This document shows positions 1 through 64,000 of a stretch of DNA of 64,000 bases, one piece after another. A program made the translations under genes and the position numbers. Source of the DNA: a bacterium. GTDB taxonomy: Bacteria > Bdellovibrionota_G > JALEGL01. Every line of letters begins with the position of its first letter. Within the stretch, counting starts at the first letter, position 1. The notes beneath the pieces were generated by a model. It saw nothing but the letters and a program-made list of their open reading frames with translations. It made no database searches and had not been told where the DNA came from. Location: contig JALEGL010000012.1 of the NCBI GenBank assembly GCA_022763185.1, positions 1 to 64,000 on the forward strand, read 5' to 3'.

Positions 1-274
1 ATAACCACCTTTGAATTACATGTATGTTGAATCGGACCATTCTTGGAGCAGGGCGTACCACAGGGATTTTACCTTGATAGACCCAGTTACGAATGGTACC
101 TTTGCTGCATTTAAGCAACAAAGCCAATTCATCTACAGTCAACAAATCATCTATTCTCTTGTCAATGAACACAGAAGCATCCTGCCTCTTATGTCCTTGT
201 ATATCATACTCTGAATGATCTTTTAATGTTTCTTTTTGATTTAAATGTGAACCCGCCAAGATGCTTGGATTCAA
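1..274 (-). CDS. Excisionase-like HTH protein, 3' end outside window
   Basis: The minus strand reads an open frame whose C-terminal part looks like a MerR/excisionase-type helix-turn-helix: residues LTVDELALLLKCSKGTIRNW, then a YQGKIP turn and a basic RMVRF stretch. Proteins of this kind bind DNA and often act as Xis or recombination directionality factors in integrative elements; that role is inferred from the setting. No ATG lies in frame near the expected start. I place the start at a TTG (274-272) that overlaps the TGA stop of the upstream gene as TTGA, which suggests translational coupling. This start also puts the recurrent GGCGGGT element at +18, as in neighbouring genes. The protein continues beyond position 1, so its full length is unknown. 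Confidence 0.75.
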   Translation of the reverse strand, partial: MNPSILAGSHLNQKETLKDHSEYDIQGHKRQDASVFIDKRIDDLLTVDELALLLKCSKGTIRNWVYQGKIPVVRPAPRMVRFNIHVIQRWL

Positions 275-660
275 GCTTGCACCTCAGAGTTTGATGAAAC
301 ATTTGCTACTACAGGTTTCATACTACTTGATGATTTAGATTCTGATAAAACCACATTTTGTTGAGCATATTTTATCTTTTTCTGCATCATTTTTAACATG
401 GCTTCAGGATCAAGAGATTCATCCATATCATTTAAGATAGACTTAAAGTAATCAACCTTCTGAAAATGATCAGAAATAATTCTACTTTTTTCTCTCTTAA
501 ATGAATTGTCATAGAATCTTTGTATGATCCATGAGGTCAATTTAGATGCATTTATTTTAATGTAATCATTATTATTCTTTAAATGATCTAACATTAATTC
601 TACTGTTTTATTGGCTTGTTCATCTATATTTAAACGAACATTTTTCATTTTTTGTTTCAT
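271..660 (-). CDS. Hypothetical protein, conjugation cluster, 129 aa
   Basis: I do not recognise this family. The 129-residue product is basic in its first two thirds (MKQKMKNVRLN start, WIIQRFYDNSFKREKSR in the middle), is predicted to be mainly helical, and ends in a Ser-rich tail. It has no signal peptide or membrane segment, so it should be cytosolic. A good ribosome-binding site (AAGGAAA) precedes the ATG. Its stop overlaps the TTG of the excisionase-like gene. Position and charge would fit a relaxosome accessory or regulatory DNA-binding protein, but that is a guess from context. The upstream 180 bases carry direct and inverted repeats described separately. Confidence 0.7.
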   Translation of the reverse strand: MKQKMKNVRLNIDEQANKTVELMLDHLKNNNDYIKINASKLTSWIIQRFYDNSFKREKSRIISDHFQKVDYFKSILNDMDESLDPEAMLKMMQKKIKYAQQNVVLSESKSSSSMKPVVANVSSNSEVQA

Positions 661-701
661 GTTTTTATTTCCTTTTAGTTTATTGTATAAGTTTGTTCAT
701 A

Positions 702-717
702 TTAGGAACTGACCTAA
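702..717. repeat. Inverted repeat TTAGG-6-CCTAA upstream of the 129-aa gene
   Basis: Five-base arms TTAGG (702-706) and CCTAA (713-717) flank aactga. It lies about 40 bases upstream of the minus-strand start at 660, where an operator could sit. Short arms mean chance is possible. Confidence 0.35.
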
Positions 718-798
718 CTTCTCTTGATTTTTAGCGTTTAAAAAACAAGTTAATTCAGTACCTTAAAGTTTTCACCCTAGCTACGCTCTACAAACATG

Positions 799-832
799 GT
801 CTCTAGTTTGTTTCTAACACTAGGTCTCTAGT
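799..832. repeat. Direct repeats of GGTCTCTAGT, 24-base period
   Basis: The 10-mer GGTCTCTAGT occurs at 799-808 and again at 823-832, so the copies lie about two helical turns apart. Both sit in the 181-base non-coding gap between the replication-relaxation gene and the 129-aa gene. A protein-binding array (promoter operator or oriT-type accessory site) is possible; the sequence alone cannot decide. Confidence 0.5.
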
Positions 833-841
833 AAAATTGAC

Positions 842-1597
842 TTAATCAATCATAATTGTTTCTCCTTTCTGATTGGTAAATGTCACAGAACCAGAGTGGT
901 TTATGACATCGTTGGTTTTACAAAAGTAAAAACGGTATTGTTCATCTTGGACAATACTTTGTTCAGCTTGAGTCAGGTTTTTGTAAATTTGTGGATCAGA
1001 ATAAATGTATAAGACAATATTGTATTCAGCTGCTGCATAATACTGGGCAGCTTTGCTGGCATAACGTTTTTCCTTTTTGTTGATTGATTCGTACTCAATT
1101 GGAAAAACAAAGTCGCTATTCTGATTAAGGGTTACCGTCATAAGAGCATCACTTCTTATGTGGTAAGACAGGTTTACATAAGACATTGCATCTGATTTTT
1201 TATTCTGTAAAACGATGTTTTCAGTTTTATAATCGGTGACCGTTTTAAGTTGAGTTAAGCTATGCTTTATATCAACTAAGGTAATGTCATGCGTTTTTGA
1301 GTCACTCTGTATTTGAGTATAGGTATAATCAAATACATCGTTTTTTATGATACGCTGAAACGTCTCCTCAGTAATAGAATAAGTGTGACGGGTCCTGCTG
1401 CCAAACAAGGCAAAACCTCGTTTAATCCAGCCACCATTGTTGAGCTTGTCAAGCCTTTTACAAACGACACTTTTGGCTTTGTATCCAAAAACATCACGAT
1501 TGATTTGCTGGACGGTTGCGACTCTATTTTCATAAAGATATTGAAAGATGGCAATATCTCTGGGTGTAACAATTTTATTGGCTTTAGCTATGGTCAT
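842..1597 (-). CDS. Replication-relaxation family protein (MobC-like)
   Basis: The 251-residue product resembles the replication-relaxation (Replic_Relax) family of plasmid and conjugative-element proteins. The first ~75 residues form a winged helix (TPRDIAIFQYLYENRVATVQ, then KRLDKLNNGGWIKRG). The remainder has a nuclease-like layout with a THDITLVDIKHSL segment and FPIEYES followed by a lysine-rich helix. Members are thought to help plasmid replication or DNA processing at transfer; the exact role here is inferred. I chose the ATG at 1597 because GGAAGGAG lies just upstream; an in-frame ATG 36 bases earlier is less well placed. The start overlaps the end of the FtsK-like gene by 14 bases, which supports co-translation. 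Confidence 0.65.
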   Translation of the reverse strand: MTIAKANKIVTPRDIAIFQYLYENRVATVQQINRDVFGYKAKSVVCKRLDKLNNGGWIKRGFALFGSRTRHTYSITEETFQRIIKNDVFDYTYTQIQSDSKTHDITLVDIKHSLTQLKTVTDYKTENIVLQNKKSDAMSYVNLSYHIRSDALMTVTLNQNSDFVFPIEYESINKKEKRYASKAAQYYAAAEYNIVLYIYSDPQIYKNLTQAEQSIVQDEQYRFYFCKTNDVINHSGSVTFTNQKGETIMID

Positions 1598-3089
1598 TTT
1601 TTTCTCCTTCCTTCGATTTTTTATAGCCGCCATTGGCCTTTGAATGGACTACTTTTCTTGTAGACATATTTTCTTGTTGGTTTTTCCTATTGCCAAGTTC
1701 AAACTCGCCTTTGATTTGTTTAAGGCGATAATCAAACTCTTGTTCAGAGATAAATGGTGCCTGCAGCTCCAACTCTTTAGGACCACATTTCCAAATACCT
1801 CTCCCTGGAATGTTAGGGAGTTTATTAGCAGCATTGGTTCCAAGGACATTGCTAGACCCATGAAAGGTTTGCATTCTAAAGATCATGCGACCTTCAACGT
1901 TGTCTTGGATATGTGTATCAATGGTTTCTTTGGTTACTTTTTGAGTTGCCATAACCAAATGAATACCCGCAGCACGACCTAGCTTGGCTATTTCATTGAC
2001 AAGATGCCGGGTAGAATCCGTTTGTGCTTTAACAGCGGCAGGGGCACTTTGCGGCTTAGCAAATAAGACACTGGCTTCATCAATACCGACAACAATGCGA
2101 TCAAGTTCATCCCGTTCTGGAACGATAAACTTCTTACCGATTTTGGCAATGAGGTTAAAACGTGATTGCATTTCATCGTGTATTTTTTTGATGAGCTTAC
2201 TGGCTTCTTGATTGTTTTTGGCAATGTGAACATTGGGCAAAATACCAAAGTCACTCATTTCAACACCATTTTTTAAATCGATTAAGTGGAGCTGAATGTT
2301 CTTTGAACTTTCCAACAAACCAAGCAAGGCTTGCCTAAAGAACATGGATTTACCACCACCAGTGGTTCCTGCTATGAGCATATGAGGAAGCTTAGTTATG
2401 TCCTGAGTAAAACTCCCTTCACGACATGCTCCCAATTTAAATGTATACTCAGAAGGTAAGATGATGTCTGAATAATTACACTTTTGCGGCATAGGCTTCT
2501 TGGATAAGTAGATATCTACATAGCCATGCTTATGACTTTGCTGTATATCTTCTACGGCTACTTGCATGGCAGAAGCAAGCTGATCTTTTTTGCTTTCAAA
2601 GTCATTTAAGCTTAAGCCTGGAGCAAAGACATGCATCTTCGATTGCATGGAGTTGAGCTTGTGATAGCTTTTGACTTGTGCTTTAGCTCCTGAGCCATTC
2701 TTTAGGCTGAGTCTATCGAGCTTATTTTGAATGCTTTTTTGCTGCAGGACAAAGTGCCCACCAATGAAGAACAACATGATAACCATGTACACACTGAGCA
2801 GACCTAAATAGTAATAGATCCTGTGTGAATCAAAGATCATGTAGGCCCATGGATCTATAAACTTGCCTATAAACCCAGTCCAAGCAGTAAAGGTTAATAA
2901 ATGTTGCTTACTCCCAGATAAAAAGTGAGCTAAACCAATACCTAAGGCTATAAAGGCATACGTTAGTATGTGATTGGCTGGAAAGTTTTTGATTCCTCTC
3001 CAGATTCCAGTAAAAATAATGTTGATGATGGTGCCTATGAAGATTAAAATCTCTCCCATAGAGTCAAAATCGTTTTTGTGTTTTTCCAT
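1584..3089 (-). CDS. FtsK/SpoIIIE-type DNA translocase, putative coupling protein
   Basis: A 501-residue membrane-anchored ATPase of the FtsK/SpoIIIE type. Two or more hydrophobic segments occupy roughly residues 15-130. The motor follows, with Walker A GTTGGGKS near residue 240, Walker B IVVGIDEASVLF, and the family signatures HLVMATQK and NVEGRMIFRM. The length is far below chromosomal FtsK (about 800-1300) and no gamma winged-helix domain is seen, so it is not the cell-division translocase. Standing directly after VirB10 and before a replication-relaxation gene, it most likely feeds DNA into the secretion channel in place of VirD4, as TcpA-type proteins do in Gram-positive elements. The ATG at 3089 has an upstream GGAG. 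Confidence 0.85.
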   Translation of the reverse strand: MEKHKNDFDSMGEILIFIGTIINIIFTGIWRGIKNFPANHILTYAFIALGIGLAHFLSGSKQHLLTFTAWTGFIGKFIDPWAYMIFDSHRIYYYLGLLSVYMVIMLFFIGGHFVLQQKSIQNKLDRLSLKNGSGAKAQVKSYHKLNSMQSKMHVFAPGLSLNDFESKKDQLASAMQVAVEDIQQSHKHGYVDIYLSKKPMPQKCNYSDIILPSEYTFKLGACREGSFTQDITKLPHMLIAGTTGGGKSMFFRQALLGLLESSKNIQLHLIDLKNGVEMSDFGILPNVHIAKNNQEASKLIKKIHDEMQSRFNLIAKIGKKFIVPERDELDRIVVGIDEASVLFAKPQSAPAAVKAQTDSTRHLVNEIAKLGRAAGIHLVMATQKVTKETIDTHIQDNVEGRMIFRMQTFHGSSNVLGTNAANKLPNIPGRGIWKCGPKELELQAPFISEQEFDYRLKQIKGEFELGNRKNQQENMSTRKVVHSKANGGYKKSKEGEKNDHS

Positions 3090-3099
3090 AATGCTTCTC

Positions 3100-4014
3100 C
3101 TATCTTTTGGGTAAAAGCTCAATCCAAAGGACGGTGTCTTGTGGGACAATGACGTACTCTTTGTTTTGAGCAAATTCGTTTAAGTTTCTTTGGGTTTCAA
3201 GTTCAGCCATGCGATACACACTTTGCAGTGCTGCATTACCTAAGCTTGCTTTGATGGTGGCTTCACCAAATTGATTTAAGGCTTCACGCTGGGTTAAGAC
3301 GTCGCTGGTGGTACCCACCATGGTAGTTCCAAGGGTGGATAAAAGACGTTTGCCATGTTGTCTTTTGCGTTTGCCTGCAATGCCCAGCTGCTTGTTTTTT
3401 AAATTAAGTGCCCGTATATTGACTTGATGAATACTGCCATCAGGTTTAATGGCTTTATCCATTTTAAGGTAGACCTGACTTCCAGAACCTGGATAAGAGA
3501 AACTGCCTAAGACAATGGTGCCTTGAGGGAAGTACTCTTTTTCCTTGTAGTGGATGCCAGAAGTCAAAAGCACTTCTACAGCTGAAGGCATTCTTGTATC
3601 AATTTGATGCATGAGTGTACCTTGCATACGGATACCTCTGGGTGGTATTTTATGGTGATTGGTGTTTTGAATCACCATGGGACCACCATAGTCATACAAA
3701 CGCCTGCGCTTTGCTGGCTTTCTTTTACTTCGCCTTGGTCTTTGTCTAACAGGTTTAGGTGAAATCCCCATTATATTTTCTTCAGAAACAACCGCTGCAA
3801 CTGTATCTTCTGGAACAGATTCAATCAGCATGACATTGCTTTGACGAATCACTTTGTTTTTGGACTTTCTAAAGTAGATAGAGACCAAAGACACCACAAG
3901 CATCAATGAGCATAATCCAATGCCAAAATTTCTGACATGGATCACCGTCTTTGCGCCATCTTCTTTGGTTAACCAAGCCTTGAACCCTTTTTTACTAACA
4001 GTACTACTGTTCAT
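3100..4014 (-). CDS. virB10: VirB10/TrbI-like type IV secretion protein
   Basis: The 304-residue product has a short cytosolic N-terminus, one membrane segment near residues 28-47, a basic linker (RPRRSKRKPAKRRR) and a C-terminal beta domain typical of VirB10/TrbI/TraB: GTLMHQIDTRMPS, FPQGTIVLGSFSYPGSGSQVY, and a final PQDTVLWIELLPKR. VirB10 spans both membranes, forms part of the core complex and senses ATP use by the motors. It is shorter than many homologues (about 380-480), mainly in the periplasmic linker, and Pro-rich repeats are absent. It overlaps the VirB9-like gene by four bases (ATGA), and the FtsK-like gene follows after 10 bases. Confidence 0.85.
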   Translation of the reverse strand: MNSSTVSKKGFKAWLTKEDGAKTVIHVRNFGIGLCSLMLVVSLVSIYFRKSKNKVIRQSNVMLIESVPEDTVAAVVSEENIMGISPKPVRQRPRRSKRKPAKRRRLYDYGGPMVIQNTNHHKIPPRGIRMQGTLMHQIDTRMPSAVEVLLTSGIHYKEKEYFPQGTIVLGSFSYPGSGSQVYLKMDKAIKPDGSIHQVNIRALNLKNKQLGIAGKRKRQHGKRLLSTLGTTMVGTTSDVLTQREALNQFGEATIKASLGNAALQSVYRMAELETQRNLNEFAQNKEYVIVPQDTVLWIELLPKR

Positions 4015-4721
4015 AAAAACCTCCCTGGAATGATGATGGATGTGTTTAAATGTTTGTATTGAATGACAAGCGTAAAGCTTTTCCTGTCTTTAAGCTTTAG
4101 CCTTAATCGACCAGAAACTACCTGATGTTTGCTCAAGCGTTCTTTGTTGATATCTAGTTTATGCTTAACTTTAAAGACACGGTTAAAGAGTCTAAACCTA
4201 GCTTTAATATGCTTAGACTTAAGCTTTTTGCTTTTTAGGTTTTTGACTTTAAAGTTGATTCTGTGGACCTTTGAGTTGGGATCAAAGGCGATAGAATCAA
4301 TTTTAAAGATCAAACGTTTGCCTAAATACAGATGCCGATTAAACTTTTTGGTGTGTGCTTTACGTGTTTTTTTAGACTTGGATGCATTGATATAAACCAA
4401 GTCATCAAAGTTTAGCCCGTCACGTTCAACCCTTAAAATAAAGCTTAAGGTACCCGTATCATTGTACACAAAGAGATTGCTCTTGCCTTCATTCTTGGGG
4501 CGAATGATCAAGTCATTACCCAGAAACTGCGTCTCAAAATGTGCTGGATTGCCCAGAACAATATGAGATGGCGCTTGAGTAAAGCGCAAGATGGTCGCTT
4601 TGCCTACTTTAAGATAAATAGGTTTTAGCGTATGCTGAGAAGCCTGCAGATGTCGTATGACATCTGCTTGACTGTTTGTTATGTTAATTAAAAATAGACC
4701 CGCCAATAGATAGCGAATCAA
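4011..4721 (-). CDS. VirB9/TraK-like outer-membrane core component
   Basis: The 236-residue protein starts with a signal peptide (MIRYLLAGLFLINITNSQA). Next is a domain resembling the N-terminal part of secretin/VirB9/TraK proteins: YLKVGKATILRFTQAPSHIV, then NEGKSNLFVYNDTGTLSF. The second half is very rich in Lys and beta-prone. Order and size fit the VirB9-like partner of VirB10 in the outer-membrane core; identity as VirB9 rather than TraK is uncertain. No separate VirB7 lipoprotein gene was found. The gene overlaps its neighbours by four bases on each side. It carries GGCGGGT at +18. Confidence 0.7.
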   Translation of the reverse strand: MIRYLLAGLFLINITNSQADVIRHLQASQHTLKPIYLKVGKATILRFTQAPSHIVLGNPAHFETQFLGNDLIIRPKNEGKSNLFVYNDTGTLSFILRVERDGLNFDDLVYINASKSKKTRKAHTKKFNRHLYLGKRLIFKIDSIAFDPNSKVHRINFKVKNLKSKKLKSKHIKARFRLFNRVFKVKHKLDINKERLSKHQVVSGRLRLKLKDRKSFTLVIQYKHLNTSIIIPGRFL

Positions 4722-5488
4722 TTCTCAAACTCGATTAATGAATTAACATACAAACCCATGGGATTAAAAGACGTTTTACGGCCTTTAATAATCCCAAGCT
4801 TAATTTGAACTGGGACAATGATGGGGATATCATTGATACGTAAGATCCGATCAAAGATGGCAAAAGAATCAGTATTGGTTAAAATCGGTTTGATTCTTGT
4901 GACATACTGCTCAATGGATTCGCCCGGTTTGTTCTTGGCCTTTTTGTTTCCTAAAAGATCTGAAAGACCTTTTAAAAAAGTCTTGGTGGCATAGGGCTTA
5001 AGCGCATAGGTGATCTTTTTTGGATCAAACTCTTTCCAAGTGTAGCGCTGTTCAACAAACTTCTCAATAAAGTCTTTGACGTCTTCATTGGTCAGCTTCA
5101 TACTTGAGAGTTCTTTGACTTTTTTATCTGCGCGATCATACGCCAAAAAAGGTTTGTTGATCTGCATGTAAAGAAGTCCAGACAATGCAATTGTAATAAC
5201 AATCAGTCCTATGCTTAAAAACTTAAACAGCTCTAAGCTTTTTACTGTGCTTGTCCATTGCTTGACGGCTGGATCAATGTAAGAAGAGGATTTGTCTTCT
5301 TTATAATCCAGATTTTCAATTTTTGTTTCATCTTTGATGAAGTGTTCTTCATCATGATGGTTTATAAGGTCATCGCGAAGTCTGATATCAGACTTTGTCG
5401 TGACTTGATCGGAGTCAAAAGAAGATGTTTCTTTTGTGACTCCTTGGTTAAGATTATTGATACCCGCCGTTTGTTTTGTATTGTTCAT
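4718..5488 (-). CDS. VirB8/TraE-like inner-membrane secretion protein
   Basis: A 256-residue bitopic protein with a long acidic cytosolic tail (1-88), one membrane segment (about 91-110, LSIGLIVITIALSGLLYMQI) and a periplasmic domain of about 145 residues. That fits VirB8/TrbF/TraE, which nucleate the inner-membrane complex. The frame is open further upstream, inside the VirB6 gene, but AAGGAAACCACC before the ATG at 5488 fixes the start. Residues 18-26 read TKETSSFDS, a peptide also found at the C-terminus of the protein at 13245-13721. GGCGGGT lies at +21. VirB8 assignment rests on topology and order rather than clear motifs. Confidence 0.7.
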   Translation of the reverse strand: MNNTKQTAGINNLNQGVTKETSSFDSDQVTTKSDIRLRDDLINHHDEEHFIKDETKIENLDYKEDKSSSYIDPAVKQWTSTVKSLELFKFLSIGLIVITIALSGLLYMQINKPFLAYDRADKKVKELSSMKLTNEDVKDFIEKFVEQRYTWKEFDPKKITYALKPYATKTFLKGLSDLLGNKKAKNKPGESIEQYVTRIKPILTNTDSFAIFDRILRINDIPIIVPVQIKLGIIKGRKTSFNPMGLYVNSLIEFEN

Positions 5489-5504
5489 GGTGGTTTCCTT
5501 AGTG

Positions 5505-6374
5505 TTACTTCTCCTGTTGTTTATTGTTAAAACTACGATTAGCCCTATGCTGACCGTAGTGTTTTTGCTGAGCTTTTGGCTCATCAAACTTTGTGTTATC
5601 TTCATTGGAAGACATAAAGCTTTGTTTAAACTTATGTCCGGCACTGATGACGGGCATGGCTGATACGCCAGTTGCTACTGATTGCAATCCACTGCTGATC
5701 AGTGAGTTGGTAGCAATGGGTACAAAAATCATGCTGAAGCCAATACATAAGTTAACTAAAGCTGTGGTAAAAAAGTTATCCCAACTTTGTACTTCTGGAC
5801 TGACAGCAAACTTTAACAGCATGACTCCTAGAATGCTCCATAGCACTTTCCAAATGGTTACCTGAATCAAACCTTTAAACAGACTTGCTGTTATGAACGA
5901 TGTGTAGCGTGACACATACATCAGAATCATCAAAGGTGACACCACATACAATATGCTCCAGACAAATTGGATGAGAATGTTGGTAATGAAGATGCCAATA
6001 TAGGCTATGAGATAAGACACCAAGTTAATCACAAAGATTAGAGCTTCTCTAAACTGTAACCACTTAGGGGACGTTTCTTCATAGTTCTTTTGAATCTCAT
6101 CCAATAGATCAGTCAATTGTCCAATGCCATTGATGTGCTCAGTTAAGCCATCACCCACCATAGCAATGATCCCCATGATCTGTTCAAAAGACAGCAGTAT
6201 GATAATTGATATCACGGTTCTTTTAAGGATATTCATTGGATTGGGGGTATGCTCATCCACATTTAAGAATTCTAGAATGATCAAAAACAGCACAAAAGGA
6301 ACCAGCATCATCCAATAAGCGGACACCAAATGACCTCTAATTTCACCACAGACCTCTGGTAAAAAGCCAAACAT
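5505..6374 (-). CDS. VirB6/TrbL-like polytopic membrane protein
   Basis: The 289-residue product has five to seven hydrophobic stretches, including VPFVLFLIILEFL, VISIIILLSFEQIMGIIAMV and LIAYIGIFITNILIQFVWSIL, and a hydrophilic Gln-rich tail (QQKHYGQHRANRSFNNKQQ). This is the pattern of VirB6/TrbL, the inner-membrane channel protein of type IV secretion systems. The start overlaps the stop of the VirB5-like gene by one base (TAATG), and the VirB8-like gene starts 16 bases after its stop. A specific subfamily cannot be named without a search. Confidence 0.75.
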   Translation of the reverse strand: MFGFLPEVCGEIRGHLVSAYWMMLVPFVLFLIILEFLNVDEHTPNPMNILKRTVISIIILLSFEQIMGIIAMVGDGLTEHINGIGQLTDLLDEIQKNYEETSPKWLQFREALIFVINLVSYLIAYIGIFITNILIQFVWSILYVVSPLMILMYVSRYTSFITASLFKGLIQVTIWKVLWSILGVMLLKFAVSPEVQSWDNFFTTALVNLCIGFSMIFVPIATNSLISSGLQSVATGVSAMPVISAGHKFKQSFMSSNEDNTKFDEPKAQQKHYGQHRANRSFNNKQQEK

Positions 6375-7060
6375 TACTCAAACTCCGGCAGTTTAAAGCC
6401 ATCACTGAACATGGATTTAGACTTTTTAAGATCGTCGCCTACAGTGTTAAAGTGATTGACTGAGTCTTTGCTGTACTTGTTATCCAAAGCCAGCTTCTCA
6501 CTTTGCAGTTTAAGCATCTGACCATTGACTTTAAGCAATTGATTTAAGGTATGCAGAATTTGGGCATTGGTTTGAGCATTAGCACGCAAAGCACCTTTAG
6601 GGCTCAAAGCATTGGCAGATTCTGTAATCTTGATGGCATTGTCTTCTTGCTCTTTGGCGTACTTAGAGATGTTCACGTTCATCTTTAAGCTCTCAGCAAT
6701 GCTTTTATCATGCAGTTCTTGAATTGCAGACTCAGCACTGTCTGGGATATCTCCATACAGTTCTTTGATCGTGCTTAGAGCAATGCCCATACTTTGCAGT
6801 TCTTTTAAAACTGCTTCATCTTCAATAGGTAAAGCGCTTTGAATATGATTAAGTCTATCCAAACCACTGTTGACCTGCTCAAGAATATGTCTTTGTGCTC
6901 TGCCTTCACGCAAGACACTGCGTAGTTGATTGTAACGTTTTTTACTTTCAACTACGATCTTTATAAGATGTGGAATAGCCGCAGCACTACCAAATATGGC
7001 ATAAGCATTGGTGCTTATGCATATGATTAAAATAAACCCGCCAAGTTTAAGTGATCTCAC
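6374..7060 (-). CDS. VirB5/TrbJ-like periplasmic pilus-assembly protein
   Basis: A 228-residue secreted helical protein. It begins with a signal peptide (MRSLKLGGFILIICISTNAYA) and then AIFGSAAAIPHLIKIVVESK, an arrangement common in TrbJ/VirB5. Long amphipathic helices follow, with Gln/Leu-rich segments such as NQLLKVNGQMLKLQSEKLAL. VirB5-class proteins are minor pilus components needed for transfer. The GTG start overlaps the VirB4 stop by four bases (GTGA). The first 30 coding bases closely resemble those of the pilin gene at 10125, including GGCGGGTTTAT at +19. Confidence 0.75.
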   Translation of the reverse strand: MRSLKLGGFILIICISTNAYAIFGSAAAIPHLIKIVVESKKRYNQLRSVLREGRAQRHILEQVNSGLDRLNHIQSALPIEDEAVLKELQSMGIALSTIKELYGDIPDSAESAIQELHDKSIAESLKMNVNISKYAKEQEDNAIKITESANALSPKGALRANAQTNAQILHTLNQLLKVNGQMLKLQSEKLALDNKYSKDSVNHFNTVGDDLKKSKSMFSDGFKLPEFE

Positions 7061-9531
7061 TTTTTCTCCTTTTGGTTATTATTAAAGTCTTCAGAAACAA
7101 TATGCTCTAAAACTTCGAGCAATGTTTTCTCTGGAAACTGTTGTTGAACAGTATGAATGATTTGTTTATCTTTGGGATCAGTGGTGCAGATCCAATAGGC
7201 CAGTTGGTCAGAAGACAATCGCAATACAGATCTTCCAGTATCTTGCATATAAAACAGTTCACTGAATTTCCCTTTTTGCATGGTCAAAAACTTTACAGCA
7301 TCTACCTCAGTACTACTGAGCTGCAGCTTATCTTTAAAGTCTTCCCAGTCAATGCCTCTTTGTTTTAGGATAAAGGTAGATGTTGTGTTAGGGAAAATAG
7401 AATTGGCCATGGCGGTATTGCTTAGAAAGTCTTTGTAGTTTTGACTGATGGCCCAAATGCCGGCGTTGAACTTTCTAAAGGTCCTGTATGCTTCTAAAGT
7501 AAAAGCCAAACCACTGGGTGTTTCAAACAATTTCCAAGCTTCATCTATAATCAATAAGTACGGCCTATCCAGCTCACGTGATGCTTCAGATTGAATGAAG
7601 TCAGTAAACAGCAGTAAGAATACATTTTGCAGATCTTCATAAGCATCCAAGCCCTTAATCTCAATGGTGACTAAGTCTTTATCAATGTTGACATTGCTTT
7701 GACCATCCAGCATTTTCCCGTACATAGTATCCCCGGTCCAAGTGTATAAAATCTGGGCATAGGCATGCATGTTTGGGTTTTCACTGTTAGTTAACTGTTC
7801 TTTAAAATCTGATAGTGTTGGTGTTTGATCAACACCAATGTCATCATAAGTTTTAAAAATCAGTTCTTCTAACTGTGCTTTATCTCTTTTGGGTAAGATA
7901 TGTTGATGTTTATCGACTAAGATATTTTCCAAAACAGCTAGGATCAGCTTGATCTTGTTGGCACTGGGAACTGTTTGACCTTTGGGTAGATCAAACATAT
8001 TCAGACAAATATCTGAATCAGTGGTTAGGTTGATAAACTCACCACCCAAGACTTCAATCAGTTTTTGTGAAGAGGCACCATTATCTATCCAAATGATCTT
8101 TGGCGTTGGCTTTTGTCCATAGAACTGAAGCATTAGTTGTGAGATAGTAAAGCTTTTACCAGATCCTGAACCGCCAAAAACCAAGCCATTCCAGTTGGGT
8201 AAGCTTGAGTCAAATGGATTAAGACTAAAGGGTATGTTGTCTTGATTGCTTAATAAACATACGGGTTCGTTATTGCCTTGCCATGCGCTAAACACAGGGA
8301 ACATATGTGCAGCATTGCTGCTTTTTACTTTCTTGCTTCTAAAAGTATTGCAGACACCAGGTATGTTAACCATAAACGCATCAAGTCCAGCATAGGTTTC
8401 AATCACCCCTTGCGCTTGATTCATATGGGTAAATGCTTTTAAAACTTCATCACATTTTAAATCAAGATCTTGATCGGTGTATCCCCAGACAATCACGTTC
8501 ATAGAACAATTCACTAACTTTTCTGTACCTTCTAATAAATCTTTGGATAAAGACTCAATCTGATTGAGTTTGTTTTCAGACTCTAAGTCTCTAACACCAT
8601 TAGAACCGTTGGCCATAGAATGGGCTAAACGCCTATGCACTGCCATCTTTTCCATTTCTTTTTTCTGTGTGGGTATTTCAATGGTATGAGAGATCCAGCA
8701 GTGAAAGGGCAGTTTTAAAATACTCTGCACCATCGAAGCAGTACTCACACCTTCAGGTAAAGTGTGTAGACTAATGGTTCTAAACTTGAGTCTACCTAGT
8801 TCGATATTTTCTTTGCTGACATGCAGATCGGTAAGGGTTAACTGAGAGACAAAGTCACCCGCTGCATTGTATTGAGCTCTTTGTACTTTATCTAACCTGT
8901 CTAAATTTAAATGCTCATAAAGCAGGTCAAACCATTCATTGATTTTAAGTTTGATCGGCTTAAAATTACAATGCTGCAGTGAAGACTCTATCTGCTTGAC
9001 GTGCCGTTCAAAAGCATAATAGTGTTGATCAAAGTCCGCTTGAGAGAGTTGTATAAACTTCTTAGTGCTTTGTAAGACATTGCCTTTTGAAAGTTTATGC
9101 GCTTGTGACCGAACAAAAACATAAAGCTCTGGTTGAAAGAACAGTTTGTCTGTGTTCTTTTTATTTAAAAAGTTAAAGCGATGCTGAGCGATACTTTTAT
9201 AGCTACTATTACTTTCACTTGATAGAGCTTTATGCTTATTGATGATTGGATCAACATTGGAGGTTAGCCTGTAGAAAAACTGCAGACTCAACCCTTCATG
9301 TGCACTATTAATCATGTTTTTTATGTGTAACAGTGTATTGTTGATACTCTCTGGAGTAGATAAATTAATATCGATACCCTGGAGTTGAAAAGCCTTCCCT
9401 AATGAGCCGTCTTCATAGACCATACAGTTTCTAAATGGACGCCAAAAGGGCAGTTGATCGCTTAAGCTTTGATACGCTGGAAGCTGCCGCTTATCAGCAG
9501 CCTCCATGTTTGTTTTATTTTGTAATAACAT
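7057..9531 (-). CDS. virB4: VirB4/TraC-type conjugation ATPase
   Basis: This is the largest gene of the cluster, 824 residues. An N-terminal TraC/VirB4 domain (PFWRPFRNCMVYEDGSLGKAF) is followed by the C-terminal RecA-like motor with Walker A GGSGSGKS near residue 452 and Walker B YLLIIDEAWKLF near residue 660. The motif RTFRKFNAGIWAISQNYKD and a late TTDPKD also match the family. VirB4 powers pilus biogenesis and substrate transfer from the inner membrane. An in-frame upstream start exists, but AAAGGAACAAAC before the ATG at 9531 makes that start better. It overlaps the VirB3-like gene by 17 bases. Confidence 0.95.
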   Translation of the reverse strand: MLLQNKTNMEAADKRQLPAYQSLSDQLPFWRPFRNCMVYEDGSLGKAFQLQGIDINLSTPESINNTLLHIKNMINSAHEGLSLQFFYRLTSNVDPIINKHKALSSESNSSYKSIAQHRFNFLNKKNTDKLFFQPELYVFVRSQAHKLSKGNVLQSTKKFIQLSQADFDQHYYAFERHVKQIESSLQHCNFKPIKLKINEWFDLLYEHLNLDRLDKVQRAQYNAAGDFVSQLTLTDLHVSKENIELGRLKFRTISLHTLPEGVSTASMVQSILKLPFHCWISHTIEIPTQKKEMEKMAVHRRLAHSMANGSNGVRDLESENKLNQIESLSKDLLEGTEKLVNCSMNVIVWGYTDQDLDLKCDEVLKAFTHMNQAQGVIETYAGLDAFMVNIPGVCNTFRSKKVKSSNAAHMFPVFSAWQGNNEPVCLLSNQDNIPFSLNPFDSSLPNWNGLVFGGSGSGKSFTISQLMLQFYGQKPTPKIIWIDNGASSQKLIEVLGGEFINLTTDSDICLNMFDLPKGQTVPSANKIKLILAVLENILVDKHQHILPKRDKAQLEELIFKTYDDIGVDQTPTLSDFKEQLTNSENPNMHAYAQILYTWTGDTMYGKMLDGQSNVNIDKDLVTIEIKGLDAYEDLQNVFLLLFTDFIQSEASRELDRPYLLIIDEAWKLFETPSGLAFTLEAYRTFRKFNAGIWAISQNYKDFLSNTAMANSIFPNTTSTFILKQRGIDWEDFKDKLQLSSTEVDAVKFLTMQKGKFSELFYMQDTGRSVLRLSSDQLAYWICTTDPKDKQIIHTVQQQFPEKTLLEVLEHIVSEDFNNNQKEKK

Positions 9532-9835
9532 GTTTGTTCCTTTGGTGAATGTGTTTAGATTGTTGAGCAGCACTAAAAAACCCTGATTGGCTTTGATAGC
9601 GCAGATAATGCTTTAAAAAGTCATCAGGTTTATTGCGCTTGCCAAGAATCAGCAACAAGGCTAAAACAGCAGGCACAATAAACACCATGATGAGATTTAA
9701 AGGTGTTTGCCCAAAAATAAGATTGTTGATTGAGGCAATCAATAGAACCAAGAGGAGATCTTGGGCATTAAAGCCCAAGATCTTAAATTGGCTATCAAGA
9801 TGCCGATGAATCTCGCTTTGTTCAAGATACGACAT
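9515..9835 (-). CDS. VirB3/TraL-like membrane protein
   Basis: The 106-residue protein has a short hydrophilic N-terminus (MSYLEQSEIHRHLDSQFKIL) and two adjoining hydrophobic segments (AQDLLLVLLIASINNLIFG and LNLIMVFIVPAVLALLLIL). A basic tail ends it. This is the layout of VirB3/TraL, which associates with VirB4 at the inner membrane. The ATG at 9835 follows the pilin stop by five bases, with a GGGG ribosome site inside the pilin's last codons. Its 3' end overlaps the VirB4 start in another frame. Confidence 0.75.
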   Translation of the reverse strand: MSYLEQSEIHRHLDSQFKILGFNAQDLLLVLLIASINNLIFGQTPLNLIMVFIVPAVLALLLILGKRNKPDDFLKHYLRYQSQSGFFSAAQQSKHIHQRNKHVITK

Positions 9836-9840
9836 CACAA

Positions 9841-10125
9841 TTACCCCGCAGCACTCTGAATGAATGCTATGATTTGTGGAGCCATGAAACCAATGGCACT
9901 GCATGCTAAAACAGCATAGATTTTACCTTTTGCTTCACCACTCCCTGTGACAGATAAGAGCACAGCATAAATCAATCCCAATACACTCATTAGGGGTAAA
10001 ACCACGCTAATGAGCTGATTGGTGAGATTGTTCATTCTGCTTTCAAATCCACCAAAGGCCCAGGCTATCTCTGGGATAGCCATAGAAAAAATTAATATAA
10101 ACCCGCCAAGTACTACACGACTCAC
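9841..10125 (-). CDS. virB2: VirB2/TrbC-like pilin
   Basis: A 94-residue small hydrophobic protein with an N-terminal signal (VVLGGFILIFSMAIPEIAWA) followed by a FGGFESRMNN segment and two membrane helices separated by a short polar loop (SVTGSGEAKGK). This is the classic TrbC/VirB2 pilin pattern. After signal cleavage the mature protein would be about 72 residues. The GTG start overlaps the upstream gene by four bases (GTGA). GGCGGGT is at +19. Confidence 0.85.
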   Translation of the reverse strand: MSRVVLGGFILIFSMAIPEIAWAFGGFESRMNNLTNQLISVVLPLMSVLGLIYAVLLSVTGSGEAKGKIYAVLACSAIGFMAPQIIAFIQSAAG

Positions 10126-10463
10126 TTTACCTTTCTTAGGACTAGGTCATGTTTGTACGGTGGGATTTCTATCTTGATGCTACCAGTAGTAGTCTCATAA
10201 CCTTCACCCAAAGTTTTACGTGATTTGGTTTCATTGTCATCAATGGTCTCCAAGCGATACTTGGTATCAGCACTATGAAACTCCACAGCTCTGACGTAGT
10301 ATCTGCGAGAAGGGGAGAACACATCAATTTTTAGTCTGTATTCATCATAGCCTTCTTCATGAAAGCCTACACCTGCTGGATATTTTCTATCCTGATCACG
10401 CCACTCTAGTTGAAACACACGAGACTTGTCTCGCTGATTTTTATTGTTGTTATAATTATTCAT
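10122..10463 (-). CDS. Hypothetical protein in the transfer operon, 113 aa
   Basis: I do not recognise this family. The product is hydrophilic, with an Asn-rich start (MNNYNNNKNQRDKSR) and a beta-rich body (YRLKIDVFSPSRRYYVRAVEF, TTGSIKIEIPPYKHDLVLRK). There is no signal peptide or membrane segment. A weak purine-rich site (AAAAGGAAAAT) precedes the ATG. It lies between the sigma-like regulator and the pilin and overlaps the pilin start by four bases, so it is made with the secretion apparatus. Role unknown. Confidence 0.75.
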   Translation of the reverse strand: MNNYNNNKNQRDKSRVFQLEWRDQDRKYPAGVGFHEEGYDEYRLKIDVFSPSRRYYVRAVEFHSADTKYRLETIDDNETKSRKTLGEGYETTTGSIKIEIPPYKHDLVLRKVK

Positions 10464-10518
10464 TTGTTATTTTCCTTTTTGTTAAATTTTAAAAATTGCT
10501 TTGTTTTTCTTACAAAGT

Positions 10519-10812
10519 TTAAATTGTTAATAAACCCGCCTTCAAGCCCAAGGGCTTAGGTCTGTTAAACCTTTTGTGATAGACACGCCTTAAGCTAGCC
10601 AATGCTTGCTTATACAGAGCCTCAATCTTTTTCACTGAGATGCCGCTTGTTGAAGCAATCTCTTGTAAAGAATGTCCTCTGTAAAAATGAAGATGTGCTA
10701 CCAAGAACTCAGACATCGGAAGATAGTGCATTTGCTGTGCAACAAATCTTCTTTCATGTTCACTGAATTCATCTTCAATAATCTCTAACCCGCCAATGTC
10801 TGTGTTAAGCAC
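10519..10812 (-). CDS. Sigma-70 region 4-like small regulator
   Basis: The 97-residue protein contains a helix-turn-helix of the sigma-70 region 4/LuxR type: FYRGHSLQEIASTSGISVKK, then IEALYKQALASLRRVYHKRF. No region 2 is present, so it is not a complete sigma factor. It probably binds DNA or RNA polymerase to control the transfer operon at whose head it stands. Its GTG start overlaps the stop of a 20-codon leader peptide by eight bases, so its translation may depend on the leader. GGCGGGT appears at +19 and a second copy (10534-10540) lies just before the stop. Confidence 0.75.
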   Translation of the reverse strand: MLNTDIGGLEIIEDEFSEHERRFVAQQMHYLPMSEFLVAHLHFYRGHSLQEIASTSGISVKKIEALYKQALASLRRVYHKRFNRPKPLGLKAGLLTI

Positions 10813-10867
10813 GACCAGGGATTAGGTTGAAATTTATAAAAACCCGCCAGTTGATGTTACTAATCAT
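10805..10867 (-). CDS. Leader peptide of the transfer operon, 20 aa
   Basis: A very short frame starts at an ATG preceded by a strong ribosome site (AAAAAAGGAGAAAAAT) and encodes MISNINWRVF then INFNLIPGRA before TAA. Its stop lies inside the first codons of the sigma-like gene, which itself lacks a good ribosome site. This is the usual layout of a translationally coupled leader. It carries GGCGGGT at +20, in a different reading frame from its neighbours. The peptide's own function is unknown; translation of the region may be what matters. Confidence 0.6.
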   Translation of the reverse strand: MISNINWRVFINFNLIPGRA

Positions 10868-10888
10868 ATTTTTCTCCTTTTTTATTTT

Positions 10889-10911
10889 ACTTAAACCACC
10901 ATGGTCTAAGT
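10889..10911. promoter_or_regulatory. Imperfect palindrome upstream of the leader, putative operator
   Basis: On the minus strand the arms read ACTTA-n-ACCA and TGGT-n-TAAGT around a short centre. The site is about 22 bases upstream of the leader ATG, inside the likely 5' untranslated region or promoter. A repressor site is plausible but the binder is unknown. Confidence 0.45.
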
Positions 10912-10996
10912 GACATGCAAATCTACAAAGCAGGATGCGTGCCAACTTTTAAAAAAGGATAAAAATAAAAAAAGCGTAGGATTTTGAGTCAACATT

Positions 10997-11015
10997 GACC
11001 GAAAAAAAATCGGTC
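10997..11015. repeat. Hairpin GACCGA-A7-TCGGTC upstream of the transfer operon
   Basis: Perfect six-base arms GACCGA (10997-11002) and TCGGTC (11010-11015) enclose seven A. On the minus strand the loop is T7. It stands about 130 bases upstream of the leader. The non-coding stretch 10868-11134 otherwise shows no gene. The hairpin could be an operator, an attenuating structure or part of a transfer origin. Confidence 0.5.
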
Positions 11016-11134
11016 GAGTTTGGAAGTCGAACGGTTTTTACAAAGATGAAAAAATAACAGCAAAATATAATGCGACGCGGCTGAGGCATTGATGTGACTT
11101 TGTCTTAGGCAACAGTGTCTCATTATGGTTATTT

Positions 11135-12049
11135 TTATATGTTTAAAGTCTGTTTTACTTTTTTAATATAGTTTTTAGATTTTTGTTCATTCATTTTGCT
11201 CTGGTTAAGAAGCTTCCATTTGATTGAAGGGTGCTCTTTGATTTTTGGAAAAGCATATAATTCCCAATTAGGTTGATTTTGAACAAAACTTAATAAGAAT
11301 TGTTTGTCTTGATCTTTTAGAATATTTTTAATTAAGGCAAAAAACTTTTTTCTTATGGATAGCAATTTATTGAGAGATACTTCGGTATTAGACATGCCAA
11401 GAAAGTTTTGGAGATATGCTTGCTCAATTTCAACTTCATTAGGCTCTAAAAGCTCATGTATAGGTCTATTCGATGACAGTAGGTGATAAATAAAGCTGTT
11501 TTTTATTTCTTCAGTAATTCCTTCGTTGTTTAATAAGATCATAATATCAAAAAGATCTCTTGGGTGTTGTCTATCTAGGGCAGCACAAAGCTTTCCGCCA
11601 TATATGTCAGCTATATCAAGACATTGAATCGTGTTTTCAAGTTTGAATTGTTGTTTAGCATCTATGCATAATTCTTTTTGGCTAACTTTGTATACTGATC
11701 CCCTTAAAATATAATTGGGTTCAATTTTGATGAATATGTTTTGGTCATAGACGGTTAGTTTAGTTTCTTTGTTTTGATGTGTTGGAGTTGAGAGAGTGAC
11801 TTTTAATTTTTGATATTTTTCTATATCAGTCTTGATGGTATCTAGAGCTTTATGGATCTTAGTATAAGTTTCTTTTCTATCTACTACGGGTAAAAAACAA
11901 AGATCAATATCAACAGAAAATCTAGGCATGTTTCTGTAGTATAGATTAATTGCTGTTCCACCTTTTAAAGCAAAGAATGAGTGCTTAAAAACATAAGGAA
12001 TGACCTTAAGCAACAATTCAACTTGTTGTTGATATGGATTATTATTCAA
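11135..12049 (-). CDS. abiEii: AbiEii-type nucleotidyltransferase toxin
   Basis: The 304-residue protein has the hallmark of the AbiEii/DUF1814 nucleotidyltransferases: FALKGGTAINLYY followed by RFSVDIDLCF, giving the GG-x-S-x-DID active site. The later IADIYGGKLCAALDRQHPRD segment (KxxAxxxR-x-RD-like) and FDIMILL also match. AbiEii is the toxin of a type IV toxin-antitoxin pair, known in related systems to modify tRNA acceptor ends and to give phage abortive infection. The start is a TTG overlapping the AbiEi stop as TTGA. As part of a transfer element it probably stabilises the element or blocks phage. Confidence 0.92.
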   Translation of the reverse strand: MNNNPYQQQVELLLKVIPYVFKHSFFALKGGTAINLYYRNMPRFSVDIDLCFLPVVDRKETYTKIHKALDTIKTDIEKYQKLKVTLSTPTHQNKETKLTVYDQNIFIKIEPNYILRGSVYKVSQKELCIDAKQQFKLENTIQCLDIADIYGGKLCAALDRQHPRDLFDIMILLNNEGITEEIKNSFIYHLLSSNRPIHELLEPNEVEIEQAYLQNFLGMSNTEVSLNKLLSIRKKFFALIKNILKDQDKQFLLSFVQNQPNWELYAFPKIKEHPSIKWKLLNQSKMNEQKSKNYIKKVKQTLNI

Positions 12050-12807
12050 AATGGATTTTCCGGATATTGTTTAGGTACTGTAATATTATACTTCTTATCA
12101 AGCATACCATTTTTTACAATTACATAACGACTAGTGCCTAGATGTATTTTTTTTAAATTGAGCTTTTTATAGTAGGGATGGTTCAGCTGTTCAGAAAGGT
12201 ATAGAAAGGTTCGTTTTACTTTTATTGAAGAACAGTTTTCCAGTAATTTTTGTAATACGTCTGGTCTTAATGAATGAAGCATTTCAAGATAATGTGTAAC
12301 GTCTTCAAATGAATACCTTAAATCGCTTGCATATATATACTCTAATATTGCTTGTTCTCTTGATGCTATGATTAGATCAAAACCTGAATTTTGAGTTTTA
12401 AGCTCAAGCTTTTGACTTTTCAGTAAATTTGATTGAGTCCAAAAAAAGTTACAATTAAAATTCAATTTTTTGAACCACGTGGGGATAGTTTCTTTTGAGT
12501 ATGTCCAAACAAACACACTTGGTTTTTTACCTAATACGCCATAATGAATTACTGAATTAAGTTCTAATGCTGATTTTGAGGCTACATGTATTTTTTTATT
12601 TAGTTCATGTTGAAGGAGACGTATACCAGCTTCCCAGTTTAATTTATCATTTGGCCTTTTATAGACTCCTGGTCCTATTTTATCAAAATAGCCTGAGGTA
12701 TAGTATTTGTGAACCAATTGTTGACTGATACCGTGTTGTTTAAACCATTTCATAGAGTGGATATCTTCAGGGAGCCATTCTTGCAATATTTTAGTTAATT
12801 TTGTCAT
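12046..12807 (-). CDS. abiEi: AbiEi-type antitoxin and autorepressor
   Basis: The 253-residue product shows an N-terminal winged helix (MKWFKQHGISQQLVHKYYTS, then GYFDKIGPGVYKRP) and the AbiEi_1 C-terminal domain (ASREQAILEYIYASDLRYSF). AbiEi neutralises AbiEii without direct binding and represses its own promoter through paired inverted repeats. Two such repeats and a promoter lie directly upstream here. I chose the ATG at 12807, which leaves a short untranslated leader after the predicted transcription start; a TTG at 12819 is an alternative. It is followed by and overlaps abiEii. Confidence 0.88.
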   Translation of the reverse strand: MTKLTKILQEWLPEDIHSMKWFKQHGISQQLVHKYYTSGYFDKIGPGVYKRPNDKLNWEAGIRLLQHELNKKIHVASKSALELNSVIHYGVLGKKPSVFVWTYSKETIPTWFKKLNFNCNFFWTQSNLLKSQKLELKTQNSGFDLIIASREQAILEYIYASDLRYSFEDVTHYLEMLHSLRPDVLQKLLENCSSIKVKRTFLYLSEQLNHPYYKKLNLKKIHLGTSRYVIVKNGMLDKKYNITVPKQYPENPF

Positions 12808-12815
12808 CTTATTCA

Positions 12816-12830
12816 ACAACCTATAGTTGT
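12816..12830. promoter_or_regulatory. AbiE operator, downstream inverted repeat
   Basis: ACAACCTATAGTTGT, flanked by TTCA and GATATT, matches the repeat at 12884-12898 (ACAAC...TAGTTGTGA core). It covers the predicted transcription start of abiE, fitting negative autoregulation by AbiEi. Confidence 0.7.
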
Positions 12831-12831
12831 G

Positions 12832-12861
12832 ATATTAACATAAAAGTATAACTAAAGTCAA
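12832..12861 (-). promoter_or_regulatory. abiE promoter, TTGACT-18-TAATAT
   Basis: On the minus strand TTGACT (12861-12856) and TAATAT (12837-12832) are separated by 18 bases. The two operator-like repeats flank the promoter on both sides. Confidence 0.6.
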
Positions 12862-12883
12862 GTTAAATATAGCATATAATTTA

Positions 12884-12898
12884 ACAACTATTAGTTGT
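12884..12898. promoter_or_regulatory. AbiE operator, upstream inverted repeat
   Basis: Perfect palindrome ACAACTA-T-TAGTTGT. Its centre is 68 bases from that of the downstream repeat. A further half-like TATAGTTGTT lies at about 12905-12914. Confidence 0.7.
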
Positions 12899-12955
12899 GA
12901 AATGTATAGTTGTTTGTAACAATAGTGCATTATTTTAGCTATTAAAAGCGAATAT

Positions 12956-13231
12956 TTAAGCTTTCTCTTTTATCTGATTTTGAATTTTTTCAAGCGCTTT
13001 AAAAATGATGTTAAGTCTCAAAGAAGATTTTTCAAGTCTATCTGTGATTTTTAAGAAAGCTCTTAACTCATCATCTGAGGCACATAGAGTTTCAAGGACA
13101 TCATAGATATAGGCAATCTCTATACGAAGAGATACAGTTTCATCTAAGGCTTGTTGTAAAAAGTAGCGCTGATACTTTTTATTATCTAGTTCATTGTGTA
13201 GATGAATAATGTGAGTGTTCTTTTTATTCAT
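12956..13231 (-). CDS. Hypothetical helical protein, 91 aa
   Basis: I do not recognise this family. The 91-residue product is hydrophilic and almost wholly helical, with heptad-like Leu/Ile spacing (SSLRLNIIFKALEKIQNQIK), so it may form a coiled coil. No membrane segment or signal peptide is seen. It follows the next gene upstream by 13 bases, so the two are likely co-transcribed. The ribosome site is weak, which suggests coupling. Confidence 0.65.
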   Translation of the reverse strand: MNKKNTHIIHLHNELDNKKYQRYFLQQALDETVSLRIEIAYIYDVLETLCASDDELRAFLKITDRLEKSSLRLNIIFKALEKIQNQIKEKA

Positions 13232-13244
13232 AGCAGTAATTTAA

Positions 13245-13721
13245 TTACTCTGAAACCAGACTATCAAAACTAGAAGTTTCTTTTGTAAAAGCTGCATGCT
13301 TGGCTTTGTGTTTGCTCATGTCTATACCCAAAAGCGAATAAATGGATCTAATGACTGCTGAATAGTTTTGAGAAAATAAAGCAGCTTCGTTTTTATTTAA
13401 ATTGGGCTTATAAAACATAACAAAGTGAAAACGGTCCTGGTTTAGAATGACTTTAACCAAACCGTTGGTTTTTGAATGATTAAGGTAACTTTCACTGTTT
13501 TGATTGTTTTCTAAATCTTCTTGAAACTGTTTTGAATCTATAATTTCTCTAAAGTCGAAGTTTGCATTGATAATGTATTGTTTTACTCTTGGTAATTTGC
13601 CTTTGGCCATAGCGGTTAAGATATGTTCAGCAAGCATAATGCATTGTCCATCGGGGTGATTGTTTAAGAAGTTAAGGGCAGCATCCAAATCCTTTTTATA
13701 GATTCTACTTTTTTGTTTCAT
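13245..13721 (-). CDS. Hypothetical protein with shared TKETSSFDS tail, 158 aa
   Basis: Family not recognised. The 158-residue protein is basic at its start (MKQKSRIYKKDLDAALNFL) and mixed helical/beta with a DRFHFVMFYKPNL strand. Residues 146-154, just before the C-terminus, are TKETSSFDS, identical to residues 18-26 of the VirB8-like protein in the same element. An AGG precedes the ATG. It is transcribed away from the HTH regulator at 13882, and the AbiE pair follows its partner gene. A role in control or assembly of transfer is a guess. Confidence 0.65.
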   Translation of the reverse strand: MKQKSRIYKKDLDAALNFLNNHPDGQCIMLAEHILTAMAKGKLPRVKQYIINANFDFREIIDSKQFQEDLENNQNSESYLNHSKTNGLVKVILNQDRFHFVMFYKPNLNKNEAALFSQNYSAVIRSIYSLLGIDMSKHKAKHAAFTKETSSFDSLVSE

Positions 13722-13805
13722 AGATAAGCCTCATTTAAGGGGTTTTAACACTATAAGTAATAGTTTAATATAATTATAACACAAATAGAGCTACTATAAA
13801 TAAAA

Positions 13806-13826
13806 AATAGCACTTATATAGCTATT
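13806..13826. promoter_or_regulatory. Inverted repeat AATAGC-9-GCTATT between divergent genes
   Basis: Perfect six-base arms lie in the 160-base AT-rich gap between the divergent genes ending at 13721 and starting at 13882. It could be the operator of the HTH protein encoded next to it. Confidence 0.45.
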
Positions 13827-13881
13827 TATTATGTTGAAAAAGCCTGTTAATTTAACTTTTAACAACTTAGACAGGTTTTAA

Positions 13882-14247
13882 ATGAAGAAAAACAATATTG
13901 ATCAACAAGCCAAAGCTTTATTAGAAGAAATCATGGCTCAGTGTAAACAAGAGCGTAAAAAGCACTCTCAAATTAAAAGCAAAGATGTTGCTAAAAAGCT
14001 AGGTATGACAGCAAACTATGTCAGTTCAATAGAGAGTTTGAGATCTACACCTGCATTGTTAACGTTCTTAAAATATCTGATCATCAATGACTTTGACCTT
14101 TTGCCCTTAAAAAACCTGAGAATACGGCAAAAGTATGGTTCAAAAACACAGTTAAAGTCTGAAACTATGGATATCATGAGTAAGTTTGATGAAAGTCAAA
14201 TGGCTTACATCTTTGAAATTGCTAAAGCCTTAAAAGACATAGGCTGA
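13882..14247 (+). CDS. XRE-like helix-turn-helix regulator, 121 aa
   Basis: The 121-residue product contains an HTH of the XRE type near residues 33-62 (KDVAKKLGMTANYVSSIESL), preceded by a helical lead and followed by a helical C-terminal segment (FDESQMAYIFEIAKALKDIG). It is divergent from the 158-aa gene and probably controls one or both promoters of the gap. It marks the right-hand limit of genes that look element-borne. No peptidase or ligand domain is present. Confidence 0.75.
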   Translation: MKKNNIDQQAKALLEEIMAQCKQERKKHSQIKSKDVAKKLGMTANYVSSIESLRSTPALLTFLKYLIINDFDLLPLKNLRIRQKYGSKTQLKSETMDIMSKFDESQMAYIFEIAKALKDIG

Positions 14248-14316
14248 GTTTAGTTTAAAATAATTCAAAAATTCAGTATTATAACTTCTGAAAATAGAGT
14301 TTTATTTAAACTAAAC
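14248..14316. repeat. Long inverted repeat after the HTH gene
   Basis: The left arm 14248-14263 (GTTTAGTTTAAAATAA) and right arm 14302-14316 (TTATTTAAACTAAAC) are complementary apart from one extra A, giving 15 pairs around a 38-base loop. It begins right after the stop of the HTH gene and lacks a T-tract, so it is a poor intrinsic terminator. It could be an element boundary or a processed mRNA end. The rest of 14248-14396 shows nothing clear. Confidence 0.5.
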
Positions 14317-14396
14317 CCAGTAAAAAGTTAAAGAGTTGAGAATAAGTGTCAAGTAACGCAAAGCACAATATGCCGCTTGCGGATAGTATGTAAAAT

Positions 14397-15578
14397 ATGG
14401 TAATGACACATCAAATGGTACATGCTTACATAGAAAATAACTTTAAAATTTTAGCGCAATTTGCGGTTTTAGCACTATTGATAATCCTTTTTCAATCATG
14501 TGGTCTAGGCCAAGATATTTTAAGTCAAACTGAATTTGTAGAAGATAGGGATGTTGCTTTAGAAATCATCAGTGGAAATGGACAAGTAGGTGTAATCAAT
14601 CAAGCCTTGGCTTTTCCATTGGTTGTTAGAGCTATTGACGATGAAGCATTGCCCTCTGAAAATGAAAGAATTGAATTTACTGTTATCATGGGCAGTGCAA
14701 GTGTTACTTCAGTTTCCTATACTGATGCTAACGGTTTAGCAGAAGCAACTGTAAGTCTTGGGCCCAATACTGAGCAGGTTCAAATTAAAGCCTATTGGCC
14801 AAGAGGTGAAAGAGAAGCGATTTTTGATATAACAGCCAGTATTGCTATTTTACAAGTTGAGTCTGGACCTGGTTATAACGGCGCTCCTGACTGTGTTCGT
14901 GAAAACCAAGAATTTGGTGTTCCCTATGTTGTTGAGCTTATTGGACCCAATGATCAGCCTATAGCTAATACAGATGTGTTAGTGACCATAAGCAATGGCT
15001 CACTTGATCAATCAAGCTTTGAAAACAGTGTAACCTATACAACTGCAAGTAACGGAAAAATTACTTTTGATGTTGTTGCAGGTGCTACTGACCTTGATCA
15101 ATACAAAAAAGAAGTTAGAGTAACTGCGGTTGTTCCCAGTATGTTGGATGTTCAACCAATTATTTTAGAGTTAGAAACAACACGAGATAAGTTTATCGAA
15201 GCAGTTTCTTCTGATGTTCAATATTCAGAGAGCCCTCATGATCAAACTCATGATTTTGCGTTTACTGTAAAAGTCTTAGGTGAGTGTGATGCGGTTTTAA
15301 TTGATGAGCCAGTGCAGTTTGAACGTAGATGGAGTGCTCAAATTGCATCACCTTGTGACTATGATCAAACAGCCCCTTATCATCAAGATTGGTATGATCT
15401 TGGAGCAGCTGTAAGTAATAATCAAGGTTTCGCGACCTATACTAGAAACCTGGAAGTTCGCTATTGGGAAGAAAGCTTTATTTGGACCCGTCATAATGAT
15501 GTTAGAGCCACGTTATTCAATACAATCAACGGCAACAGTAAACAGTTTGCAGCAAATCACTATCTTTGTCAGGACTAG
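14397..15578 (+). CDS. Ig-like (Big) domain lipoprotein, 393 aa
   Basis: The product has a hydrophobic segment ending in LLIILFQSC, a likely lipobox, so it should be a lipoprotein. Repeated beta domains follow, with bacterial Ig-like features: FPLVVRAIDDEALPSENERI then YTDANGLAEATVSLG, and a second copy with TASNGKITFDVVAGA. Such domains usually act in surface adhesion or as structural spacers. The exact start is uncertain; ATG codons at 14397, 14403 and 14415 are in frame and none has a strong ribosome site. It precedes the kinase gene by three bases, so the three genes to 17755 form an operon. Confidence 0.7.
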   Translation: MVMTHQMVHAYIENNFKILAQFAVLALLIILFQSCGLGQDILSQTEFVEDRDVALEIISGNGQVGVINQALAFPLVVRAIDDEALPSENERIEFTVIMGSASVTSVSYTDANGLAEATVSLGPNTEQVQIKAYWPRGEREAIFDITASIAILQVESGPGYNGAPDCVRENQEFGVPYVVELIGPNDQPIANTDVLVTISNGSLDQSSFENSVTYTTASNGKITFDVVAGATDLDQYKKEVRVTAVVPSMLDVQPIILELETTRDKFIEAVSSDVQYSESPHDQTHDFAFTVKVLGECDAVLIDEPVQFERRWSAQIASPCDYDQTAPYHQDWYDLGAAVSNNQGFATYTRNLEVRYWEESFIWTRHNDVRATLFNTINGNSKQFAANHYLCQD

Positions 15579-15581
15579 ACA

Positions 15582-17102
15582 ATGGGTATTTCTGAGCAAT
15601 ATACAATCTTGGGCAAAGTCGCTCAAGGGGGCATGGCAGAAATATTTAAGGCTGAAAAACTTGGTTTAGACAATTGTAAAAAGACGGTTGCTATTAAGAA
15701 AATTATCAGACCTAAAGCAGATTCAGATGAATTTAAAACCATGTTTAGTGAAGAAGCCAAGATCATTAGCTTGCTCAATCACCCCAATATTGTGTCTTTT
15801 GATGAGTACTTTTTGTATGACAATGATCCTTGTATTGCTTTTGAATACATTGAAGGAATAGATTTAAATGAGCTTTTAAAAGAACATAGAAAAGTAAACA
15901 AAACACTTCCTTTGCAAGTCTATCTCCATGTTATAACTGAAATTCTTAAAGCCCTCGATTATGCTCATAAAAAACAACACAATAATGAGCCTCTGAGCAT
16001 CATTCATAGAGATGTCAGTCCTCAGAATATTCTTTTGTCTTACGACGGTTTTGTTAAATTAGCAGACTTTGGTATTGCTTTAGGTGCTTTACCAAGGAAT
16101 GAAACTCAGCTTGGTTTTATTAAGGGCAAAGACAATTACTTTTCTCCTGAGCAAGTAAACTTTGAAACCATAACACATAAAATAGACATTTATGCAGTTG
16201 GCGTCATGCTGCATGAGTATATTTATGGTTTTAGTCCATTTGTATTAAAAGGGATGACTCATAATGAAATTGCAAATCAAATTCGTGAATATAAGAAAGT
16301 TTCTAATGCAGATCCAATTATAGATGTACCCGATGAGTTAATAGAAATAATGAATAAGGCTATGGCTCGTAATTCTGATGATCGCTTTGAAGACGCTAAA
16401 AGCCTCAGATTAAGTTTGTTAAAGTTTTTGTCTTCAGAATGGAAAGAGGAGGGTGCAGATAAACTCAAAGACTATTTAAAAACATACAAAAAAGATGAGC
16501 AGCTTATGCCTTTTACTAAAGTACTGAATGTTGAAAGCGCGTTATCAACGATTTCAAAAAACAAAGAAACGAAGTTACAAAAAGTACTAGATGTATACGA
16601 TGGAATTAATACTAGAGCCGAAAAAGTCTTAAATGCATTTATTATACTGCTTGTATTAATAATCAGTGTTCCTATTGCATATGGGCTATATCAATATAAG
16701 AACAAGCAAGTTGTTGTGAAACCGGCTGAGTTAGAAAATAAAGTGGAAAAAGAAAACTCACTGTCAGGCTTAAACTTAGTACTAGAAAACGCCGTTTTAC
16801 CCTTTGAAGATGAGTTAAATAAACCTGAAATTTTAAAGAAAAAAACTTCTGTTAATTTTAATATAAATAAGAAAACAAAACCTAAGCAAAAAGCTCAATA
16901 TGGCTTTTTAACTATCAATGCTCCAAATAATTCAGAAGCATATATCAATGGTGCGCCTGTAGATCTAAATAAAAAAAATATGAAATTAAAGTATGGCGAA
17001 TATCTTGTTGCAATAAGATCTCCTGAAGGTTTACGCTATATTGAAAAAATAATGATTGGATCAGGTAAGGAGTATAGCGTTAATTGGAGCCCTGAATCGT
17101 GA
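15582..17102 (+). CDS. Hanks-type Ser/Thr protein kinase with PEGA tail
   Basis: The 506-residue protein begins with a kinase domain (about 7-285): P-loop GKVAQGGMAEIFKA, the VAIKK lysine, the IIHRDVSPQNILL catalytic loop and KLADFGIAL with DFG. Essential residues are present, so it should be active. A membrane helix follows (about 346-366, AFIILLVLIISVPIAYGLYQ), and the outer part ends in a PEGA-like domain (GFLTINAPNNSEAYINGAPV). PEGA domains often bind surface structures, so the kinase may sense an envelope cue. Genes of this design are common in myxobacteria and relatives. The final TGA overlaps the GTG of the next gene. Confidence 0.92.
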   Translation: MGISEQYTILGKVAQGGMAEIFKAEKLGLDNCKKTVAIKKIIRPKADSDEFKTMFSEEAKIISLLNHPNIVSFDEYFLYDNDPCIAFEYIEGIDLNELLKEHRKVNKTLPLQVYLHVITEILKALDYAHKKQHNNEPLSIIHRDVSPQNILLSYDGFVKLADFGIALGALPRNETQLGFIKGKDNYFSPEQVNFETITHKIDIYAVGVMLHEYIYGFSPFVLKGMTHNEIANQIREYKKVSNADPIIDVPDELIEIMNKAMARNSDDRFEDAKSLRLSLLKFLSSEWKEEGADKLKDYLKTYKKDEQLMPFTKVLNVESALSTISKNKETKLQKVLDVYDGINTRAEKVLNAFIILLVLIISVPIAYGLYQYKNKQVVVKPAELENKVEKENSLSGLNLVLENAVLPFEDELNKPEILKKKTSVNFNINKKTKPKQKAQYGFLTINAPNNSEAYINGAPVDLNKKNMKLKYGEYLVAIRSPEGLRYIEKIMIGSGKEYSVNWSPES

Positions 17103-17755
17103 GGCTAGCATCATTTTTTTCTGCTTTTCTATTTATGCTTATAGCGTCTGCATATAGTGCAGAGCAATCAGAATTTACAATTTTTAAAGCCAAGAGTTTT
17201 TTAGAAGAAAAAAACTATTTTAAAGCTATTAACGAATTAGAAAAGCCTTTAAATCAGATGAAAATCAATAATATAGATCAAATTGTAGAAGCTAATTTGA
17301 TTATGGGTTTTTCTTATTGTGAGCTAGGTCAGTTTGACAAAATGGAGTCTTTTTTTAACTCTGCGTTAACGTATCAATATGTGGAAAATTTAGACAAGTT
17401 TGATGTTTCTAAGCAATGTAAAAGAAAGTTTAAACAAATTCAAAAATCTATTGCAAGCCCTACAAACAAACTAAACCTTAAACCGTATGAACCAAAAAAA
17501 GATATTAAACGCTACTTACCCTATGGCATCGGTCATTATAAAAGAGGAAATAAGAAAAAAGGAAAGTTCTTTGCTATTTCTGAAGGCGCTTTAACGACTA
17601 TAGCAATTACCTCAGCAATATTATTTGCCAGTGAAGATACTATTGGCGGAAGACATTATAACCCTGGAAAAGCAAAGAGATACCAAACAATTTTTTGGTC
17701 TGCAGTTGGAGCTAACATAGGGCTGGTTTCTATAGATTTATTTGGTTTAAAGTAA
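17099..17755 (+). CDS. Secreted/membrane TPR-like protein, 218 aa
   Basis: The 218-residue protein starts with a signal peptide (FFSAFLFMLIASAYS), then TPR-like helices (AKSFLEEKNYFKAINELEKP). It ends in a region with YGIGHYKRGNKKKGKFFAIS and a hydrophobic segment (LTTIAITSAILFAS), like many small membrane proteins with two C-terminal helices. The GTG start overlaps the kinase stop (GTGA), so it is probably a partner or substrate of the kinase. Function unknown. Confidence 0.75.
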   Translation: MRLASFFSAFLFMLIASAYSAEQSEFTIFKAKSFLEEKNYFKAINELEKPLNQMKINNIDQIVEANLIMGFSYCELGQFDKMESFFNSALTYQYVENLDKFDVSKQCKRKFKQIQKSIASPTNKLNLKPYEPKKDIKRYLPYGIGHYKRGNKKKGKFFAISEGALTTIAITSAILFASEDTIGGRHYNPGKAKRYQTIFWSAVGANIGLVSIDLFGLK

Positions 17756-18020
17756 ATACGATTTTAATTATTTTTGTTATATTAATATTAAGTGAGAGTG
17801 CGCTTATAGAGAAATCATAAATCCAAACAGAGCAAAAGCTTGTCAAAAAACATGTTGGAGTTCTTAGGGGTTGATTTTAGATGTGATTACTTTTGATTAA
17901 ACCTCACTAAAAAATAAACCCTCCTGTTTTGTTTTTATTCAAAACTATGTGTGAGGTGACCATAAGATAGGTTTAAAAAATTTGTATAATGAAATATTTA
18001 TGCTAGTGTTTTTTTGAGTT
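17756..18020. other. Intergenic region before the metal island
   Basis: 265 bases with no open frame of note. The one suggestive feature is an extended -10 (TGTATAAT) ending at 17990, 31 bases before the next ATG; no good -35 box is seen, so an activator may be needed. Confidence 0.4.
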
Positions 18021-18380
18021 ATGATTCATAATAGTGTTGTGAGATATATTATCTGTTTTTGCTTGTTATTAGGAACCAGTATTGAGTTTCTTAACATCTC
18101 CGATCATCTTGTTTCAAATGACTCAACTTCACAAATTAAAGCTGATAGTGGATCTAAAATAGAGACTCTTAAAGAGCATCAAGATTGTACTGACTGCGGA
18201 TCTTCAGACCACTGTCGTCATCATTGTAATGGATTGCACTATGTGACTTTGACAAATCAAAGTTTAAATCTTTTAGATCAGACTAAAAGTCTTTCTTATT
18301 TTAACTCAAACTTAAAAATTCAAACTCCCTTTCTTAAATGTCCTGGGCAGCCGCCAAATATATACAACCAAATTATTTAA
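18021..18380 (+). CDS. Small secreted Cys/His-rich protein of metal island
   Basis: The 119-residue product has a hydrophobic start (YIICFCLLLGTSIEF) and a cluster CTDCGSSDHCRHHC near the middle that looks like a metal ligand site. Small proteins of this design often precede TolC/RND metal efflux genes, and the CzcC-like gene follows 134 bases downstream. A periplasmic metal chaperone or sensor role is inferred. No named family is recognised. Confidence 0.6.
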   Translation: MIHNSVVRYIICFCLLLGTSIEFLNISDHLVSNDSTSQIKADSGSKIETLKEHQDCTDCGSSDHCRHHCNGLHYVTLTNQSLNLLDQTKSLSYFNSNLKIQTPFLKCPGQPPNIYNQII

Positions 18381-18514
18381 CGATCTAATTTAATCAAGCT
18401 AATAGTTATCTGTATATAAACTAACAGCAATACAGTTAAATTAACGCATTGATATACATTTACAAAATATTGTTGATATTATTGTAAATAACATCACTAG
18501 AAAGGTTTGCCGTG

Positions 18515-19741
18515 ATGAAAATATATATTTTGGTATTAAATTTTGTTTTTGCAAGCTTAGCTTATGGAAGTGAGCTATGCCAAATAAACAACGTAAATGA
18601 ATTGCTGAGTCGTATTCAGGAGGTCCACCCCTTGATATTAGAAGCTAAACTTCAAACTCAAGTAAGTCAAAAATTAACTGATGTTTCAAAACAACGCCCC
18701 AATCCAAATTTAAATGCAGAGGCACTTTTTGGAAGTCCAAATTCTCAATTTGCAGCGGACACGTTTTTTTCTCTTCAACATACGATTGAATTGGGAGGGA
18801 AACGATCAGCTCGAATCAAATCAGCTGAAGCACAAATTGAGATGACGGAATTGCAAAAAAGAGAAGCTTTAGAGGCCGTTATGATTGACTCAGTTGTAAA
18901 GCTTTACCGGCTGAAACAGATACAAGAAATATCTAAATTATATTATGAAGCCACAAATGCATTTGACCGTATTCGGGAGCGTCTAAAAAAATTACCATCT
19001 CGTTCACCTGAACAACAAATAGAAATGGATACACTTGAATTGGCATCAAGTGCGTATGGTTTTGATATTATCCAAAAAGAATCTGAAAAAATTTATATTG
19101 AAAAACATTTAGCTTTTTTTAGTGAATGTCCTTCACTTGCAATTGACAGGGTTGTTCCGGCAGAAGTTTCATTGCCAAGTGATATTTATGCGTTCAAGGA
19201 CATTCATAAATCTTTAAAGGTCTTAGATGCAAAACAAAAACTTAAAATTGCACACACACGGCTTGCGCAAGAGAACTCAAAAAAAACTCCAAATATAAAT
19301 TTAGGTCCTGCTGTTGGCTATGGGAAGAGCATAGGATCAGAGGCAGTTTTGTTTGGAGCGGCACTAAGTATGCCGCTCCCTCTCTTGAATAAAAATAAAG
19401 GACGTCGAGCTTTTGAAGACGCAAATGTAAAAACTGCTGAACTTTCTTGGAGAAATATAGAACGTGAAGCAGCTATGGATTTGGATATTTGGAAGGAAAA
19501 ATATCAACGCTTTTATAAAGCCCTTCAAACTTACAAAGGGCGTGAAACTATGGATGAGAAACACAAGCGAATTGAGTCGTTATTTCACAGAGGTGTAGTA
19601 TCTACGGCACTGGTAATTGAAGCTCATCGACAACTGATTGATTTTAGTGAGGCTCAATTGTCATTTGAACTTGGAGCAATTGAGGCATTATGGAATATAT
19701 ATCGACTCACTGGAAATTTAGACAAAGGAAAACTGCAATGA
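18515..19741 (+). CDS. czcC: CzcC-like outer-membrane efflux protein
   Basis: The protein has about 408 residues, a signal peptide (YILVLNFVFASLAYG) and the two-repeat TolC/OEP pattern, with LKVLDAKQKLKIAHTRLAQ and a final LIDFSEAQLSFELGAIEAL helix. It forms the outer channel for RND metal efflux. The start is a GTG-ATG pair at 18512/18515 with AAAGG upstream; I prefer the ATG. The stop overlaps the start of the CzcB-like gene (ATGA). Cys in SELCQ near residue 20 suggests oxidised or variable N-terminus rather than lipoprotein. Confidence 0.85.
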   Translation: MKIYILVLNFVFASLAYGSELCQINNVNELLSRIQEVHPLILEAKLQTQVSQKLTDVSKQRPNPNLNAEALFGSPNSQFAADTFFSLQHTIELGGKRSARIKSAEAQIEMTELQKREALEAVMIDSVVKLYRLKQIQEISKLYYEATNAFDRIRERLKKLPSRSPEQQIEMDTLELASSAYGFDIIQKESEKIYIEKHLAFFSECPSLAIDRVVPAEVSLPSDIYAFKDIHKSLKVLDAKQKLKIAHTRLAQENSKKTPNINLGPAVGYGKSIGSEAVLFGAALSMPLPLLNKNKGRRAFEDANVKTAELSWRNIEREAAMDLDIWKEKYQRFYKALQTYKGRETMDEKHKRIESLFHRGVVSTALVIEAHRQLIDFSEAQLSFELGAIEALWNIYRLTGNLDKGKLQ

Positions 19742-20313
19742 GAAAAACGTTTTTTAAAATACATGCGTTTTCTTGGGCGATAGCAACCCTGATTGTGTGT
19801 TTGATATTTACGGCCGTGGTTAGTGCAGAAACTGAAAAACATCAACACTCTCACGAACAAGAGGCTGAAGTAAAGGAAGCAAAAGATCATGCAAAATATG
19901 AATCTCATGATCAAGATTCAGCACATGATGAGCATGGAGAAGAAGGGCATGAAGAAGGCAATCGTAAAGTGGGTGAAGGCAAAGCCGTCGTTGAAATTCA
20001 TGATGAAAAAGGATTTCGTCTTTCTACACAGGCTTATGTTGCTTTAGGTATTGATCATCAAAAAGTAAATGGTTCCTTATTTAAAATTCCGAAATCAGCT
20101 TTGGTTCAAATCAAAAATACCACTGCTGTTTACCGATACCACGATCACTTCTTCAAATTGATCCCGGTCAATATTCAAAGTGAAGAGGAAAACCACTATA
20201 TAGTGACGGCGGTTATCAAGGTAGGCGAACTCATTGTTACTCAAGGGGTAGAATTGTTACGTGTGGCTGATGTTTACGCGCAGGACACCTCAGACTACAG
20301 TCACGGGCATTAG
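19738..20313 (+). CDS. Minimal CzcB-like adaptor lacking hairpin and lipoyl domains
   Basis: A 191-residue periplasmic protein with a signal segment (WAIATLIVCLIFTAVVSA), a long His/Glu/Asp-rich stretch (roughly 35-80) and one domain resembling the membrane-proximal and last barrel parts of RND adaptor proteins (FKIPKSALVQIKNTTAVYRY, then GVELLRVADVYAQD). Normal CzcB proteins have 350-520 residues. The alpha-hairpin and lipoyl domains that reach the outer-membrane channel are absent, with no sign of frameshift. It sits in the usual czcC-czcB-czcA order, so it may act as a shortened adaptor or metal scavenger. Confidence 0.7.
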   Translation: MRKTFFKIHAFSWAIATLIVCLIFTAVVSAETEKHQHSHEQEAEVKEAKDHAKYESHDQDSAHDEHGEEGHEEGNRKVGEGKAVVEIHDEKGFRLSTQAYVALGIDHQKVNGSLFKIPKSALVQIKNTTAVYRYHDHFFKLIPVNIQSEEENHYIVTAVIKVGELIVTQGVELLRVADVYAQDTSDYSHGH

Positions 20314-20325
20314 GAAGGTACAAGT

Positions 20326-23300
20326 ATGATTAATCGAATTATAAAATTTTCAGTACAAAACAGATTATTGGTTTTTATCGCGACAGGGGCTCTTGCTGTG
20401 TTTGGAGTTAAAGCTTTTCAAGCGCTCTCTATTGACGCGGTCCCCGACATTACCAATACGCAAGTTCAAATCAATACACCGGTTGATGGGCTTATCCCCG
20501 AAGAGATCGAACGTATGATTACCTTTCCGATTGAGTATGTCATGAATGGAATGCCAGGGGTGGAAACCGTTCGGTCGATTTCTCGTTACGGTATCTCTCA
20601 AGTGACGGTGGTGTTTGATGAGGGCTTTGATATTTACCGAGCCCGTCAATTGGTTTCTGAGCGTCTTCAAACCATTGAACTTCCTGAAAATGTCATGCCA
20701 CAAATGGGACCTATCAGTACGGGCTTAGGGGAAATTGTTCACTACTCTGTGGAAGCCAAGCAGCCTTCTCAAGATCCTGAAGAGCGACTACAGGAACTTA
20801 TGGAGTTAAGGTCTATCCAGGAGTGGCAGATTAAACCTAGACTCTTGACTACAAAAGGTGTGACAGAAGTTAATACGATCGGAGGCTTTGAGAAACAATT
20901 TTTTGTTCAACCCAATATTCCTAAAATGACTCAATATGGAATTCACTTCGACGACATAGAGCAATCCATCTCTCAAACAAATGTAAATGTAGGGGGGAGT
21001 TACATTCAACAAACCGGTGAACAATTGTTGGTACGTGGGATCGGCCTCCTTAAAGGTATAGAAGATATTGAGAATGTGGTTGTTAAACAGCTTTCAACCT
21101 TAAAAGTTATTCGAGTTAAAGATATTGCTACTGTTAAATTAGACAAAGAGATTCGAACCGGAGCGGCTACGGTCAATGGTGAAGAGTCCATTATCGGAAC
21201 CACCTTCATGCTCTTAGGAGAAAATAGTAGAACCGTATCTATTCGTGTCGTAGAACAACTGGACGAAATTAAAAAAACACTCCCAAAGTGGGTTGAAATC
21301 AATGTTCTGTATGATCGATCAACGATGGTTAACTCTACCTTAGGTACCGTAGAACATAACCTTCTTTTAGGTGCTTCGCTCGTGATCATTATTCTCATGC
21401 TTTTGGTTGGAAACCTTCGTGCAGCTTTAATCACGGCCATTGTTATTCCATTATCTCTCTTGATTACATTTATTTTAATGAAATGGCGTGGGGTTTCCGG
21501 AAACCTTATGAGTTTAGGTGCTTTAGACTTTGGAATCATTGTTGATGGTGCTGTTATTGTGGTGGAGAATTGTGTCAGACGTATACATGCAAAGGGTCAA
21601 GAATTAAAAAGAGATTTATCACGTCAAGAAGTTAAACAAGAAGTCATTGATGCTTCGATTGAAATTCGACAAGCAGCAGGATTTGGCGAAATGATTGTGA
21701 TCGTTGTATTTATTCCATTACTTGTTCTTACCGGCGTAGAGGGAAAAATGTTTGTTCCGATGGCTCAGACCTTTATTATGGCCTTGGCTTCGGCATTGTT
21801 TTTGTCCTTTACGTTAGTACCGGCATTAAGTGCGACGATCATGAGCGGAAAGGTTCGTGAAAACAAAACCATTTTGATGCGAGTTACAGAAAAACTATTT
21901 CAACCTGTTTTAAAGCAGGCACTCAGGTTTAAATACTTGGTGATGTCTATAGGTATAGCTTCTATTTTTGGTGGTGTGTTTTTGTTTTCCCAGATGGGGT
22001 CAGAGTTTATTCCCAAATTAGATGAAGGGGATTTCGCAGTTCAGTTTATTAGGCCTGCTAACATCAGTACACAAAACTCGGTTGACTTACAGCGAATTTC
22101 TGAGAAGGTTATAAAGTCATTTCCAGAAGTAAAAGATGTATTTGCGCGAACTGGTGCAGCCGAAGTTGCAACTGATCCGATGGGAGTAAATATCTCTGAC
22201 AGTTATGTGATGCTCAATGAAAAAAACAAATGGAGTGGGTCGATTCAAAGCAAGAAAGAACTCATTGAGGCAGTTCGGAAAAAGCTCGAATTAACAGTTC
22301 CTGGGCAGACTCTTCTTATTTCACAACCTGTAGAACTACGCTTTAATGAACTGCTTGAAGGAACTCGGGCGGAAGTGTCTGCAAAAATCTATGGTGACGA
22401 TCTTGATCTCTTGATTGACTATTCAAAGGATCTTGCCAATGTCCTCAGTCAAGTTCCAGGTGTTGGTGAAGCGGAGTCAGAGTCCAGTGGTAAGGCACCC
22501 ATGCTTCAGTATTCACCGAAGCAGGAAGTGTTGAGTCAATTAGGCGTCAGTGATCGTCCGGTGTTGGACGTTATTGAAACAGCTTTGGGTGGGCGAGAGA
22601 TAGGTAGTATTTATGAAGGTGTAAAACGTTATCCCATTATTGCTAGACTTTCTGGAGAAGAACGTAAGGATCTTAAAACTATCCGAACTCTTCCGGTGGG
22701 TATCTCCGAAGGGTATACCGTCCCAATTGAGAAAGTGGCTACGATTGATTATGTAGAAACCTTTTCTTCTGTTTCTAGAGAAAACTCTCAACGAAGAGTC
22801 GCAGTTTTAATTAATCCTGAAACCAGAGACATTGAGGGTTTTGTCAAAAAAGCACAGAAACTTGCCGATGAACAAATTAAATTACCTGAAGGATATTTCA
22901 TTGAATGGGGAGGGAGTTTTAAAAATCTACAGACTGCAAAAGAACGGTTAAAGATTCTTATTCCTTTGGCCTTGTTAGCTATTCTGATGATGATCTACTT
23001 TGCTTTTCAGAATATAGGACAAGTTTTACTCATCTTTTTCTGTGCGCCTATGTCTTTGATTGGTGGTGTGCTAGCCCTGAAGTTTATGGGAATGCCGTTT
23101 AGTATCTCAGCAGGAGTTGGTTTTATTGCCTTATCAGGGATTAGTATTCTTAATGGTGTGGTGTTGGTAACATATTTCAATACACTTCGAGCTCAAGGTC
23201 TAAGTGTCGATGAAGTGGTTCATAAGGGAACAATGGTTCGTTTGCGACCTGTGCTTATGACAGCACTTATTGATATTTTTGGATTCTTGCCAATGATGTT

Positions 23301-23445
23301 GTCAACAGGCTTGGGAGCTGAAGTCCAAAGGCCTTTAGCTACGGTTGTAGTGGTTGGAATGTTCTTGGTAACCATACTAACATTGGTTGTGTTACCTTGT
23401 TTATACAGTGTGTTTAGCCGGTTTATGGTACAAAGGGGGATTTAA
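20326..23445 (+). CDS. czcA: CzcA-type heavy-metal RND pump
   Basis: The 1039-residue protein is a full-length HME-RND pump, close to the family norm. It starts MINRIIKFSVQNRLLVFIAT, followed by the porter motif SIDAVPDITNTQVQI, and TM4 holds the proton-relay motif ALDFGIIVDGAVIVVEN, as in Co/Zn/Cd transporters. It should drive divalent cations from periplasm or cytoplasm outward using the proton gradient. The ribosome site AGGAAGG precedes the ATG. The local base composition looks richer in GC than that of the flanking genes, which fits lateral gain. The CDF gene follows after three bases. Confidence 0.93.
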   Translation: MINRIIKFSVQNRLLVFIATGALAVFGVKAFQALSIDAVPDITNTQVQINTPVDGLIPEEIERMITFPIEYVMNGMPGVETVRSISRYGISQVTVVFDEGFDIYRARQLVSERLQTIELPENVMPQMGPISTGLGEIVHYSVEAKQPSQDPEERLQELMELRSIQEWQIKPRLLTTKGVTEVNTIGGFEKQFFVQPNIPKMTQYGIHFDDIEQSISQTNVNVGGSYIQQTGEQLLVRGIGLLKGIEDIENVVVKQLSTLKVIRVKDIATVKLDKEIRTGAATVNGEESIIGTTFMLLGENSRTVSIRVVEQLDEIKKTLPKWVEINVLYDRSTMVNSTLGTVEHNLLLGASLVIIILMLLVGNLRAALITAIVIPLSLLITFILMKWRGVSGNLMSLGALDFGIIVDGAVIVVENCVRRIHAKGQELKRDLSRQEVKQEVIDASIEIRQAAGFGEMIVIVVFIPLLVLTGVEGKMFVPMAQTFIMALASALFLSFTLVPALSATIMSGKVRENKTILMRVTEKLFQPVLKQALRFKYLVMSIGIASIFGGVFLFSQMGSEFIPKLDEGDFAVQFIRPANISTQNSVDLQRISEKVIKSFPEVKDVFARTGAAEVATDPMGVNISDSYVMLNEKNKWSGSIQSKKELIEAVRKKLELTVPGQTLLISQPVELRFNELLEGTRAEVSAKIYGDDLDLLIDYSKDLANVLSQVPGVGEAESESSGKAPMLQYSPKQEVLSQLGVSDRPVLDVIETALGGREIGSIYEGVKRYPIIARLSGEERKDLKTIRTLPVGISEGYTVPIEKVATIDYVETFSSVSRENSQRRVAVLINPETRDIEGFVKKAQKLADEQIKLPEGYFIEWGGSFKNLQTAKERLKILIPLALLAILMMIYFAFQNIGQVLLIFFCAPMSLIGGVLALKFMGMPFSISAGVGFIALSGISILNGVVLVTYFNTLRAQGLSVDEVVHKGTMVRLRPVLMTALIDIFGFLPMMLSTGLGAEVQRPLATVVVVGMFLVTILTLVVLPCLYSVFSRFMVQRGI

Positions 23446-23448
23446 AAT

Positions 23449-24306
23449 ATGGCACACATTCATGATTATGAAATACAATCAAAAAAGCTTTACATTGCCA
23501 TTGGGATCAATATTCTTCTGACCATAGCTCAAATTGTTGGGGGACTAATATCAGGAAGTTTATCTTTACTGGCAGATGCGCTTCACAACTTTAGTGATGC
23601 TGGAGCAATTTTGGTTGCTGTAATTGCACGAAAGATAGGACAAACACCGCCCAGTCCAACCATGACCTATGGGTATCAAAGGGCTGAAACATTGGGGACA
23701 CTTATCAACAGTGTCTCACTTATTCTTGTTGGTTTCTACCTCATGTACGAATCCATCTCTCGCTATACAAGTCCTCAAACAATTGATGGATGGATAGTGA
23801 TTTGGGTTGCTGGAATTGCTCTTGTAATTGACATAGCAACTGCACTTCTCACGCATTCAGCGGGTGCAAAATACAATATGAATATTCGCGCGGCCTTTAT
23901 TCACAATATATCAGATGCACTTGCATCGGTGGTTGTGATTATTGCAGGTATTTTGATCATTTATTATCAATGGAACATAGTCGACCTGCTTGCAACCATT
24001 GGAATTTCTCTTTATGTCATCTTTCATGGAGGTGTACTCACGAAAAAGGCCATCCTGATTTTGATGCAGGCAACACCCGATGGTATTAATATAAACGAAA
24101 TTAAGGACAGGTTAGAAAAAGTTGAAGGTGTTAAAAGAGTCTTTCATATTCATGTTTGGCAATTGGATGATCACAGAATTTGTTTTGAAGGGCACATAGA
24201 ATTAGATGAAGCTAGCAATGTACGGAATGTAAAAAAGACTCTAAAAGAAATACTTCGAACTCAATTTCATATTGAGCACTCGACGATTGATGCAGAGATG
24301 ATATAG
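23449..24306 (+). CDS. czcD: Cation diffusion facilitator, CzcD/ZitB-like
   Basis: The 285-residue protein has six membrane helices with CDF metal-site motifs: SLLADALHNFSDAGAILVAV in TM2 and HNISDALASVVVIIAG in TM5. A cytosolic C-terminal domain follows (VEGVKRVFHIHVWQLDDHRI). It exports Zn2+, Cd2+ or Co2+ from the cytoplasm in exchange for protons, feeding the CzcCBA route. It lies three bases after czcA and is probably in the same transcript. Confidence 0.93.
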   Translation: MAHIHDYEIQSKKLYIAIGINILLTIAQIVGGLISGSLSLLADALHNFSDAGAILVAVIARKIGQTPPSPTMTYGYQRAETLGTLINSVSLILVGFYLMYESISRYTSPQTIDGWIVIWVAGIALVIDIATALLTHSAGAKYNMNIRAAFIHNISDALASVVVIIAGILIIYYQWNIVDLLATIGISLYVIFHGGVLTKKAILILMQATPDGININEIKDRLEKVEGVKRVFHIHVWQLDDHRICFEGHIELDEASNVRNVKKTLKEILRTQFHIEHSTIDAEMI

Positions 24307-24317
24307 AAATTAATGAA

Positions 24318-24908
24318 GTGTCAGATTGCGGATGTGAAATAGAAATCAAAGACCAAGAGCAAAGGGGAGTGTTGTATTGGCTTTTGGGCATAAATCTTAC
24401 GATGTTTTTCTTTGAAATTGGTGTTGGGTGGTTTGCTCAATCCACGGCATTGATAGCAGACGCATTAGATATGTTTGCGGATGCCATTGTTTATAGTATT
24501 GCTTTGTACGCTGTAGGTAGATCATCTCAGCATAAAACAAAAGCCGCTCTTTTTAGCGGTTATTTTCAAAGCTTGCTAGGTTTTATGGTGATTGTGGATA
24601 TTGTTCGAAGAATCGCCTTTGGAAGTGAACCCGAATCTCTATTTATGATGGGGATGGGAGCTATCGCCTTAGTGGCCAATGTTGTATGCCTTCTTTTGAT
24701 TAAAAAACATAAAGATGGAGAAGTTCATATGCGCGCGAGTTGGATATTTTCAGCCAATGACGTTATTGCAAACATAGGTGTGATTCTTGGCGGCATACTT
24801 GTGTGGAAACTAGGTGTACGCTGGCCTGATCTTGCTATTGGCTTAATTATTGCCACTATTATTTTGAGAGGCGCACGTCACATCATCAAAGACGCAAAAA
24901 ATTCTTGA
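24318..24908 (+). CDS. Short CDF-like cation transporter, no C-terminal domain
   Basis: The 196-residue protein is a six-helix CDF relative with a Cys-containing start (MSDCGCEIE) and the motifs STALIADALDMFADAIVYSI and SANDVIANIGVILGG. It ends right after the last membrane helix and lacks the cytosolic domain. Short CDF relatives of this kind are common in metal and arsenic islands. It starts with GTG, 11 bases after the preceding stop; no strong ribosome site is seen. The metal specificity is unknown. Confidence 0.82.
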   Translation: MSDCGCEIEIKDQEQRGVLYWLLGINLTMFFFEIGVGWFAQSTALIADALDMFADAIVYSIALYAVGRSSQHKTKAALFSGYFQSLLGFMVIVDIVRRIAFGSEPESLFMMGMGAIALVANVVCLLLIKKHKDGEVHMRASWIFSANDVIANIGVILGGILVWKLGVRWPDLAIGLIIATIILRGARHIIKDAKNS

Positions 24909-25115
24909 TCACGTATATAAAAAAATACAATTTTAGATGTTTAAAAAACAATCAAAAAATCAATTTAAAGCTGAAAGGCTCACTTGTGAATTTAAAAACT
25001 CAAGGCAAGAGTTGGATTGATAATAAATGAGAGAATTTAAAGATATCTATTTACAGCCGCTGTTGAGGTCAAAATAAAATTGTAACTATATAATTAGTAA
25101 ATGCATAAAATTGAA

Positions 25116-25145
25116 TTGACAATATACCTGTAGGGGGTATATAAT
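25116..25145 (+). promoter_or_regulatory. CsoR promoter with operator in the spacer
   Basis: TTGACA (25116-25121) and TATAAT (25140-25145) are 18 bases apart. The spacer and -10 carry the near-palindrome ATATACC-TGTAG-GGGGTAT (25122 onward), matching the known shape of CsoR operators (TACC...GGTA with G/C-rich core). The repressor would block polymerase until copper binds. The rest of 24909-25115 shows nothing else. Confidence 0.8.
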
Positions 25146-25155
25146 TAAAAATACG

Positions 25156-25470
25156 ATGCCTGGTAATGTACAGAAAAAAATCAAACAAGTTAATGAGACT
25201 TGTCATCCAGATCATACAAAGGATGTGATTCGCCTAAATCGAATCGAAGGGCAACTTGGCGGCATTCGTAAAATGATAGAGGAGCAAAGGTATTGTCCAG
25301 AAATACTTATGCAAACGCGTGCAGTAAAAGCGGCAATCAAATCACTTGAGGCCTCTATTTTAGAAAAACATTTAGAACATTGCGTTCTTAAAGCATTTAG
25401 TGCTAAAAATAAGAAAGCTAGAGAAGAAAAAATTAAGGAGCTTACGGAACTTTTTCGTAAAAACACTTAG
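25156..25470 (+). CDS. csoR: CsoR-family copper-sensing repressor
   Basis: The 104-residue helical protein contains the family core DVIRLNRIEGQLGGIRKMIE and the Cu(I) ligands of CsoR: Cys in RYCPEIL and His-x3-Cys in KHLEHC. It should leave DNA on binding Cu(I), switching on the cus genes downstream. The ATG is only about four bases beyond the predicted transcription start, so the mRNA may be almost leaderless. The gene is followed directly by the small Cys/His protein. Confidence 0.93.
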   Translation: MPGNVQKKIKQVNETCHPDHTKDVIRLNRIEGQLGGIRKMIEEQRYCPEILMQTRAVKAAIKSLEASILEKHLEHCVLKAFSAKNKKAREEKIKELTELFRKNT

Positions 25471-25893
25471 ATGAAATACGGATCAACATACTTGAAGATT
25501 ATGAGCTTATTTATAGCTCTGTTTTTTGTATCACCACATCTTTGCTTGTGCTCAGTTAAAGACCTTGGGACGGCAGAAAAAAAAGAGAACAAACATCCCT
25601 CTAGCCATTGTCATGATCAAGCGGCTAATTCTGATGCATCAAATTCTAAAAAAAAGAATTGCTGTGGTGATGAAGGCCACATATGCGCAATAGATCTAGT
25701 TGTAGAATCTAAAGATGTTGTAAAGAGAATAACTCAAAGAGTGGTTGATCTTGCGCTTATCCCATTTATAAGTTCACAGCTTATAACACCTTCTTTTGTT
25801 TTGGCTCTTCCTCCAAATGCTTTTACAAAAGAATTCTATCTAAGGCCAAATCCTAGGCCGATCTATATTCAAAATCAAACCTTCTTGATCTGA
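25471..25893 (+). CDS. Secreted Cys/His-rich protein of copper operon
   Basis: The 140-residue product begins with a signal peptide (YLKIMSLFIALFFVSPHLC) and has clusters HPSSHCHDQ and KKKNCCGDEGHIC that look suited to copper binding. It starts right after the CsoR stop codon, so it belongs to the same transcript. It resembles the protein at 18021 in general plan (hydrophobic start, Cys/His mid-part) but not clearly in sequence. A periplasmic copper-binding role is inferred. Confidence 0.65.
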   Translation: MKYGSTYLKIMSLFIALFFVSPHLCLCSVKDLGTAEKKENKHPSSHCHDQAANSDASNSKKKNCCGDEGHICAIDLVVESKDVVKRITQRVVDLALIPFISSQLITPSFVLALPPNAFTKEFYLRPNPRPIYIQNQTFLI

Positions 25894-25975
25894 CTATCCT
25901 TTATTCTAATATTTAAAGTTGTTCCCATGCGTAAAAGTTTGGGTTTTGCAGTTATATTTTTTAAAGGTAGTAATT

Positions 25976-27340
25976 ATGAAATATGTATTTCATGAAAGCA
26001 TACTTGGTATGTCTTTAATGTTAATTATAGTTTTTTATGTAGGCTTTGCCCATGCAGAAAATACTCAAGAAGAAATAAATCATACAGTTAAAGTAAGTGT
26101 TCAAAGTGAGCAATTACAGGAATATATCGATACGGCCATTGCTAACAATGCCGGTCTTAAGGCAATATTCGAGTCTTATAAAGCGCAGAACTATAAATCT
26201 AAATACGTTGGTGCACTTCCTGATCCCAAACTATCGTATGCAAACTTTATTCAATCGGTTGAAACCCGGGTAGGGCCTCAAGAACATAAATTTGGAGTCT
26301 CTCAGTCTTTTCCTTGGTTTGGCACATTATCTCTTCAATCTAAGGTTGCACAAGATGATGCTCAGTTTTTGCTTTATCAATTTGAAGCAAAGCGACTTGA
26401 ACTGATACGAAATGTGAAGGATATTTTTTACGATGCTTACTTTCTTGAACGTTCAATCAAAATATTGCATCAAAACATGGACCTCCTTGCTAATCTTGAG
26501 CGTGTTACTCGGTCGAGGTATCAATCTGGTATTGGCCAGTTTTCTGATGTGATTCGTTCACAAGTAGAGTTAGAGAAAGTGAAAGACCAATTGGTAAGCA
26601 TAAAAGATTTAAAAAAACCTTTGATTGCACGATTTAATTCTGCCTTGAATGACTCAGGTCATACGATTTTAGAATGGCCTAATGCTATTCCATTGCCTCA
26701 AAGGTACATTGATATGAACAAAATGCGAGAACTTATGGAAATATCTAATCCACAACTCAAAGCGTTGGATAAAGTGACACAGAAAGAACAAAAGAAAATT
26801 AAATTAGCTAAGAAAGATGGGCTCCCTAATTTTAGTCTCGGGTTTGACTATATTATGACAGGAGAAGCGGCGAATGCTGTTACTGATAGTGGAAAAGATG
26901 CTATGGCGGTGATGGTTTCAATGGGCTTTCCCCTTTGGCGTGGTAAGTACACTAATCAGACCAAAGAGGCAAAATCAAAAGAAATATCAGCCCGCAATAC
27001 ACAAAAGGAAAAGTTAAATCAACTCACTGCTGATTTGTCTCAAGCCATTTATGAGTATTCAGAGGGGGTTCGAAAAGTTGAACTTTATCGAAATAACTTA
27101 GTTCCAAAAGGAAGGCAGTCTTTTGAGGCTACAAAAAGAGGGTATGAGGCGGGCAAAGCTTCGTTTAGTGATTTAATAGATTCGGAACGCTTGCTTCTTG
27201 AATTTCAACTTGCCAGCGAAGAAGCTCTAACTCGTGCAAGTAAAGCAGAGGCTTCAATTGATATGTTGATTGGAGATCAGTCCTTAAAAAATAAATCAAA
27301 GCCAGTTTCAACATCTATATTGTTAAAGGAGAACAAGTAA
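25976..27340 (+). CDS. cusC: CusC-like TolC-family outer-membrane protein
   Basis: A 454-residue TolC/OEP family protein with a signal peptide (GMSLMLIIVFYVGFAHA) and helical repeats, for example LLANLERVTRSRYQSGIGQF and TKRGYEAGKASFSDLIDSER. It forms the exit duct for CusA/CusB. The frame is open 57 bases further upstream, but AAAGGTAG before the ATG at 25976 and the signal peptide favour this start. The stop overlaps the CusB start (TAATG). Confidence 0.88.
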   Translation: MKYVFHESILGMSLMLIIVFYVGFAHAENTQEEINHTVKVSVQSEQLQEYIDTAIANNAGLKAIFESYKAQNYKSKYVGALPDPKLSYANFIQSVETRVGPQEHKFGVSQSFPWFGTLSLQSKVAQDDAQFLLYQFEAKRLELIRNVKDIFYDAYFLERSIKILHQNMDLLANLERVTRSRYQSGIGQFSDVIRSQVELEKVKDQLVSIKDLKKPLIARFNSALNDSGHTILEWPNAIPLPQRYIDMNKMRELMEISNPQLKALDKVTQKEQKKIKLAKKDGLPNFSLGFDYIMTGEAANAVTDSGKDAMAVMVSMGFPLWRGKYTNQTKEAKSKEISARNTQKEKLNQLTADLSQAIYEYSEGVRKVELYRNNLVPKGRQSFEATKRGYEAGKASFSDLIDSERLLLEFQLASEEALTRASKAEASIDMLIGDQSLKNKSKPVSTSILLKENK

Positions 27341-28836
27341 TGAAAAATCCATTACATTTATTTCAAAAAATTTCACTAAAGTCCTTTTTAGAAAATGATC
27401 CGCGTAAAGTAGCTTTGATTAGTCTTCTTATTGGTGGCATATTGGGTGCTTTGTTATTTTCGCCAAAGTCTCAACATTCAATGGATATGAAAGAAAATTC
27501 TACATCACATCAAGGGCACAAGCACTCAGAAAGTATGGCTGAAAGAAAGATAGCAACTTGGACATGTTCCATGCACCCACAGATTCAAAAGGATAAACCT
27601 GGGCAATGCCCACTTTGCGGTATGGATCTTATTCCCATTGAGAACAATATGAGTGAACATTCTAAAGATACGGTTTTTGAAATGTCTGAAGCAGCTCAAA
27701 AATTGGCAGAAATTTCAACAACAAAAGTGGAACGTAAAATCGCAGAAGCTAAAATCAATCTAAATGGAACCATAAATTACGATGAAACTAAAGTAGAGTT
27801 TGTAACAGCTAGAGTTGGTGGAAGAATTGATCGAATGTTTGTTGACTATACTGGAGTCAATGTAAAGCGTGGTGATCATATGGTTTATTTGTATAGCCCA
27901 GAGCTCATTTCAGCTCAGGAAGAAATGATTCAAGCCATCAAGAATCAAGCTTCAATTGAAACAATAACGGCTACAAAAGAACGATTAAGATTATGGGGTT
28001 TAACGAGAAGACAAGTTGAACGCATAGCTAAACAAAAAAAAGCTACAGATCATACAACTATTACGTCACCAACGGCTGGTATTGTTATTAAAAAACATGT
28101 TTCTGAAGGTGCTTATGTAAAAACGGGAGATCGAATTTACACCATCGCTGACCTTTCTAAACTATGGGTTGAGATAGAAGCCTATGAATCAGATTTACGT
28201 TGGGTGCGATATGGTCAATACGTTGAATTTTCTACTGCTGCACACCCTGGAGAAAAATTTCATGGACAAGTGTCTTTTGTTGACCCTGTATTAAACCCAA
28301 AAACGCGAACAGTTAAACTTAGAGTTAATGTGAGTAATGAGGAAGGTAAACTAAAACCAGGCATGTTTGTGCGTGCATCTATAAAATCGAACATAGCAAG
28401 CGTGGGGCCTGTTGCTGATGCATCGATGAAAGGAAAGTGGATTTCTCCTATGCATCCAGAAATTATCAAAGATGGACCAGGAAAATGTGATGTATGTGGG
28501 ATGGCACTCGTTCCCATAGAAACTTTGGGTTATATATCTGATCCAAAACAAGAAGATTTGCCTTTGGTGATTCCAGTTTCTGCTCCTCTTCTAACTGGAG
28601 AAAGAGCCATTGTATATGTTCGTGTTCCTAATGCTGATCGTCCGACATTTGAGGGAAGAGAAATTCATCTTGGAAGTCGAGCAGGAGATTATTACATTGT
28701 TAAACATGGACTGAGTGAAGGCGAAGAAGTTGTGACTAAAGGAAACTTTAAGATCGACAGTTCACTTCAAATTCAGGCCAAACCAAGCATGATGAATCCT
28801 GACGGTGGAAAGACTCCAAGTGAGCACAATCATTAA
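27340..28836 (+). CDS. cusB: CusB-like adaptor with two heavy-metal-binding domains
   Basis: The 498-residue adaptor has a membrane anchor near residues 22-40 (VALISLLIGGILGALLF). An HMBD zinc-ribbon-like motif (TCSMHPQIQKDKPGQCPLCG) comes next, then the CusB lipoyl/barrel body (VNVKRGDHMVYLYSPELISA). A second HMBD (SPMHPEIIKDGPGKCDVCGM) interrupts the C-terminal part, and the last segment is YYIVKHGLSEGEEVVTKGNF. One N-terminal HMBD is usual; a second inserted between the barrel and last domain is less so. It hands Cu(I)/Ag(I) to CusA. Confidence 0.92.
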   Translation: MKNPLHLFQKISLKSFLENDPRKVALISLLIGGILGALLFSPKSQHSMDMKENSTSHQGHKHSESMAERKIATWTCSMHPQIQKDKPGQCPLCGMDLIPIENNMSEHSKDTVFEMSEAAQKLAEISTTKVERKIAEAKINLNGTINYDETKVEFVTARVGGRIDRMFVDYTGVNVKRGDHMVYLYSPELISAQEEMIQAIKNQASIETITATKERLRLWGLTRRQVERIAKQKKATDHTTITSPTAGIVIKKHVSEGAYVKTGDRIYTIADLSKLWVEIEAYESDLRWVRYGQYVEFSTAAHPGEKFHGQVSFVDPVLNPKTRTVKLRVNVSNEEGKLKPGMFVRASIKSNIASVGPVADASMKGKWISPMHPEIIKDGPGKCDVCGMALVPIETLGYISDPKQEDLPLVIPVSAPLLTGERAIVYVRVPNADRPTFEGREIHLGSRAGDYYIVKHGLSEGEEVVTKGNFKIDSSLQIQAKPSMMNPDGGKTPSEHNH

Positions 28837-28851
28837 AATGAGGATCATAAA

Positions 28852-31800
28852 ATGAATAACTCAAATCAAAATGACGCTATGTTAAACAAAACGATTGGAT
28901 TTTTCTTAGAAAATAAACTCGTGGTGTTTTTGCTTGTGGCTTTCTTCTTAACTTGGGGAGCTATGGTGGCTCCATTTGATTGGGACATACCAGGGCTTCC
29001 TCGTAACCCTGTCCCAGTTGATGCCATTCCAGATATTGGTGAAAACCAACAAATTGTATTTACCAAGTGGATGGGGAGATCGCCACAAGATGTAGATGAT
29101 CAAATTACGTATCCTTTAACTGTTTCACTTTTAGGCATTCCTGGAGTCAAAACCATTAGGAGCAACTCGTTTTTTGGATTCTCTAGTATCTATATTATTT
29201 TTAAAGAAGACGTTGATTTTTACTGGTCTCGTTCGAGGATTCTTGAAAAACTTTCTAGTCTTCCTGCGGATACACTTCCTGAAGGGGTGAAGCCAAGCTT
29301 GGGACCAGATGCCACCGCTTTGGGGCAAGTTTTTTGGTACACACTAGAAGGAAGAGATAAAGAGGGTAAACCAACTGGAGGATGGGATTTAGATGAACTG
29401 AGAACCCAACAAGATTGGTATGTTCGTTATGCACTTCAAGCAGTTGAAGGTGTTTCAGAAGTTGCTTCTGTAGGTGGTTTTATCAAAGAGTATCAAATTG
29501 ATGTCGATCCTGATGCTATGCGCGCGAATAAAGTTACTTTGGATCATGTGTATCATGCGATTCGAAATTCAAATGTGGATGTGGGTGCCCGCACGATCGA
29601 AGTCAACAGCGCTGAATATGTTATTCGTGGTTTGGGTTTTATCAAAAACCTTAAAGATGTTGAACGTACGGTTGTCACCGTTCGAAATAATTCTCCTGTT
29701 TATGTACGAGATATTGCCCATGTTAGTTTTGGTCCAGCTTTACGTAGAGGAGCTTTAGACAAAGGCGGGGCAGAAGCTGTCGGCGGTGTGGTTGTGGCTC
29801 GTTATGGAGAAAACCCGTTGGCCACAATAAAACGCGTCAAAGAGCAAATTAAAAAAATTACACCCGGTCTACCCAGTAAAATATTAAATGATGGAACGCA
29901 CTCTCAACTTTCTATTGTTCCATTTTATGATCGATCAGGACTTATTTATGAAACCTTAGGAACCTTAAATAAAGCATTGGCCGAAGAAATTTTAGTGACT
30001 ATAATTGTGATTCTTCTCACAGTCCTTCATTTTAGAAGCTCTTTTCTTATTTCTGGATTGCTGCCTCTTTCGGTTTTGATGTGTTTTATCGCTATGAAAC
30101 AATTCGGAGTAGATGCAAATGTTGTAGCTCTTTCTGGTATTGCAATTGCGATCGGAACCATGGTTGATATGGGTATTGTACTGAGTGAAAATATTCTTAA
30201 ACATTTAAAAGATAAAAAGCCTGAAGAGTCTCAAACCGCTGTAATTTTTGAAGCAACTAGAGAGGTTGCAAGTGCCGTAATGACTGCTGTAGCAACAACA
30301 GTGGTAAGTTTTCTTCCAGTATTTGCGATGGAAGGTGCTGAAGGTAAACTTTTTAAACCCTTAGCATTTACCAAAACATTTGCTTTAATTGCATCTCTTG
30401 TTGTCGCTCTTTTTATTCTTCCAGCCATAGCAGACATTTTATTTCGTATAAAAAAACCAAAATTAGAAAAAGTGCAACATCGTTTTATAGCTTTAGGTCT
30501 TTTGCTTGGTGGAATTCTTTATACTGCTCTTTATCATGTATGGATTGGCGCTCTTCTTATTCTTTTTTCACTTTACCTTGGTTTCAAAGAGCGCTTACCA
30601 GTTACAATCATGAATAAAATTAAAGAGCCCTTAATTGCGATGGCTGTTCTATTGGTAGGCTTTATACTTACCAAAAATTGGCTTCCTTTAGGCAATCAAA
30701 AAGGATTTTTACCTAATTTACTCTTTGTGGCTTTAGTTACAACCTTAGTTCTCGGTAGTTTTTATTATTTTCAAAAACGTTATGAAGGTATTTTGGTATG
30801 GGCTTTGACGAATAAAAAAAAGTTTCTTTTGATTCCTGGTATAATTTTCGTGTTTGGTGGATGGGTATGGGCAAATTTAGGTAAAGAGTTTATGCCTCCA
30901 TTAGACGAAGGCTCTTATTTATATATGCCTACCACTATGCCACATGCTTCTATTGGTGAAGCATTAGATGTGCTTCAAAAATTAGATCTTGCTATGGGGT
31001 CTATACCCGAAGTCGAAACAGCAGTTGGAAAATTAGGGCGTGCAGATACCCCTCTTGATCCAGCTCCAATTTCAATGTTTGAAATTGTAGTGAATTACAA
31101 ACCTGAATATAAAGTAGATAAAAACGGGAAAAGATTACGCTTTAAATATGATCGAAAAAAAGATGATTTTGTTCGTTCATTCAAGGGTGAATTAATTCCA
31201 GACAGAAGAGGTAAGCCATATAGAAATTGGCGAAAACATATTAAGCATGCTGATGATATTTGGAAGGAGTTGACAAAAGTAGCCCAGATGCCTGGAACGA
31301 CATCTGCGCCTAAACTTCAACCTATTGCAGCACGTATCATTATGTTGCAAAGTGGAATGCGAGCTCCGATGGGGTTAAAGATTAAAGGACCAGATTTAAA
31401 AACCATTGAGTCTTTTGGTTTACAAATTGAACAACTTTTAAAGGAAGTTCCTTCCATTGAAGCTGATTCAGTCATTGCAGATAGAATTGTAGGAAAACCA
31501 TATTTAGAAATTAAAATTGATCGAGATGCTATAGCTCGTTACGGAATTTCAATAAGAAAAGTTCAGGATATTATTGAAATCGCTATTGGTGGTCGTCAAG
31601 TTACAACAACAGTGGAAGGGCGAGAGCGTTATCCGGTACGAGTCCGTTATCAAAGAGAACTTCGAGATGATATTGAGTCTCTTGAGGATATTTTGGTTCC
31701 GGCTTCTGATGGTACGCAAATCCCATTGATTCAATTATCAGAGATTCAATACGTTCGAGGGCCACAAGTAATTAAGAGCGAAGACACATTTCTTACGGGA

Positions 31801-32535
31801 TACGTGCTATTTGATAAAAAACCACAAAAAGCCGAGGTTGACGTCGTTGAAGAAGCTTCAGCATTTTTAAACCAACAGATTAAAAGTGGTGCTTTGACTG
31901 TGCCTTCTGGTATTTCATTTGATTTTGCAGGAAACTATGAAAACCAATTGCGTTCTGAAAAGAAGCTACGTGTGGTGTTGCCACTGGCATTATTTATTAT
32001 TTTTCTTATTCTTTATTTTCAGTTTAAGGCGGTATCGACAACACTTATTGTGTTTTCCGGGATTTTGCTAGCATGGTCAGGCGGTTTCATATTGATATGG
32101 CTTTATGGGCAGAACTGGTTTATGAATTTTGGATTCTTTGGAGTCAACCTTCATAATCTTTTTCAAATGGGTCCAATCAACCTTAGTGTGGCTGTTTGGG
32201 TTGGGTTTTTAGCTTTATTTGGAATTGCATCTGATGACGGCGTAATGATGGCGACATACCTTAAGCAAAGTTTTGAAAAGTCTAAGCCACAGTCTATAAA
32301 TGAAATTCAAAAAGCAGTTGTGATTGGAGCAAAGAAAAGAATACGCCCATGTATGATGACGACGGCTACCACAGTGTTAGCTTTAGTTCCAGTGTTAACG
32401 AGTTCAGGTAGAGGTTCCGATATTATGCTTCCTATGGCGATACCTTCTGTAGGAGGAATGTTAGTTGCTGTAATCACAACTCTATTGGTTCCAGTTTTAT
32501 TCAGCAGCATACAAGAAAGGAAGTTATTGAAATGA
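28852..32535 (+). CDS. cusA: CusA-type copper/silver RND pump, extended
   Basis: The 1227-residue pump has the HME-RND start (FLENKLVVFLLVAFFLTWGA), the PVDAIPDIGENQQIV porter motif and a TM4 relay IAIGTMVDMGIVLSEN typical of Cu/Ag pumps; conserved Met-containing MRAPMGLKIKGP follows. It exceeds the usual ~1040 residues: about 110 residues with three or four hydrophobic stretches lie in the middle (roughly 545-650), and another ~50-residue insert (VDKNGKRLRFKYDRKKDD) lies in the porter. No frameshift is visible. It overlaps the haem-binding gene by four bases. Confidence 0.9.
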   Translation: MNNSNQNDAMLNKTIGFFLENKLVVFLLVAFFLTWGAMVAPFDWDIPGLPRNPVPVDAIPDIGENQQIVFTKWMGRSPQDVDDQITYPLTVSLLGIPGVKTIRSNSFFGFSSIYIIFKEDVDFYWSRSRILEKLSSLPADTLPEGVKPSLGPDATALGQVFWYTLEGRDKEGKPTGGWDLDELRTQQDWYVRYALQAVEGVSEVASVGGFIKEYQIDVDPDAMRANKVTLDHVYHAIRNSNVDVGARTIEVNSAEYVIRGLGFIKNLKDVERTVVTVRNNSPVYVRDIAHVSFGPALRRGALDKGGAEAVGGVVVARYGENPLATIKRVKEQIKKITPGLPSKILNDGTHSQLSIVPFYDRSGLIYETLGTLNKALAEEILVTIIVILLTVLHFRSSFLISGLLPLSVLMCFIAMKQFGVDANVVALSGIAIAIGTMVDMGIVLSENILKHLKDKKPEESQTAVIFEATREVASAVMTAVATTVVSFLPVFAMEGAEGKLFKPLAFTKTFALIASLVVALFILPAIADILFRIKKPKLEKVQHRFIALGLLLGGILYTALYHVWIGALLILFSLYLGFKERLPVTIMNKIKEPLIAMAVLLVGFILTKNWLPLGNQKGFLPNLLFVALVTTLVLGSFYYFQKRYEGILVWALTNKKKFLLIPGIIFVFGGWVWANLGKEFMPPLDEGSYLYMPTTMPHASIGEALDVLQKLDLAMGSIPEVETAVGKLGRADTPLDPAPISMFEIVVNYKPEYKVDKNGKRLRFKYDRKKDDFVRSFKGELIPDRRGKPYRNWRKHIKHADDIWKELTKVAQMPGTTSAPKLQPIAARIIMLQSGMRAPMGLKIKGPDLKTIESFGLQIEQLLKEVPSIEADSVIADRIVGKPYLEIKIDRDAIARYGISIRKVQDIIEIAIGGRQVTTTVEGRERYPVRVRYQRELRDDIESLEDILVPASDGTQIPLIQLSEIQYVRGPQVIKSEDTFLTGYVLFDKKPQKAEVDVVEEASAFLNQQIKSGALTVPSGISFDFAGNYENQLRSEKKLRVVLPLALFIIFLILYFQFKAVSTTLIVFSGILLAWSGGFILIWLYGQNWFMNFGFFGVNLHNLFQMGPINLSVAVWVGFLALFGIASDDGVMMATYLKQSFEKSKPQSINEIQKAVVIGAKKRIRPCMMTTATTVLALVPVLTSSGRGSDIMLPMAIPSVGGMLVAVITTLLVPVLFSSIQERKLLK

Positions 32536-33080
32536 AACTGAGATTAGCAGTGATTGCAATAGGTTTTGTTTTACTATGTGAGTGGGTAAATGCGCATGAG
32601 CCAGCTCTTCATAAAAACAAAGAAACTTTAAATTTTAATAATAAAAAATCTTTAAAGGTAGATCAAAATGGTTTTGAAATCATTTCTAATGAACCAACAA
32701 AAAAACAGCTTGATAAAATAAACGCTTTATATCAGAAAAAAGTATACAAAATTTTCAAAAAAAAATGTCTAGATTGTCATGGTAGTTCTAACTCAAAGCC
32801 ATGGTATGCCCAAATTCCTGGCCCAAAAAAACTAATCAACAATGATATTAAAGAAGCTAAGAAGCATATGGATATGAGCAAGGGTTTTCCTTTTAAAGGA
32901 CATGGAGCACCTGTTGATGACCTTGATGCTATTGAAAGAGTTTTAAAAGAGGATTCCATGCCACCATTTCGTTATAAGCTAGTGCACTGGTGGTCTGGAG
33001 TAACAGCAAAAGAAAAGTCTACAATTCATCAGTGGATTGAAGAAAGTAAAAAAATAATAAAAATAAAAAAAGGAAAGTAA
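32532..33080 (+). CDS. Haem-binding domain protein of copper operon
   Basis: The 182-residue protein has a signal peptide (AVIAIGFVLLCEWVNA) and the Haem_bd pattern: KKCLDCHGSSNSKPWYAQIP with a CxxCH haem site, and later EDSMPPFRYKLVHWWSG, whose Met may be the distal ligand. It is probably a periplasmic c-type haem protein. The start overlaps the CusA stop by four bases (ATGA). The link of haem protein and copper efflux is a recurrent neighbourhood; the exact reaction is unknown. Confidence 0.8.
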   Translation: MKLRLAVIAIGFVLLCEWVNAHEPALHKNKETLNFNNKKSLKVDQNGFEIISNEPTKKQLDKINALYQKKVYKIFKKKCLDCHGSSNSKPWYAQIPGPKKLINNDIKEAKKHMDMSKGFPFKGHGAPVDDLDAIERVLKEDSMPPFRYKLVHWWSGVTAKEKSTIHQWIEESKKIIKIKKGK

Positions 33081-33081
33081 A

Positions 33082-33621
33082 ATGAAAAAAAAATTAAGCG
33101 TAATTGTTTTGGCAATTTTAGTATCAGCTTGTGATAATAACCAGCCTGTTCAAGAAGGGCACAAACATGAAAAAAAAATGTCTAATAAAAATATAGAACA
33201 AAAAAAAGTTAATTCAGAAAATATTCCTGAAGAGCTGAATGGCCTTTTAAAAATAAATGAAGACTTACATGCAGCATACTTTAACTATGATCAAGATGCG
33301 ATAAAAAAACATATTGTTTCTATTACATCATACGTTAAAGAAATAAAAAATAGTGAACTTCAAAAAAAACTTTCAGTAGCCACTCAAAGCTTTGAAGGTT
33401 TGAGTGAAGAAAGTTCAAGGGAAATATTTAACGAAAAGTATCATCTTTTTAATATTCAATTGATAGAAGTTTTAGATCAATATCGTCCAAGTGAAACATA
33501 TAGCAGATATCACTGTCCAATGGTGAAGAAGGATTGGATACAAAACACAGTTAAAGACAACAATAAAACCAAAAACCCATATGCACCAGAAATGAAAAGC
33601 TGTGGAGTAAGAAAGTCTTAA
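33082..33621 (+). CDS. DUF3347-like copper-associated lipoprotein
   Basis: The 179-residue product has a lipobox (LAILVSACDNN), so it is a lipoprotein. A His-containing linker precedes a helical DUF3347-like domain, and the ending RYHCPMVKKDW then NPYAPEMKSCG is the usual Cys/His/Met cluster of that family. It likely binds copper in the periplasm beside CusB. It begins one base after the haem protein stop and ends the cus transcript. Confidence 0.75.
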   Translation: MKKKLSVIVLAILVSACDNNQPVQEGHKHEKKMSNKNIEQKKVNSENIPEELNGLLKINEDLHAAYFNYDQDAIKKHIVSITSYVKEIKNSELQKKLSVATQSFEGLSEESSREIFNEKYHLFNIQLIEVLDQYRPSETYSRYHCPMVKKDWIQNTVKDNNKTKNPYAPEMKSCGVRKS

Positions 33622-33674
33622 AATTTAAGATGGAGAGTATATTTTTTAAAAAATAGATTGAATATAACTTAGGT

Positions 33675-33726
33675 TAGTTCGGCTAGATATTTGATTATAT
33701 TATTTAATACCCATCTAGCTGAACTA
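33675..33726. repeat. 14-bp inverted repeat after the cus genes
   Basis: TAGTTCGGCTAGAT (33675-33688) and ATCTAGCTGAACTA (33713-33726) pair over 14 positions with one G-T pair around a 24-base AT-rich loop. There is no immediate T-tract. It stands 54 bases after the stop of the last cus gene and could end or stabilise that mRNA, or be an operator for 33818. Confidence 0.6.
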
Positions 33727-33817
33727 TCAATTAATAGAACTGTAGTCTTTTTAAAAAAGCTAGAGAGATAAAATGTTAAGATATTTTAAACCTAAAAACT
33801 ATTAAAAGGAGAAGAAA

Positions 33818-34330
33818 ATGAATTCTTATACACGATTTTTTAGCATGATTTTTACATCTACATTGGTCATGTTAGTACTTATGTATTTAAATACATATTC
33901 AATAGATCATGTGTTCTTTAGCGAAACCCGATTATACATGACCATCTATATGGGAGCTGCAATGGCAATTATTATGCTTTTATTTATGCTTCATATGTAC
34001 GAAAATAAAAGCAAGAATATTACTATTTTACTGGTTTCGTTTACGTTTTTTATCGCTGGATTTTTTTTGGTTCGCTCCCAAGCAACGATTGAAGATAAGT
34101 CATGGATGAAAGCAATGATTCCTCACCATTCAATTGCTGTACTAACCAGTGAACGTGCTGGTATTGAAGACCTTAGAGTGAAAAAATTAGCAAATCAAAT
34201 TATAGAAGCACAGCGTAGAGAAATCAAAGAGATGAAGTGGTTAATTCAGGATATAAAGAAAAATGGTATTGCAAAAAATCAAGTAGAGGCAAACAACAGG
34301 CCCATTCCACAATTTAAAGGAGATTTATAA
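33818..34330 (+). CDS. DUF305-type membrane protein
   Basis: The 170-residue protein has three hydrophobic helices, then the DUF305 signature: SWMKAMIPHHSIAVLTSERA and a helical tail (QIIEAQRREIKEMKWLIQDI). Such proteins (ferritin-like fold) are often found with copper resistance genes. AAAGGAG precedes the ATG. The stop overlaps the glutaredoxin-fusion start by one base (TAATG). Confidence 0.82.
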   Translation: MNSYTRFFSMIFTSTLVMLVLMYLNTYSIDHVFFSETRLYMTIYMGAAMAIIMLLFMLHMYENKSKNITILLVSFTFFIAGFFLVRSQATIEDKSWMKAMIPHHSIAVLTSERAGIEDLRVKKLANQIIEAQRREIKEMKWLIQDIKKNGIAKNQVEANNRPIPQFKGDL

Positions 34331-35076
34331 TGGAAAAAACTGCACAGCTTTACCGTATGGTGATGGAAAAACATATTTGTCCATTTGGCATAAAAGCTAA
34401 ATATTTGCTTGAGAAAAATGGATATACGGTTGAGGATCATCACTTAAAAACTCGAGAGGAAACAGATCGATTTAAAGATAAACATAGTGTTGAGACAACA
34501 CCACAAGCTTTTATAAATGGTGAGAGGATTGGTGGCTATACAGACCTTCTAAAATATTTTGGCAAAGCTAAAAATGAAACTGCTAATAAAAAAACCTATA
34601 AGCCTATTATCGCTGTATTTTCTGTTACATCTCTTTTAGCAATTTCTTTGGTATATTTCAGCTCAGGTAAGTTTCAGCTAGTACGATCTTTGGAGTTATT
34701 TATTGCTTTGAGCATGTGTGTGCTGGCAATTTTAAAATTAAGAGATCTGGAGTCTTTTACAAATCAATTTCTTGGCTATGACTTGTTGGCTAAGCGGTGG
34801 GTTCCTTATGCATATATTTATCCTTTTGCTGAAGCTGGATCAGGTATTTTAATGGCTGGAAAACAATTAACATTTATTTCAGCCCCAGTAGCAATGTTTA
34901 TAGGTTTGATTGGAGGCATATCAGTTTTTTATGCCGTTTATATTCAAAAACGAGATTTGAAATGCGCTTGTGTGGGAGGAAATAGCAATGTACCTTTAGG
35001 GTTCATTTCTCTAACTGAGAATATTATGATGGTGAGTATGGCAATATGGATGATCATTAATGTAAAAGTCAGTTAA
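34330..35076 (+). CDS. Glutaredoxin-MauE membrane redox fusion
   Basis: The 248-residue product joins an N-terminal glutaredoxin domain (residues 5-80; MEKHICPFGIKAKYLLEKNG and VETTPQAFINGERIGGY) to a MauE/DoxX-like four-helix membrane domain with a late CACVGGNSNVPLGF pair of cysteines. The active site is monothiol CPFG rather than CPYC. It probably moves electrons to or from periplasmic thiols, perhaps of copper proteins. The overlap with the DUF305 gene indicates a shared transcript. Confidence 0.85.
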   Translation: MEKTAQLYRMVMEKHICPFGIKAKYLLEKNGYTVEDHHLKTREETDRFKDKHSVETTPQAFINGERIGGYTDLLKYFGKAKNETANKKTYKPIIAVFSVTSLLAISLVYFSSGKFQLVRSLELFIALSMCVLAILKLRDLESFTNQFLGYDLLAKRWVPYAYIYPFAEAGSGILMAGKQLTFISAPVAMFIGLIGGISVFYAVYIQKRDLKCACVGGNSNVPLGFISLTENIMMVSMAIWMIINVKVS

Positions 35077-35106
35077 AATATTTAGAACAAAAAAATAAGG
35101 AACTTA

Positions 35107-35256
35107 ATGATGAAATACAAATACTCAAGAAGACAATTTATTTCAGATTTTGCAATAAAAGGAACCTTCGTAGCTGCTATGTCATGGGGATTTAATCTTC
35201 TTTTGTGGGCGAAATCAAGCTTAGAAAAAGAAATTCATAAAAAAAGCATGACCTGA
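35107..35256 (+). CDS. Mini-ORF with Tat-type signal, possibly truncated
   Basis: A 49-residue frame starts at ATGATG with AAGGAA upstream. It begins MMKYKYSRRQFISDFAIKGT: a twin-arginine SRRQFI motif followed by a hydrophobic stretch (FVAAMSWGFNLLLWA) but no mature domain. It stops at TGA. It may be the remnant of a larger Tat-exported protein cut off by mutation, or a genuine small membrane protein. It sits 30 bases after the glutaredoxin fusion. Confidence 0.5.
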   Translation: MMKYKYSRRQFISDFAIKGTFVAAMSWGFNLLLWAKSSLEKEIHKKSMT

Positions 35257-35308
35257 AAATTGTTAAAACGAAAATATCTATTGGGAACAAGGCTGGAAAA
35301 GCAACCAA

Positions 35309-36181
35309 ATGAAAAATAGTGTCAAATATACTTCACTGTTGTTAGCACTTGCAGTTATAGTCTTTTTCTATAGCGCACCTAAAATTAGAAATTTTGTTCA
35401 CAATAAAAATGCCTATAGACCACTGTTCAAAACTTCCTCAGGAAACGGGAAAAAAGTTCTGTTTTTACATGGACTATCTGGAACTCACGCCTATTGGGTG
35501 CCGCTCAAAAATTCTTTGGATAAAAGTAGGTACCACACCGTAGCGCTAGATTTACTAGGTTTTGGACAGTCTCCATGGCCAGATGTTGAATATTCGATGG
35601 ATGATCATATTAATGCGATTCTTTCTTCCCTTGATCCAGGAGAATTTACTATCGTCGCACATTCTTTAGGTACGTTAATCGCACTTGAGCTTAAGCATAG
35701 ATATCCTGAACGATTTAAAAAGTTAGTTTTGCTAGCACCTCTCGAAATAAAAGATAGAGATGTTTTAAAGAAGATTCTGAAAAAGCGAAATATGATTGAA
35801 TCTGTTATGGCGTTAGATAGATTTTGGGCACCTTTAGTCTGTCATATACATGAAGCGCTAGGGCCACTTTCTTTTTATATGCTTAGACCTTTCATTCCAA
35901 AATATCTTCCCGATAATATTGTAGAAGGTGCTAGACTTCATCGTTGGGAATCTTATAATGGGTCATTGGAGAATATTGTTTTAAATAAACAGAGCAGCAA
36001 CTATTTAAATAATGATTTTGAAGGTATTGATATTTATATGGGAGTATCAGATCCCTATAGTAAACCCCTTACTTCTACTTTAGATCAGACTAGTTATAGA
36101 CTTTTAATCGGAGGGCATAATTTTATCTGGGAAAATTCAGATAATGTAAAATTTATTTTAAGCCATAGTTTTGGAAGATAG
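35309..36181 (+). CDS. Alpha/beta hydrolase, membrane-anchored
   Basis: The 290-residue protein has an N-terminal hydrophobic segment (LLLALAVIVFFYSAPKI) and an alpha/beta hydrolase body with oxyanion-side KVLFLHGLSGTHAYW, the nucleophile elbow IVAHSLGTLIALEL (G/A-x-S-x-G type, HSLG) and a late GGHNFIWEN with the likely catalytic His. It could be an esterase or lipase; the substrate is unknown. It probably closes the metal region. Confidence 0.82.
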   Translation: MKNSVKYTSLLLALAVIVFFYSAPKIRNFVHNKNAYRPLFKTSSGNGKKVLFLHGLSGTHAYWVPLKNSLDKSRYHTVALDLLGFGQSPWPDVEYSMDDHINAILSSLDPGEFTIVAHSLGTLIALELKHRYPERFKKLVLLAPLEIKDRDVLKKILKKRNMIESVMALDRFWAPLVCHIHEALGPLSFYMLRPFIPKYLPDNIVEGARLHRWESYNGSLENIVLNKQSSNYLNNDFEGIDIYMGVSDPYSKPLTSTLDQTSYRLLIGGHNFIWENSDNVKFILSHSFGR

Positions 36182-36617
36182 TTATTTATAAATAAAGCTA
36201 ACGATAGTTGGGAATTGTAATTACAATTACGTTAAAATATCTTGTCTTGATATAGCCATATTTTAGCGATGATTCTACATTCATTTCCAACTGTTTGCAT
36301 TAGACTAAGGGAAAGAAATGGGAAAGAAGAATCATGACAAGAGATGATTTGCGATGTAATACGATGTTATCAAAGTGTGATTAAGTTATTGTTATTGTTG
36401 AATTTAGCAATGATTTTAATATCTTAGAAAAAGGGCAATTTCGCCCAGTCGTTCCGACCATTTCTGGATTTAAATTATTGAAATCATTGAATGAAACTAG
36501 AGTTCTTCAACAGCTGTCCCGACCATTTTTATTTAGGAATAATAAAAGTTAAGTTGTGTTTGTTTGTATTGAAAGATTATTGAAAGAAAAGCGAAAGAAT
36601 AGTATGCTAAATATTCA
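36182..36617. other. Gene-poor spacer with palindrome and short repeats
   Basis: 436 bases with no supported gene. It holds a perfect 16-bp palindrome (AATTGTAATTACAATT, starting near 36215) and two copies of CCGACCATTT (about 36454 and 36519). An open but startless frame of about 45 codons (36410-36552, reading FRPVVPTISGFKLLKS) may be a gene remnant. Confidence 0.4.
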
Positions 36618-37661
36618 ATGAAGCTATTGTTTGATTATACCCCATCAATCATTAAATTATTACAAGAAATATCAAAGCTTGAAGGTGAACTTCAAGCAAC
36701 CAAGTATACAATTAATGAGAAAGAATTGTTTGCATCAAAAGCATCCATTGAAGCTGTTCATTATTCAACAAAGATAGAGGGTAATGCTCTAACCCTAGAG
36801 CAGGTGACGTTAGCATTGAGTGATAAGTCTAGTTTGAAAATAAAAAATCAAAGAGATTTAAAAGAAGTCCTTAATTATGCCAAAGCTAGAAATAAAATTA
36901 TACATGAGTTTGCAAAAGAAAAAACAATAACAGTTAAGCAGGTTTTAAACTTACATCAAACTTTACTTAATGGCATTGTGAGTGGAAAGTTGAAAGGTCA
37001 TTTTAGAGAAGCACAAAACATCATTCAAGATACAAAATCTAAGTCTATAGTTTATATGCCACCTCAGTGGGAAGAAGTAGAAAGATTAATGCATGACTTG
37101 ATTGTATGGACAAATCAAAGTTTATTTGCTGATACGAGTCCTCTTATTGTATCGGCATTGTTGCACTTTCAATTTGTGACAATACACCCATTTATGGATG
37201 GCAATGGTCGTTTGTCTAGACTGTTGTCAAACTATGTTTTATATGCAAATGGCTATACAGTTTTAAATTACAGTGCGTTAGAAAAACAACATGAAAGCGA
37301 TAGGGCACTCTATTATCAAATGTTGAGAAAGCATCAAGCACAGACCTATTATGATATAAACCCAGATCAGAAGTTAAATGAATGGATAGAATACTGGCTG
37401 AGGTGTTTAAAGAGCGCGTATGTTGAAGCAAAAGAACGTTTGGGTAATGTATCAATAGATGATCAAACTTTACCTGAACGGTTAAAATCCGCTTTAAGTT
37501 TTTTTAGGAAGCACAAAAAACTCAAAGCATCTGATTACGCAGCCATCATGGGGCTAGGCAGAACTCAAGCAGTAGATGATTTAAAGCAGTTGGTAAATTT
37601 GGGATATATTAAAAGAGTGGGTGGAGGTCGTTCTACAGTATATGAAATTATTGAAAAATAA
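36618..37661 (+). CDS. fic: Fic-domain protein (putative AMPylase)
   Basis: The 347-residue protein shows an N-terminal inhibitory helix (SIEAVHYSTKIEGNALT; S/T-x3-E-G/N type), the Fic core HPFMDGNGRLSRLLSN with all catalytic residues (HPFxDGNGR), and a C-terminal winged-helix region (LKASDYAAIMGLGRTQAVDD). Fic enzymes move AMP onto Ser, Thr or Tyr of target proteins; the inhibitory helix in cis makes this a class II type, normally held inactive. It stands alone between spacers, so it was probably gained separately. Confidence 0.92.
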   Translation: MKLLFDYTPSIIKLLQEISKLEGELQATKYTINEKELFASKASIEAVHYSTKIEGNALTLEQVTLALSDKSSLKIKNQRDLKEVLNYAKARNKIIHEFAKEKTITVKQVLNLHQTLLNGIVSGKLKGHFREAQNIIQDTKSKSIVYMPPQWEEVERLMHDLIVWTNQSLFADTSPLIVSALLHFQFVTIHPFMDGNGRLSRLLSNYVLYANGYTVLNYSALEKQHESDRALYYQMLRKHQAQTYYDINPDQKLNEWIEYWLRCLKSAYVEAKERLGNVSIDDQTLPERLKSALSFFRKHKKLKASDYAAIMGLGRTQAVDDLKQLVNLGYIKRVGGGRSTVYEIIEK

Positions 37662-37816
37662 TGTGGGCAAAGAAAAAGGATGATGTTTGAGCAGTTTGTT
37701 AATTCAAATAAGTTGGTAGTTAAAAAATATCAAAAGTAATTTCTAATTTTTTCATATTTAGTTTTATGGTAAATTTATAAAAGGCTTATGAAAAATACAG
37801 AGTGGGTCGTTAAAAA

Positions 37817-38005
37817 GTGGATAAAAAAGATATTGTTGAGCAAATTAAAAAGGTTGAATGCCTAGAGGATATACGTATTGTATTTGCCTGTGAATCAGGA
37901 AGCAGAGCCTGAGGATTTCCATCGCCTGATAGTGATTATGATGTCTGTTTTTTATACGTTCGCCATCAAAATTGGTACCTGTCCATACAAAATACGGTTG
38001 AGTAA
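37817..38005 (+). pseudogene. Remnant of YcgL/COG3541-type nucleotidyltransferase
   Basis: Reading from a GTG at 37817, the frame gives RIVFACESGSRA, then a TGA where the family has Trp, then GFPSPDSDYDVCFLYVRHQN and WYLSI, before TAA at 38003-38005. This matches the start of the predicted nucleotidyltransferases that carry ESGSRAWGFPSPDSDYDV. The full family is about 250 residues; only the first ~60 codons remain, with an in-frame stop. The rest of 37662-38189 shows no other gene. Confidence 0.8.
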
Positions 38006-38189
38006 TATGGAATTGATTTATAAATCACATAAACTGTTTTAAGATATATTATCTTACAATAAAATTAATATTTGAACTTTCTGTGTAGCGATAACAGTTG
38101 ATTGTTTGATGAGCCTGCCATGTATTTACATTGCCTTGAACAAACATAATTTGCGTTAGAAACACATGGCATATTCAATGGTTTTTTAT

Positions 38190-40082
38190 TTACCTTGACA
38201 CAACCCATCGCTCGCCACTTGTCCAATCGATAGCAATAAGAGCATTTGATATTGCATCAACCGCCAATGATTGATTCCTAGATGCGTCATATATAATGTT
38301 TTTTAGTTCATGGAAGGTTGGTTTATTACCAGTGCTGTTATCAGCAAGGATGGTACGGTTGCCTGTCGTTAAGTCCACTGAAAGAATTGCATCTATACTG
38401 CTTTCATCTGTGATAAGTACTCGATTACCTTCAGAGTCATAACTTGAGCTTGTAGGAGCCACCATTCCTTGCCCACTACCTGTACTGTCATCTGAAACAA
38501 TAGTGCGGTCACCGGTAATTAAGTCCACTGAAAGTAAAGCATCAAGCCCTCTATCAACAACCAAAGCAGCACTGCTTGATGTGTCATAAGTGATGCTTAC
38601 TGGTTGACTGAAGTCTGGGCCACTGCCGTTCGCATCATTTGAAATGACGGTACGATCCCCTGTAGTTAGGTCAACAGCAAGCAAAGTATCTATGTTACTG
38701 TCAATAACCAGCACTCGATTGTTTGTAGTATCAATAAAAAGATCTTGCGCAGCACTGAAATTAGGACCATTTCCAATGGAACTGTTTGAAATAATGGTAC
38801 GGTCTCCAGTAGACAAGTTTATAGAAATCAATGCGTCTATACCTGCATCGGTAATTAAAGCTCTATTGGCAGATTCGTCATAGACAATGCCAATAGGCCA
38901 ATTTAAATTAGGGCCAGTGCCATTAGCGTCATCAGAAACAATGCTTCGATTGCCCGTGATTAAATCTATTTCTATTAATGCATCTAAAGTTTCATCGTTA
39001 ACGAATACTCGATTTTCTGAGGCGTCATAAGCCATGCCTCTTGGGAAGGTCATACTGGGTCCATTTCCTGTTGTGTCATTTGAAACAATGGTACGGTTGC
39101 CATTATTTAAGTCGACTGAAAAGATGACATCTAAGACACTGTCAACGATCAAAATTTGATTTGTAGAGTTATCGAACGACATGGATGTTGGTCTATTGAA
39201 AGTTGGCCCACTGCCGTTTGAATCATTAGATACAATAATGCGATTTCCTGTTGTCATAGAAACTGCAAACAAAGCATCCATACTTCTGTCTAGAATAAAT
39301 GCGATATTAATAGAATCATCATAGACAATACTGGTTGGCCAACTGAAATCTGTTCCATTTCCTGTATTGCTATCAGAAATTATGGTTCGATTACCCGAAG
39401 TCAAATCAATGGATAATAATGCATCCAAGTCATTATCAACAACTAGAACGCGATTGTTATTTGTGTCATGAAACATTGCAACCGGATCCGCTAAACTGGG
39501 GCCAGTGCCATTTGAATCATTTGAAATAATAGAGCGATTGCCAGTAGTTAGATTCACTTCAAAAACTGAGCCTAAAATATCATCAAGAATTAAAACGCGA
39601 CTTGAAGAGTTGTCGTAGGCAATATCGGTTGGGCCTTCTAAATTTGGCCCACTGCCAGTGTTATCATCTGAAATGATTGTACGATCACCTGTGTTTAAGT
39701 TTATGGAAAACAAAGCATCCAGCTGCCTATCTGTAACTAATGCAAGATTAGAAGCGTTATCATAGGCAATTGCTGTTGGGTTCTCTATGTTTGTACCGTT
39801 TCCTGTAATGTCATCAGAAATGATTTGCTTTGCATCTGTAGTTCTGTCAACTGAAATTAGTGCATCCAATATTTCATCTATCATTAGGATACGGTTGTTT
39901 GAGCTATCAAAAATCATATCTGAGATATTCACAATATAAAGCGGTTCACTTCTTTGGTTCCACTGTGTTGCAGTATCAGGAGGATTAATGGGCTTATCAG
40001 AATCTGAATTTGATCCACAGCCAGAACAAATAAGAATAAATATAATGCTAACAATTAATTCTATGAACGTATATTTCTTCAT
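38190..40082 (-). CDS. Twelve-repeat beta-propeller-like lipoprotein
   Basis: The 630-residue protein begins with a hydrophobic signal and a Cys (LICSGCGSNSD), so it is probably a lipoprotein. It then repeats, twelve times, a unit of about 47 residues ending in LDALLSVDLTTGNRTIIS followed by a D-x-x-G-x-GP turn. The plan resembles NHL or SMP-30-type propellers on the cell surface. Twelve units would make two six-bladed rings. Units near the ends are more diverged. No enzymatic site is seen; sugar, metal or protein binding is possible. The flanking non-coding regions show no clear terminator. Confidence 0.75.
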   Translation of the reverse strand: MKKYTFIELIVSIIFILICSGCGSNSDSDKPINPPDTATQWNQRSEPLYIVNISDMIFDSSNNRILMIDEILDALISVDRTTDAKQIISDDITGNGTNIENPTAIAYDNASNLALVTDRQLDALFSINLNTGDRTIISDDNTGSGPNLEGPTDIAYDNSSSRVLILDDILGSVFEVNLTTGNRSIISNDSNGTGPSLADPVAMFHDTNNNRVLVVDNDLDALLSIDLTSGNRTIISDSNTGNGTDFSWPTSIVYDDSINIAFILDRSMDALFAVSMTTGNRIIVSNDSNGSGPTFNRPTSMSFDNSTNQILIVDSVLDVIFSVDLNNGNRTIVSNDTTGNGPSMTFPRGMAYDASENRVFVNDETLDALIEIDLITGNRSIVSDDANGTGPNLNWPIGIVYDESANRALITDAGIDALISINLSTGDRTIISNSSIGNGPNFSAAQDLFIDTTNNRVLVIDSNIDTLLAVDLTTGDRTVISNDANGSGPDFSQPVSITYDTSSSAALVVDRGLDALLSVDLITGDRTIVSDDSTGSGQGMVAPTSSSYDSEGNRVLITDESSIDAILSVDLTTGNRTILADNSTGNKPTFHELKNIIYDASRNQSLAVDAISNALIAIDWTSGERWVVSR

Positions 40083-40305
40083 TTTATTTTCCTCATTGGT
40101 CCAAAGCTTTTAAAATTTATGTAATATCTAAAATAATCATAATATAATACTTATGCAAATGCTAAGTTTATACATTATTAAAAATACATAACATTAAAAG
40201 TAAAAAAAGAGTGTATTAATGAAAAAATTTACTTATTATGAACAGATCGACATAGTTTTTGAGTGAAATTTAGAGTTGGACCTATTTGTTTAAGTAAGTT
40301 TTTTA

Positions 40306-41226
40306 TCAATTTATTTTTGATTTATTGATTAGCTGTATGGGTAAAGGTTTTGAGGCATCTAGGTGTATGTCTCTTTGTGGGAAAGCAATGGTAATATTGC
40401 TTTTTATAAAGAGTTGATTGATTTCAAACCTTAGTCCGCTTTCTATTTGTCTTCTTTGTAATAAAGTATCCACTTCTACCCAAAAAATGACATCAAATAA
40501 CAAAGCGTTATCACCAAAAGACTCAAACAGCACCGTGGGAGCAGGTTTTTTTAAAATTTGAGAGCTTTGTTCACATGCCTGGTAGAGTTGTTTAAAAACG
40601 GTTTCAAGATCACTGCCGTAAGCAACACCTACCAATACAGAGGTTCTGACCTTTCTATCTCTGAAATTCCAGTTTAATACTTTCTTTTCAAGTAACCAAC
40701 TGTTGGGAACAATGACATGGGTGTTATCTGGCTTGAGTAGCCTTGTGCTGCGCGGGCCGATATGCTCTACCAGGCCTAAATTTTGATCAATATCTACAAA
40801 ATCACCGACTTTAATGGGGCGTTCAAAAAGAACAATCAGACCACTGATAAAATTATTGATGATATTTTGACTTCCAAAACCAATTCCCAAAGCAATAGCA
40901 CCGCCAAGAAACGTAAATATTGTTAAGGGAATGTTGGCAAAATGCAGTGCTAATAACGAAAATAAAACAATAAAAATATAGTTGGTTACTACCCTTACCG
41001 TTGCAGATGTTGCAATATCCAGTTTAAACTTTTTAAAAAAGTGACGTTCTAAAAACTTGCTGATCAGTTTGGATAAAATGAGACCTGAGATGAGAACTAA
41101 AACAGCAATGATAATATTGTTGATTGCAATGGTTCTTCCAGAAAAAGTTACTAAAGGAAAATTCCAGATAGCTGTAAACTTTTCTAAATATTGCGATTGG
41201 AAAGTAGGGTTGACCATAAAGTGCAT
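40306..41226 (-). CDS. MscS-type mechanosensitive channel
   Basis: The 306-residue protein has three N-terminal helices and an MscS core: pore helix region IALGIGFGSQNIINNFISGL, then IVLFERPIKVGDFVDIDQNL and the beta domain with HIGPRSTRLLKPDNTHVIVP. It opens under membrane tension and releases solutes during osmotic downshock. It is divergent from a second MscS-like gene at 41310, with 83 bases between. Confidence 0.92.
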   Translation of the reverse strand: MHFMVNPTFQSQYLEKFTAIWNFPLVTFSGRTIAINNIIIAVLVLISGLILSKLISKFLERHFFKKFKLDIATSATVRVVTNYIFIVLFSLLALHFANIPLTIFTFLGGAIALGIGFGSQNIINNFISGLIVLFERPIKVGDFVDIDQNLGLVEHIGPRSTRLLKPDNTHVIVPNSWLLEKKVLNWNFRDRKVRTSVLVGVAYGSDLETVFKQLYQACEQSSQILKKPAPTVLFESFGDNALLFDVIFWVEVDTLLQRRQIESGLRFEINQLFIKSNITIAFPQRDIHLDASKPLPIQLINKSKIN

Positions 41227-41309
41227 TGTTTTTACTTCTATGCAAAATCAATACTTTGGTAAAGAAAATATAGTGAGATTTGTCTATAAAAATGGTTTAT
41301 AAAGGCAAT

Positions 41310-42119
41310 ATGTTTGAAAACTTCAATGATGATTACTCTTTAAAGTTGCTATTGACCGCGGGTATTTTTATTGTAACGGTCTTTTTAAGATTCATGGGTA
41401 AAAAGGTAATCAATACCTGGAACATTCCCAGTTTTGAGATGCAGTTAAAGTATAGAAACACCTTAAAAAGAGTTTTGTCTGTGGTCTTGTTGTTTGCAGT
41501 TTTTATGATTTGGGGAGCCTCGATTAAAGGATTTGCGGTTTCTATAGCGGCATTTGCAGCGGCCCTTGTATTAGCTACCAAAGAGCTATTGCTGTGTGTA
41601 TTAGGAAGTATTGTTAAGTCATCGAATCAAGCTTTTACCTTTGGTGATAGAATTCAAATTGGTCCAGTTAGAGGGATTGTTATTCGTCAGAGTCTTTTAG
41701 GAACAACATTAATGGAAATTGGCCCTGGAGAAACCGTTCATCATCTTTCAGGAAAGAAAGTTTTTATTCCTAACAGCCAGCTACTGGTGCAAGTGATTAA
41801 AAATGAAAGTCTGGGCAGTCAATATATCTTTCATTCATTTCAAATTGTTCTTAAATTAGATGAAAAATGGAAAATACATGAAGAAAACTTGTTAAAAGTA
41901 TGTTTCAATGAATATCAAGTCTTTGAAGCCAAAGCTAAAAAGGCCATATCAGCATTGGCTCAAGAAAAAGGTATTTACAAACCGTCTACAGAGCCAAAAA
42001 TAGCCATTGATCTTTCTGAGGCAGAAAAAATTAAATTTACCGTTAGAATCGCCTGCCCTGAGGGTGAAGCTAATTTTATAGAACAAAAAATAACCCGCGC
42101 ATTTTTAGAGTCTATATGA
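41310..42119 (+). CDS. MscS-like channel protein heading rimK operon
   Basis: The 269-residue protein has two or three helices and a looser MscS core: AAFAAALVLATKELLLCVLG, then AFTFGDRIQIGPVRGIVIRQ and KVFIPNSQLLVQV. The frame is open further upstream (TTG, ATG), but AAAGG with correct spacing before the ATG at 41310 favours this start. It overlaps the zinc-protease gene by four bases (ATGA), so it is co-expressed with rimK. Confidence 0.85.
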   Translation: MFENFNDDYSLKLLLTAGIFIVTVFLRFMGKKVINTWNIPSFEMQLKYRNTLKRVLSVVLLFAVFMIWGASIKGFAVSIAAFAAALVLATKELLLCVLGSIVKSSNQAFTFGDRIQIGPVRGIVIRQSLLGTTLMEIGPGETVHHLSGKKVFIPNSQLLVQVIKNESLGSQYIFHSFQIVLKLDEKWKIHEENLLKVCFNEYQVFEAKAKKAISALAQEKGIYKPSTEPKIAIDLSEAEKIKFTVRIACPEGEANFIEQKITRAFLESI

Positions 42120-42562
42120 AAAAAAACTTAAATATTATTGGTTGGAGAGAATGGATTGCTTTACCTGAGTTAGAAATAGAGAAGATTAAGGCTAAAGTTG
42201 ACTCTGGAGCAAGAACCTCAAGTTTGCATGCGCATAAGCTCAAGCTTATAAAAAAAAGTGATGGGGACTATGCTCAGTTTTTTGTTCATCCTCATCAAGA
42301 CTCTTCTAAAGACAAAGTTTTTTGTGAAGCAAAAATTATAGAATATAGAAATATAAAAAGCTCTAATGGCTTGACAGAAAAGCGCCCCATTGTACAAACC
42401 ATTATAAAAATAATGGATCAGTCTTGGTTGATCAATTTATCATTAACCAACAGGGATGAAATGGGCTTTAGAATGTTGCTGGGCAGAACCAGTATTTCTA
42501 AACGGTTTTTAATTGATGTCTCTAAATCTTTTATAACATCGAAGGGGGTAAAAACTTTATGA
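42116..42562 (+). CDS. RimK-associated putative ATP-dependent zinc protease
   Basis: The 148-residue protein belongs to the retropepsin-like family found beside rimK (Zn_protease, formerly DUF785). It opens with IIGWREWIALPELEIEKIKA and has the D-S-G-A-R core KVDSGARTSSLHAHKL that resembles an aspartic-protease site. The name in databases implies ATP dependence and zinc, but the Asp motif suggests otherwise. The gene overlaps its neighbours by four bases on both sides. Confidence 0.85.
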   Translation: MKKNLNIIGWREWIALPELEIEKIKAKVDSGARTSSLHAHKLKLIKKSDGDYAQFFVHPHQDSSKDKVFCEAKIIEYRNIKSSNGLTEKRPIVQTIIKIMDQSWLINLSLTNRDEMGFRMLLGRTSISKRFLIDVSKSFITSKGVKTL

Positions 42563-43764
42563 AGTTAGCAATTTTATCAAGGAATAAAAAACTCTACAGC
42601 ACACAAAGGTTAAGAGAGGCTGCATTAAGCAGGGGGCATAAAGTAAAAGTTCTCGATACAGATAAATTTGCGATTGACCTTGAAATGGGAGCCCCTGAGT
42701 TGTTTTACAAGCAAAAACGACTTGCCGAATACGACGCCGTTATACCTAGAGTAGGCGCATCTTTAACATACTTTGGTACGGCAGTGGTGAGGCAGTTTCA
42801 ACAAATGAATGTTTTTTGTGTGAATACGGCAGATAGCATTTTAAACTCAAGAGACAAGCTAAAAAGTTTTCAAATTTTAAGTCGCCATAATATTGGGTTG
42901 CCTAAAACAACTTTTGTAAAACAAAAAAATGATGTGTTTCCTGCAATTGAAAGAGTAGGGGGAGCACCAGTGATTATTAAGTTGATTGAAGGCACTCAAG
43001 GTATTGGTGTGCTTCTTGCGGAGAAAGCTGAGGTTGCAGCCTCTATTATTGAACTTTTACAAAGTCAAAAACAAAACATTTTAATTCAAAAATTTGTCAA
43101 AGAAAGCCGTGGTAAAGACATCAGAGCGATTGTCGTTGGTGATCAAGTGGTTGCAGCCATGCGTAGAGTTGCGCAAGGACAAGAGTTTAGAAGTAATATC
43201 CATAGAGGCGGAAAAACTGAGCAAGTTGAGTTAGATGAAACATACAAAAAAACAGCAGTTAGAGCTGCTCAAATTATGGGTTTAAAAGTTGCAGGTGTAG
43301 ATATGCTAGAGAGTGAACAAGGCCCGCAAGTTATGGAAATCAACTCTTCTCCAGGTTTAGAAGGTATAGAAATGTGCTCAGGCTTGGATGTTGCTGGATC
43401 CATTGTTGATTATATTGCGGCACAAGTGGATTTTCCAGAGCTAGATATTCGCCAAAGGTTGACCGTCAGTAGTGGTTATGGTGTGGCAGAGCTTTATATA
43501 CCTGAAGGTTCAGATTATTTAGGGCAAACGATTGAAGAAACAGGTTTAAGAGAAAAAGACATTAATATACTCACCTTATATAGAGGAGTAAAAGTTATTC
43601 CTAATCCAAAAGCGGCACGTGTGCTTGAAGCTGAAGATAGGTTGTTGTGTTTTGGTAAGTTAAAAGAGATGAAAACGTTAATTCCTGAAAAAGAAAGAAA
43701 ACGCAGAAGACCTAAACTGAAGCAGCTGCCTGCTTCGGCACGAGACATTCACATTGATCCATGA
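42559..43764 (+). CDS. rimK: RimK-like ATP-grasp ligase fused to an RCK_C-like domain
   Basis: The 401-residue protein carries a RimK pre-ATP-grasp and ATP-grasp body (1-295): IPRVGASLTYFGTAVVRQFQ, GGAPVIIKLIEGTQGIGVLL, then GVDMLESEQGPQVMEINSSP. Normal RimK ends near residue 300 and adds Glu to ribosomal protein S6 or related targets. Here about 80 more residues follow (GVAELYIPEGSDYLGQTIEE then INILTLYRGVKVIPNP and LEAEDRLLCFG), which match TrkA/RCK C-terminal ligand domains. A basic tail (KERKRRRPK) ends it. Confidence 0.9.
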   Translation: MKLAILSRNKKLYSTQRLREAALSRGHKVKVLDTDKFAIDLEMGAPELFYKQKRLAEYDAVIPRVGASLTYFGTAVVRQFQQMNVFCVNTADSILNSRDKLKSFQILSRHNIGLPKTTFVKQKNDVFPAIERVGGAPVIIKLIEGTQGIGVLLAEKAEVAASIIELLQSQKQNILIQKFVKESRGKDIRAIVVGDQVVAAMRRVAQGQEFRSNIHRGGKTEQVELDETYKKTAVRAAQIMGLKVAGVDMLESEQGPQVMEINSSPGLEGIEMCSGLDVAGSIVDYIAAQVDFPELDIRQRLTVSSGYGVAELYIPEGSDYLGQTIEETGLREKDINILTLYRGVKVIPNPKAARVLEAEDRLLCFGKLKEMKTLIPEKERKRRRPKLKQLPASARDIHIDP

Positions 43765-44762
43765 CCATGAAATTTGGAAAAGAAAAAGTAAACAAAGGTG
43801 AGTGTAAAACAATTCACCTAGACGTTGGCGCACTCTATGACTACACCAACTTGAGCATACCCATTGAGGTAATCCGTGGAAAAAAAGACGGTCCCGTTCT
43901 TTTTGTCTCAGCTGCAATTCATGGTGATGAAATCAATGGTGTAGAAATCATCAAAAGACTATTACAATATTTAAAAACAAAAACTATTTCTGGCAGTTTG
44001 ATTATTGTTCCAGTGGTGAACGTATTTGGGTTTAATGCTAAGTCTCGTTATTTGCCAGATAGAAGAGACTTAAATCGCAGTTTTCCAGGTTCAAAAAAAG
44101 GCTCGCTGGCTAGGCGTATTGCGTACATTTTTATGAAGCAGGTTGTTGAAAAGTGCACGCATGGTATAGATCTCCATACCGGAAGTTTGCATCGATCCAA
44201 CTTACCTCAAATTAGAGCTTGCCTTGATCACGATGAAACCAGGCGTTTGGCGTCTGTCTTTAACGCACCAGTCATCATTGATTCGAGCTTACGTGATGGA
44301 TCACTAAGAGAAGCCGCAAGAAAAAAGAATATCAGCATGCTGCTGTTTGAGGGGGGGCAAGCATTGAGATTTGAAGAAGACGTCATCAGAGTTGGGCTAA
44401 AAGGCTGTATTGCAGTGATGAGAGACATTGGCATGCTAAGAAAATCTAAAAAAAGCGATGTCAAAAGACACAAAAAAGCCTACATTGCCAAAGATAGCTT
44501 TTGGCTGCGCGCTGGACGAAGTGGATCGTTTAGGACATTAAAAAAACTTGGCGAGACAGTTTCTGTTGGCGAAACGCTTGCAGTCATATCCGATACCTTT
44601 GGTAACCATGAATATGAAGTTAAAACCGATGAAAATGGGATTATTATTGGTATAAGTAACATCCCGCTAGTTAATCGAGGAGATGCCATGTTTCATATTG
44701 CTACATTTGAAAATGTCAGCAAAGTTCGTAAAGCCATAGACCGTATAGAAGATATCAATTGA
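43761..44762 (+). CDS. Succinylglutamate desuccinylase/aspartoacylase-like carboxypeptidase
   Basis: The 333-residue M14-type zinc hydrolase contains the metal and substrate sites FVSAAIHGDEINGVEIIKRL, DRRDLNRSFPG and HGIDLHTG, and Glu in LLFEGGQALRFE. A C-terminal beta domain (VSVGETLAVISDTFGNHEYE) resembles biotinyl/lipoyl-type barrels. It overlaps the RimK stop (ATGA). The three-gene set protease, ligase and hydrolase suggests that the ligase adds, and the others trim, amino-acid tails. Confidence 0.9.
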   Translation: MTMKFGKEKVNKGECKTIHLDVGALYDYTNLSIPIEVIRGKKDGPVLFVSAAIHGDEINGVEIIKRLLQYLKTKTISGSLIIVPVVNVFGFNAKSRYLPDRRDLNRSFPGSKKGSLARRIAYIFMKQVVEKCTHGIDLHTGSLHRSNLPQIRACLDHDETRRLASVFNAPVIIDSSLRDGSLREAARKKNISMLLFEGGQALRFEEDVIRVGLKGCIAVMRDIGMLRKSKKSDVKRHKKAYIAKDSFWLRAGRSGSFRTLKKLGETVSVGETLAVISDTFGNHEYEVKTDENGIIIGISNIPLVNRGDAMFHIATFENVSKVRKAIDRIEDIN

Positions 44763-45060
44763 TTTCATATAAACTTAAATATCATTGAAATTATTCGTAT
44801 TCATGCTGAGTTAGCGTTTAGTTTTTTATTTTATCCTCTGCCTCAGCTCTAATTTATGAACTTTGAAGTAGCGTTTATAAACATTTTTAAAAAATACATA
44901 TTAAAAAAAATTGTATCCGATACTTTGCAGTAAATAATCATTTTAATTTGAATTATAAAGACCATTGTTTATCGGTTAAAAAACGATCAATTAATTCAGA
45001 CATCGTTTAAGAAAGACTTTCTTCTAGTATGAGTGACAGCTCTAGTGATATATGATGCGT

Positions 45061-45876
45061 ATGCCAGAAGGTCCCGAAATAAAAAAAGTCGCTCAATCCA
45101 TTGAGCGAAGGTTTTTAAATACTCCTTTAACAGCATTGTTTTTTAAGTTTTCTTTTTTAAAATCGTATGAAGAAGAGTTGGAAGGGCAATCCATTGTTCG
45201 CGTTGACTCAAAAGGAAAAGCTTTGCTTATTCACTTCAATAATGATTGGGTGATGTATTCTCATAATCAACTGTACGGCAAGTGGTTCATAAAAAAGAAT
45301 GGTCAAGATCCAAAAACCAATAGAGATCTGAGAGTGAAACTACAAAACAAGGATTACTCTGCATTTCTTTACAGCGCATCGGATATTGATGTACTTCACA
45401 AAGATGACCTTGCTCAACACAGCTATCTTGTTAAGCTGGGCTTAGACGTGTTTGACAGTTATACAGATAAAGAGGTGATTGATTATCTTTACACTAAAAA
45501 GTTTCTGAATCGGTGGGTGGGAAATTTATTGCTGGATCAAGAGTTTATTGCAGGGATGGGCAATTATCTTAGAAGTGAAGCTTTATTTTTTTCAAAAATT
45601 CATCCTTATGAAAAGCTAAAAGCCTTGAGTAAAGAACAAGTTTTAAATTTATATAGAACCTGTCAACGTTTGTCATTACAATCTCTGGAGCACCGCGGAG
45701 TTACCAATGATCTTAAAAGAGCAGAGGGTTTAAAGCAGAAAGGTTTTTCTCGAAGAAAATACAGGCATGCTGTGTTTACTAGAGTCGGAGAGAACTGTTA
45801 TGCATGTCGGGCAAAAATTGAAAAAATTAATGTTGCCAGTAGACGTCTTTATTATTGTCCACGCTGTCAGAGCTAA
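45061..45876 (+). CDS. nei: Endonuclease VIII-like DNA glycosylase
   Basis: The 271-residue protein begins MPEGPEIKKVAQSIE; Pro2 is the catalytic amine and Glu3 the general acid of Fpg/Nei enzymes. Because Pro must become N-terminal, the start must be the ATG at 45061, not the ATG codons at 45052 or 45055. The helix-two-turns-helix region (DQEFIAGMGNYLRSEALFFS) and the zinc finger CYACRAKIEKI...YYCPRCQ are present. It removes oxidised pyrimidines. The non-coding 44763-45060 upstream shows nothing clear. Confidence 0.93.
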   Translation: MPEGPEIKKVAQSIERRFLNTPLTALFFKFSFLKSYEEELEGQSIVRVDSKGKALLIHFNNDWVMYSHNQLYGKWFIKKNGQDPKTNRDLRVKLQNKDYSAFLYSASDIDVLHKDDLAQHSYLVKLGLDVFDSYTDKEVIDYLYTKKFLNRWVGNLLLDQEFIAGMGNYLRSEALFFSKIHPYEKLKALSKEQVLNLYRTCQRLSLQSLEHRGVTNDLKRAEGLKQKGFSRRKYRHAVFTRVGENCYACRAKIEKINVASRRLYYCPRCQS

Positions 45877-45881
45877 AAACA

Positions 45882-45917
45882 AAAAAAGCTCCGTTCAAAA
45901 TGAAACAGAGCTTTTTT
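45882..45917. terminator. Bidirectional terminator between nei and HU gene
   Basis: AAAAAAGCTC and GAGCTTTTTT arms surround an imperfect loop (CGTT...AAAC). The A- and T-tracts allow termination from both convergent genes. Confidence 0.85.
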
Positions 45918-45934
45918 GAAATTTAAAACTTGGC

Positions 45935-46213
45935 TTATAAAGAAGTTTTAAAATCTGGTGAAGGTTTAAAACCTACAGTTTTGCTAGCAGGGATGCTGAT
46001 CGCTTCACCTGTTTGTGGGTTTCTACCTTTTCTAGCTTTTCTTGATCTAACTGTAAAAGTACCAAATCCTGGGTAAGTAAATCTTTTGTCTTTTTTAATG
46101 CCTTTTGAAAGCACAGTAAAAATAGCATCAGATACTTCATTGATAGCAGCTTTTGAAAGCTCTCTGTGTTTTACTTCTTTGGTTACTTTTTCAACTAATT
46201 CAGCTTTTGTCAT
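45935..46213 (-). CDS. hup: HU-family DNA-binding protein
   Basis: The 92-residue protein starts MTKAELVEKVTKEVKHRELS and contains the family signature GFGTFTVRSRKARKGRNPQT (GF-x-F-x-V-R...GRNP). It bends and compacts DNA as a dimer. AGGAG precedes the ATG. It is the first gene on the minus strand of this block; the signal for its promoter is not clear. Confidence 0.95.
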   Translation of the reverse strand: MTKAELVEKVTKEVKHRELSKAAINEVSDAIFTVLSKGIKKDKRFTYPGFGTFTVRSRKARKGRNPQTGEAISIPASKTVGFKPSPDFKTSL

Positions 46214-46336
46214 TCTCTTCTCCTTGAAAAGTTAGATTAATAATAACTATACTCTTTGTTACCGCGTACTATCAGGTACGTCAATAAAATTGTTTTGCAA
46301 GAAGGCTTTAAATATAGGTTTGCGAATGATATATTT

Positions 46337-48454
46337 TTATTTGTCAATATTTTTATGGTTTAAGAAGCGATAAAAATAATAATTGCGTAGAACAAGCTTT
46401 ACATAATGGCGGGTTTCTTTATAGGGAATCATTTCAATAAAAAGGTCTTCATCTAAACTTTCCCATCTTCTACGCCATATTTTTAAAGGGTTTGCGCCTG
46501 CATTATAGTTTGAAGTAATATAAACTAAATTATCATTATGATCTTGTGTTAATTTCTGAAGGTATAACTTACCAAGCTTTATATTGGTTTTGGGTTCATA
46601 TAAAAAAGCTTCATTAAAAGTCTTTTTATCTTCAAGTAAACCAAAAAACTGTTTTGCAGTATTGGGCATAAGTTGCATCAAACCATAGGCACCGGCTGGA
46701 CTTTTTGCTTTTGGGTTAAAAGCACTTTCTTGTTTTATGATGGCAAGCACCAGTTCATTGGATAACTTTAACTTTTCTGCCGTTGTTTTTATCTCTTGTT
46801 GATACTGCTTAGGGAAAACACTTGCTATTAATCGGCTATCAATAGGTTTACCTGTTTCAGCATGAATGGCTCTATACGCTAAAATAACAGGTGTTGTATG
46901 GTCTTGGTTGGCATGCCAAAGGTTGAGATAGTTAGCAAACTCTTTATCTTTATAATCTACTGAAGAAAGTTTTTCCAACTCCCAAAGAGCGAGTTCTTTA
47001 AAACCTGCAAGTGTCCAGATATAAGCTGAATATAACTTTGATTGAGAAGAAATACTATGGGTATAGTTCGAGCTTTGAAATAAGTCAGGCCAAAGTTTTT
47101 CTTTGGCCGTATAAAATGACAAAGGAGCTTCTTCTTTCAAAGCTTGTTTTAGGGTGTCAATACGATTTTTTTGTCCAAATTTTTGAGCTAGTTTTAGTTG
47201 CCAATACAGAGCTTGGCCTTTTTCATTCGCAGACTCTGCTAAACTATAAAATGTGTTGAGATACCTGCGAGATTTTTCTTCTTGGTTTAAGATATAACTG
47301 ATTAAGCCTAGTTTAAAAATAGATCGTTTATACAAATCAGAAGAAGGGTAAGTTGCAATAAAATTCATGTATTCTTGTTTAGCTTGATTCCATTTTAATT
47401 GGTCTTCATAAATTCTTGCCGTATAAAATTTTGCTTTATGAGCATCTTCATGAAAAGTATTCAATTTAACAGCTTTTTCAAAAGCCATTTGTGCATTAGT
47501 ATAAAGTTTTTGATTCCATAAAATATGGCCAACTTTATAAAGCAACTCAAAGGGCAATGCAGATTGTTTGCTGTAATAAAGGGTTAAAAAAGTACTTTTA
47601 GCATTTTGACGACAAGCAGTAAGGATTGCATTGAAAGAACGTTTAGCGCCTAAACTGTTTGGATAAAGACTTATGAGCTTTAAATGTTTTTCAATATCAT
47701 TTTGCCGTGTCCCTGAGCCAATTTGATTGAAATATACAAGAGAGGCATCATTTTCAGGAAGAGCTTGCTTGCTGATATTGACAGGTGCTTGTGTGAAACT
47801 TTCTTTTTGAAAAAGTTGTTGTGCATGCTGACGCTGTTTTTTACGTGGAAAAACTTGAATTACTTTTTCAATTGTTTTTTTCTGTTCTTCATTAAGTTTA
47901 ATGTGTGTCAACAAGTAGGGCTGTTCTTGGGCTAAATTCTTTTTATCAGTGAAGTAGCTGAGATAATTATGAAACATGAGCAATTCAAGTTCACGGCTTA
48001 TAGTTTGTTTTAGACCGGGCAAAAGACCCAAATTAAGATTTCCAATATAGTGTAAACTTTTCTGATGACATTTATTGAATGATTTCAATGTTTTTTTAGT
48101 AAAACTAGTGCTATTTAAAAGGTCATGGCAGTTATTTAAGTATATTTTAAACTTTAAATAAGGCTTTATGGACGCAAAAAAGCCTTTACTGGATATTTTT
48201 TCAACCCATTGTAAGGCGGTTTTATACTTTTTTTGTTCAAGCGAAGATTGTGCTTTAAACACATACAAAGCTTGTTGTTCCTGAGCATTGAGGCTTTCAA
48301 AGTTTTTTTTGCTGATATTTTCTTTAAACGATGACAAAAAAAGTGCATTTTGATCAAAAATATTTTGTGCTTGGATGCGGTAAAAACTCGTAAAGATAAA
48401 AAATATGTGTAAAATTAATAAGTAAGCGTATACAAAACTGGAATGTCTAATCAT
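46337..48454 (-). CDS. slt: Soluble lytic murein transglycosylase, Slt70-like
   Basis: The 705-residue protein has a hydrophobic start (YAYLLILHIFFIFTSFY), a long TPR-like superhelix (residues ~60-540) and a C-terminal GH23 domain with catalytic Glu in AIIKQESAFNPKAKSPAGAY, followed by GLMQLMPNTAKQFF and YITSNYNAGANPLK. It cleaves peptidoglycan to release 1,6-anhydro muropeptides. No good ribosome site lies before the start; a TTG two codons earlier is an alternative. It is divergent from the AMIN gene 26 bases away. Confidence 0.92.
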   Translation of the reverse strand: MIRHSSFVYAYLLILHIFFIFTSFYRIQAQNIFDQNALFLSSFKENISKKNFESLNAQEQQALYVFKAQSSLEQKKYKTALQWVEKISSKGFFASIKPYLKFKIYLNNCHDLLNSTSFTKKTLKSFNKCHQKSLHYIGNLNLGLLPGLKQTISRELELLMFHNYLSYFTDKKNLAQEQPYLLTHIKLNEEQKKTIEKVIQVFPRKKQRQHAQQLFQKESFTQAPVNISKQALPENDASLVYFNQIGSGTRQNDIEKHLKLISLYPNSLGAKRSFNAILTACRQNAKSTFLTLYYSKQSALPFELLYKVGHILWNQKLYTNAQMAFEKAVKLNTFHEDAHKAKFYTARIYEDQLKWNQAKQEYMNFIATYPSSDLYKRSIFKLGLISYILNQEEKSRRYLNTFYSLAESANEKGQALYWQLKLAQKFGQKNRIDTLKQALKEEAPLSFYTAKEKLWPDLFQSSNYTHSISSQSKLYSAYIWTLAGFKELALWELEKLSSVDYKDKEFANYLNLWHANQDHTTPVILAYRAIHAETGKPIDSRLIASVFPKQYQQEIKTTAEKLKLSNELVLAIIKQESAFNPKAKSPAGAYGLMQLMPNTAKQFFGLLEDKKTFNEAFLYEPKTNIKLGKLYLQKLTQDHNDNLVYITSNYNAGANPLKIWRRRWESLDEDLFIEMIPYKETRHYVKLVLRNYYFYRFLNHKNIDK

Positions 48455-48480
48455 GTCCAAGAAAGGTTACATAAAAAACG

Positions 48481-49665
48481 ATGAAGTCACTACTAAAAAT
48501 TGGTTCTGGAATAGTTATTTTGGTTGTTTTATTCTTTGCTTTGTTTTCTATTTTTCTACCTGGAGATAAAAATAAGAAACAAGAAGCAAAAGTGGAAGAA
48601 ACACAAAACTCCAATAATGGTATTCAAAGTCTAAATGTATCTCAGGCAGACACTGGAGTCTTTTTGGAAATTGTGGGTGCTGACAATATGGATTATTCAG
48701 CGCAAACCAATGATGAACGTACATTGCTGATTGAGTTTCCTCAAACGCCACTAAGCTTAGAAAGAAAAATGATTCCTTTGCCTCACCCTATGATTGAATT
48801 GATTGAAGCAGAAGAGTCTGGCTCTGGCTCAAAAGTAAAAATTACCTTGACCGAAGCTTTTGAACATAATGCTGAACTCGTTGGTAATATGTTGATGGTT
48901 CGTTTTAATAGACCTGGAGAAGGTCAGGCAGAGGTTATGGGTGATGAGCTCGCAGCAGCTGAGGAGACAGCACCTCAAGCGCCATCTCAACCGGTAAGAA
49001 GACAAGCCAGTAGACCCAAGCCAGCACCAAGAAAACCTGCCCCAGCTCCAGCACCTGCACCCGCTCCTGAGCCAGATGATTTGATTTCAGAATTAGGTTT
49101 TGAGGATAGTGCGCCAGCTACAGACACAGGAGATGATTTTGATTTGGGAGGCACAGAAGAAGATTTAGGCTTTGAAGATGATTTAGGTGGGGCCGTTCAA
49201 CCGGATGATTTAGCACTGTCTGATGATCCTTTTGCAGATGATCCAGGGTTTACTGATGAAGCCGCATCCATTGATGATGCATTTGCTGCCAATGAACAGG
49301 CACAAGAGCCCATGATTGATACCAGTGCTGCTTTAGCTAACCTTCCTTCAATCACCAATATCAATGTTGATGGAGGTGGGCGTGTCAGCATTAACCATGA
49401 AGGTGGAAGAGTGCCTATTAAACGTTTTCTAAGACGCCCAAACCAGGCTGTGGTTGAGCTGAAAGACGTATCCTTAAACAAACTGCAGGTTTCTCAAAGC
49501 TCAGGCGGTAACGTTACAGGCATAAAAACAGAGCAATTTGTGAACCCTCAGGGCAGCAGTATTGCAAGAGTATTTATTTTACTGAGCCAGATGCCAGATT
49601 CTAGAGACAATATTATTGTTAAAAAAGGCAGAGGTTCAGTTGATATAGAGGTTCAAGGACCTTAA
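48481..49665 (+). CDS. AMIN-domain envelope protein
   Basis: The 394-residue protein has a signal anchor (IGSGIVILVVLFFALFSIF), an AMIN-like beta domain (about 50-150; LLIEFPQTPLSLERKMIPLP), a Pro/Ala-rich linker (PKPAPRKPAPAPAPAPAP), an acidic Asp/Gly-rich stretch and a second AMIN domain at the end (RVSINHEGGRVPIKRFLRRP). AMIN domains bind peptidoglycan and localise amidases and secretins such as PilQ. No secretin or amidase domain is fused here. Confidence 0.82.
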   Translation: MKSLLKIGSGIVILVVLFFALFSIFLPGDKNKKQEAKVEETQNSNNGIQSLNVSQADTGVFLEIVGADNMDYSAQTNDERTLLIEFPQTPLSLERKMIPLPHPMIELIEAEESGSGSKVKITLTEAFEHNAELVGNMLMVRFNRPGEGQAEVMGDELAAAEETAPQAPSQPVRRQASRPKPAPRKPAPAPAPAPAPEPDDLISELGFEDSAPATDTGDDFDLGGTEEDLGFEDDLGGAVQPDDLALSDDPFADDPGFTDEAASIDDAFAANEQAQEPMIDTSAALANLPSITNINVDGGGRVSINHEGGRVPIKRFLRRPNQAVVELKDVSLNKLQVSQSSGGNVTGIKTEQFVNPQGSSIARVFILLSQMPDSRDNIIVKKGRGSVDIEVQGP

Positions 49666-49714
49666 CTGTTTACTGCGTTTAAATAAAATAAAACTTGTAA
49701 GTTATCTCATATCA

Positions 49715-49754
49715 AGCAGTAAGGTATTATTATATCTTGCTGCTTTTTATTTTT
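49715..49754 (+). terminator. Terminator after the AMIN gene
   Basis: AGCAGTAAG and CTTGCTGCT pair over nine positions with one T-G pair; TTTTATTTTT follows. Plus-strand intrinsic terminator. Confidence 0.7.
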
Positions 49755-49870
49755 AGGCATTAACAGAGCTATTCGTATGTTAGAAGATACAAGTACTTGG
49801 AATGAGTTTAGCGAAAAAAAATGAAAGCTTAATAAAGCTTTTTTGTATTAAAAAGTTGGTATGCATCAGG

Positions 49871-49888
49871 GTTGATTGAACAATCAAC
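49871..49888. repeat. Palindrome GTTGATTG-aa-CAATCAAC
   Basis: Perfect eight-base arms with a two-base gap in the otherwise unassigned spacer 49755-50007. It might be an operator or a small-RNA hairpin; no gene nearby is clearly its target. Confidence 0.5.
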
Positions 49889-50007
49889 AATTAATACTAA
49901 TAAGAGGGACTTATCATTATTTATTTAGCTAAGAGAAAATATTTCAGAAGTTGAAATAAAAATTTTTTTTTTGGTGAAATCAAAGCTGATAGTAGTTGTT
50001 TTGGTGG

Positions 50008-50047
50008 CAAAAAAGAACCCCTCACAAGAAATTTGAGAGGGGCACTT
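50008..50047 (-). terminator. Terminator for the 296-aa secreted protein gene
   Basis: On the minus strand CCCCTC and GAGGGG flank a 13-base loop and TTCTTTTTTG follows. Confidence 0.8.
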
Positions 50048-50065
50048 CTTTGCTTTTATAAAATT

Positions 50066-50956
50066 TTAGTTTTCTAGATAACCGTTTTCAGCAAGAAAAT
50101 TTTGAATTCGTGGACAGTTGCTGTACTTTCCTGTTCTTTCATCTTTATCACCCAGCAATGTTTTCATTTGCTCAGACTGCTCTACAAAGTTGAAGTTAAA
50201 AACTCTAGATAGAGATGCTTCATATTCATAAGCATAAGATTTAGAATATAGGTCATTAGCAGCAAGAAAATCAAATGGAATGATGCGAGTTTGGTATCCG
50301 ACATTGGTTAGATAGGCACTGTACTCCGGACTTTCATCACCATCCTCAAGATATTTTGTACACCCAGGCACTGATGTTAAGAAAGAACTTAAGTTAAGGG
50401 CATAAAATAATTCGATCAAACTACGTTTTTTCTTAGGGTCAATAGTTGTGCCATAATTAACGGACAAACTATGCTCAGGCTTACGATTATCTAGGTCATT
50501 GTTGTACATGTCTTTGAGAATTACAAAATAATCTTTGTACAAATTCTCTTTTATATAATCTAATATTATTTGATCATTATAGTAATTGCTTCTATTGGAT
50601 TCAGATGAATCTAAATATGAACGAATCAAACTCTTTTCTTTACTTGATAGGGTCAAGGTAATTGCTTTTTCAACATTGCTATACAGTCTACGGATTTCGT
50701 CTTTTTGACTAGACGTTAGCCGTTGAGGAGAATAATAAATTTTTGATATAAAAACTTCATCCTCTTCATCATATATAAAATACTCTTCATGACTGAGTTC
50801 TAATAGGGCATTATTTAGAACAGACCATAAGTCCTGTTCAGCCGTATGTTTACTTTTGATTGTTTCATAAAGAGCTCTTTTAGCCTCAAGAAGGCTTTGA
50901 GCCATACTCAGCGTTGAGCCCGCCAAAATTAAACTTAATACTAATTTTTTAAACAT
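50066..50956 (-). CDS. Secreted protein of unknown function, 296 aa
   Basis: I do not recognise this family. A strong GGAGGAAACAT precedes the ATG at 50956; the signal peptide reads MFKKLVLSLILAGSTLSMAQ. The mature part is charged and mainly helical, with a lone Cys in SVPGCTKYLEDG and another in the ending YSNCPRIQNFLAENG, perhaps a disulfide. It may be a periplasmic structural protein. The following gene at 51080-51685 has a similar overall plan but different sequence. Confidence 0.75.
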   Translation of the reverse strand: MFKKLVLSLILAGSTLSMAQSLLEAKRALYETIKSKHTAEQDLWSVLNNALLELSHEEYFIYDEEDEVFISKIYYSPQRLTSSQKDEIRRLYSNVEKAITLTLSSKEKSLIRSYLDSSESNRSNYYNDQIILDYIKENLYKDYFVILKDMYNNDLDNRKPEHSLSVNYGTTIDPKKKRSLIELFYALNLSSFLTSVPGCTKYLEDGDESPEYSAYLTNVGYQTRIIPFDFLAANDLYSKSYAYEYEASLSRVFNFNFVEQSEQMKTLLGDKDERTGKYSNCPRIQNFLAENGYLEN

Positions 50957-51079
50957 ATGTTTCCTCCTAAAATGGTTTGTGTTTGCCACAGAATTACTGA
51001 TTTTTCAGTCTGTGGTAAAGTGAAAAAATAAAATGCGTCAATATGCCATTTAATGATTTATCCTGAAAATTTAGAATGT

Positions 51080-51685
51080 TTACATTTGTACAACAAGATC
51101 CGTTTGATACACATAATCAACTTCGAAAACGTCGTTAAGCAGAAAAGATAAATTATCAAAATAGGTTTTGATAAACGTATAATCATCAGAATTGCTTGTA
51201 GATATTGCAAGAATGAACCTACCAACAGTGAATCGATCAGATAGATTATAGCCTAACGCTTTTGAAGCATACGCTTTAACGCATTTACCCATAAGCCCCA
51301 AGTATATGGCATGATTGATGTAAGTGGTTCTCTCTCTCTCATTGTTTTGAGTCGTAGAAGACAACTTTCCTTTAAAGCTGGATAAATTTTTATTTAAAGG
51401 TAGGGTTTCACTAATATTACTTATTGTAACTTTTAGTTCTTCAACAGAAAGTTGGCTGACATCAAAATATGCTGAAAGCGAAGCATTCATTTTTTGAAAT
51501 CGGCCAAAAAGATCGTCCTTTTTATACGTGGCTTGTTCTGAAAGTGCAGTTAGGTGTTTTTCAATCTCAGGTAAAATATCGGGATTAATGTCAAGTTCCT
51601 TGAGAGCTACTGCAGGACTTTGAGCAAAAGCTGTTGTTGATAATAATACTGTTAAAAACAATAGTTTTATTTTTTTTACAGGCAT
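51080..51685 (-). CDS. Secreted protein of unknown function, 201 aa
   Basis: Family not recognised. Its ATG at 51685 follows AAGGAG by ten bases, and the signal peptide is VKKIKLLFLTVLLSTTAFAQ. The mature part is helical (ILPEIEKHLTALSEQATYKK) with one Cys (YLGLMGKCVKAY). The frame is open upstream through the complement of the tRNA-Leu gene, but that part is spurious. It and the downstream gene may be paired. Confidence 0.75.
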   Translation of the reverse strand: MPVKKIKLLFLTVLLSTTAFAQSPAVALKELDINPDILPEIEKHLTALSEQATYKKDDLFGRFQKMNASLSAYFDVSQLSVEELKVTISNISETLPLNKNLSSFKGKLSSTTQNNERERTTYINHAIYLGLMGKCVKAYASKALGYNLSDRFTVGRFILAISTSNSDDYTFIKTYFDNLSFLLNDVFEVDYVYQTDLVVQM

Positions 51686-51852
51686 GTATAGTTTCTCCTT
51701 AATTAAAAACATACTTTCAATAGCATGCAAGAGCAGCTTAAGTGAAGCCCTTTCTTTCGGTGCGTCAATATGGCTCAAAAGGATTGATTTTATGACAAGC
51801 CAATTATTTCTGGCTTTTGTAAGAAAAAATAGGTATAGCCCATTTTTCACCT

Positions 51853-51939
51853 GCCGAGGTGGCGGAACTGGTAGACGCGCTGGATTCAAAATCCAGTATT
51901 GGCAACAATGTGGGGGTTCGATTCCCCCCCTCGGTACCA
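51853..51939 (+). tRNA. tRNA-Leu(CAA)
   Basis: 87 bases including CCA. Acceptor GCCGAGG pairs with CCTCGGT (closing G-T pair), the anticodon arm CTGGA-TTCAAAA-TCCAG gives anticodon CAA, the long variable arm is typical of Leu, and the T arm has GGTTCGATTCC. Discriminator A. Confidence 0.97.
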
Positions 51940-51966
51940 CTGAAACATAGATTCTTCGTTTCAGTG
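51938..51966 (+). terminator. Hairpin after tRNA-Leu
   Basis: CACTGAAAC and GTTTCAGTG form a perfect nine-base stem overlapping the tRNA's 3' end. No T-tract follows, so it may be a processing signal or a weak terminator. Confidence 0.5.
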
Positions 51967-52318
51967 GTCATTAATAGCTAATCCTTAAACCTAAATCCAA
52001 TTGAGGGTAATCCAACCCAGGCTCCATGCGGTCGCCGTTCGACTTTAATTGAGCTCGCTATGCTCACATGTCCCCAGCAAATTCAAAGCTATTGCAAGTA
52101 CCGTTTATATATTTTTATTGGGTGCTTATTTTATGTTTTCTAATCAAATAGAATTTTGCCCAGGCTACTCTGAGCGCTTGCCGCTCGTCTTTTGTTAAGC
52201 TTGATTCTCTGGCATGGGCCTTGAGCACTGTATAGAAGCACTTAAATGTTTGATAAATCAGAGTAAACAATCAGCATAAAAAATAGACATTTAAGCGTTC
52301 TCTTGTTACGAAGCTGCG
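51967..52318. other. Non-coding spacer with atypical GC-richer stretch
   Basis: 352 bases without a supported gene between tRNA-Leu and the YfgM-like gene. Two pieces (about 52010-52085 and 52160-52235) are richer in G and C than the region and contain phrases such as GGTCGCCGTTCGAC and GAGCGCTTGCCGCTCG. They could be remnants of an inserted element or a structured RNA; I cannot name either. Confidence 0.35.
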
Positions 52319-52981
52319 ATGGCAAGAAGTGAACGAAAACAATTTAGAGATGAAATCAAAGCCCCTGACCAATTTGAAAATTTTTGGGATTCTGTGGGTG
52401 GATGGTTTGCCGAACATAAGCAAAAAATTATCCTTCTAGCGGTAGTTGTTGTGTTGGCAGTTGCAGGCATAACGTATAAAAAAGCTTTGGATAAAAAGCG
52501 TCACACAGTTGCGATGGATGCTTTTATTGAGCTTCAGGATGACTTGAAAAGCATAGATGAGCCCAATAAAAAAGTAGAAAGAATAGATCAATACATCAAT
52601 AAGTATAAAAATACCCCCATTGTTGCTATGGCCTATATGTATTCTGGTATTGAACAGATGAACCTTGGTCAAGAACAAGAAGCTCAGAAGGCTTTTGAGT
52701 TGGCTAAAGAAAAATTACCACACAATCAAAAGATTTTTGCTCTAGAATCTCTGGCCCAGCTGGCATCAAAACAAGAAAAATTAGGAGAGGCTCAAAAGTA
52801 TTATCAAGATATTCTTAGAATGAAAGAAGTTCCTCTTCAAGACTATTATGCTTGGAACTTGATTGTGTTATACAAGCAAGACAATAAATTAGAAGATCTA
52901 AACAGCTTATGTGAAAATTTTTCTCAACGTTATCCGGAGTCAGCTTTTTTGGATAAAGTCAAAATTTATTGTGCTCAGTAA
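52319..52981 (+). CDS. yfgM: YfgM-like TPR protein
   Basis: The 220-residue protein has a short cytosolic start, a membrane helix (about 40-60; IILLAVVVVLAVAGITY) and a periplasmic TPR region (YMYSGIEQMNLGQEQEAQKA and AQKYYQDILRMKEVP). This is the plan of YfgM, a SecYEG-associated chaperone-like subunit. The downstream BamB-like gene supports this, since yfgM and bamB adjoin in many Gram-negatives. The ribosome site is poor. Confidence 0.78.
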   Translation: MARSERKQFRDEIKAPDQFENFWDSVGGWFAEHKQKIILLAVVVVLAVAGITYKKALDKKRHTVAMDAFIELQDDLKSIDEPNKKVERIDQYINKYKNTPIVAMAYMYSGIEQMNLGQEQEAQKAFELAKEKLPHNQKIFALESLAQLASKQEKLGEAQKYYQDILRMKEVPLQDYYAWNLIVLYKQDNKLEDLNSLCENFSQRYPESAFLDKVKIYCAQ

Positions 52982-53003
52982 GCCGGTAAAGACTTGGATT
53001 TTT

Positions 53004-53654
53004 ATGATGTTAAAAAAACTATTGATAAGTATTACGATTGCTGTATCCCTCATGGGAAGCTTTGACACTGCCAATGCCTTTGAACTCCCTAAAAAGAAAT
53101 TAACCTATTTGGATCGGCCGCATTTTAATTTTGGAGTTGGTTTTGGAAGTACGCAGTTGGTTCATGGTGGAGACACAATAGAGGGCAGGCATGGTTTTTC
53201 TTTTCGTATTATGGCTGGGCACCATCTCAGTAAAAATTTAATCGCTGAGGTTTTTTATCAAGTCTCCAGTTTTAAATTTTACTCACCAGACCCTGTATCG
53301 GGTGCAGACCCCTTATTGACCAGAGCGGGTATATCAGAACAAGTGATCAGAGCCAGTTATGTTTTTGATAAAAGGCGTTTTCAACCCTATGTTTCAGTTG
53401 GAGTGGGCGGGTATCATTTTTTTGGTGAAGATGCTCAAACAGCGTTAGCCTTTCCATTTAACTTTGAAGTGCCTGTGTCTGTGGGTTTAAGAAGCTTTTA
53501 TGCCAAAGATAGGTTTTCTTTTGATGTAGAGTTTATGTACAGGTTTTTGTTTGGAGAGAATCAAGAGCAAGATGTGTTGAACCTGTTAAATGTCGATAAA
53601 ATATCATTTAATGCAATTTCAATCATGGGAACCTTTACCTTTCATACTTTTTAA
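53004..53654 (+). CDS. Outer-membrane beta-barrel protein, 216 aa
   Basis: The product has a signal peptide (LLISITIAVSLMGSFDTANA) and alternating beta strands with aromatic ends (FNFGVGFGSTQLVHGGDTIE; RFQPYVSVGVGGYHFFGEDA), ending in Phe-like TFHTF, a typical outer-membrane sorting end. I start at ATG-ATG (53004/53007), as the upstream open frame overlaps the YfgM-like gene. It sits between YfgM- and BamB-like genes, so it may be an assembly client. Confidence 0.78.
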   Translation: MMLKKLLISITIAVSLMGSFDTANAFELPKKKLTYLDRPHFNFGVGFGSTQLVHGGDTIEGRHGFSFRIMAGHHLSKNLIAEVFYQVSSFKFYSPDPVSGADPLLTRAGISEQVIRASYVFDKRRFQPYVSVGVGGYHFFGEDAQTALAFPFNFEVPVSVGLRSFYAKDRFSFDVEFMYRFLFGENQEQDVLNLLNVDKISFNAISIMGTFTFHTF

Positions 53655-54760
53655 TGCTTATGTTTAAACCAAGATATAAAGTTTTGTTTTTTTTACTGTT
53701 TTGTTTTCTTAGTCAAGCATGCACTAAAGCACCTTTAACGTTGGTCAAGCAAAGAGATGTTGCTTCTGGACTTAAAACGGGCTTCAAACGCAATTATTTG
53801 GGGCTTGATGTTTTTGCCCATCATGAGAATTTGGTCTTTTTCCCCTTGGGAGCACGCAAACTGGCTGCTTATAATCTGGACAAAGGAAGAGTTATAAGAA
53901 AATATAAATTGGATGCACGTGTGGACAGCACGCCTTTTATAAACAATGGCAATGTGTTTGTAGCAACCATCAAAGGTACGGTTTACGGCATTGATATCAA
54001 AACTAAAAAAAACCTATGGGCCAATAATATTAAAGAAGCGGGTATTGGTACAATTGTAGGTGATGAACGTTACATTTATGTGACAACGGCTCAAGATAGC
54101 GTGGTTGCCTTAGATCAAGCCTCGGGCAAAGTCATTTGGAAATACGAAAAAGAATTTTATGAAGCAAAAAACATGACTGGCTTGTGGGCCGCTCCAGTGC
54201 TGGATATCAATAAAAACACGGGCCAATTTCCTCTCTTGGATGGAAGAATCATACAGTTAAATTTAGCCAATGGTAGAAGTCTAGATGAAAATACTCAGTT
54301 TTCTGTTATCAAAAATGAAGGTTTGTCTGCGCATAAGCAATTTAAACAGCATATTTACATCGCTCAGTACAAATCCAAAACGTTTTTAAAAAATACTGAA
54401 TCTGGAGACATTGTTTGGGAAACCAGCAGCTTGGGAACCTATGCACTGCCTGTGCTGACACAAGATAGAGCGTATATGCCATTATGGGATGGGAGTGTAG
54501 AAAAAATAAACTTGAATACCGGTGAAGTTTTATGGACATCTAATCTTAAAACCAACTCGTGGCTGTCCATGGCTAAATACAAAGATTTTTTATTACTGTC
54601 TGATTCCAGAGGCAATACCTACCTGGTAGATAGCAACAAGGGTGATCTTTTGTGGACCTTCAAGCATAGACGCAACATTATTGGTCATCCCGTTGTACAT
54701 AAGGGAAAGGTGTCTCTGTTTACGCAAGAAGGGGCCATTTACACCTTAAAGCTAAGATGA
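53654..54760 (+). CDS. bamB: BamB-like PQQ-repeat lipoprotein
   Basis: The 368-residue product has a lipobox (FLSQACTKAP) and PQQ-like WD propeller repeats: YGIDIKTKKNLWANNI, VALDQASGKVIWKYEK, NTESGDIVWETSS, NLNTGEVLWTSNL and DSNKGDLLWTFKH. BamB is a scaffold of the outer-membrane protein insertion complex. A start six bases later (ATG at 53660) is possible. It overlaps the barrel gene's stop by one base. The preceding genes make BamB more likely than a PQQ enzyme. Confidence 0.85.
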   Translation: MLMFKPRYKVLFFLLFCFLSQACTKAPLTLVKQRDVASGLKTGFKRNYLGLDVFAHHENLVFFPLGARKLAAYNLDKGRVIRKYKLDARVDSTPFINNGNVFVATIKGTVYGIDIKTKKNLWANNIKEAGIGTIVGDERYIYVTTAQDSVVALDQASGKVIWKYEKEFYEAKNMTGLWAAPVLDINKNTGQFPLLDGRIIQLNLANGRSLDENTQFSVIKNEGLSAHKQFKQHIYIAQYKSKTFLKNTESGDIVWETSSLGTYALPVLTQDRAYMPLWDGSVEKINLNTGEVLWTSNLKTNSWLSMAKYKDFLLLSDSRGNTYLVDSNKGDLLWTFKHRRNIIGHPVVHKGKVSLFTQEGAIYTLKLR

Positions 54761-54817
54761 ATGATACAAAAATTTTGCTTAGACTGTTCGCTTGTGTTAT
54801 GAAGAGCAATCTTTTGT

Positions 54818-54894
54818 GGCGACGTAGCTCAGTTGGTTAGAGCGATGGTCTCATAAGCCATAGGTCAGCAGTTCAAATCTGCTCGTCGCTACCA
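54818..54894 (+). tRNA. tRNA-Met(CAU)
   Basis: 77 bases including CCA. The acceptor pairs GGCGACG with CGTCGCT (one G-T pair), the anticodon loop CTCATAA gives CAT, and the T loop is TTCAAAT. An elongator Met is likely; an Ile2 tRNA with modified C34 cannot be excluded. Confidence 0.95.
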
Positions 54895-55040
54895 TACACA
54901 TCAAAAGATTTTTCAGGGCGCCCAAAATTCTGTGATTCAATGCGCGCAGTGCTTAAATTTAGGCAGTTACTTTTCTTTGTAAGTGCTTGTAAATATTGCT
55001 TTATTTGTTGGAATAGTTTTTGCAAATTATAGTGCTCACT

Positions 55041-55616
55041 ATGGGAAATGAAATTGATACTAAAAAAGTTAAAAAATTAAGAACATTCATGGCAATACTT
55101 GGACTTCTCAGTTTTTCTGTCGACGCCAAAGTGCTTCGACAAAATGAGATTTGGAGTAAAGAATATAAAATCCAAGACCGTTACTACAGCTCAACCAGCA
55201 ATACCAACAATATGGTTGCGTTTAACTTGCGTGATGGCGATATATTGATTGAAGTAGATTATGCTAAACGATACATTAAGTCATTTTCTGGTGTGGTAAG
55301 AAATATTCAAGCCACGAGCTATAAAGCAGTGAAGCCCAGTTTGGATCCAAAAACCGGCAATCACAAGGTTAAAAACATCTTAAATCTTGAAGAAAAACAA
55401 TATGCTCATAATGGACGTCATGACCGAGTATTGGAGTTTGACGTTCAATCGAGTAAAATTGATTTAAATACAAAACAACTGCATGCCTTAAGAGAAGCAG
55501 AAACCGTGAGTGTAGATTTGCAAAAACGTTACAGCAGCCGAGGATACGCTTATTTTGTTTTATTGCTTAAAGTAGATAATCAGGCTCCAATTGTTTTATT
55601 GCCTTGGAAGGTATAA
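55041..55616 (+). CDS. Exported protein of unknown function, 191 aa
   Basis: I do not recognise this family. A charged n-region then LRTFMAILGLLSFSVDA makes a plausible signal peptide from the ATG at 55041; an ATG at 55089 is an alternative. The mature part is basic and beta-rich (EYKIQDRYYSSTSNTNNMVA; YFVLLLKVDNQAPIVLLPWK). The ribosome site is poor. Function unknown. Confidence 0.65.
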   Translation: MGNEIDTKKVKKLRTFMAILGLLSFSVDAKVLRQNEIWSKEYKIQDRYYSSTSNTNNMVAFNLRDGDILIEVDYAKRYIKSFSGVVRNIQATSYKAVKPSLDPKTGNHKVKNILNLEEKQYAHNGRHDRVLEFDVQSSKIDLNTKQLHALREAETVSVDLQKRYSSRGYAYFVLLLKVDNQAPIVLLPWKV

Positions 55617-55720
55617 ACTCAAAGCCATACCGTGAATAAAGCATTAATTTTGCAGAATTAGGATCAAGCTTAGACATGATTGTTGTGTGTTTTTCAAAAA
55701 ATTAAGATAGAGTAGAGGGT

Positions 55721-56230
55721 ATGTCAAAACTCGACATATCTTTCATTGAGAGCACAAAAGCTAATTTTCCAGATACATGGATTGCCAGAACAGCAAAACA
55801 TACCATTATCATTGATCCTGCTTTAAATCATGCAGCTATTTTAAAGCAGGTAACACCCAAAGAAATACAACAAAAAAAAACAGAAATTTGGTTAAGTTCA
55901 TGCCATATGCAAAGCGGACCTTACGTCAATGAACTGGCTCAAAAAATGAATGGTTCCATTTACGCTCCATACAGTTTTTTACCGCATTATAGAAACTTTG
56001 CACAAACAGCAAAAACAATGAATCTCTGCGGTGTTTATCAACCCAAAATAAAAGCAGATTTAGTCCAAAGACTTACCCATCATTTTTCTACTGAATTTAA
56101 AGTGTACATGCTGTCTTCAAGCATAGCCATTCAATGGTTAGAGAAAAAATGTATTTGGTATCAAACTTTATTTTTATCCAATGAAGATCAAGACTTTATT
56201 GAGAAAGTAAAGCATGAACTAAACCAGTGA
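55721..56230 (+). CDS. Hypothetical protein, 169 aa
   Basis: Family not recognised. The 169-residue cytosolic product contains FPDTWIARTAKHTIIIDPAL, which recalls short beta-lactamase-fold or carbon-nitrogen type strands, and EIWLSSCHMQSGPYVNELAQ, but no clear metal motif. It is near ArsC-like and ribosomal protein genes. Confidence 0.6.
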   Translation: MSKLDISFIESTKANFPDTWIARTAKHTIIIDPALNHAAILKQVTPKEIQQKKTEIWLSSCHMQSGPYVNELAQKMNGSIYAPYSFLPHYRNFAQTAKTMNLCGVYQPKIKADLVQRLTHHFSTEFKVYMLSSSIAIQWLEKKCIWYQTLFLSNEDQDFIEKVKHELNQ

Positions 56231-56252
56231 ACTGATTGATAATATTGAAAAA

Positions 56253-56636
56253 TTAATCTTTTGCTTTGATTTTAATTGACTCAAGAAAAGACTCTATTTT
56301 TTCAGGTGGCCGAGCAATAATCCCATGTTTAGCGTTAAAAAGAAGAATAGGGCGTTGCAATAATATGGGGTGAGTAATCAATGCAGAAAAGATTTGGTCT
56401 TGAGTGGAGCTTGCATTGAGCTCTATAGAGTAGGTGTCTAAATCCTTATGACGAACAATGTCCCAAGCAGAAACGTTAAGAATACGGACCAGGTCAGCCA
56501 ATTCTTGCCGTTGTAAACCCACCTTAATATAATCAACAGCACAATAAGAACAGTTGTACTGATCGAGTATTTCAAATGCTTTTTGAGACTTGCTGCATGA
56601 GGGATTGAAATAAAATATTAGGGCTTGAGACATCAT
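56253..56636 (-). CDS. ArsC-family reductase-like protein
   Basis: The 127-residue protein has the glutaredoxin-like ArsC fold: IFYFNPSCSKSQKAFEIL (active Cys in CSKS) and THPILLQRPILLFNAKHGII with the RPI-type strand. The family includes arsenate reductases of the GSH type and Spx-like regulators. Arsenate reduction is possible, but no ars genes adjoin. I picked the first ATG of an ATGATG pair. Confidence 0.85.
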   Translation of the reverse strand: MMSQALIFYFNPSCSKSQKAFEILDQYNCSYCAVDYIKVGLQRQELADLVRILNVSAWDIVRHKDLDTYSIELNASSTQDQIFSALITHPILLQRPILLFNAKHGIIARPPEKIESFLESIKIKAKD

Positions 56637-56710
56637 AAAAAAAGGCAAGTTAATTTTACAAGAACTTGCCTAATCCATTAAAAAAATTTTATGGTTTATA
56701 TGTTACTAAG

Positions 56711-57016
56711 CTACCAGCTTGCTTTTCTCACGCCAGATATTTGCCCTTCAGAAGCAAGTTTTCTGAACATAAGACGAGAAAGCTTAAACTTACGATAATT
56801 TCCTCTAGGACGGCCTGAAAGCAAACAGCGGTTCCTCACACGAGAAGGTGCTGAGTTTCTGGGTAATGCAGCAAGCTTTTGACTTGCAAGCATTCTTTCC
56901 TCAAGAGGGATGGATAAGTCTGTGGTCAGCTTTTTTAAGGCCTCACGCTTAGCTTTGTATTTTTTTACAAGATCAATTCTATGATTGTTTTGTGCTATTT
57001 TTCCTTGTTTTGCCAT
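56711..57016 (-). CDS. rpsN: Ribosomal protein S14, zinc-free form
   Basis: 101 residues, the length of the long, C-minus S14: [20 protein letters not shown] to the end GVRKASW, with [20 protein letters not shown]. The four Cys of the short zinc form are missing (only one Cys). It lies outside the usual S10/spc operon and next to L33 and L28 genes, so it may be a zinc-independent paralogue. A Shine-Dalgarno site is not seen. Confidence 0.95.
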
Positions 57017-57204
57017 TAGGAGAGCAGGTTTAACGCAAGAAAATATAAAATGCAAACAAAAAATGCATAATTAGCTTGATTTTTTTCTAAATTAAAGTAA
57101 ACCAAGCCAGCAGTTTGTAATTTTATACACAAGGTCAGATATTAAGTCAGTTTTTAAGTATAAAAAACCTTATGTCTTGTGTCATGGCCAAAAAGGATTG
57201 AATC

Positions 57205-57396
57205 ATGCGTGAAATTATTTATTTATTGTCAACAGCTGGCACAGGGTATTTTTATACAACCATGCGCAATAAGCGAACCAGCACCGAGAAATTAAAAATT
57301 AAAAAATATGATCCCAAAGTAAGAAAGCATGTTGTTTTCATTGAAGACAGAAAGCTGAGCAAGTCTAAAGGAAAAGACTTTTCAAGTCAGTTGTAA
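57205..57396 (+). CDS. rpmG: Ribosomal protein L33, zinc-free form
   Basis: 63 residues: [20 protein letters not shown] then [17 protein letters not shown] and VRKHVVF. There is no Cys, so it belongs to the zinc-free class. It is transcribed divergently from rpsN and is followed by rpmB after 29 bases. The 188-base gap to rpsN may carry a shared promoter; I see no certain Zur box. Confidence 0.95.
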
Positions 57397-57425
57397 ATTT
57401 ATTATAAGTTTTAGGAGATAAGATT

Positions 57426-57698
57426 GTGGCTAAAGTATGTGAAATAACTGGAATTAAACCTATGACAGGCAACAGAGTAAGTCATGCCAATAATAAGACC
57501 AAACATAGACAGTTACCTAACTTGAAATCAAAAAAATATTATATTCCAGAAGCGAAGCGTAATATTACATTAACATTATCAACCAGTGCAATTCGTTCAA
57601 TTGAGAAAATGGGCGGTATCAGTGCAGCGATTGTTAAAACAGACGCATCAAAGTTGTCTGAACGTTTGCAAAAAATCAAAAGACAAATTCAAGCTTAA
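57426..57698 (+). CDS. rpmB: Ribosomal protein L28
   Basis: 90 residues with a GTG start: MAKVCEITGIKPMTGNRVSH and ANNKTKHRQLPNLKSKKYYI are diagnostic of L28. It has only one Cys and thus no zinc ribbon. It forms an operon with rpmG, as in many bacteria. Confidence 0.95.
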   Translation: MAKVCEITGIKPMTGNRVSHANNKTKHRQLPNLKSKKYYIPEAKRNITLTLSTSAIRSIEKMGGISAAIVKTDASKLSERLQKIKRQIQA

Positions 57699-57728
57699 TT
57701 AACATCTTTTGTTGAATATTCTGCTTTT

Positions 57729-57768
57729 AAAAAACCCTTTGAGCATTAAAGTTCAAAGGGTTTTTTTT
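57729..57768. terminator. Strong bidirectional terminator
   Basis: AAAAAACCCTTTGA pairs with TCAAAGGGTTTTTT around a short loop. It ends both the rpmB transcript and the convergent regulator transcript. Confidence 0.9.
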
Positions 57769-57810
57769 ATAATAAAATCAAATAAGTATTTGTTGAAATG
57801 GAAGTGTTAG

Positions 57811-58395
57811 TTAAAGGTTTCTCAAGATTTTAACCAAGCTTGTAAGCTTGCTCATTTTATCAATAGGAGCATTAACGGCCAGATTTGAAAATTGGTAGGC
57901 AATTTGTAAGGTTTTGCTGACATGTTCTACTTGTGAAGCCTGATAAGCATTTTTTTGTTTGAGTTGAGTTTCAAGTTGATCCAAACCTTCAATAGCATCA
58001 TCCAATATTCTTAATTCTCTAGCCTTAAAAACATTGGCAATAGAGCGCCATAAGTGCTCATCTACTTTATAATAATACTTTCTATCATTGGGCACTTTAA
58101 CCCGTTTAGCAACACCCCATTGTTGAAGTTCTTTTAAAACAGTATTCACATTGCCTGCTGAAATGGCAAAGGCTTCTTGAATTTGAATTGGGCTTAAAGC
58201 TGTTTTTCTGAGGTAAAGAAGGGCCCATACTTTGCCTAAAAGGCGTTTAAAGCCCCATTGCTCAACCAGATCAGCAATAATATTAGAAAAAACAAGCTCT
58301 TGCTCATTGATTAAGCTAGTGTTGTATTGTGAGTCAACATCAGAACTAGAAATCAAGGGACTTACTGAGTTTTCTTTATATTGTATTTTGTCCAT
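57811..58395 (-). CDS. GbsR/MarR-type regulator
   Basis: The 194-residue protein matches the GbsR family: ADLVEQWGFKRLLGKVWALL, then the winged helix SPIQIQEAFAISAGNVNTVL and GVAKRVKVPNDRKYYYKVDE, and a helical C-terminal dimer part. GbsR proteins often control osmoprotectant or membrane genes. Its target cannot be read here; the lipoprotein gene upstream is close (31 bases) in the same direction. Confidence 0.9.
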   Translation of the reverse strand: MDKIQYKENSVSPLISSSDVDSQYNTSLINEQELVFSNIIADLVEQWGFKRLLGKVWALLYLRKTALSPIQIQEAFAISAGNVNTVLKELQQWGVAKRVKVPNDRKYYYKVDEHLWRSIANVFKARELRILDDAIEGLDQLETQLKQKNAYQASQVEHVSKTLQIAYQFSNLAVNAPIDKMSKLTSLVKILRNL

Positions 58396-58426
58396 AATAA
58401 CTCGTTTAATACTTTACCATAAATTT

Positions 58427-59284
58427 TTATTCTATAGCAGCAATCATTTCATTATTCTGGGACCAGTCCAGCCAAACATTTTGCATAGAGGTAATTTTTT
58501 TAGCATGTTGGCCATAAAATTCCGCTAGTTGGGTTGCTTTGTGTTGAAAGTCTTTTAACTCTTCTGGGCTCATCTCGGTAATATCCATATAATCATTTTT
58601 TTGATAATTATTGATAAACGCTATCCCTTCATCTAATGCAGATTGAGCTTTCAAAAGTTCATTTTCTAATTTTTGTGCTTGTTCTATTTGCATACTGAGG
58701 TCAAGATCGTATTCTTTTGCTTTAAGATCAATAAGTGTTTGTATAGACTCCCTAATACTTTTTACCGTTGGGTTCACATTATCTTTTGTAGTATTTAATA
58801 TTGTTTGGATAGCAATTAAATATTGTTCGATATCACCTTCAGTTTTGACTCCAGCATATTTTTTAAATACCTCAAGTATTTGAGCCCCCAATGTATAGCC
58901 AAGGGTTAATTGAACCATAACCCCTTCAACGCCACCCATACGATCAATACCCTCCATTAAACCTAAGGATGCCTGCATGGTTTCTTGCATGGTGTTTACA
59001 GAGTTTCCAATATCAAGAGATGAAATTTGTGCTAAAACATTTTTGAGTTGGTCAATCATGCCATCATCTTCAGTGAATTTTGAAAAACTGTTGATGGTTT
59101 TAGACATTTCTGCAAAGTTTTTTGAAATATCGTTCATGGGTTGCGACATTTTGTTGAATTTTTCGTCAATAGAGCTGTTCAACTGTTCTAAATTTTGGTT
59201 GGTTTCTTTTAAAATTTTATTGGTCGTACATGAACAAAGAAAAAAGAAAGAAACCAGCATGGAAGTGAAAATTTTATTTTTCAT
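58427..59284 (-). CDS. Coiled-coil lipoprotein, 285 aa
   Basis: The product has a lipobox (FFFLCSCTTN) and is otherwise mostly helical with coiled-coil spacing (ILKETNQNLEQLNSSIDEKF; LSMQIEQAQKLENELLKAQS). A Gly-rich turn (EGIDRMGGVEGVMVQLTLGY) breaks the centre. Family not recognised. It may anchor to the outer membrane; it is transcribed with the GbsR-like gene. Confidence 0.7.
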   Translation of the reverse strand: MKNKIFTSMLVSFFFLCSCTTNKILKETNQNLEQLNSSIDEKFNKMSQPMNDISKNFAEMSKTINSFSKFTEDDGMIDQLKNVLAQISSLDIGNSVNTMQETMQASLGLMEGIDRMGGVEGVMVQLTLGYTLGAQILEVFKKYAGVKTEGDIEQYLIAIQTILNTTKDNVNPTVKSIRESIQTLIDLKAKEYDLDLSMQIEQAQKLENELLKAQSALDEGIAFINNYQKNDYMDITEMSPEELKDFQHKATQLAEFYGQHAKKITSMQNVWLDWSQNNEMIAAIE

Positions 59285-59415
59285 GATATGAATTCTGAAT
59301 ATTCAAAAATAATTGAAAATTCAATTGATAAATTGTCGCACTTTAGAATTAAAGTCTACTGATTCAGAATTCGCATAAATTATCTATTTTTAGCTAAATA
59401 TGCTAGGAAAAATAT

Positions 59416-60447
59416 ATGAATTCTTTGATGTATGATGCTTTGATGCTGGTTTCTTTTGGTGGGCCTGAAAAAAATGAGGATGTCAGGCCTTTTTTGGATA
59501 ATGTTTTAAAAGGTAAGCCTGTCAGTGAAGAAAGAAAAAAAGAGGTGGCTGAGCATTATTATTTGTTTGATGGTAAAAGTCCTATCAATGAGCAAAATCG
59601 AGCGCTGATTGCATGTATTAAAAATGAGTTAGAAAAAAGGAATATAACGCTTCCAATTTACTTTGCAAATCGCAACTGGCAACCTTTTATCCCTGAAACC
59701 ATACAAAACATTGTTCAAGACCAAAAAACAAAAACTTTGTGTATGTTTACATCAGCGTTTTCGTCTTTTTCAGGGTGTAGGCAATACAGAAACAACATTG
59801 AAGAGGCAAAAGCACATTTAGAAAACCCTAAAAGCTTCCAGTATGATGTTTTAAGAAAGTATTACAATCACCCTAAATTTATTCAGTGTATTGCTGAGCG
59901 TTTTAAAGAGCAAGAAAACAGTCAAGGCATAAGCTACTCACAAGCAGATACAAAAGTATTGTTTACAGCACATAGTATTCCTACAGTCATGGCCAAAGCC
60001 AGTGATTATGTTATGCAGCTAGAAGAGAGCTGTCGTTTGGTTGCAGAGTATTTGGATATAAAAAACTGGCAGTTGGTGTATCAAAGTAGAAGCGGTTCAC
60101 CACGTACACCTTGGCTAGAACCAGATATCTGTGATGCAATAAAACAAATTAGTGATAATGATAAGAATACAATTAAAAATCTTTATGTTTGTCCTATAGG
60201 ATTTATTTCTGATCATATGGAAGTGATTTATGATTTAGATACCGAGGCAAAACAGATTGCTAAAGAAGAAAACTTAAACTTTATAAGAGTACATACGCCA
60301 GGTACACATAGTGTATTTGTTTCTATGCTGGTCGATTTAATTGAAGAGGTCTTGTATCCTCATGAAACAGAAAAATTGGCGATAGGTCATTACGGAGCTA
60401 GAGAATTTTGTCCACCAAACTGTTGTCAATGGGAAAAAAGAGGGTAA
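59416..60447 (+). CDS. hemH: Ferrochelatase
   Basis: The 343-residue protein has the family landmarks: ALMLVSFGGPEKNEDVRPFL, LFTAHSIPTVMAKASD with the catalytic His, YQSRSGSPRTPWLEPDI and PIGFISDHMEVIYDLD with the second conserved His. It puts iron into protoporphyrin IX (or coproporphyrin III, depending on the lineage). The ending REFCPPNCCQWE has three Cys, which might bind an Fe-S cluster as in some ferrochelatases. Confidence 0.95.
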   Translation: MNSLMYDALMLVSFGGPEKNEDVRPFLDNVLKGKPVSEERKKEVAEHYYLFDGKSPINEQNRALIACIKNELEKRNITLPIYFANRNWQPFIPETIQNIVQDQKTKTLCMFTSAFSSFSGCRQYRNNIEEAKAHLENPKSFQYDVLRKYYNHPKFIQCIAERFKEQENSQGISYSQADTKVLFTAHSIPTVMAKASDYVMQLEESCRLVAEYLDIKNWQLVYQSRSGSPRTPWLEPDICDAIKQISDNDKNTIKNLYVCPIGFISDHMEVIYDLDTEAKQIAKEENLNFIRVHTPGTHSVFVSMLVDLIEEVLYPHETEKLAIGHYGAREFCPPNCCQWEKRG

Positions 60448-60449
60448 GC

Positions 60450-61127
60450 ATGCACAAGCAAAAGAAAATTTCAAAACAGATAATTTTTTTATATTCTATA
60501 AGTCTATTTTTTGTAGGTTTTATGTTTTCTTGTGCCAGTAAAACAAGTCAAACAAATAGCTTGAATCAATCCCAAAAAAACAATGAAAACATTTTAAGTA
60601 GTGCAGAAAACAATCTCCAACATAGTTATTCTTTTTTATTGGGTAAGTGGCAGGGAGAAGTGATGACCAACAGTTCTGACCCAACTGGCGGTGGAACACC
60701 GACATTGGGAGAAACAGGTACAGAAGTCGAAATAAGCCTTTTTAAAAGTGATCAAGGCATTGAAGGTAATTTGAATATAGGCCAAGTACAAGAGCAGTGG
60801 CAGTTTATCAATGAACAGCATATTTGGTCTGATAACAACATTAAAGTCTATACCCAAGAGATCGCTCAAGAGCAACTACCCAACTGGATCAAGGCACGCA
60901 TCATGAACTATAAATACAGTGATCTTGCGGTATTTAAATATTTGGCATGCCATAAGCTGGATAATTCTAAACAAGACTGTGAGGTTAAAAAAGATTTACC
61001 TGCAGGTATTATTGATAATGGTGTTTGGGTGTTTTTGATTCAAGGTGAGAACTTGTTTGTTAATGTGTATTACTCTTATCCATCAGGTGGACAAAGAATT
61101 TTAGAGCAAAAGCTCAGTCGAAGATAA
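60450..61127 (+). CDS. Lipoprotein of unknown function, 225 aa
   Basis: The product has a signal with FFVGFMFSCASKT, a likely lipobox. A polar Asn/Gln linker and a beta-rich domain follow (YSFLLGKWQGEVMTN; VEISLFKSDQGIEGNLNIG; IDNGVWVFLIQGENLFVNVY). I start at the ATG two bases after the hemH stop; an earlier frame overlaps hemH. Family unknown. Confidence 0.7.
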   Translation: MHKQKKISKQIIFLYSISLFFVGFMFSCASKTSQTNSLNQSQKNNENILSSAENNLQHSYSFLLGKWQGEVMTNSSDPTGGGTPTLGETGTEVEISLFKSDQGIEGNLNIGQVQEQWQFINEQHIWSDNNIKVYTQEIAQEQLPNWIKARIMNYKYSDLAVFKYLACHKLDNSKQDCEVKKDLPAGIIDNGVWVFLIQGENLFVNVYYSYPSGGQRILEQKLSRR

Positions 61128-61137
61128 AACAAGACTA

Positions 61138-61170
61138 TAAACGCCTTATCATTGTTGGATAAAGCGTTTT
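61138..61170. terminator. Terminator between convergent genes
   Basis: AAACGCCTTATC and GATAAAGCGTTTT pair with one mismatch around ATTGTTG; it lies between the lipoprotein gene and the citrate synthase gene. Confidence 0.75.
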
Positions 61171-61182
61171 ATTGGATGTCTT

Positions 61183-62334
61183 TTATCTATTTTGAAGATT
61201 GACAAAGGTCTTTTTGTGATCTCCAGTATAGACTTGTCTTGGTCTGAATATACGGTTATCTTCAAGTTGTTCAACCCAATGAGCTAACCAGCCACTAACA
61301 CGAGCTGCAGCAAAGATAGGTGTAAAAAACTCTTGGGGAATTCCCAATTGGTGATAGACCAAGCCAGAATAGAAATCAACGTTTGGATATATCCCTTTTG
61401 CCGATAAACGTTTTTCTGCTTCATTTTCTAGCTTTTCTGCAATAGCAAGCAAACCACCTGCATTTTTAAATAAATCTTTGGCCAAATCTTGTAAAATTAC
61501 CGCTCTTGGATCTTTGGTTTTGTAAACTCGATGACCCAAGCCCATGATTTTTTGTTTGTTTTGAATTTTGTTATCTAAAAAAGCTTCAACATGATCTACA
61601 TTTTCTATTTGTCTTAGAGTGTCCATGACAGCTTCATTGGCACCGCCGTGGAGTGGACCTTTGAGTGAAGCTACAGCCCCAGCTATCATTGCAAAGGGAT
61701 CGCTTAAGGTTGAGCCTATAACGCGTGCAGTAAAAGTGGAGGCATTGAGTGTATGCTCAGCATGTAAAATTAGACAAGCATCCATGACTCTGCGTTCATA
61801 GTGCGAAGGTTCTTTATTAGTGAAGCTTAACAATAAGTTTCCTGCAATGCCTAGCTCAGGATCGGGTGTCAGGTTGGCCATGCCTTGTTGGTGACGATAA
61901 AAAGCACCTATAATCAAAGATGTTTTTGCAATCAGCGTATAAATGGCTTTCCACATATCTTCTGAGCTTGCTTTTTTAGGGTAAGGGCTCACCATACCCA
62001 ATGTTGCAATGCCAGTTTGTAATGCGCTCATGGGATGCGCTTGTGAGGGAAAAAGAGAAATGATTTTTTGAATTTCCTCTGAGATAAACATGCGTTGGTT
62101 AAGATTAGAAATAAAATCAGTTAACTCTGATTGTTTAGGTAATTTTCCAGTTAAAAGTAAATAAGATATTTCTTCAAAGGTGCATGAGTCGGTTAGGTCT
62201 TTGATTGAAAAGCCCCTATACTCTAAAACGCCGTTGATACCATCAACAAAAGAAATCGACGATTTACATGCAGGTACGCCTTCAAGTCCAGGTTTAAAGT
62301 TTTCAAGTGATGTGTTTTTTACAGTCTCGCTCAT
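61183..62334 (-). CDS. gltA: Citrate synthase
   Basis: The 383-residue protein is of the short citrate/2-methylcitrate synthase type: GIATLGMVSPYP, SLKGPLHGGANEAVMDTL with catalytic His, and KIMGLGHRVYKTKDPRAVIL with the second His; the late FYSGLVYHQLGIP supplies the Asp/Phe pocket. It joins acetyl-CoA to oxaloacetate. Methylcitrate synthase activity cannot be excluded. Upstream is a divergent secreted-protein gene. Confidence 0.95.
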   Translation of the reverse strand: MSETVKNTSLENFKPGLEGVPACKSSISFVDGINGVLEYRGFSIKDLTDSCTFEEISYLLLTGKLPKQSELTDFISNLNQRMFISEEIQKIISLFPSQAHPMSALQTGIATLGMVSPYPKKASSEDMWKAIYTLIAKTSLIIGAFYRHQQGMANLTPDPELGIAGNLLLSFTNKEPSHYERRVMDACLILHAEHTLNASTFTARVIGSTLSDPFAMIAGAVASLKGPLHGGANEAVMDTLRQIENVDHVEAFLDNKIQNKQKIMGLGHRVYKTKDPRAVILQDLAKDLFKNAGGLLAIAEKLENEAEKRLSAKGIYPNVDFYSGLVYHQLGIPQEFFTPIFAAARVSGWLAHWVEQLEDNRIFRPRQVYTGDHKKTFVNLQNR

Positions 62335-62488
62335 GCGCGCACTATCGCTGGAAATGAAAAGAATATCAAGCTTTTTAGTGCTAGAGCTTTAAAATTTTTG
62401 TCTGAACTGAAATTGATCAAAGGTATTGAGTTTTGTATTGACGTGTTGCGCAAATCTTGCTACTTGTAGAGCTGTTTTGGGGAGTGTC

Positions 62489-63064
62489 ATGTATAGGATT
62501 AAACAATTCATAGTAAAAATTAGCATAGTGCTTGGTGTTGTATTAAGTGTTGAGGGTGTATTTGCAAATAACAGTGATTATCAAACATTTTATGGAACAA
62601 CGGAAGTTGAATCAGGTTCAGTTGACGTTCAATTATTTCATCTAGGTCAGCGCTATGTTAATTTAAGGAGTCATAGCTGGGTTAAGCGACACTTTTGGAC
62701 GCTAGAAGCCTCTGTCTTTGGCTACGTTCTTGAGTGCGAAGACTTGCAAACATGGCACTACTTTAATACGGTGATTGATCGAAATGTTGCACAACGCTAT
62801 ATATATTGCGTAAATCAGAACAGTCCGTATGGTATAAGGGTAAGGTTTGATCATGATTTTGATTTCTTGAGCCCGCATCGATCTTATGGGGAGCTTAAAT
62901 CAAACCTGGGATATGCTGAGGTTTATGAGAAAAGCTCAACGGATACAAAAAGTGGTAACTATAGAAACCCAAATAAACGTTTATTTGATCGATTTACCAT
63001 GAACGATGAGCACTGTTTGGTCAAAATTAACTTAAGAAAAGACGTTTCTGAACTTAAGGATTAA
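62489..63064 (+). CDS. Secreted protein of unknown function, 191 aa
   Basis: GGGGAGTG precedes the ATG at 62489; the signal peptide reads FIVKISIVLGVVLSVEGVFA. The mature part is rich in aromatic and charged residues (SVDVQLFHLGQRYVNLRSHS; FWTLEASVFGYVLECEDLQT) with Cys residues that may pair. Not recognised. It is followed by another secreted protein gene after 26 bases. A TTGACG-like -35 lies near 62437. Confidence 0.7.
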   Translation: MYRIKQFIVKISIVLGVVLSVEGVFANNSDYQTFYGTTEVESGSVDVQLFHLGQRYVNLRSHSWVKRHFWTLEASVFGYVLECEDLQTWHYFNTVIDRNVAQRYIYCVNQNSPYGIRVRFDHDFDFLSPHRSYGELKSNLGYAEVYEKSSTDTKSGNYRNPNKRLFDRFTMNDEHCLVKINLRKDVSELKD

Positions 63065-63090
63065 AATTACAAGTTAAGAAAGGCTTGAAT

Positions 63091-63705
63091 ATGCTTAAAA
63101 TATTAAAAATGAGTTTAATGAATGCGCTTAGCCTATGTATTACAGTAGTCTCAGCTCAGAGTCATCAATACTATCAAGATTTAATGGCTCAGTATCATAA
63201 AGATAATAGTTTTGCTCATAAAGAAATCAACATTGAGATGATTAATGGCGGAGAGTGGAGCACCAACTATCACGGCTTTGTTCATGGAAACGGTGCTGTT
63301 GGAGACTTTATGATTTATATCAATGCCCAACTGTTGTTTTACTCTGATGATAACCCTGGTACTGATGAATACTGGGCAAAATTGAATGTGATGGAAGGGC
63401 CTTATACTGGAATAAAGCACTCCAGCTTTGACCCAGGCGATACGATGAGAAATCTAATTCAAGAACTGATGGACATGTATTTTCCCAACGGTGATACGCA
63501 GGAATTAACTTTTATGAATCAAAAGGCGCATTTTGCTATGCTGTACACCTGGGATACCAAGGCTGTTTATGCTAAACTGCAGTGCAGAAAACTTAATAAG
63601 GAAAAAGTTGAGTTGGAAAAAGAAACTTTGATCTGCATTGAGGAGAGCTCAATTGGACAGTTTTACACAGAGTATTGGATTCTAGAAAGAGAGATCCTTT
63701 CTTAA
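63091..63705 (+). CDS. Secreted protein of unknown function, 204 aa
   Basis: The signal peptide is short and hydrophobic (LMNALSLCITVVSAQS); AAGAAAGG precedes the ATG at 63091. The mature part is mixed alpha/beta (INIEMINGGEWSTNYHGFVH; MLYTWDTKAVYAKLQCRKLN) and has two Cys near its end that may form a disulfide. Not recognised. It is in an operon with the preceding gene. Confidence 0.7.
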   Translation: MLKILKMSLMNALSLCITVVSAQSHQYYQDLMAQYHKDNSFAHKEINIEMINGGEWSTNYHGFVHGNGAVGDFMIYINAQLLFYSDDNPGTDEYWAKLNVMEGPYTGIKHSSFDPGDTMRNLIQELMDMYFPNGDTQELTFMNQKAHFAMLYTWDTKAVYAKLQCRKLNKEKVELEKETLICIEESSIGQFYTEYWILEREILS

Positions 63706-63715
63706 GCTCTAAGTC

Positions 63716-64000
63716 TTACATGTTTTCATAGCGTGGGCCACCGCCAGATTCGGGAGGGGTCCAGGTGATGTTATCTTTTGGACAGTTGATGTCACAGGTC
63801 TGGCAGTGCACGCAGTTGGTAAAGTTTAAAACCATTTTTTTATTGTCGCCGTCTTTTTGTAAATCATAGACGTTGGCTGGACAAAAACGATTACAAGGCG
63901 CTGCATACTCATCATCACAATGATCATAGCAGATAGACGTATCTCCAATGATTAAATGCGAAGGTTGATCCTCTTCATGAACGGTTCCAGAATTAAAAAT
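63716..64000 (-). CDS. ETF-ubiquinone oxidoreductase, C-terminal part
   Basis: Read from the window end, 94 residues and a TAA stop are visible. They match the 4Fe-4S end of ETF-QO: PSHLIIGDTSICYDHCDDEY, then CNRFCPANVYDLQKDGDN, NFTNCVHCQTCDINCPKDNI and TWTPPESGGGPRYENM. The four cluster Cys (C-x2-C-x2-C and a distant C-P) are all present. The enzyme moves electrons from electron-transfer flavoprotein to quinone in fatty-acid and amino-acid breakdown. The first ~450 residues lie beyond the window. Confidence 0.93.
   Translation of the reverse strand: MFNSGTVHEEDQPSHLIIGDTSICYDHCDDEYAAPCNRFCPANVYDLQKDGDNKKMVLNFTNCVHCQTCDINCPKDNITWTPPESGGGPRYENM

Follow-up and report, generated by a model that had tools for sequence, protein, structure and literature searches.

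The heptamer GGCGGGT lies just inside the starts of seven genes of a conjugative transfer region, and in two related elements the word changes in parallel at the seven homologous starts. Selection on nucleic acid, not on protein, is supported as the reason why the word is kept, and comparison of the three elements implies a trans-acting reader with an element-specific recognition code. We consider it on balance probable that GGCGGGT is the operator word of a post-transcriptional regulon, which is encoded by the element and read at the level of RNA, probably by a repressor.

Sites of GGCGGGT in the transfer region

The window, which is the whole 64,000-nucleotide stretch of DNA analysed here, contains ten copies of GGCGGGT, compared to 1.2 ± 1.1 expected, and none of 100 shuffled sequences reached ten. 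Eight copies are located between positions 251 and 10848, all eight on the coding (minus) strand, and seven of them begin at +18 to +21 of transfer-region genes. These seven sites belong to the leader open reading frame (start 10867; word at 10842–10848, offset +20), the sigma-like gene (GTG start at 10812; 10788–10794, +19), the pilin (VirB2-like) gene (GTG at 10125; 10101–10107, +19), the VirB5-like gene (GTG at 7060; 7036–7042, +19), the VirB8-like gene (ATG at 5488; 5462–5468, +21), the VirB9-like gene (TTG at 4721; 4698–4704, +18) and the excisionase gene (TTG at 274; 251–257, +18). All of the sites and offsets were found on the minus strand where an earlier note on this DNA had placed them, and the word is read in three frames, as GG, AG or WRV, as had been noted. 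The eighth copy, which the earlier note overlooked, is located in the 3' end of the sigma-like gene (10534–10540, minus strand), about 70 nucleotides before the start of the gene for protein p113. It codes for a conserved Ala/Val-Gly step, the same place is occupied by GGTGGGA and GCTGGA in the related elements G002 and C11, respectively, and the copy may be coincidental.

The genes appear to form a single operon belonging to a conjugative element, which includes genes for VirB4 (TraC-like), TrbL/VirB6, TrbI/VirB10, an FtsK-like coupling protein, a MobC-like replication-relaxation protein and the excisionase. A promoter-like site of the sigma54 -24/-12 type (TTGGCACGCATCCTGCTT; 10928–10945, minus strand) precedes the leader in each of the three elements, and RpoN is encoded in the genome. 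The leader open reading frame (10805–10867, minus strand) encodes a 20-residue peptide, overlaps the start of the sigma-like gene, and has 19-residue counterparts in C11 and G002.

The enrichment of GGCGGGT at gene starts is confined to this element. The GC content of the sequence is 35–38%, close to the earlier estimate of about 35%, and the genome contains 73 copies of the word in 2.25 Mb, fewer than the 115 copies of the reversed control word. At this genomic rate (73 copies per 4.5 Mb, counting both strands), about 0.001 copies are expected at four offsets in 15 genes, and seven were observed, so that the expectation is far below one, as had been estimated. We examined 61 other genomic copies, in 60 loci, for start codons. 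A start-like codon precedes only four of the 61 at the distance of +18 to +21, all four inside longer open frames, and no credible gene start at that distance was found among the 61 copies. The genome scan proposed in the earlier note thus showed that the word is not frequent after start codons genome-wide, and a genome-wide feature of gene starts is ruled out.

A protein motif or codon bias is ruled out as the cause by synonymous resampling of the 15 genes, in which amino acids were fixed and codons were drawn from the usage of the element. In all 20,000 trials, the best heptamer was common to at most four of the 15 genes, compared to the observed seven. The earlier argument that the occurrence of the word in all three frames cannot be explained by a protein motif is borne out by this result.

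Coordinated change of the word in related elements

A second element of the same genome (contig C11) encodes a VirB4 protein that is 86% identical to that of the window, and a third element from another genome of the order (G002) encodes one that is 67% identical; the gene order is the same in both. At the seven homologous starts, C11 contains GCAGGG, GGAGGG or GAAGGG, and G002 contains mainly GGTGGGA, with a letter that is not uniform. The counterparts in C11 and G002 are GCAGGGA and GGTGGGA in the leader, GCAGGGA and CGCGGGA in the sigma-like gene, GCAGGGT and GGTGGGA in the pilin gene, GGAGGGT and GGTGGGA in the VirB5-like gene, GCAGGGA and AATGGGT in the VirB8-like gene, GCAGGGT and TGTGGGA in the VirB9-like gene, and GAAGGGT and GGAGGGG in the excisionase gene. 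The VirB8-like start of C11 contains a second GCAGGGA 13 nucleotides beyond the first. The letter preceding GGG is C at all seven starts of the window, A at all seven of C11, and T at five of the seven of G002, although the genes are unrelated and the frames differ. At the VirB5 start, the words of the window and C11 differ only by the synonymous change of GGC to GGA, towards the C11 letter.

The position of the word is conserved together with its core. GGG begins at +20 to +24 in each of the 21 target sites of the three elements, and the zone from +16 to +27 contains GGG in all seven targets of every element, versus none of the eight, eight and seven non-targets. The same letter before GGG in all seven targets was not obtained in any of 50,000 resamplings for the window, nor in any of 50,000 for C11. 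At least five of seven identical letters appeared in 3% of the resamplings for G002, so that the preference of G002 is weak when taken alone.

Since the seven genes are mutually unrelated and their words change in parallel, a shared, trans-acting and element-specific reader is indicated; the coexistence of two words in one genome means that the reader is not the host ribosome alone. The earlier note had expected that homologous elements keeping the amino acids and losing the bases would speak against selection on RNA or DNA. The bases do differ, but they differ jointly at all seven genes, and this coordinated change makes the case for a reader stronger. The proposal of selection on RNA or DNA and of a trans-acting regulator is thus backed, as neither a genome-wide frequency of the word after starts nor a simple retention of the amino acids without the bases was found. 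The comparison comprises three elements; searches with VirB4, p113 and the sigma-like protein among relatives, the phylum, GTDB contigs, viral contigs and plasmids yielded no further close relative, and the word is absent from the inspected starts of distant type IV secretion loci in the genome G003.

The transfer operon belongs to an integrative element that spans positions 1–36465 of the window, with putative right-end repeats at about 36309–36465; the matching repeats near 36.3–36.5 kb suggest that this is the right end of the element. The window begins at base 1 of contig C12, and the end of this contig truncates the excisionase gene. The integrase side of the element is found on contig C8, adjoining a gene that reads as tRNA-Pro, and about 0.6 kb (an estimated size), comprising the integrase N-terminus and the junction, is missing from the assembly. 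The contigs of the window and of C11 (L005) both begin at the same homologous base, apparently because the shared integrase N-terminus collapsed and was lost from the assembly. The two sister elements of this genome are located at two different tRNA-Pro-like genes (L035 and L036 ends). The cargo includes a metal-efflux set of the AcrB/Cus type.

Other features of the three elements were also compared. The pilin-to-VirB6 segment (5525–10214 of the window) is 83% identical in DNA sequence to that of C11 (L005) over 4.7 kb, far above the other transfer genes, which suggests recombination or uneven constraint. In each element, an AbiEii-type gene is found at the equivalent position upstream of the sigma54 site (window 11135–12819; L005 11131–12854; L007 7715–9330), and its antitoxin-side partner differs (AbiEi_3, AbiEi_1/AbiEi_4 and DUF6088), as in a replaceable toxin–antitoxin slot. 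A related Big_1-type (Ig-like) gene adjoins all three elements (window 14397–17755; L005 13484–16763; L007 9474–10670); a kinase-like gene and a conserved 218-residue protein come after it in C11 and in the window.

Level of action and candidate readers

The marked genes differ from the others in the context of their start codons. A four-nucleotide NTGA overlap with the preceding stop codon is present in about 15 of 18 non-leader targets and about four of 23 non-targets, in a hand tally whose counts are non-independent across the three elements. Two reports (PMC6728339, PMC10666635) describe the stop/start overlap as an arrangement typical of coupled translation. The start codon is GTG or TTG in five of the seven targets of the window and ATG in the listed non-targets. 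In toeprints, an initiating ribosome covers the mRNA to about +16, and a ribosome terminating on an overlapping stop covers it to about +13. The word begins just beyond both footprints. We infer that a factor bound past the footprint would escape being swept away by upstream translation, and that this requirement sets the position of the word. A signal read in mRNA would naturally keep a fixed offset from both the start codon and the overlapping stop, and the location of the marked genes mostly at four-nucleotide overlaps points to a probable action on translation.

Based on these positions, a mechanism can be proposed. A trans-acting factor made by the element, either an RNA-binding protein or an RNA, would bind the mRNA at the word (+18 to +27), just beyond the stretch covered by a ribosome that is starting on the gene or finishing at the upstream stop codon that overlaps it. 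The bound factor would set, and most likely lower, the translation of chosen coupled genes, namely those for the leader, sigma-like regulator, pilin, VirB5, VirB8, VirB9 and excisionase. Pairing of small RNAs usually blocks initiation upstream of +18, where the word begins, and activation is therefore possible instead of repression. A private word per element would restrict the factor to its own element, so that it may serve that element and not a coresident relative, as in the heteroimmunity between related phages. As a tentative extension, it is possible that the system represents a new class of conjugative-element immunity, in which a fast-evolving RNA-binding regulator and a word of 6–7 nucleotides at stop/start-overlap genes form a translational heteroimmunity code.

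Three local functions of the word were considered and rejected. It is not a Shine–Dalgarno sequence for a downstream start, since no consistent start follows, and it does not form the -35 region of antisense promoters, since no shared -10 region was recognised by eye. Local hairpins hiding the word are visible by eye at some sites, such as the excisionase, and are not general. At the excisionase starts of the relatives, short hairpins with the motif in them can be drawn by eye (AACCCTTC/GAAGGGTT and CCTTCAC/GTGGAGG; C11 L005 268–240 and G002 L037 1651–1620).

An alternative that we regard as unlikely is that the word is read in DNA. An HTH protein of the element, likeliest the one resembling sigma-70 region 4, would bind the word and block or modify transcription elongation in the operon, in the manner of mycobacteriophage stoperators. 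The orientation of all copies is the same relative to transcription, and the word is element-specific, as in stoperators (PMC6550527). The sigma-like protein (10519–10812, minus strand; Pfam Sigma70_r4, 3e-6) is conserved outside the recognition helix, whereas from A53 to A70 no column is invariant among the three elements, as expected if the DNA specificity had changed. However, the sigma-like gene is itself a target, the word comprises 6–7 nucleotides and not 13, and stoperators have been described in short intergenic spaces (PMC9283540). The start-codon register observed here is tight, with GGG at +20 to +24 in 21 of 21 sites and mostly at coupled starts. To our knowledge, stoperators have no fixed register to start codons.

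It is somewhat less probable that an antisense transcript from one site, carrying ACCCGCC, base-pairs with the other six in trans. RNA transcribed over one site complements all the others, which would explain the coordinated change, and the best complement in the element is the antisense strand of each site. However, extended pairing would favour similarity over a longer stretch, and in C11 and G002 the sites have little in common outside the core; an independent small-RNA-like locus was not detected. CCCGCC occurs in the assembled element only as the antisense strand of motif sites, a duplex-energy scan of the element gave only a weak best complement outside them and nothing convincing, and Rfam matched only tRNAs in the window. 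The segment of the integrase missing from the assembly appears common to both elements and could not encode the difference between their words. In the 60 host loci examined, complements were mostly inside coding frames, and none was convincing as a small RNA. The suggestion of the earlier note that a small RNA with the seed ACCCGCC pairs with the word thus found no locus in the assembled element beyond the antisense of the sites, and no convincing one in the host loci examined. Inside mobC, sense-strand complements are present in G002, in C11 and, if a G-U pair is allowed, in the window; the positions within the gene differ, and we estimate that such complements are expected by chance at these lengths.

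It is very improbable that the word reflects a host translation feature or protein constraint, either an Ala/Gly-Gly pair of signal peptides combined with codon bias or a GGG-type enhancer for the host ribosome: an Ala/Gly/Val-Gly step does occur near the signal-peptide start in pilin, VirB5 and VirB9 of the compared elements, and GGG is common to all three elements, but the leader and cytosolic products bear the word in frames that differ from this one, the explanation fails in codon resampling, a single host ribosome cannot be the reader of two words used in one cell, and none of the copies examined elsewhere in the genome lies at a gene start.

For the preferred reading, in which the word is recognised in mRNA by a factor of the element, p113 is a candidate reader. 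A search of 385 genomes detected this predicted all-beta protein (10122–10463, minus strand) in no element other than these; it belongs to no recognisable family, and its model matched no fold in the PDB. Another candidate is p129 (271–660, minus strand), a predicted helical protein whose gene overlaps the excisionase start; it matched no known family, and its low-confidence model is too poor to use. The sigma-like HTH protein is the candidate for reading at the level of DNA.

Relation to known regulatory systems

That a short word has switched jointly at seven loci unrelated to one another in sister elements, two of them in one genome, is a natural experiment that points to an unseen regulator with private specificity, and the compact code is available in three versions. 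In the case of action on translation, the operators of many targets would lie within coding sequence, at a position dictated by the ribosome footprint at coupled genes, and such a system might underlie compatibility or immunity among conjugative elements. If the immunity reading is true, related elements would be able to coexist in one cell.

Antisense systems of the FinP/FinO and RNAI type provide element-specific control of transfer or replication through variable recognition sequences, and they are structured RNAs acting on one target. Unlike them, the system described here has seven dispersed targets that share one word, and the assembled element yielded no locus for a complementary RNA. 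The binding sites of CsrA/Rsm proteins have a GGA core, which GGCGGGT of the window does not contain, and no match to CsrA was found among the transfer-region proteins scanned.

RegA of phage T4 is the closest multi-target translational repressor. This one small protein of a mobile element binds beside the initiation site of about 30 mRNAs and controls them (PMC3014915), similar to the control of many targets by one factor that is proposed here. The RegA sites overlap the AUG or are located 5' of it, and are A+U-rich without clear conservation, whereas the word described here is strict, G-rich and downstream of the start. No member of the RegA family was detected among the transfer-region proteins scanned with Pfam.

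The closest published parallel is provided by the stoperators of Cluster A mycobacteriophages, according to their element-specific consensus and orientation bias. In L5 and Bxb1, the element-specific consensus tracks the repressor and goes with heteroimmunity (PMC6550527, PMC9283540). No match to a repressor family of the stoperator type was found among the transfer-region proteins scanned with Pfam, NCBIfam and PHROGs. Stoperators are 13-bp DNA sites, compared to the 6–7 nucleotides conserved here in C11 and G002, with modest flank similarity only in the window. They are located mainly in short intergenic spaces, whereas all sites described here are inside open reading frames of a conjugative element, at +18 to +27. 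The repressor bound to stoperators stops RNA polymerase; a candidate for such a binder here is the sigma-like HTH protein. In both cases, many short asymmetric sites are distributed in one mobile element in one orientation, which is the coding strand for all eight copies of GGCGGGT in the transfer region.
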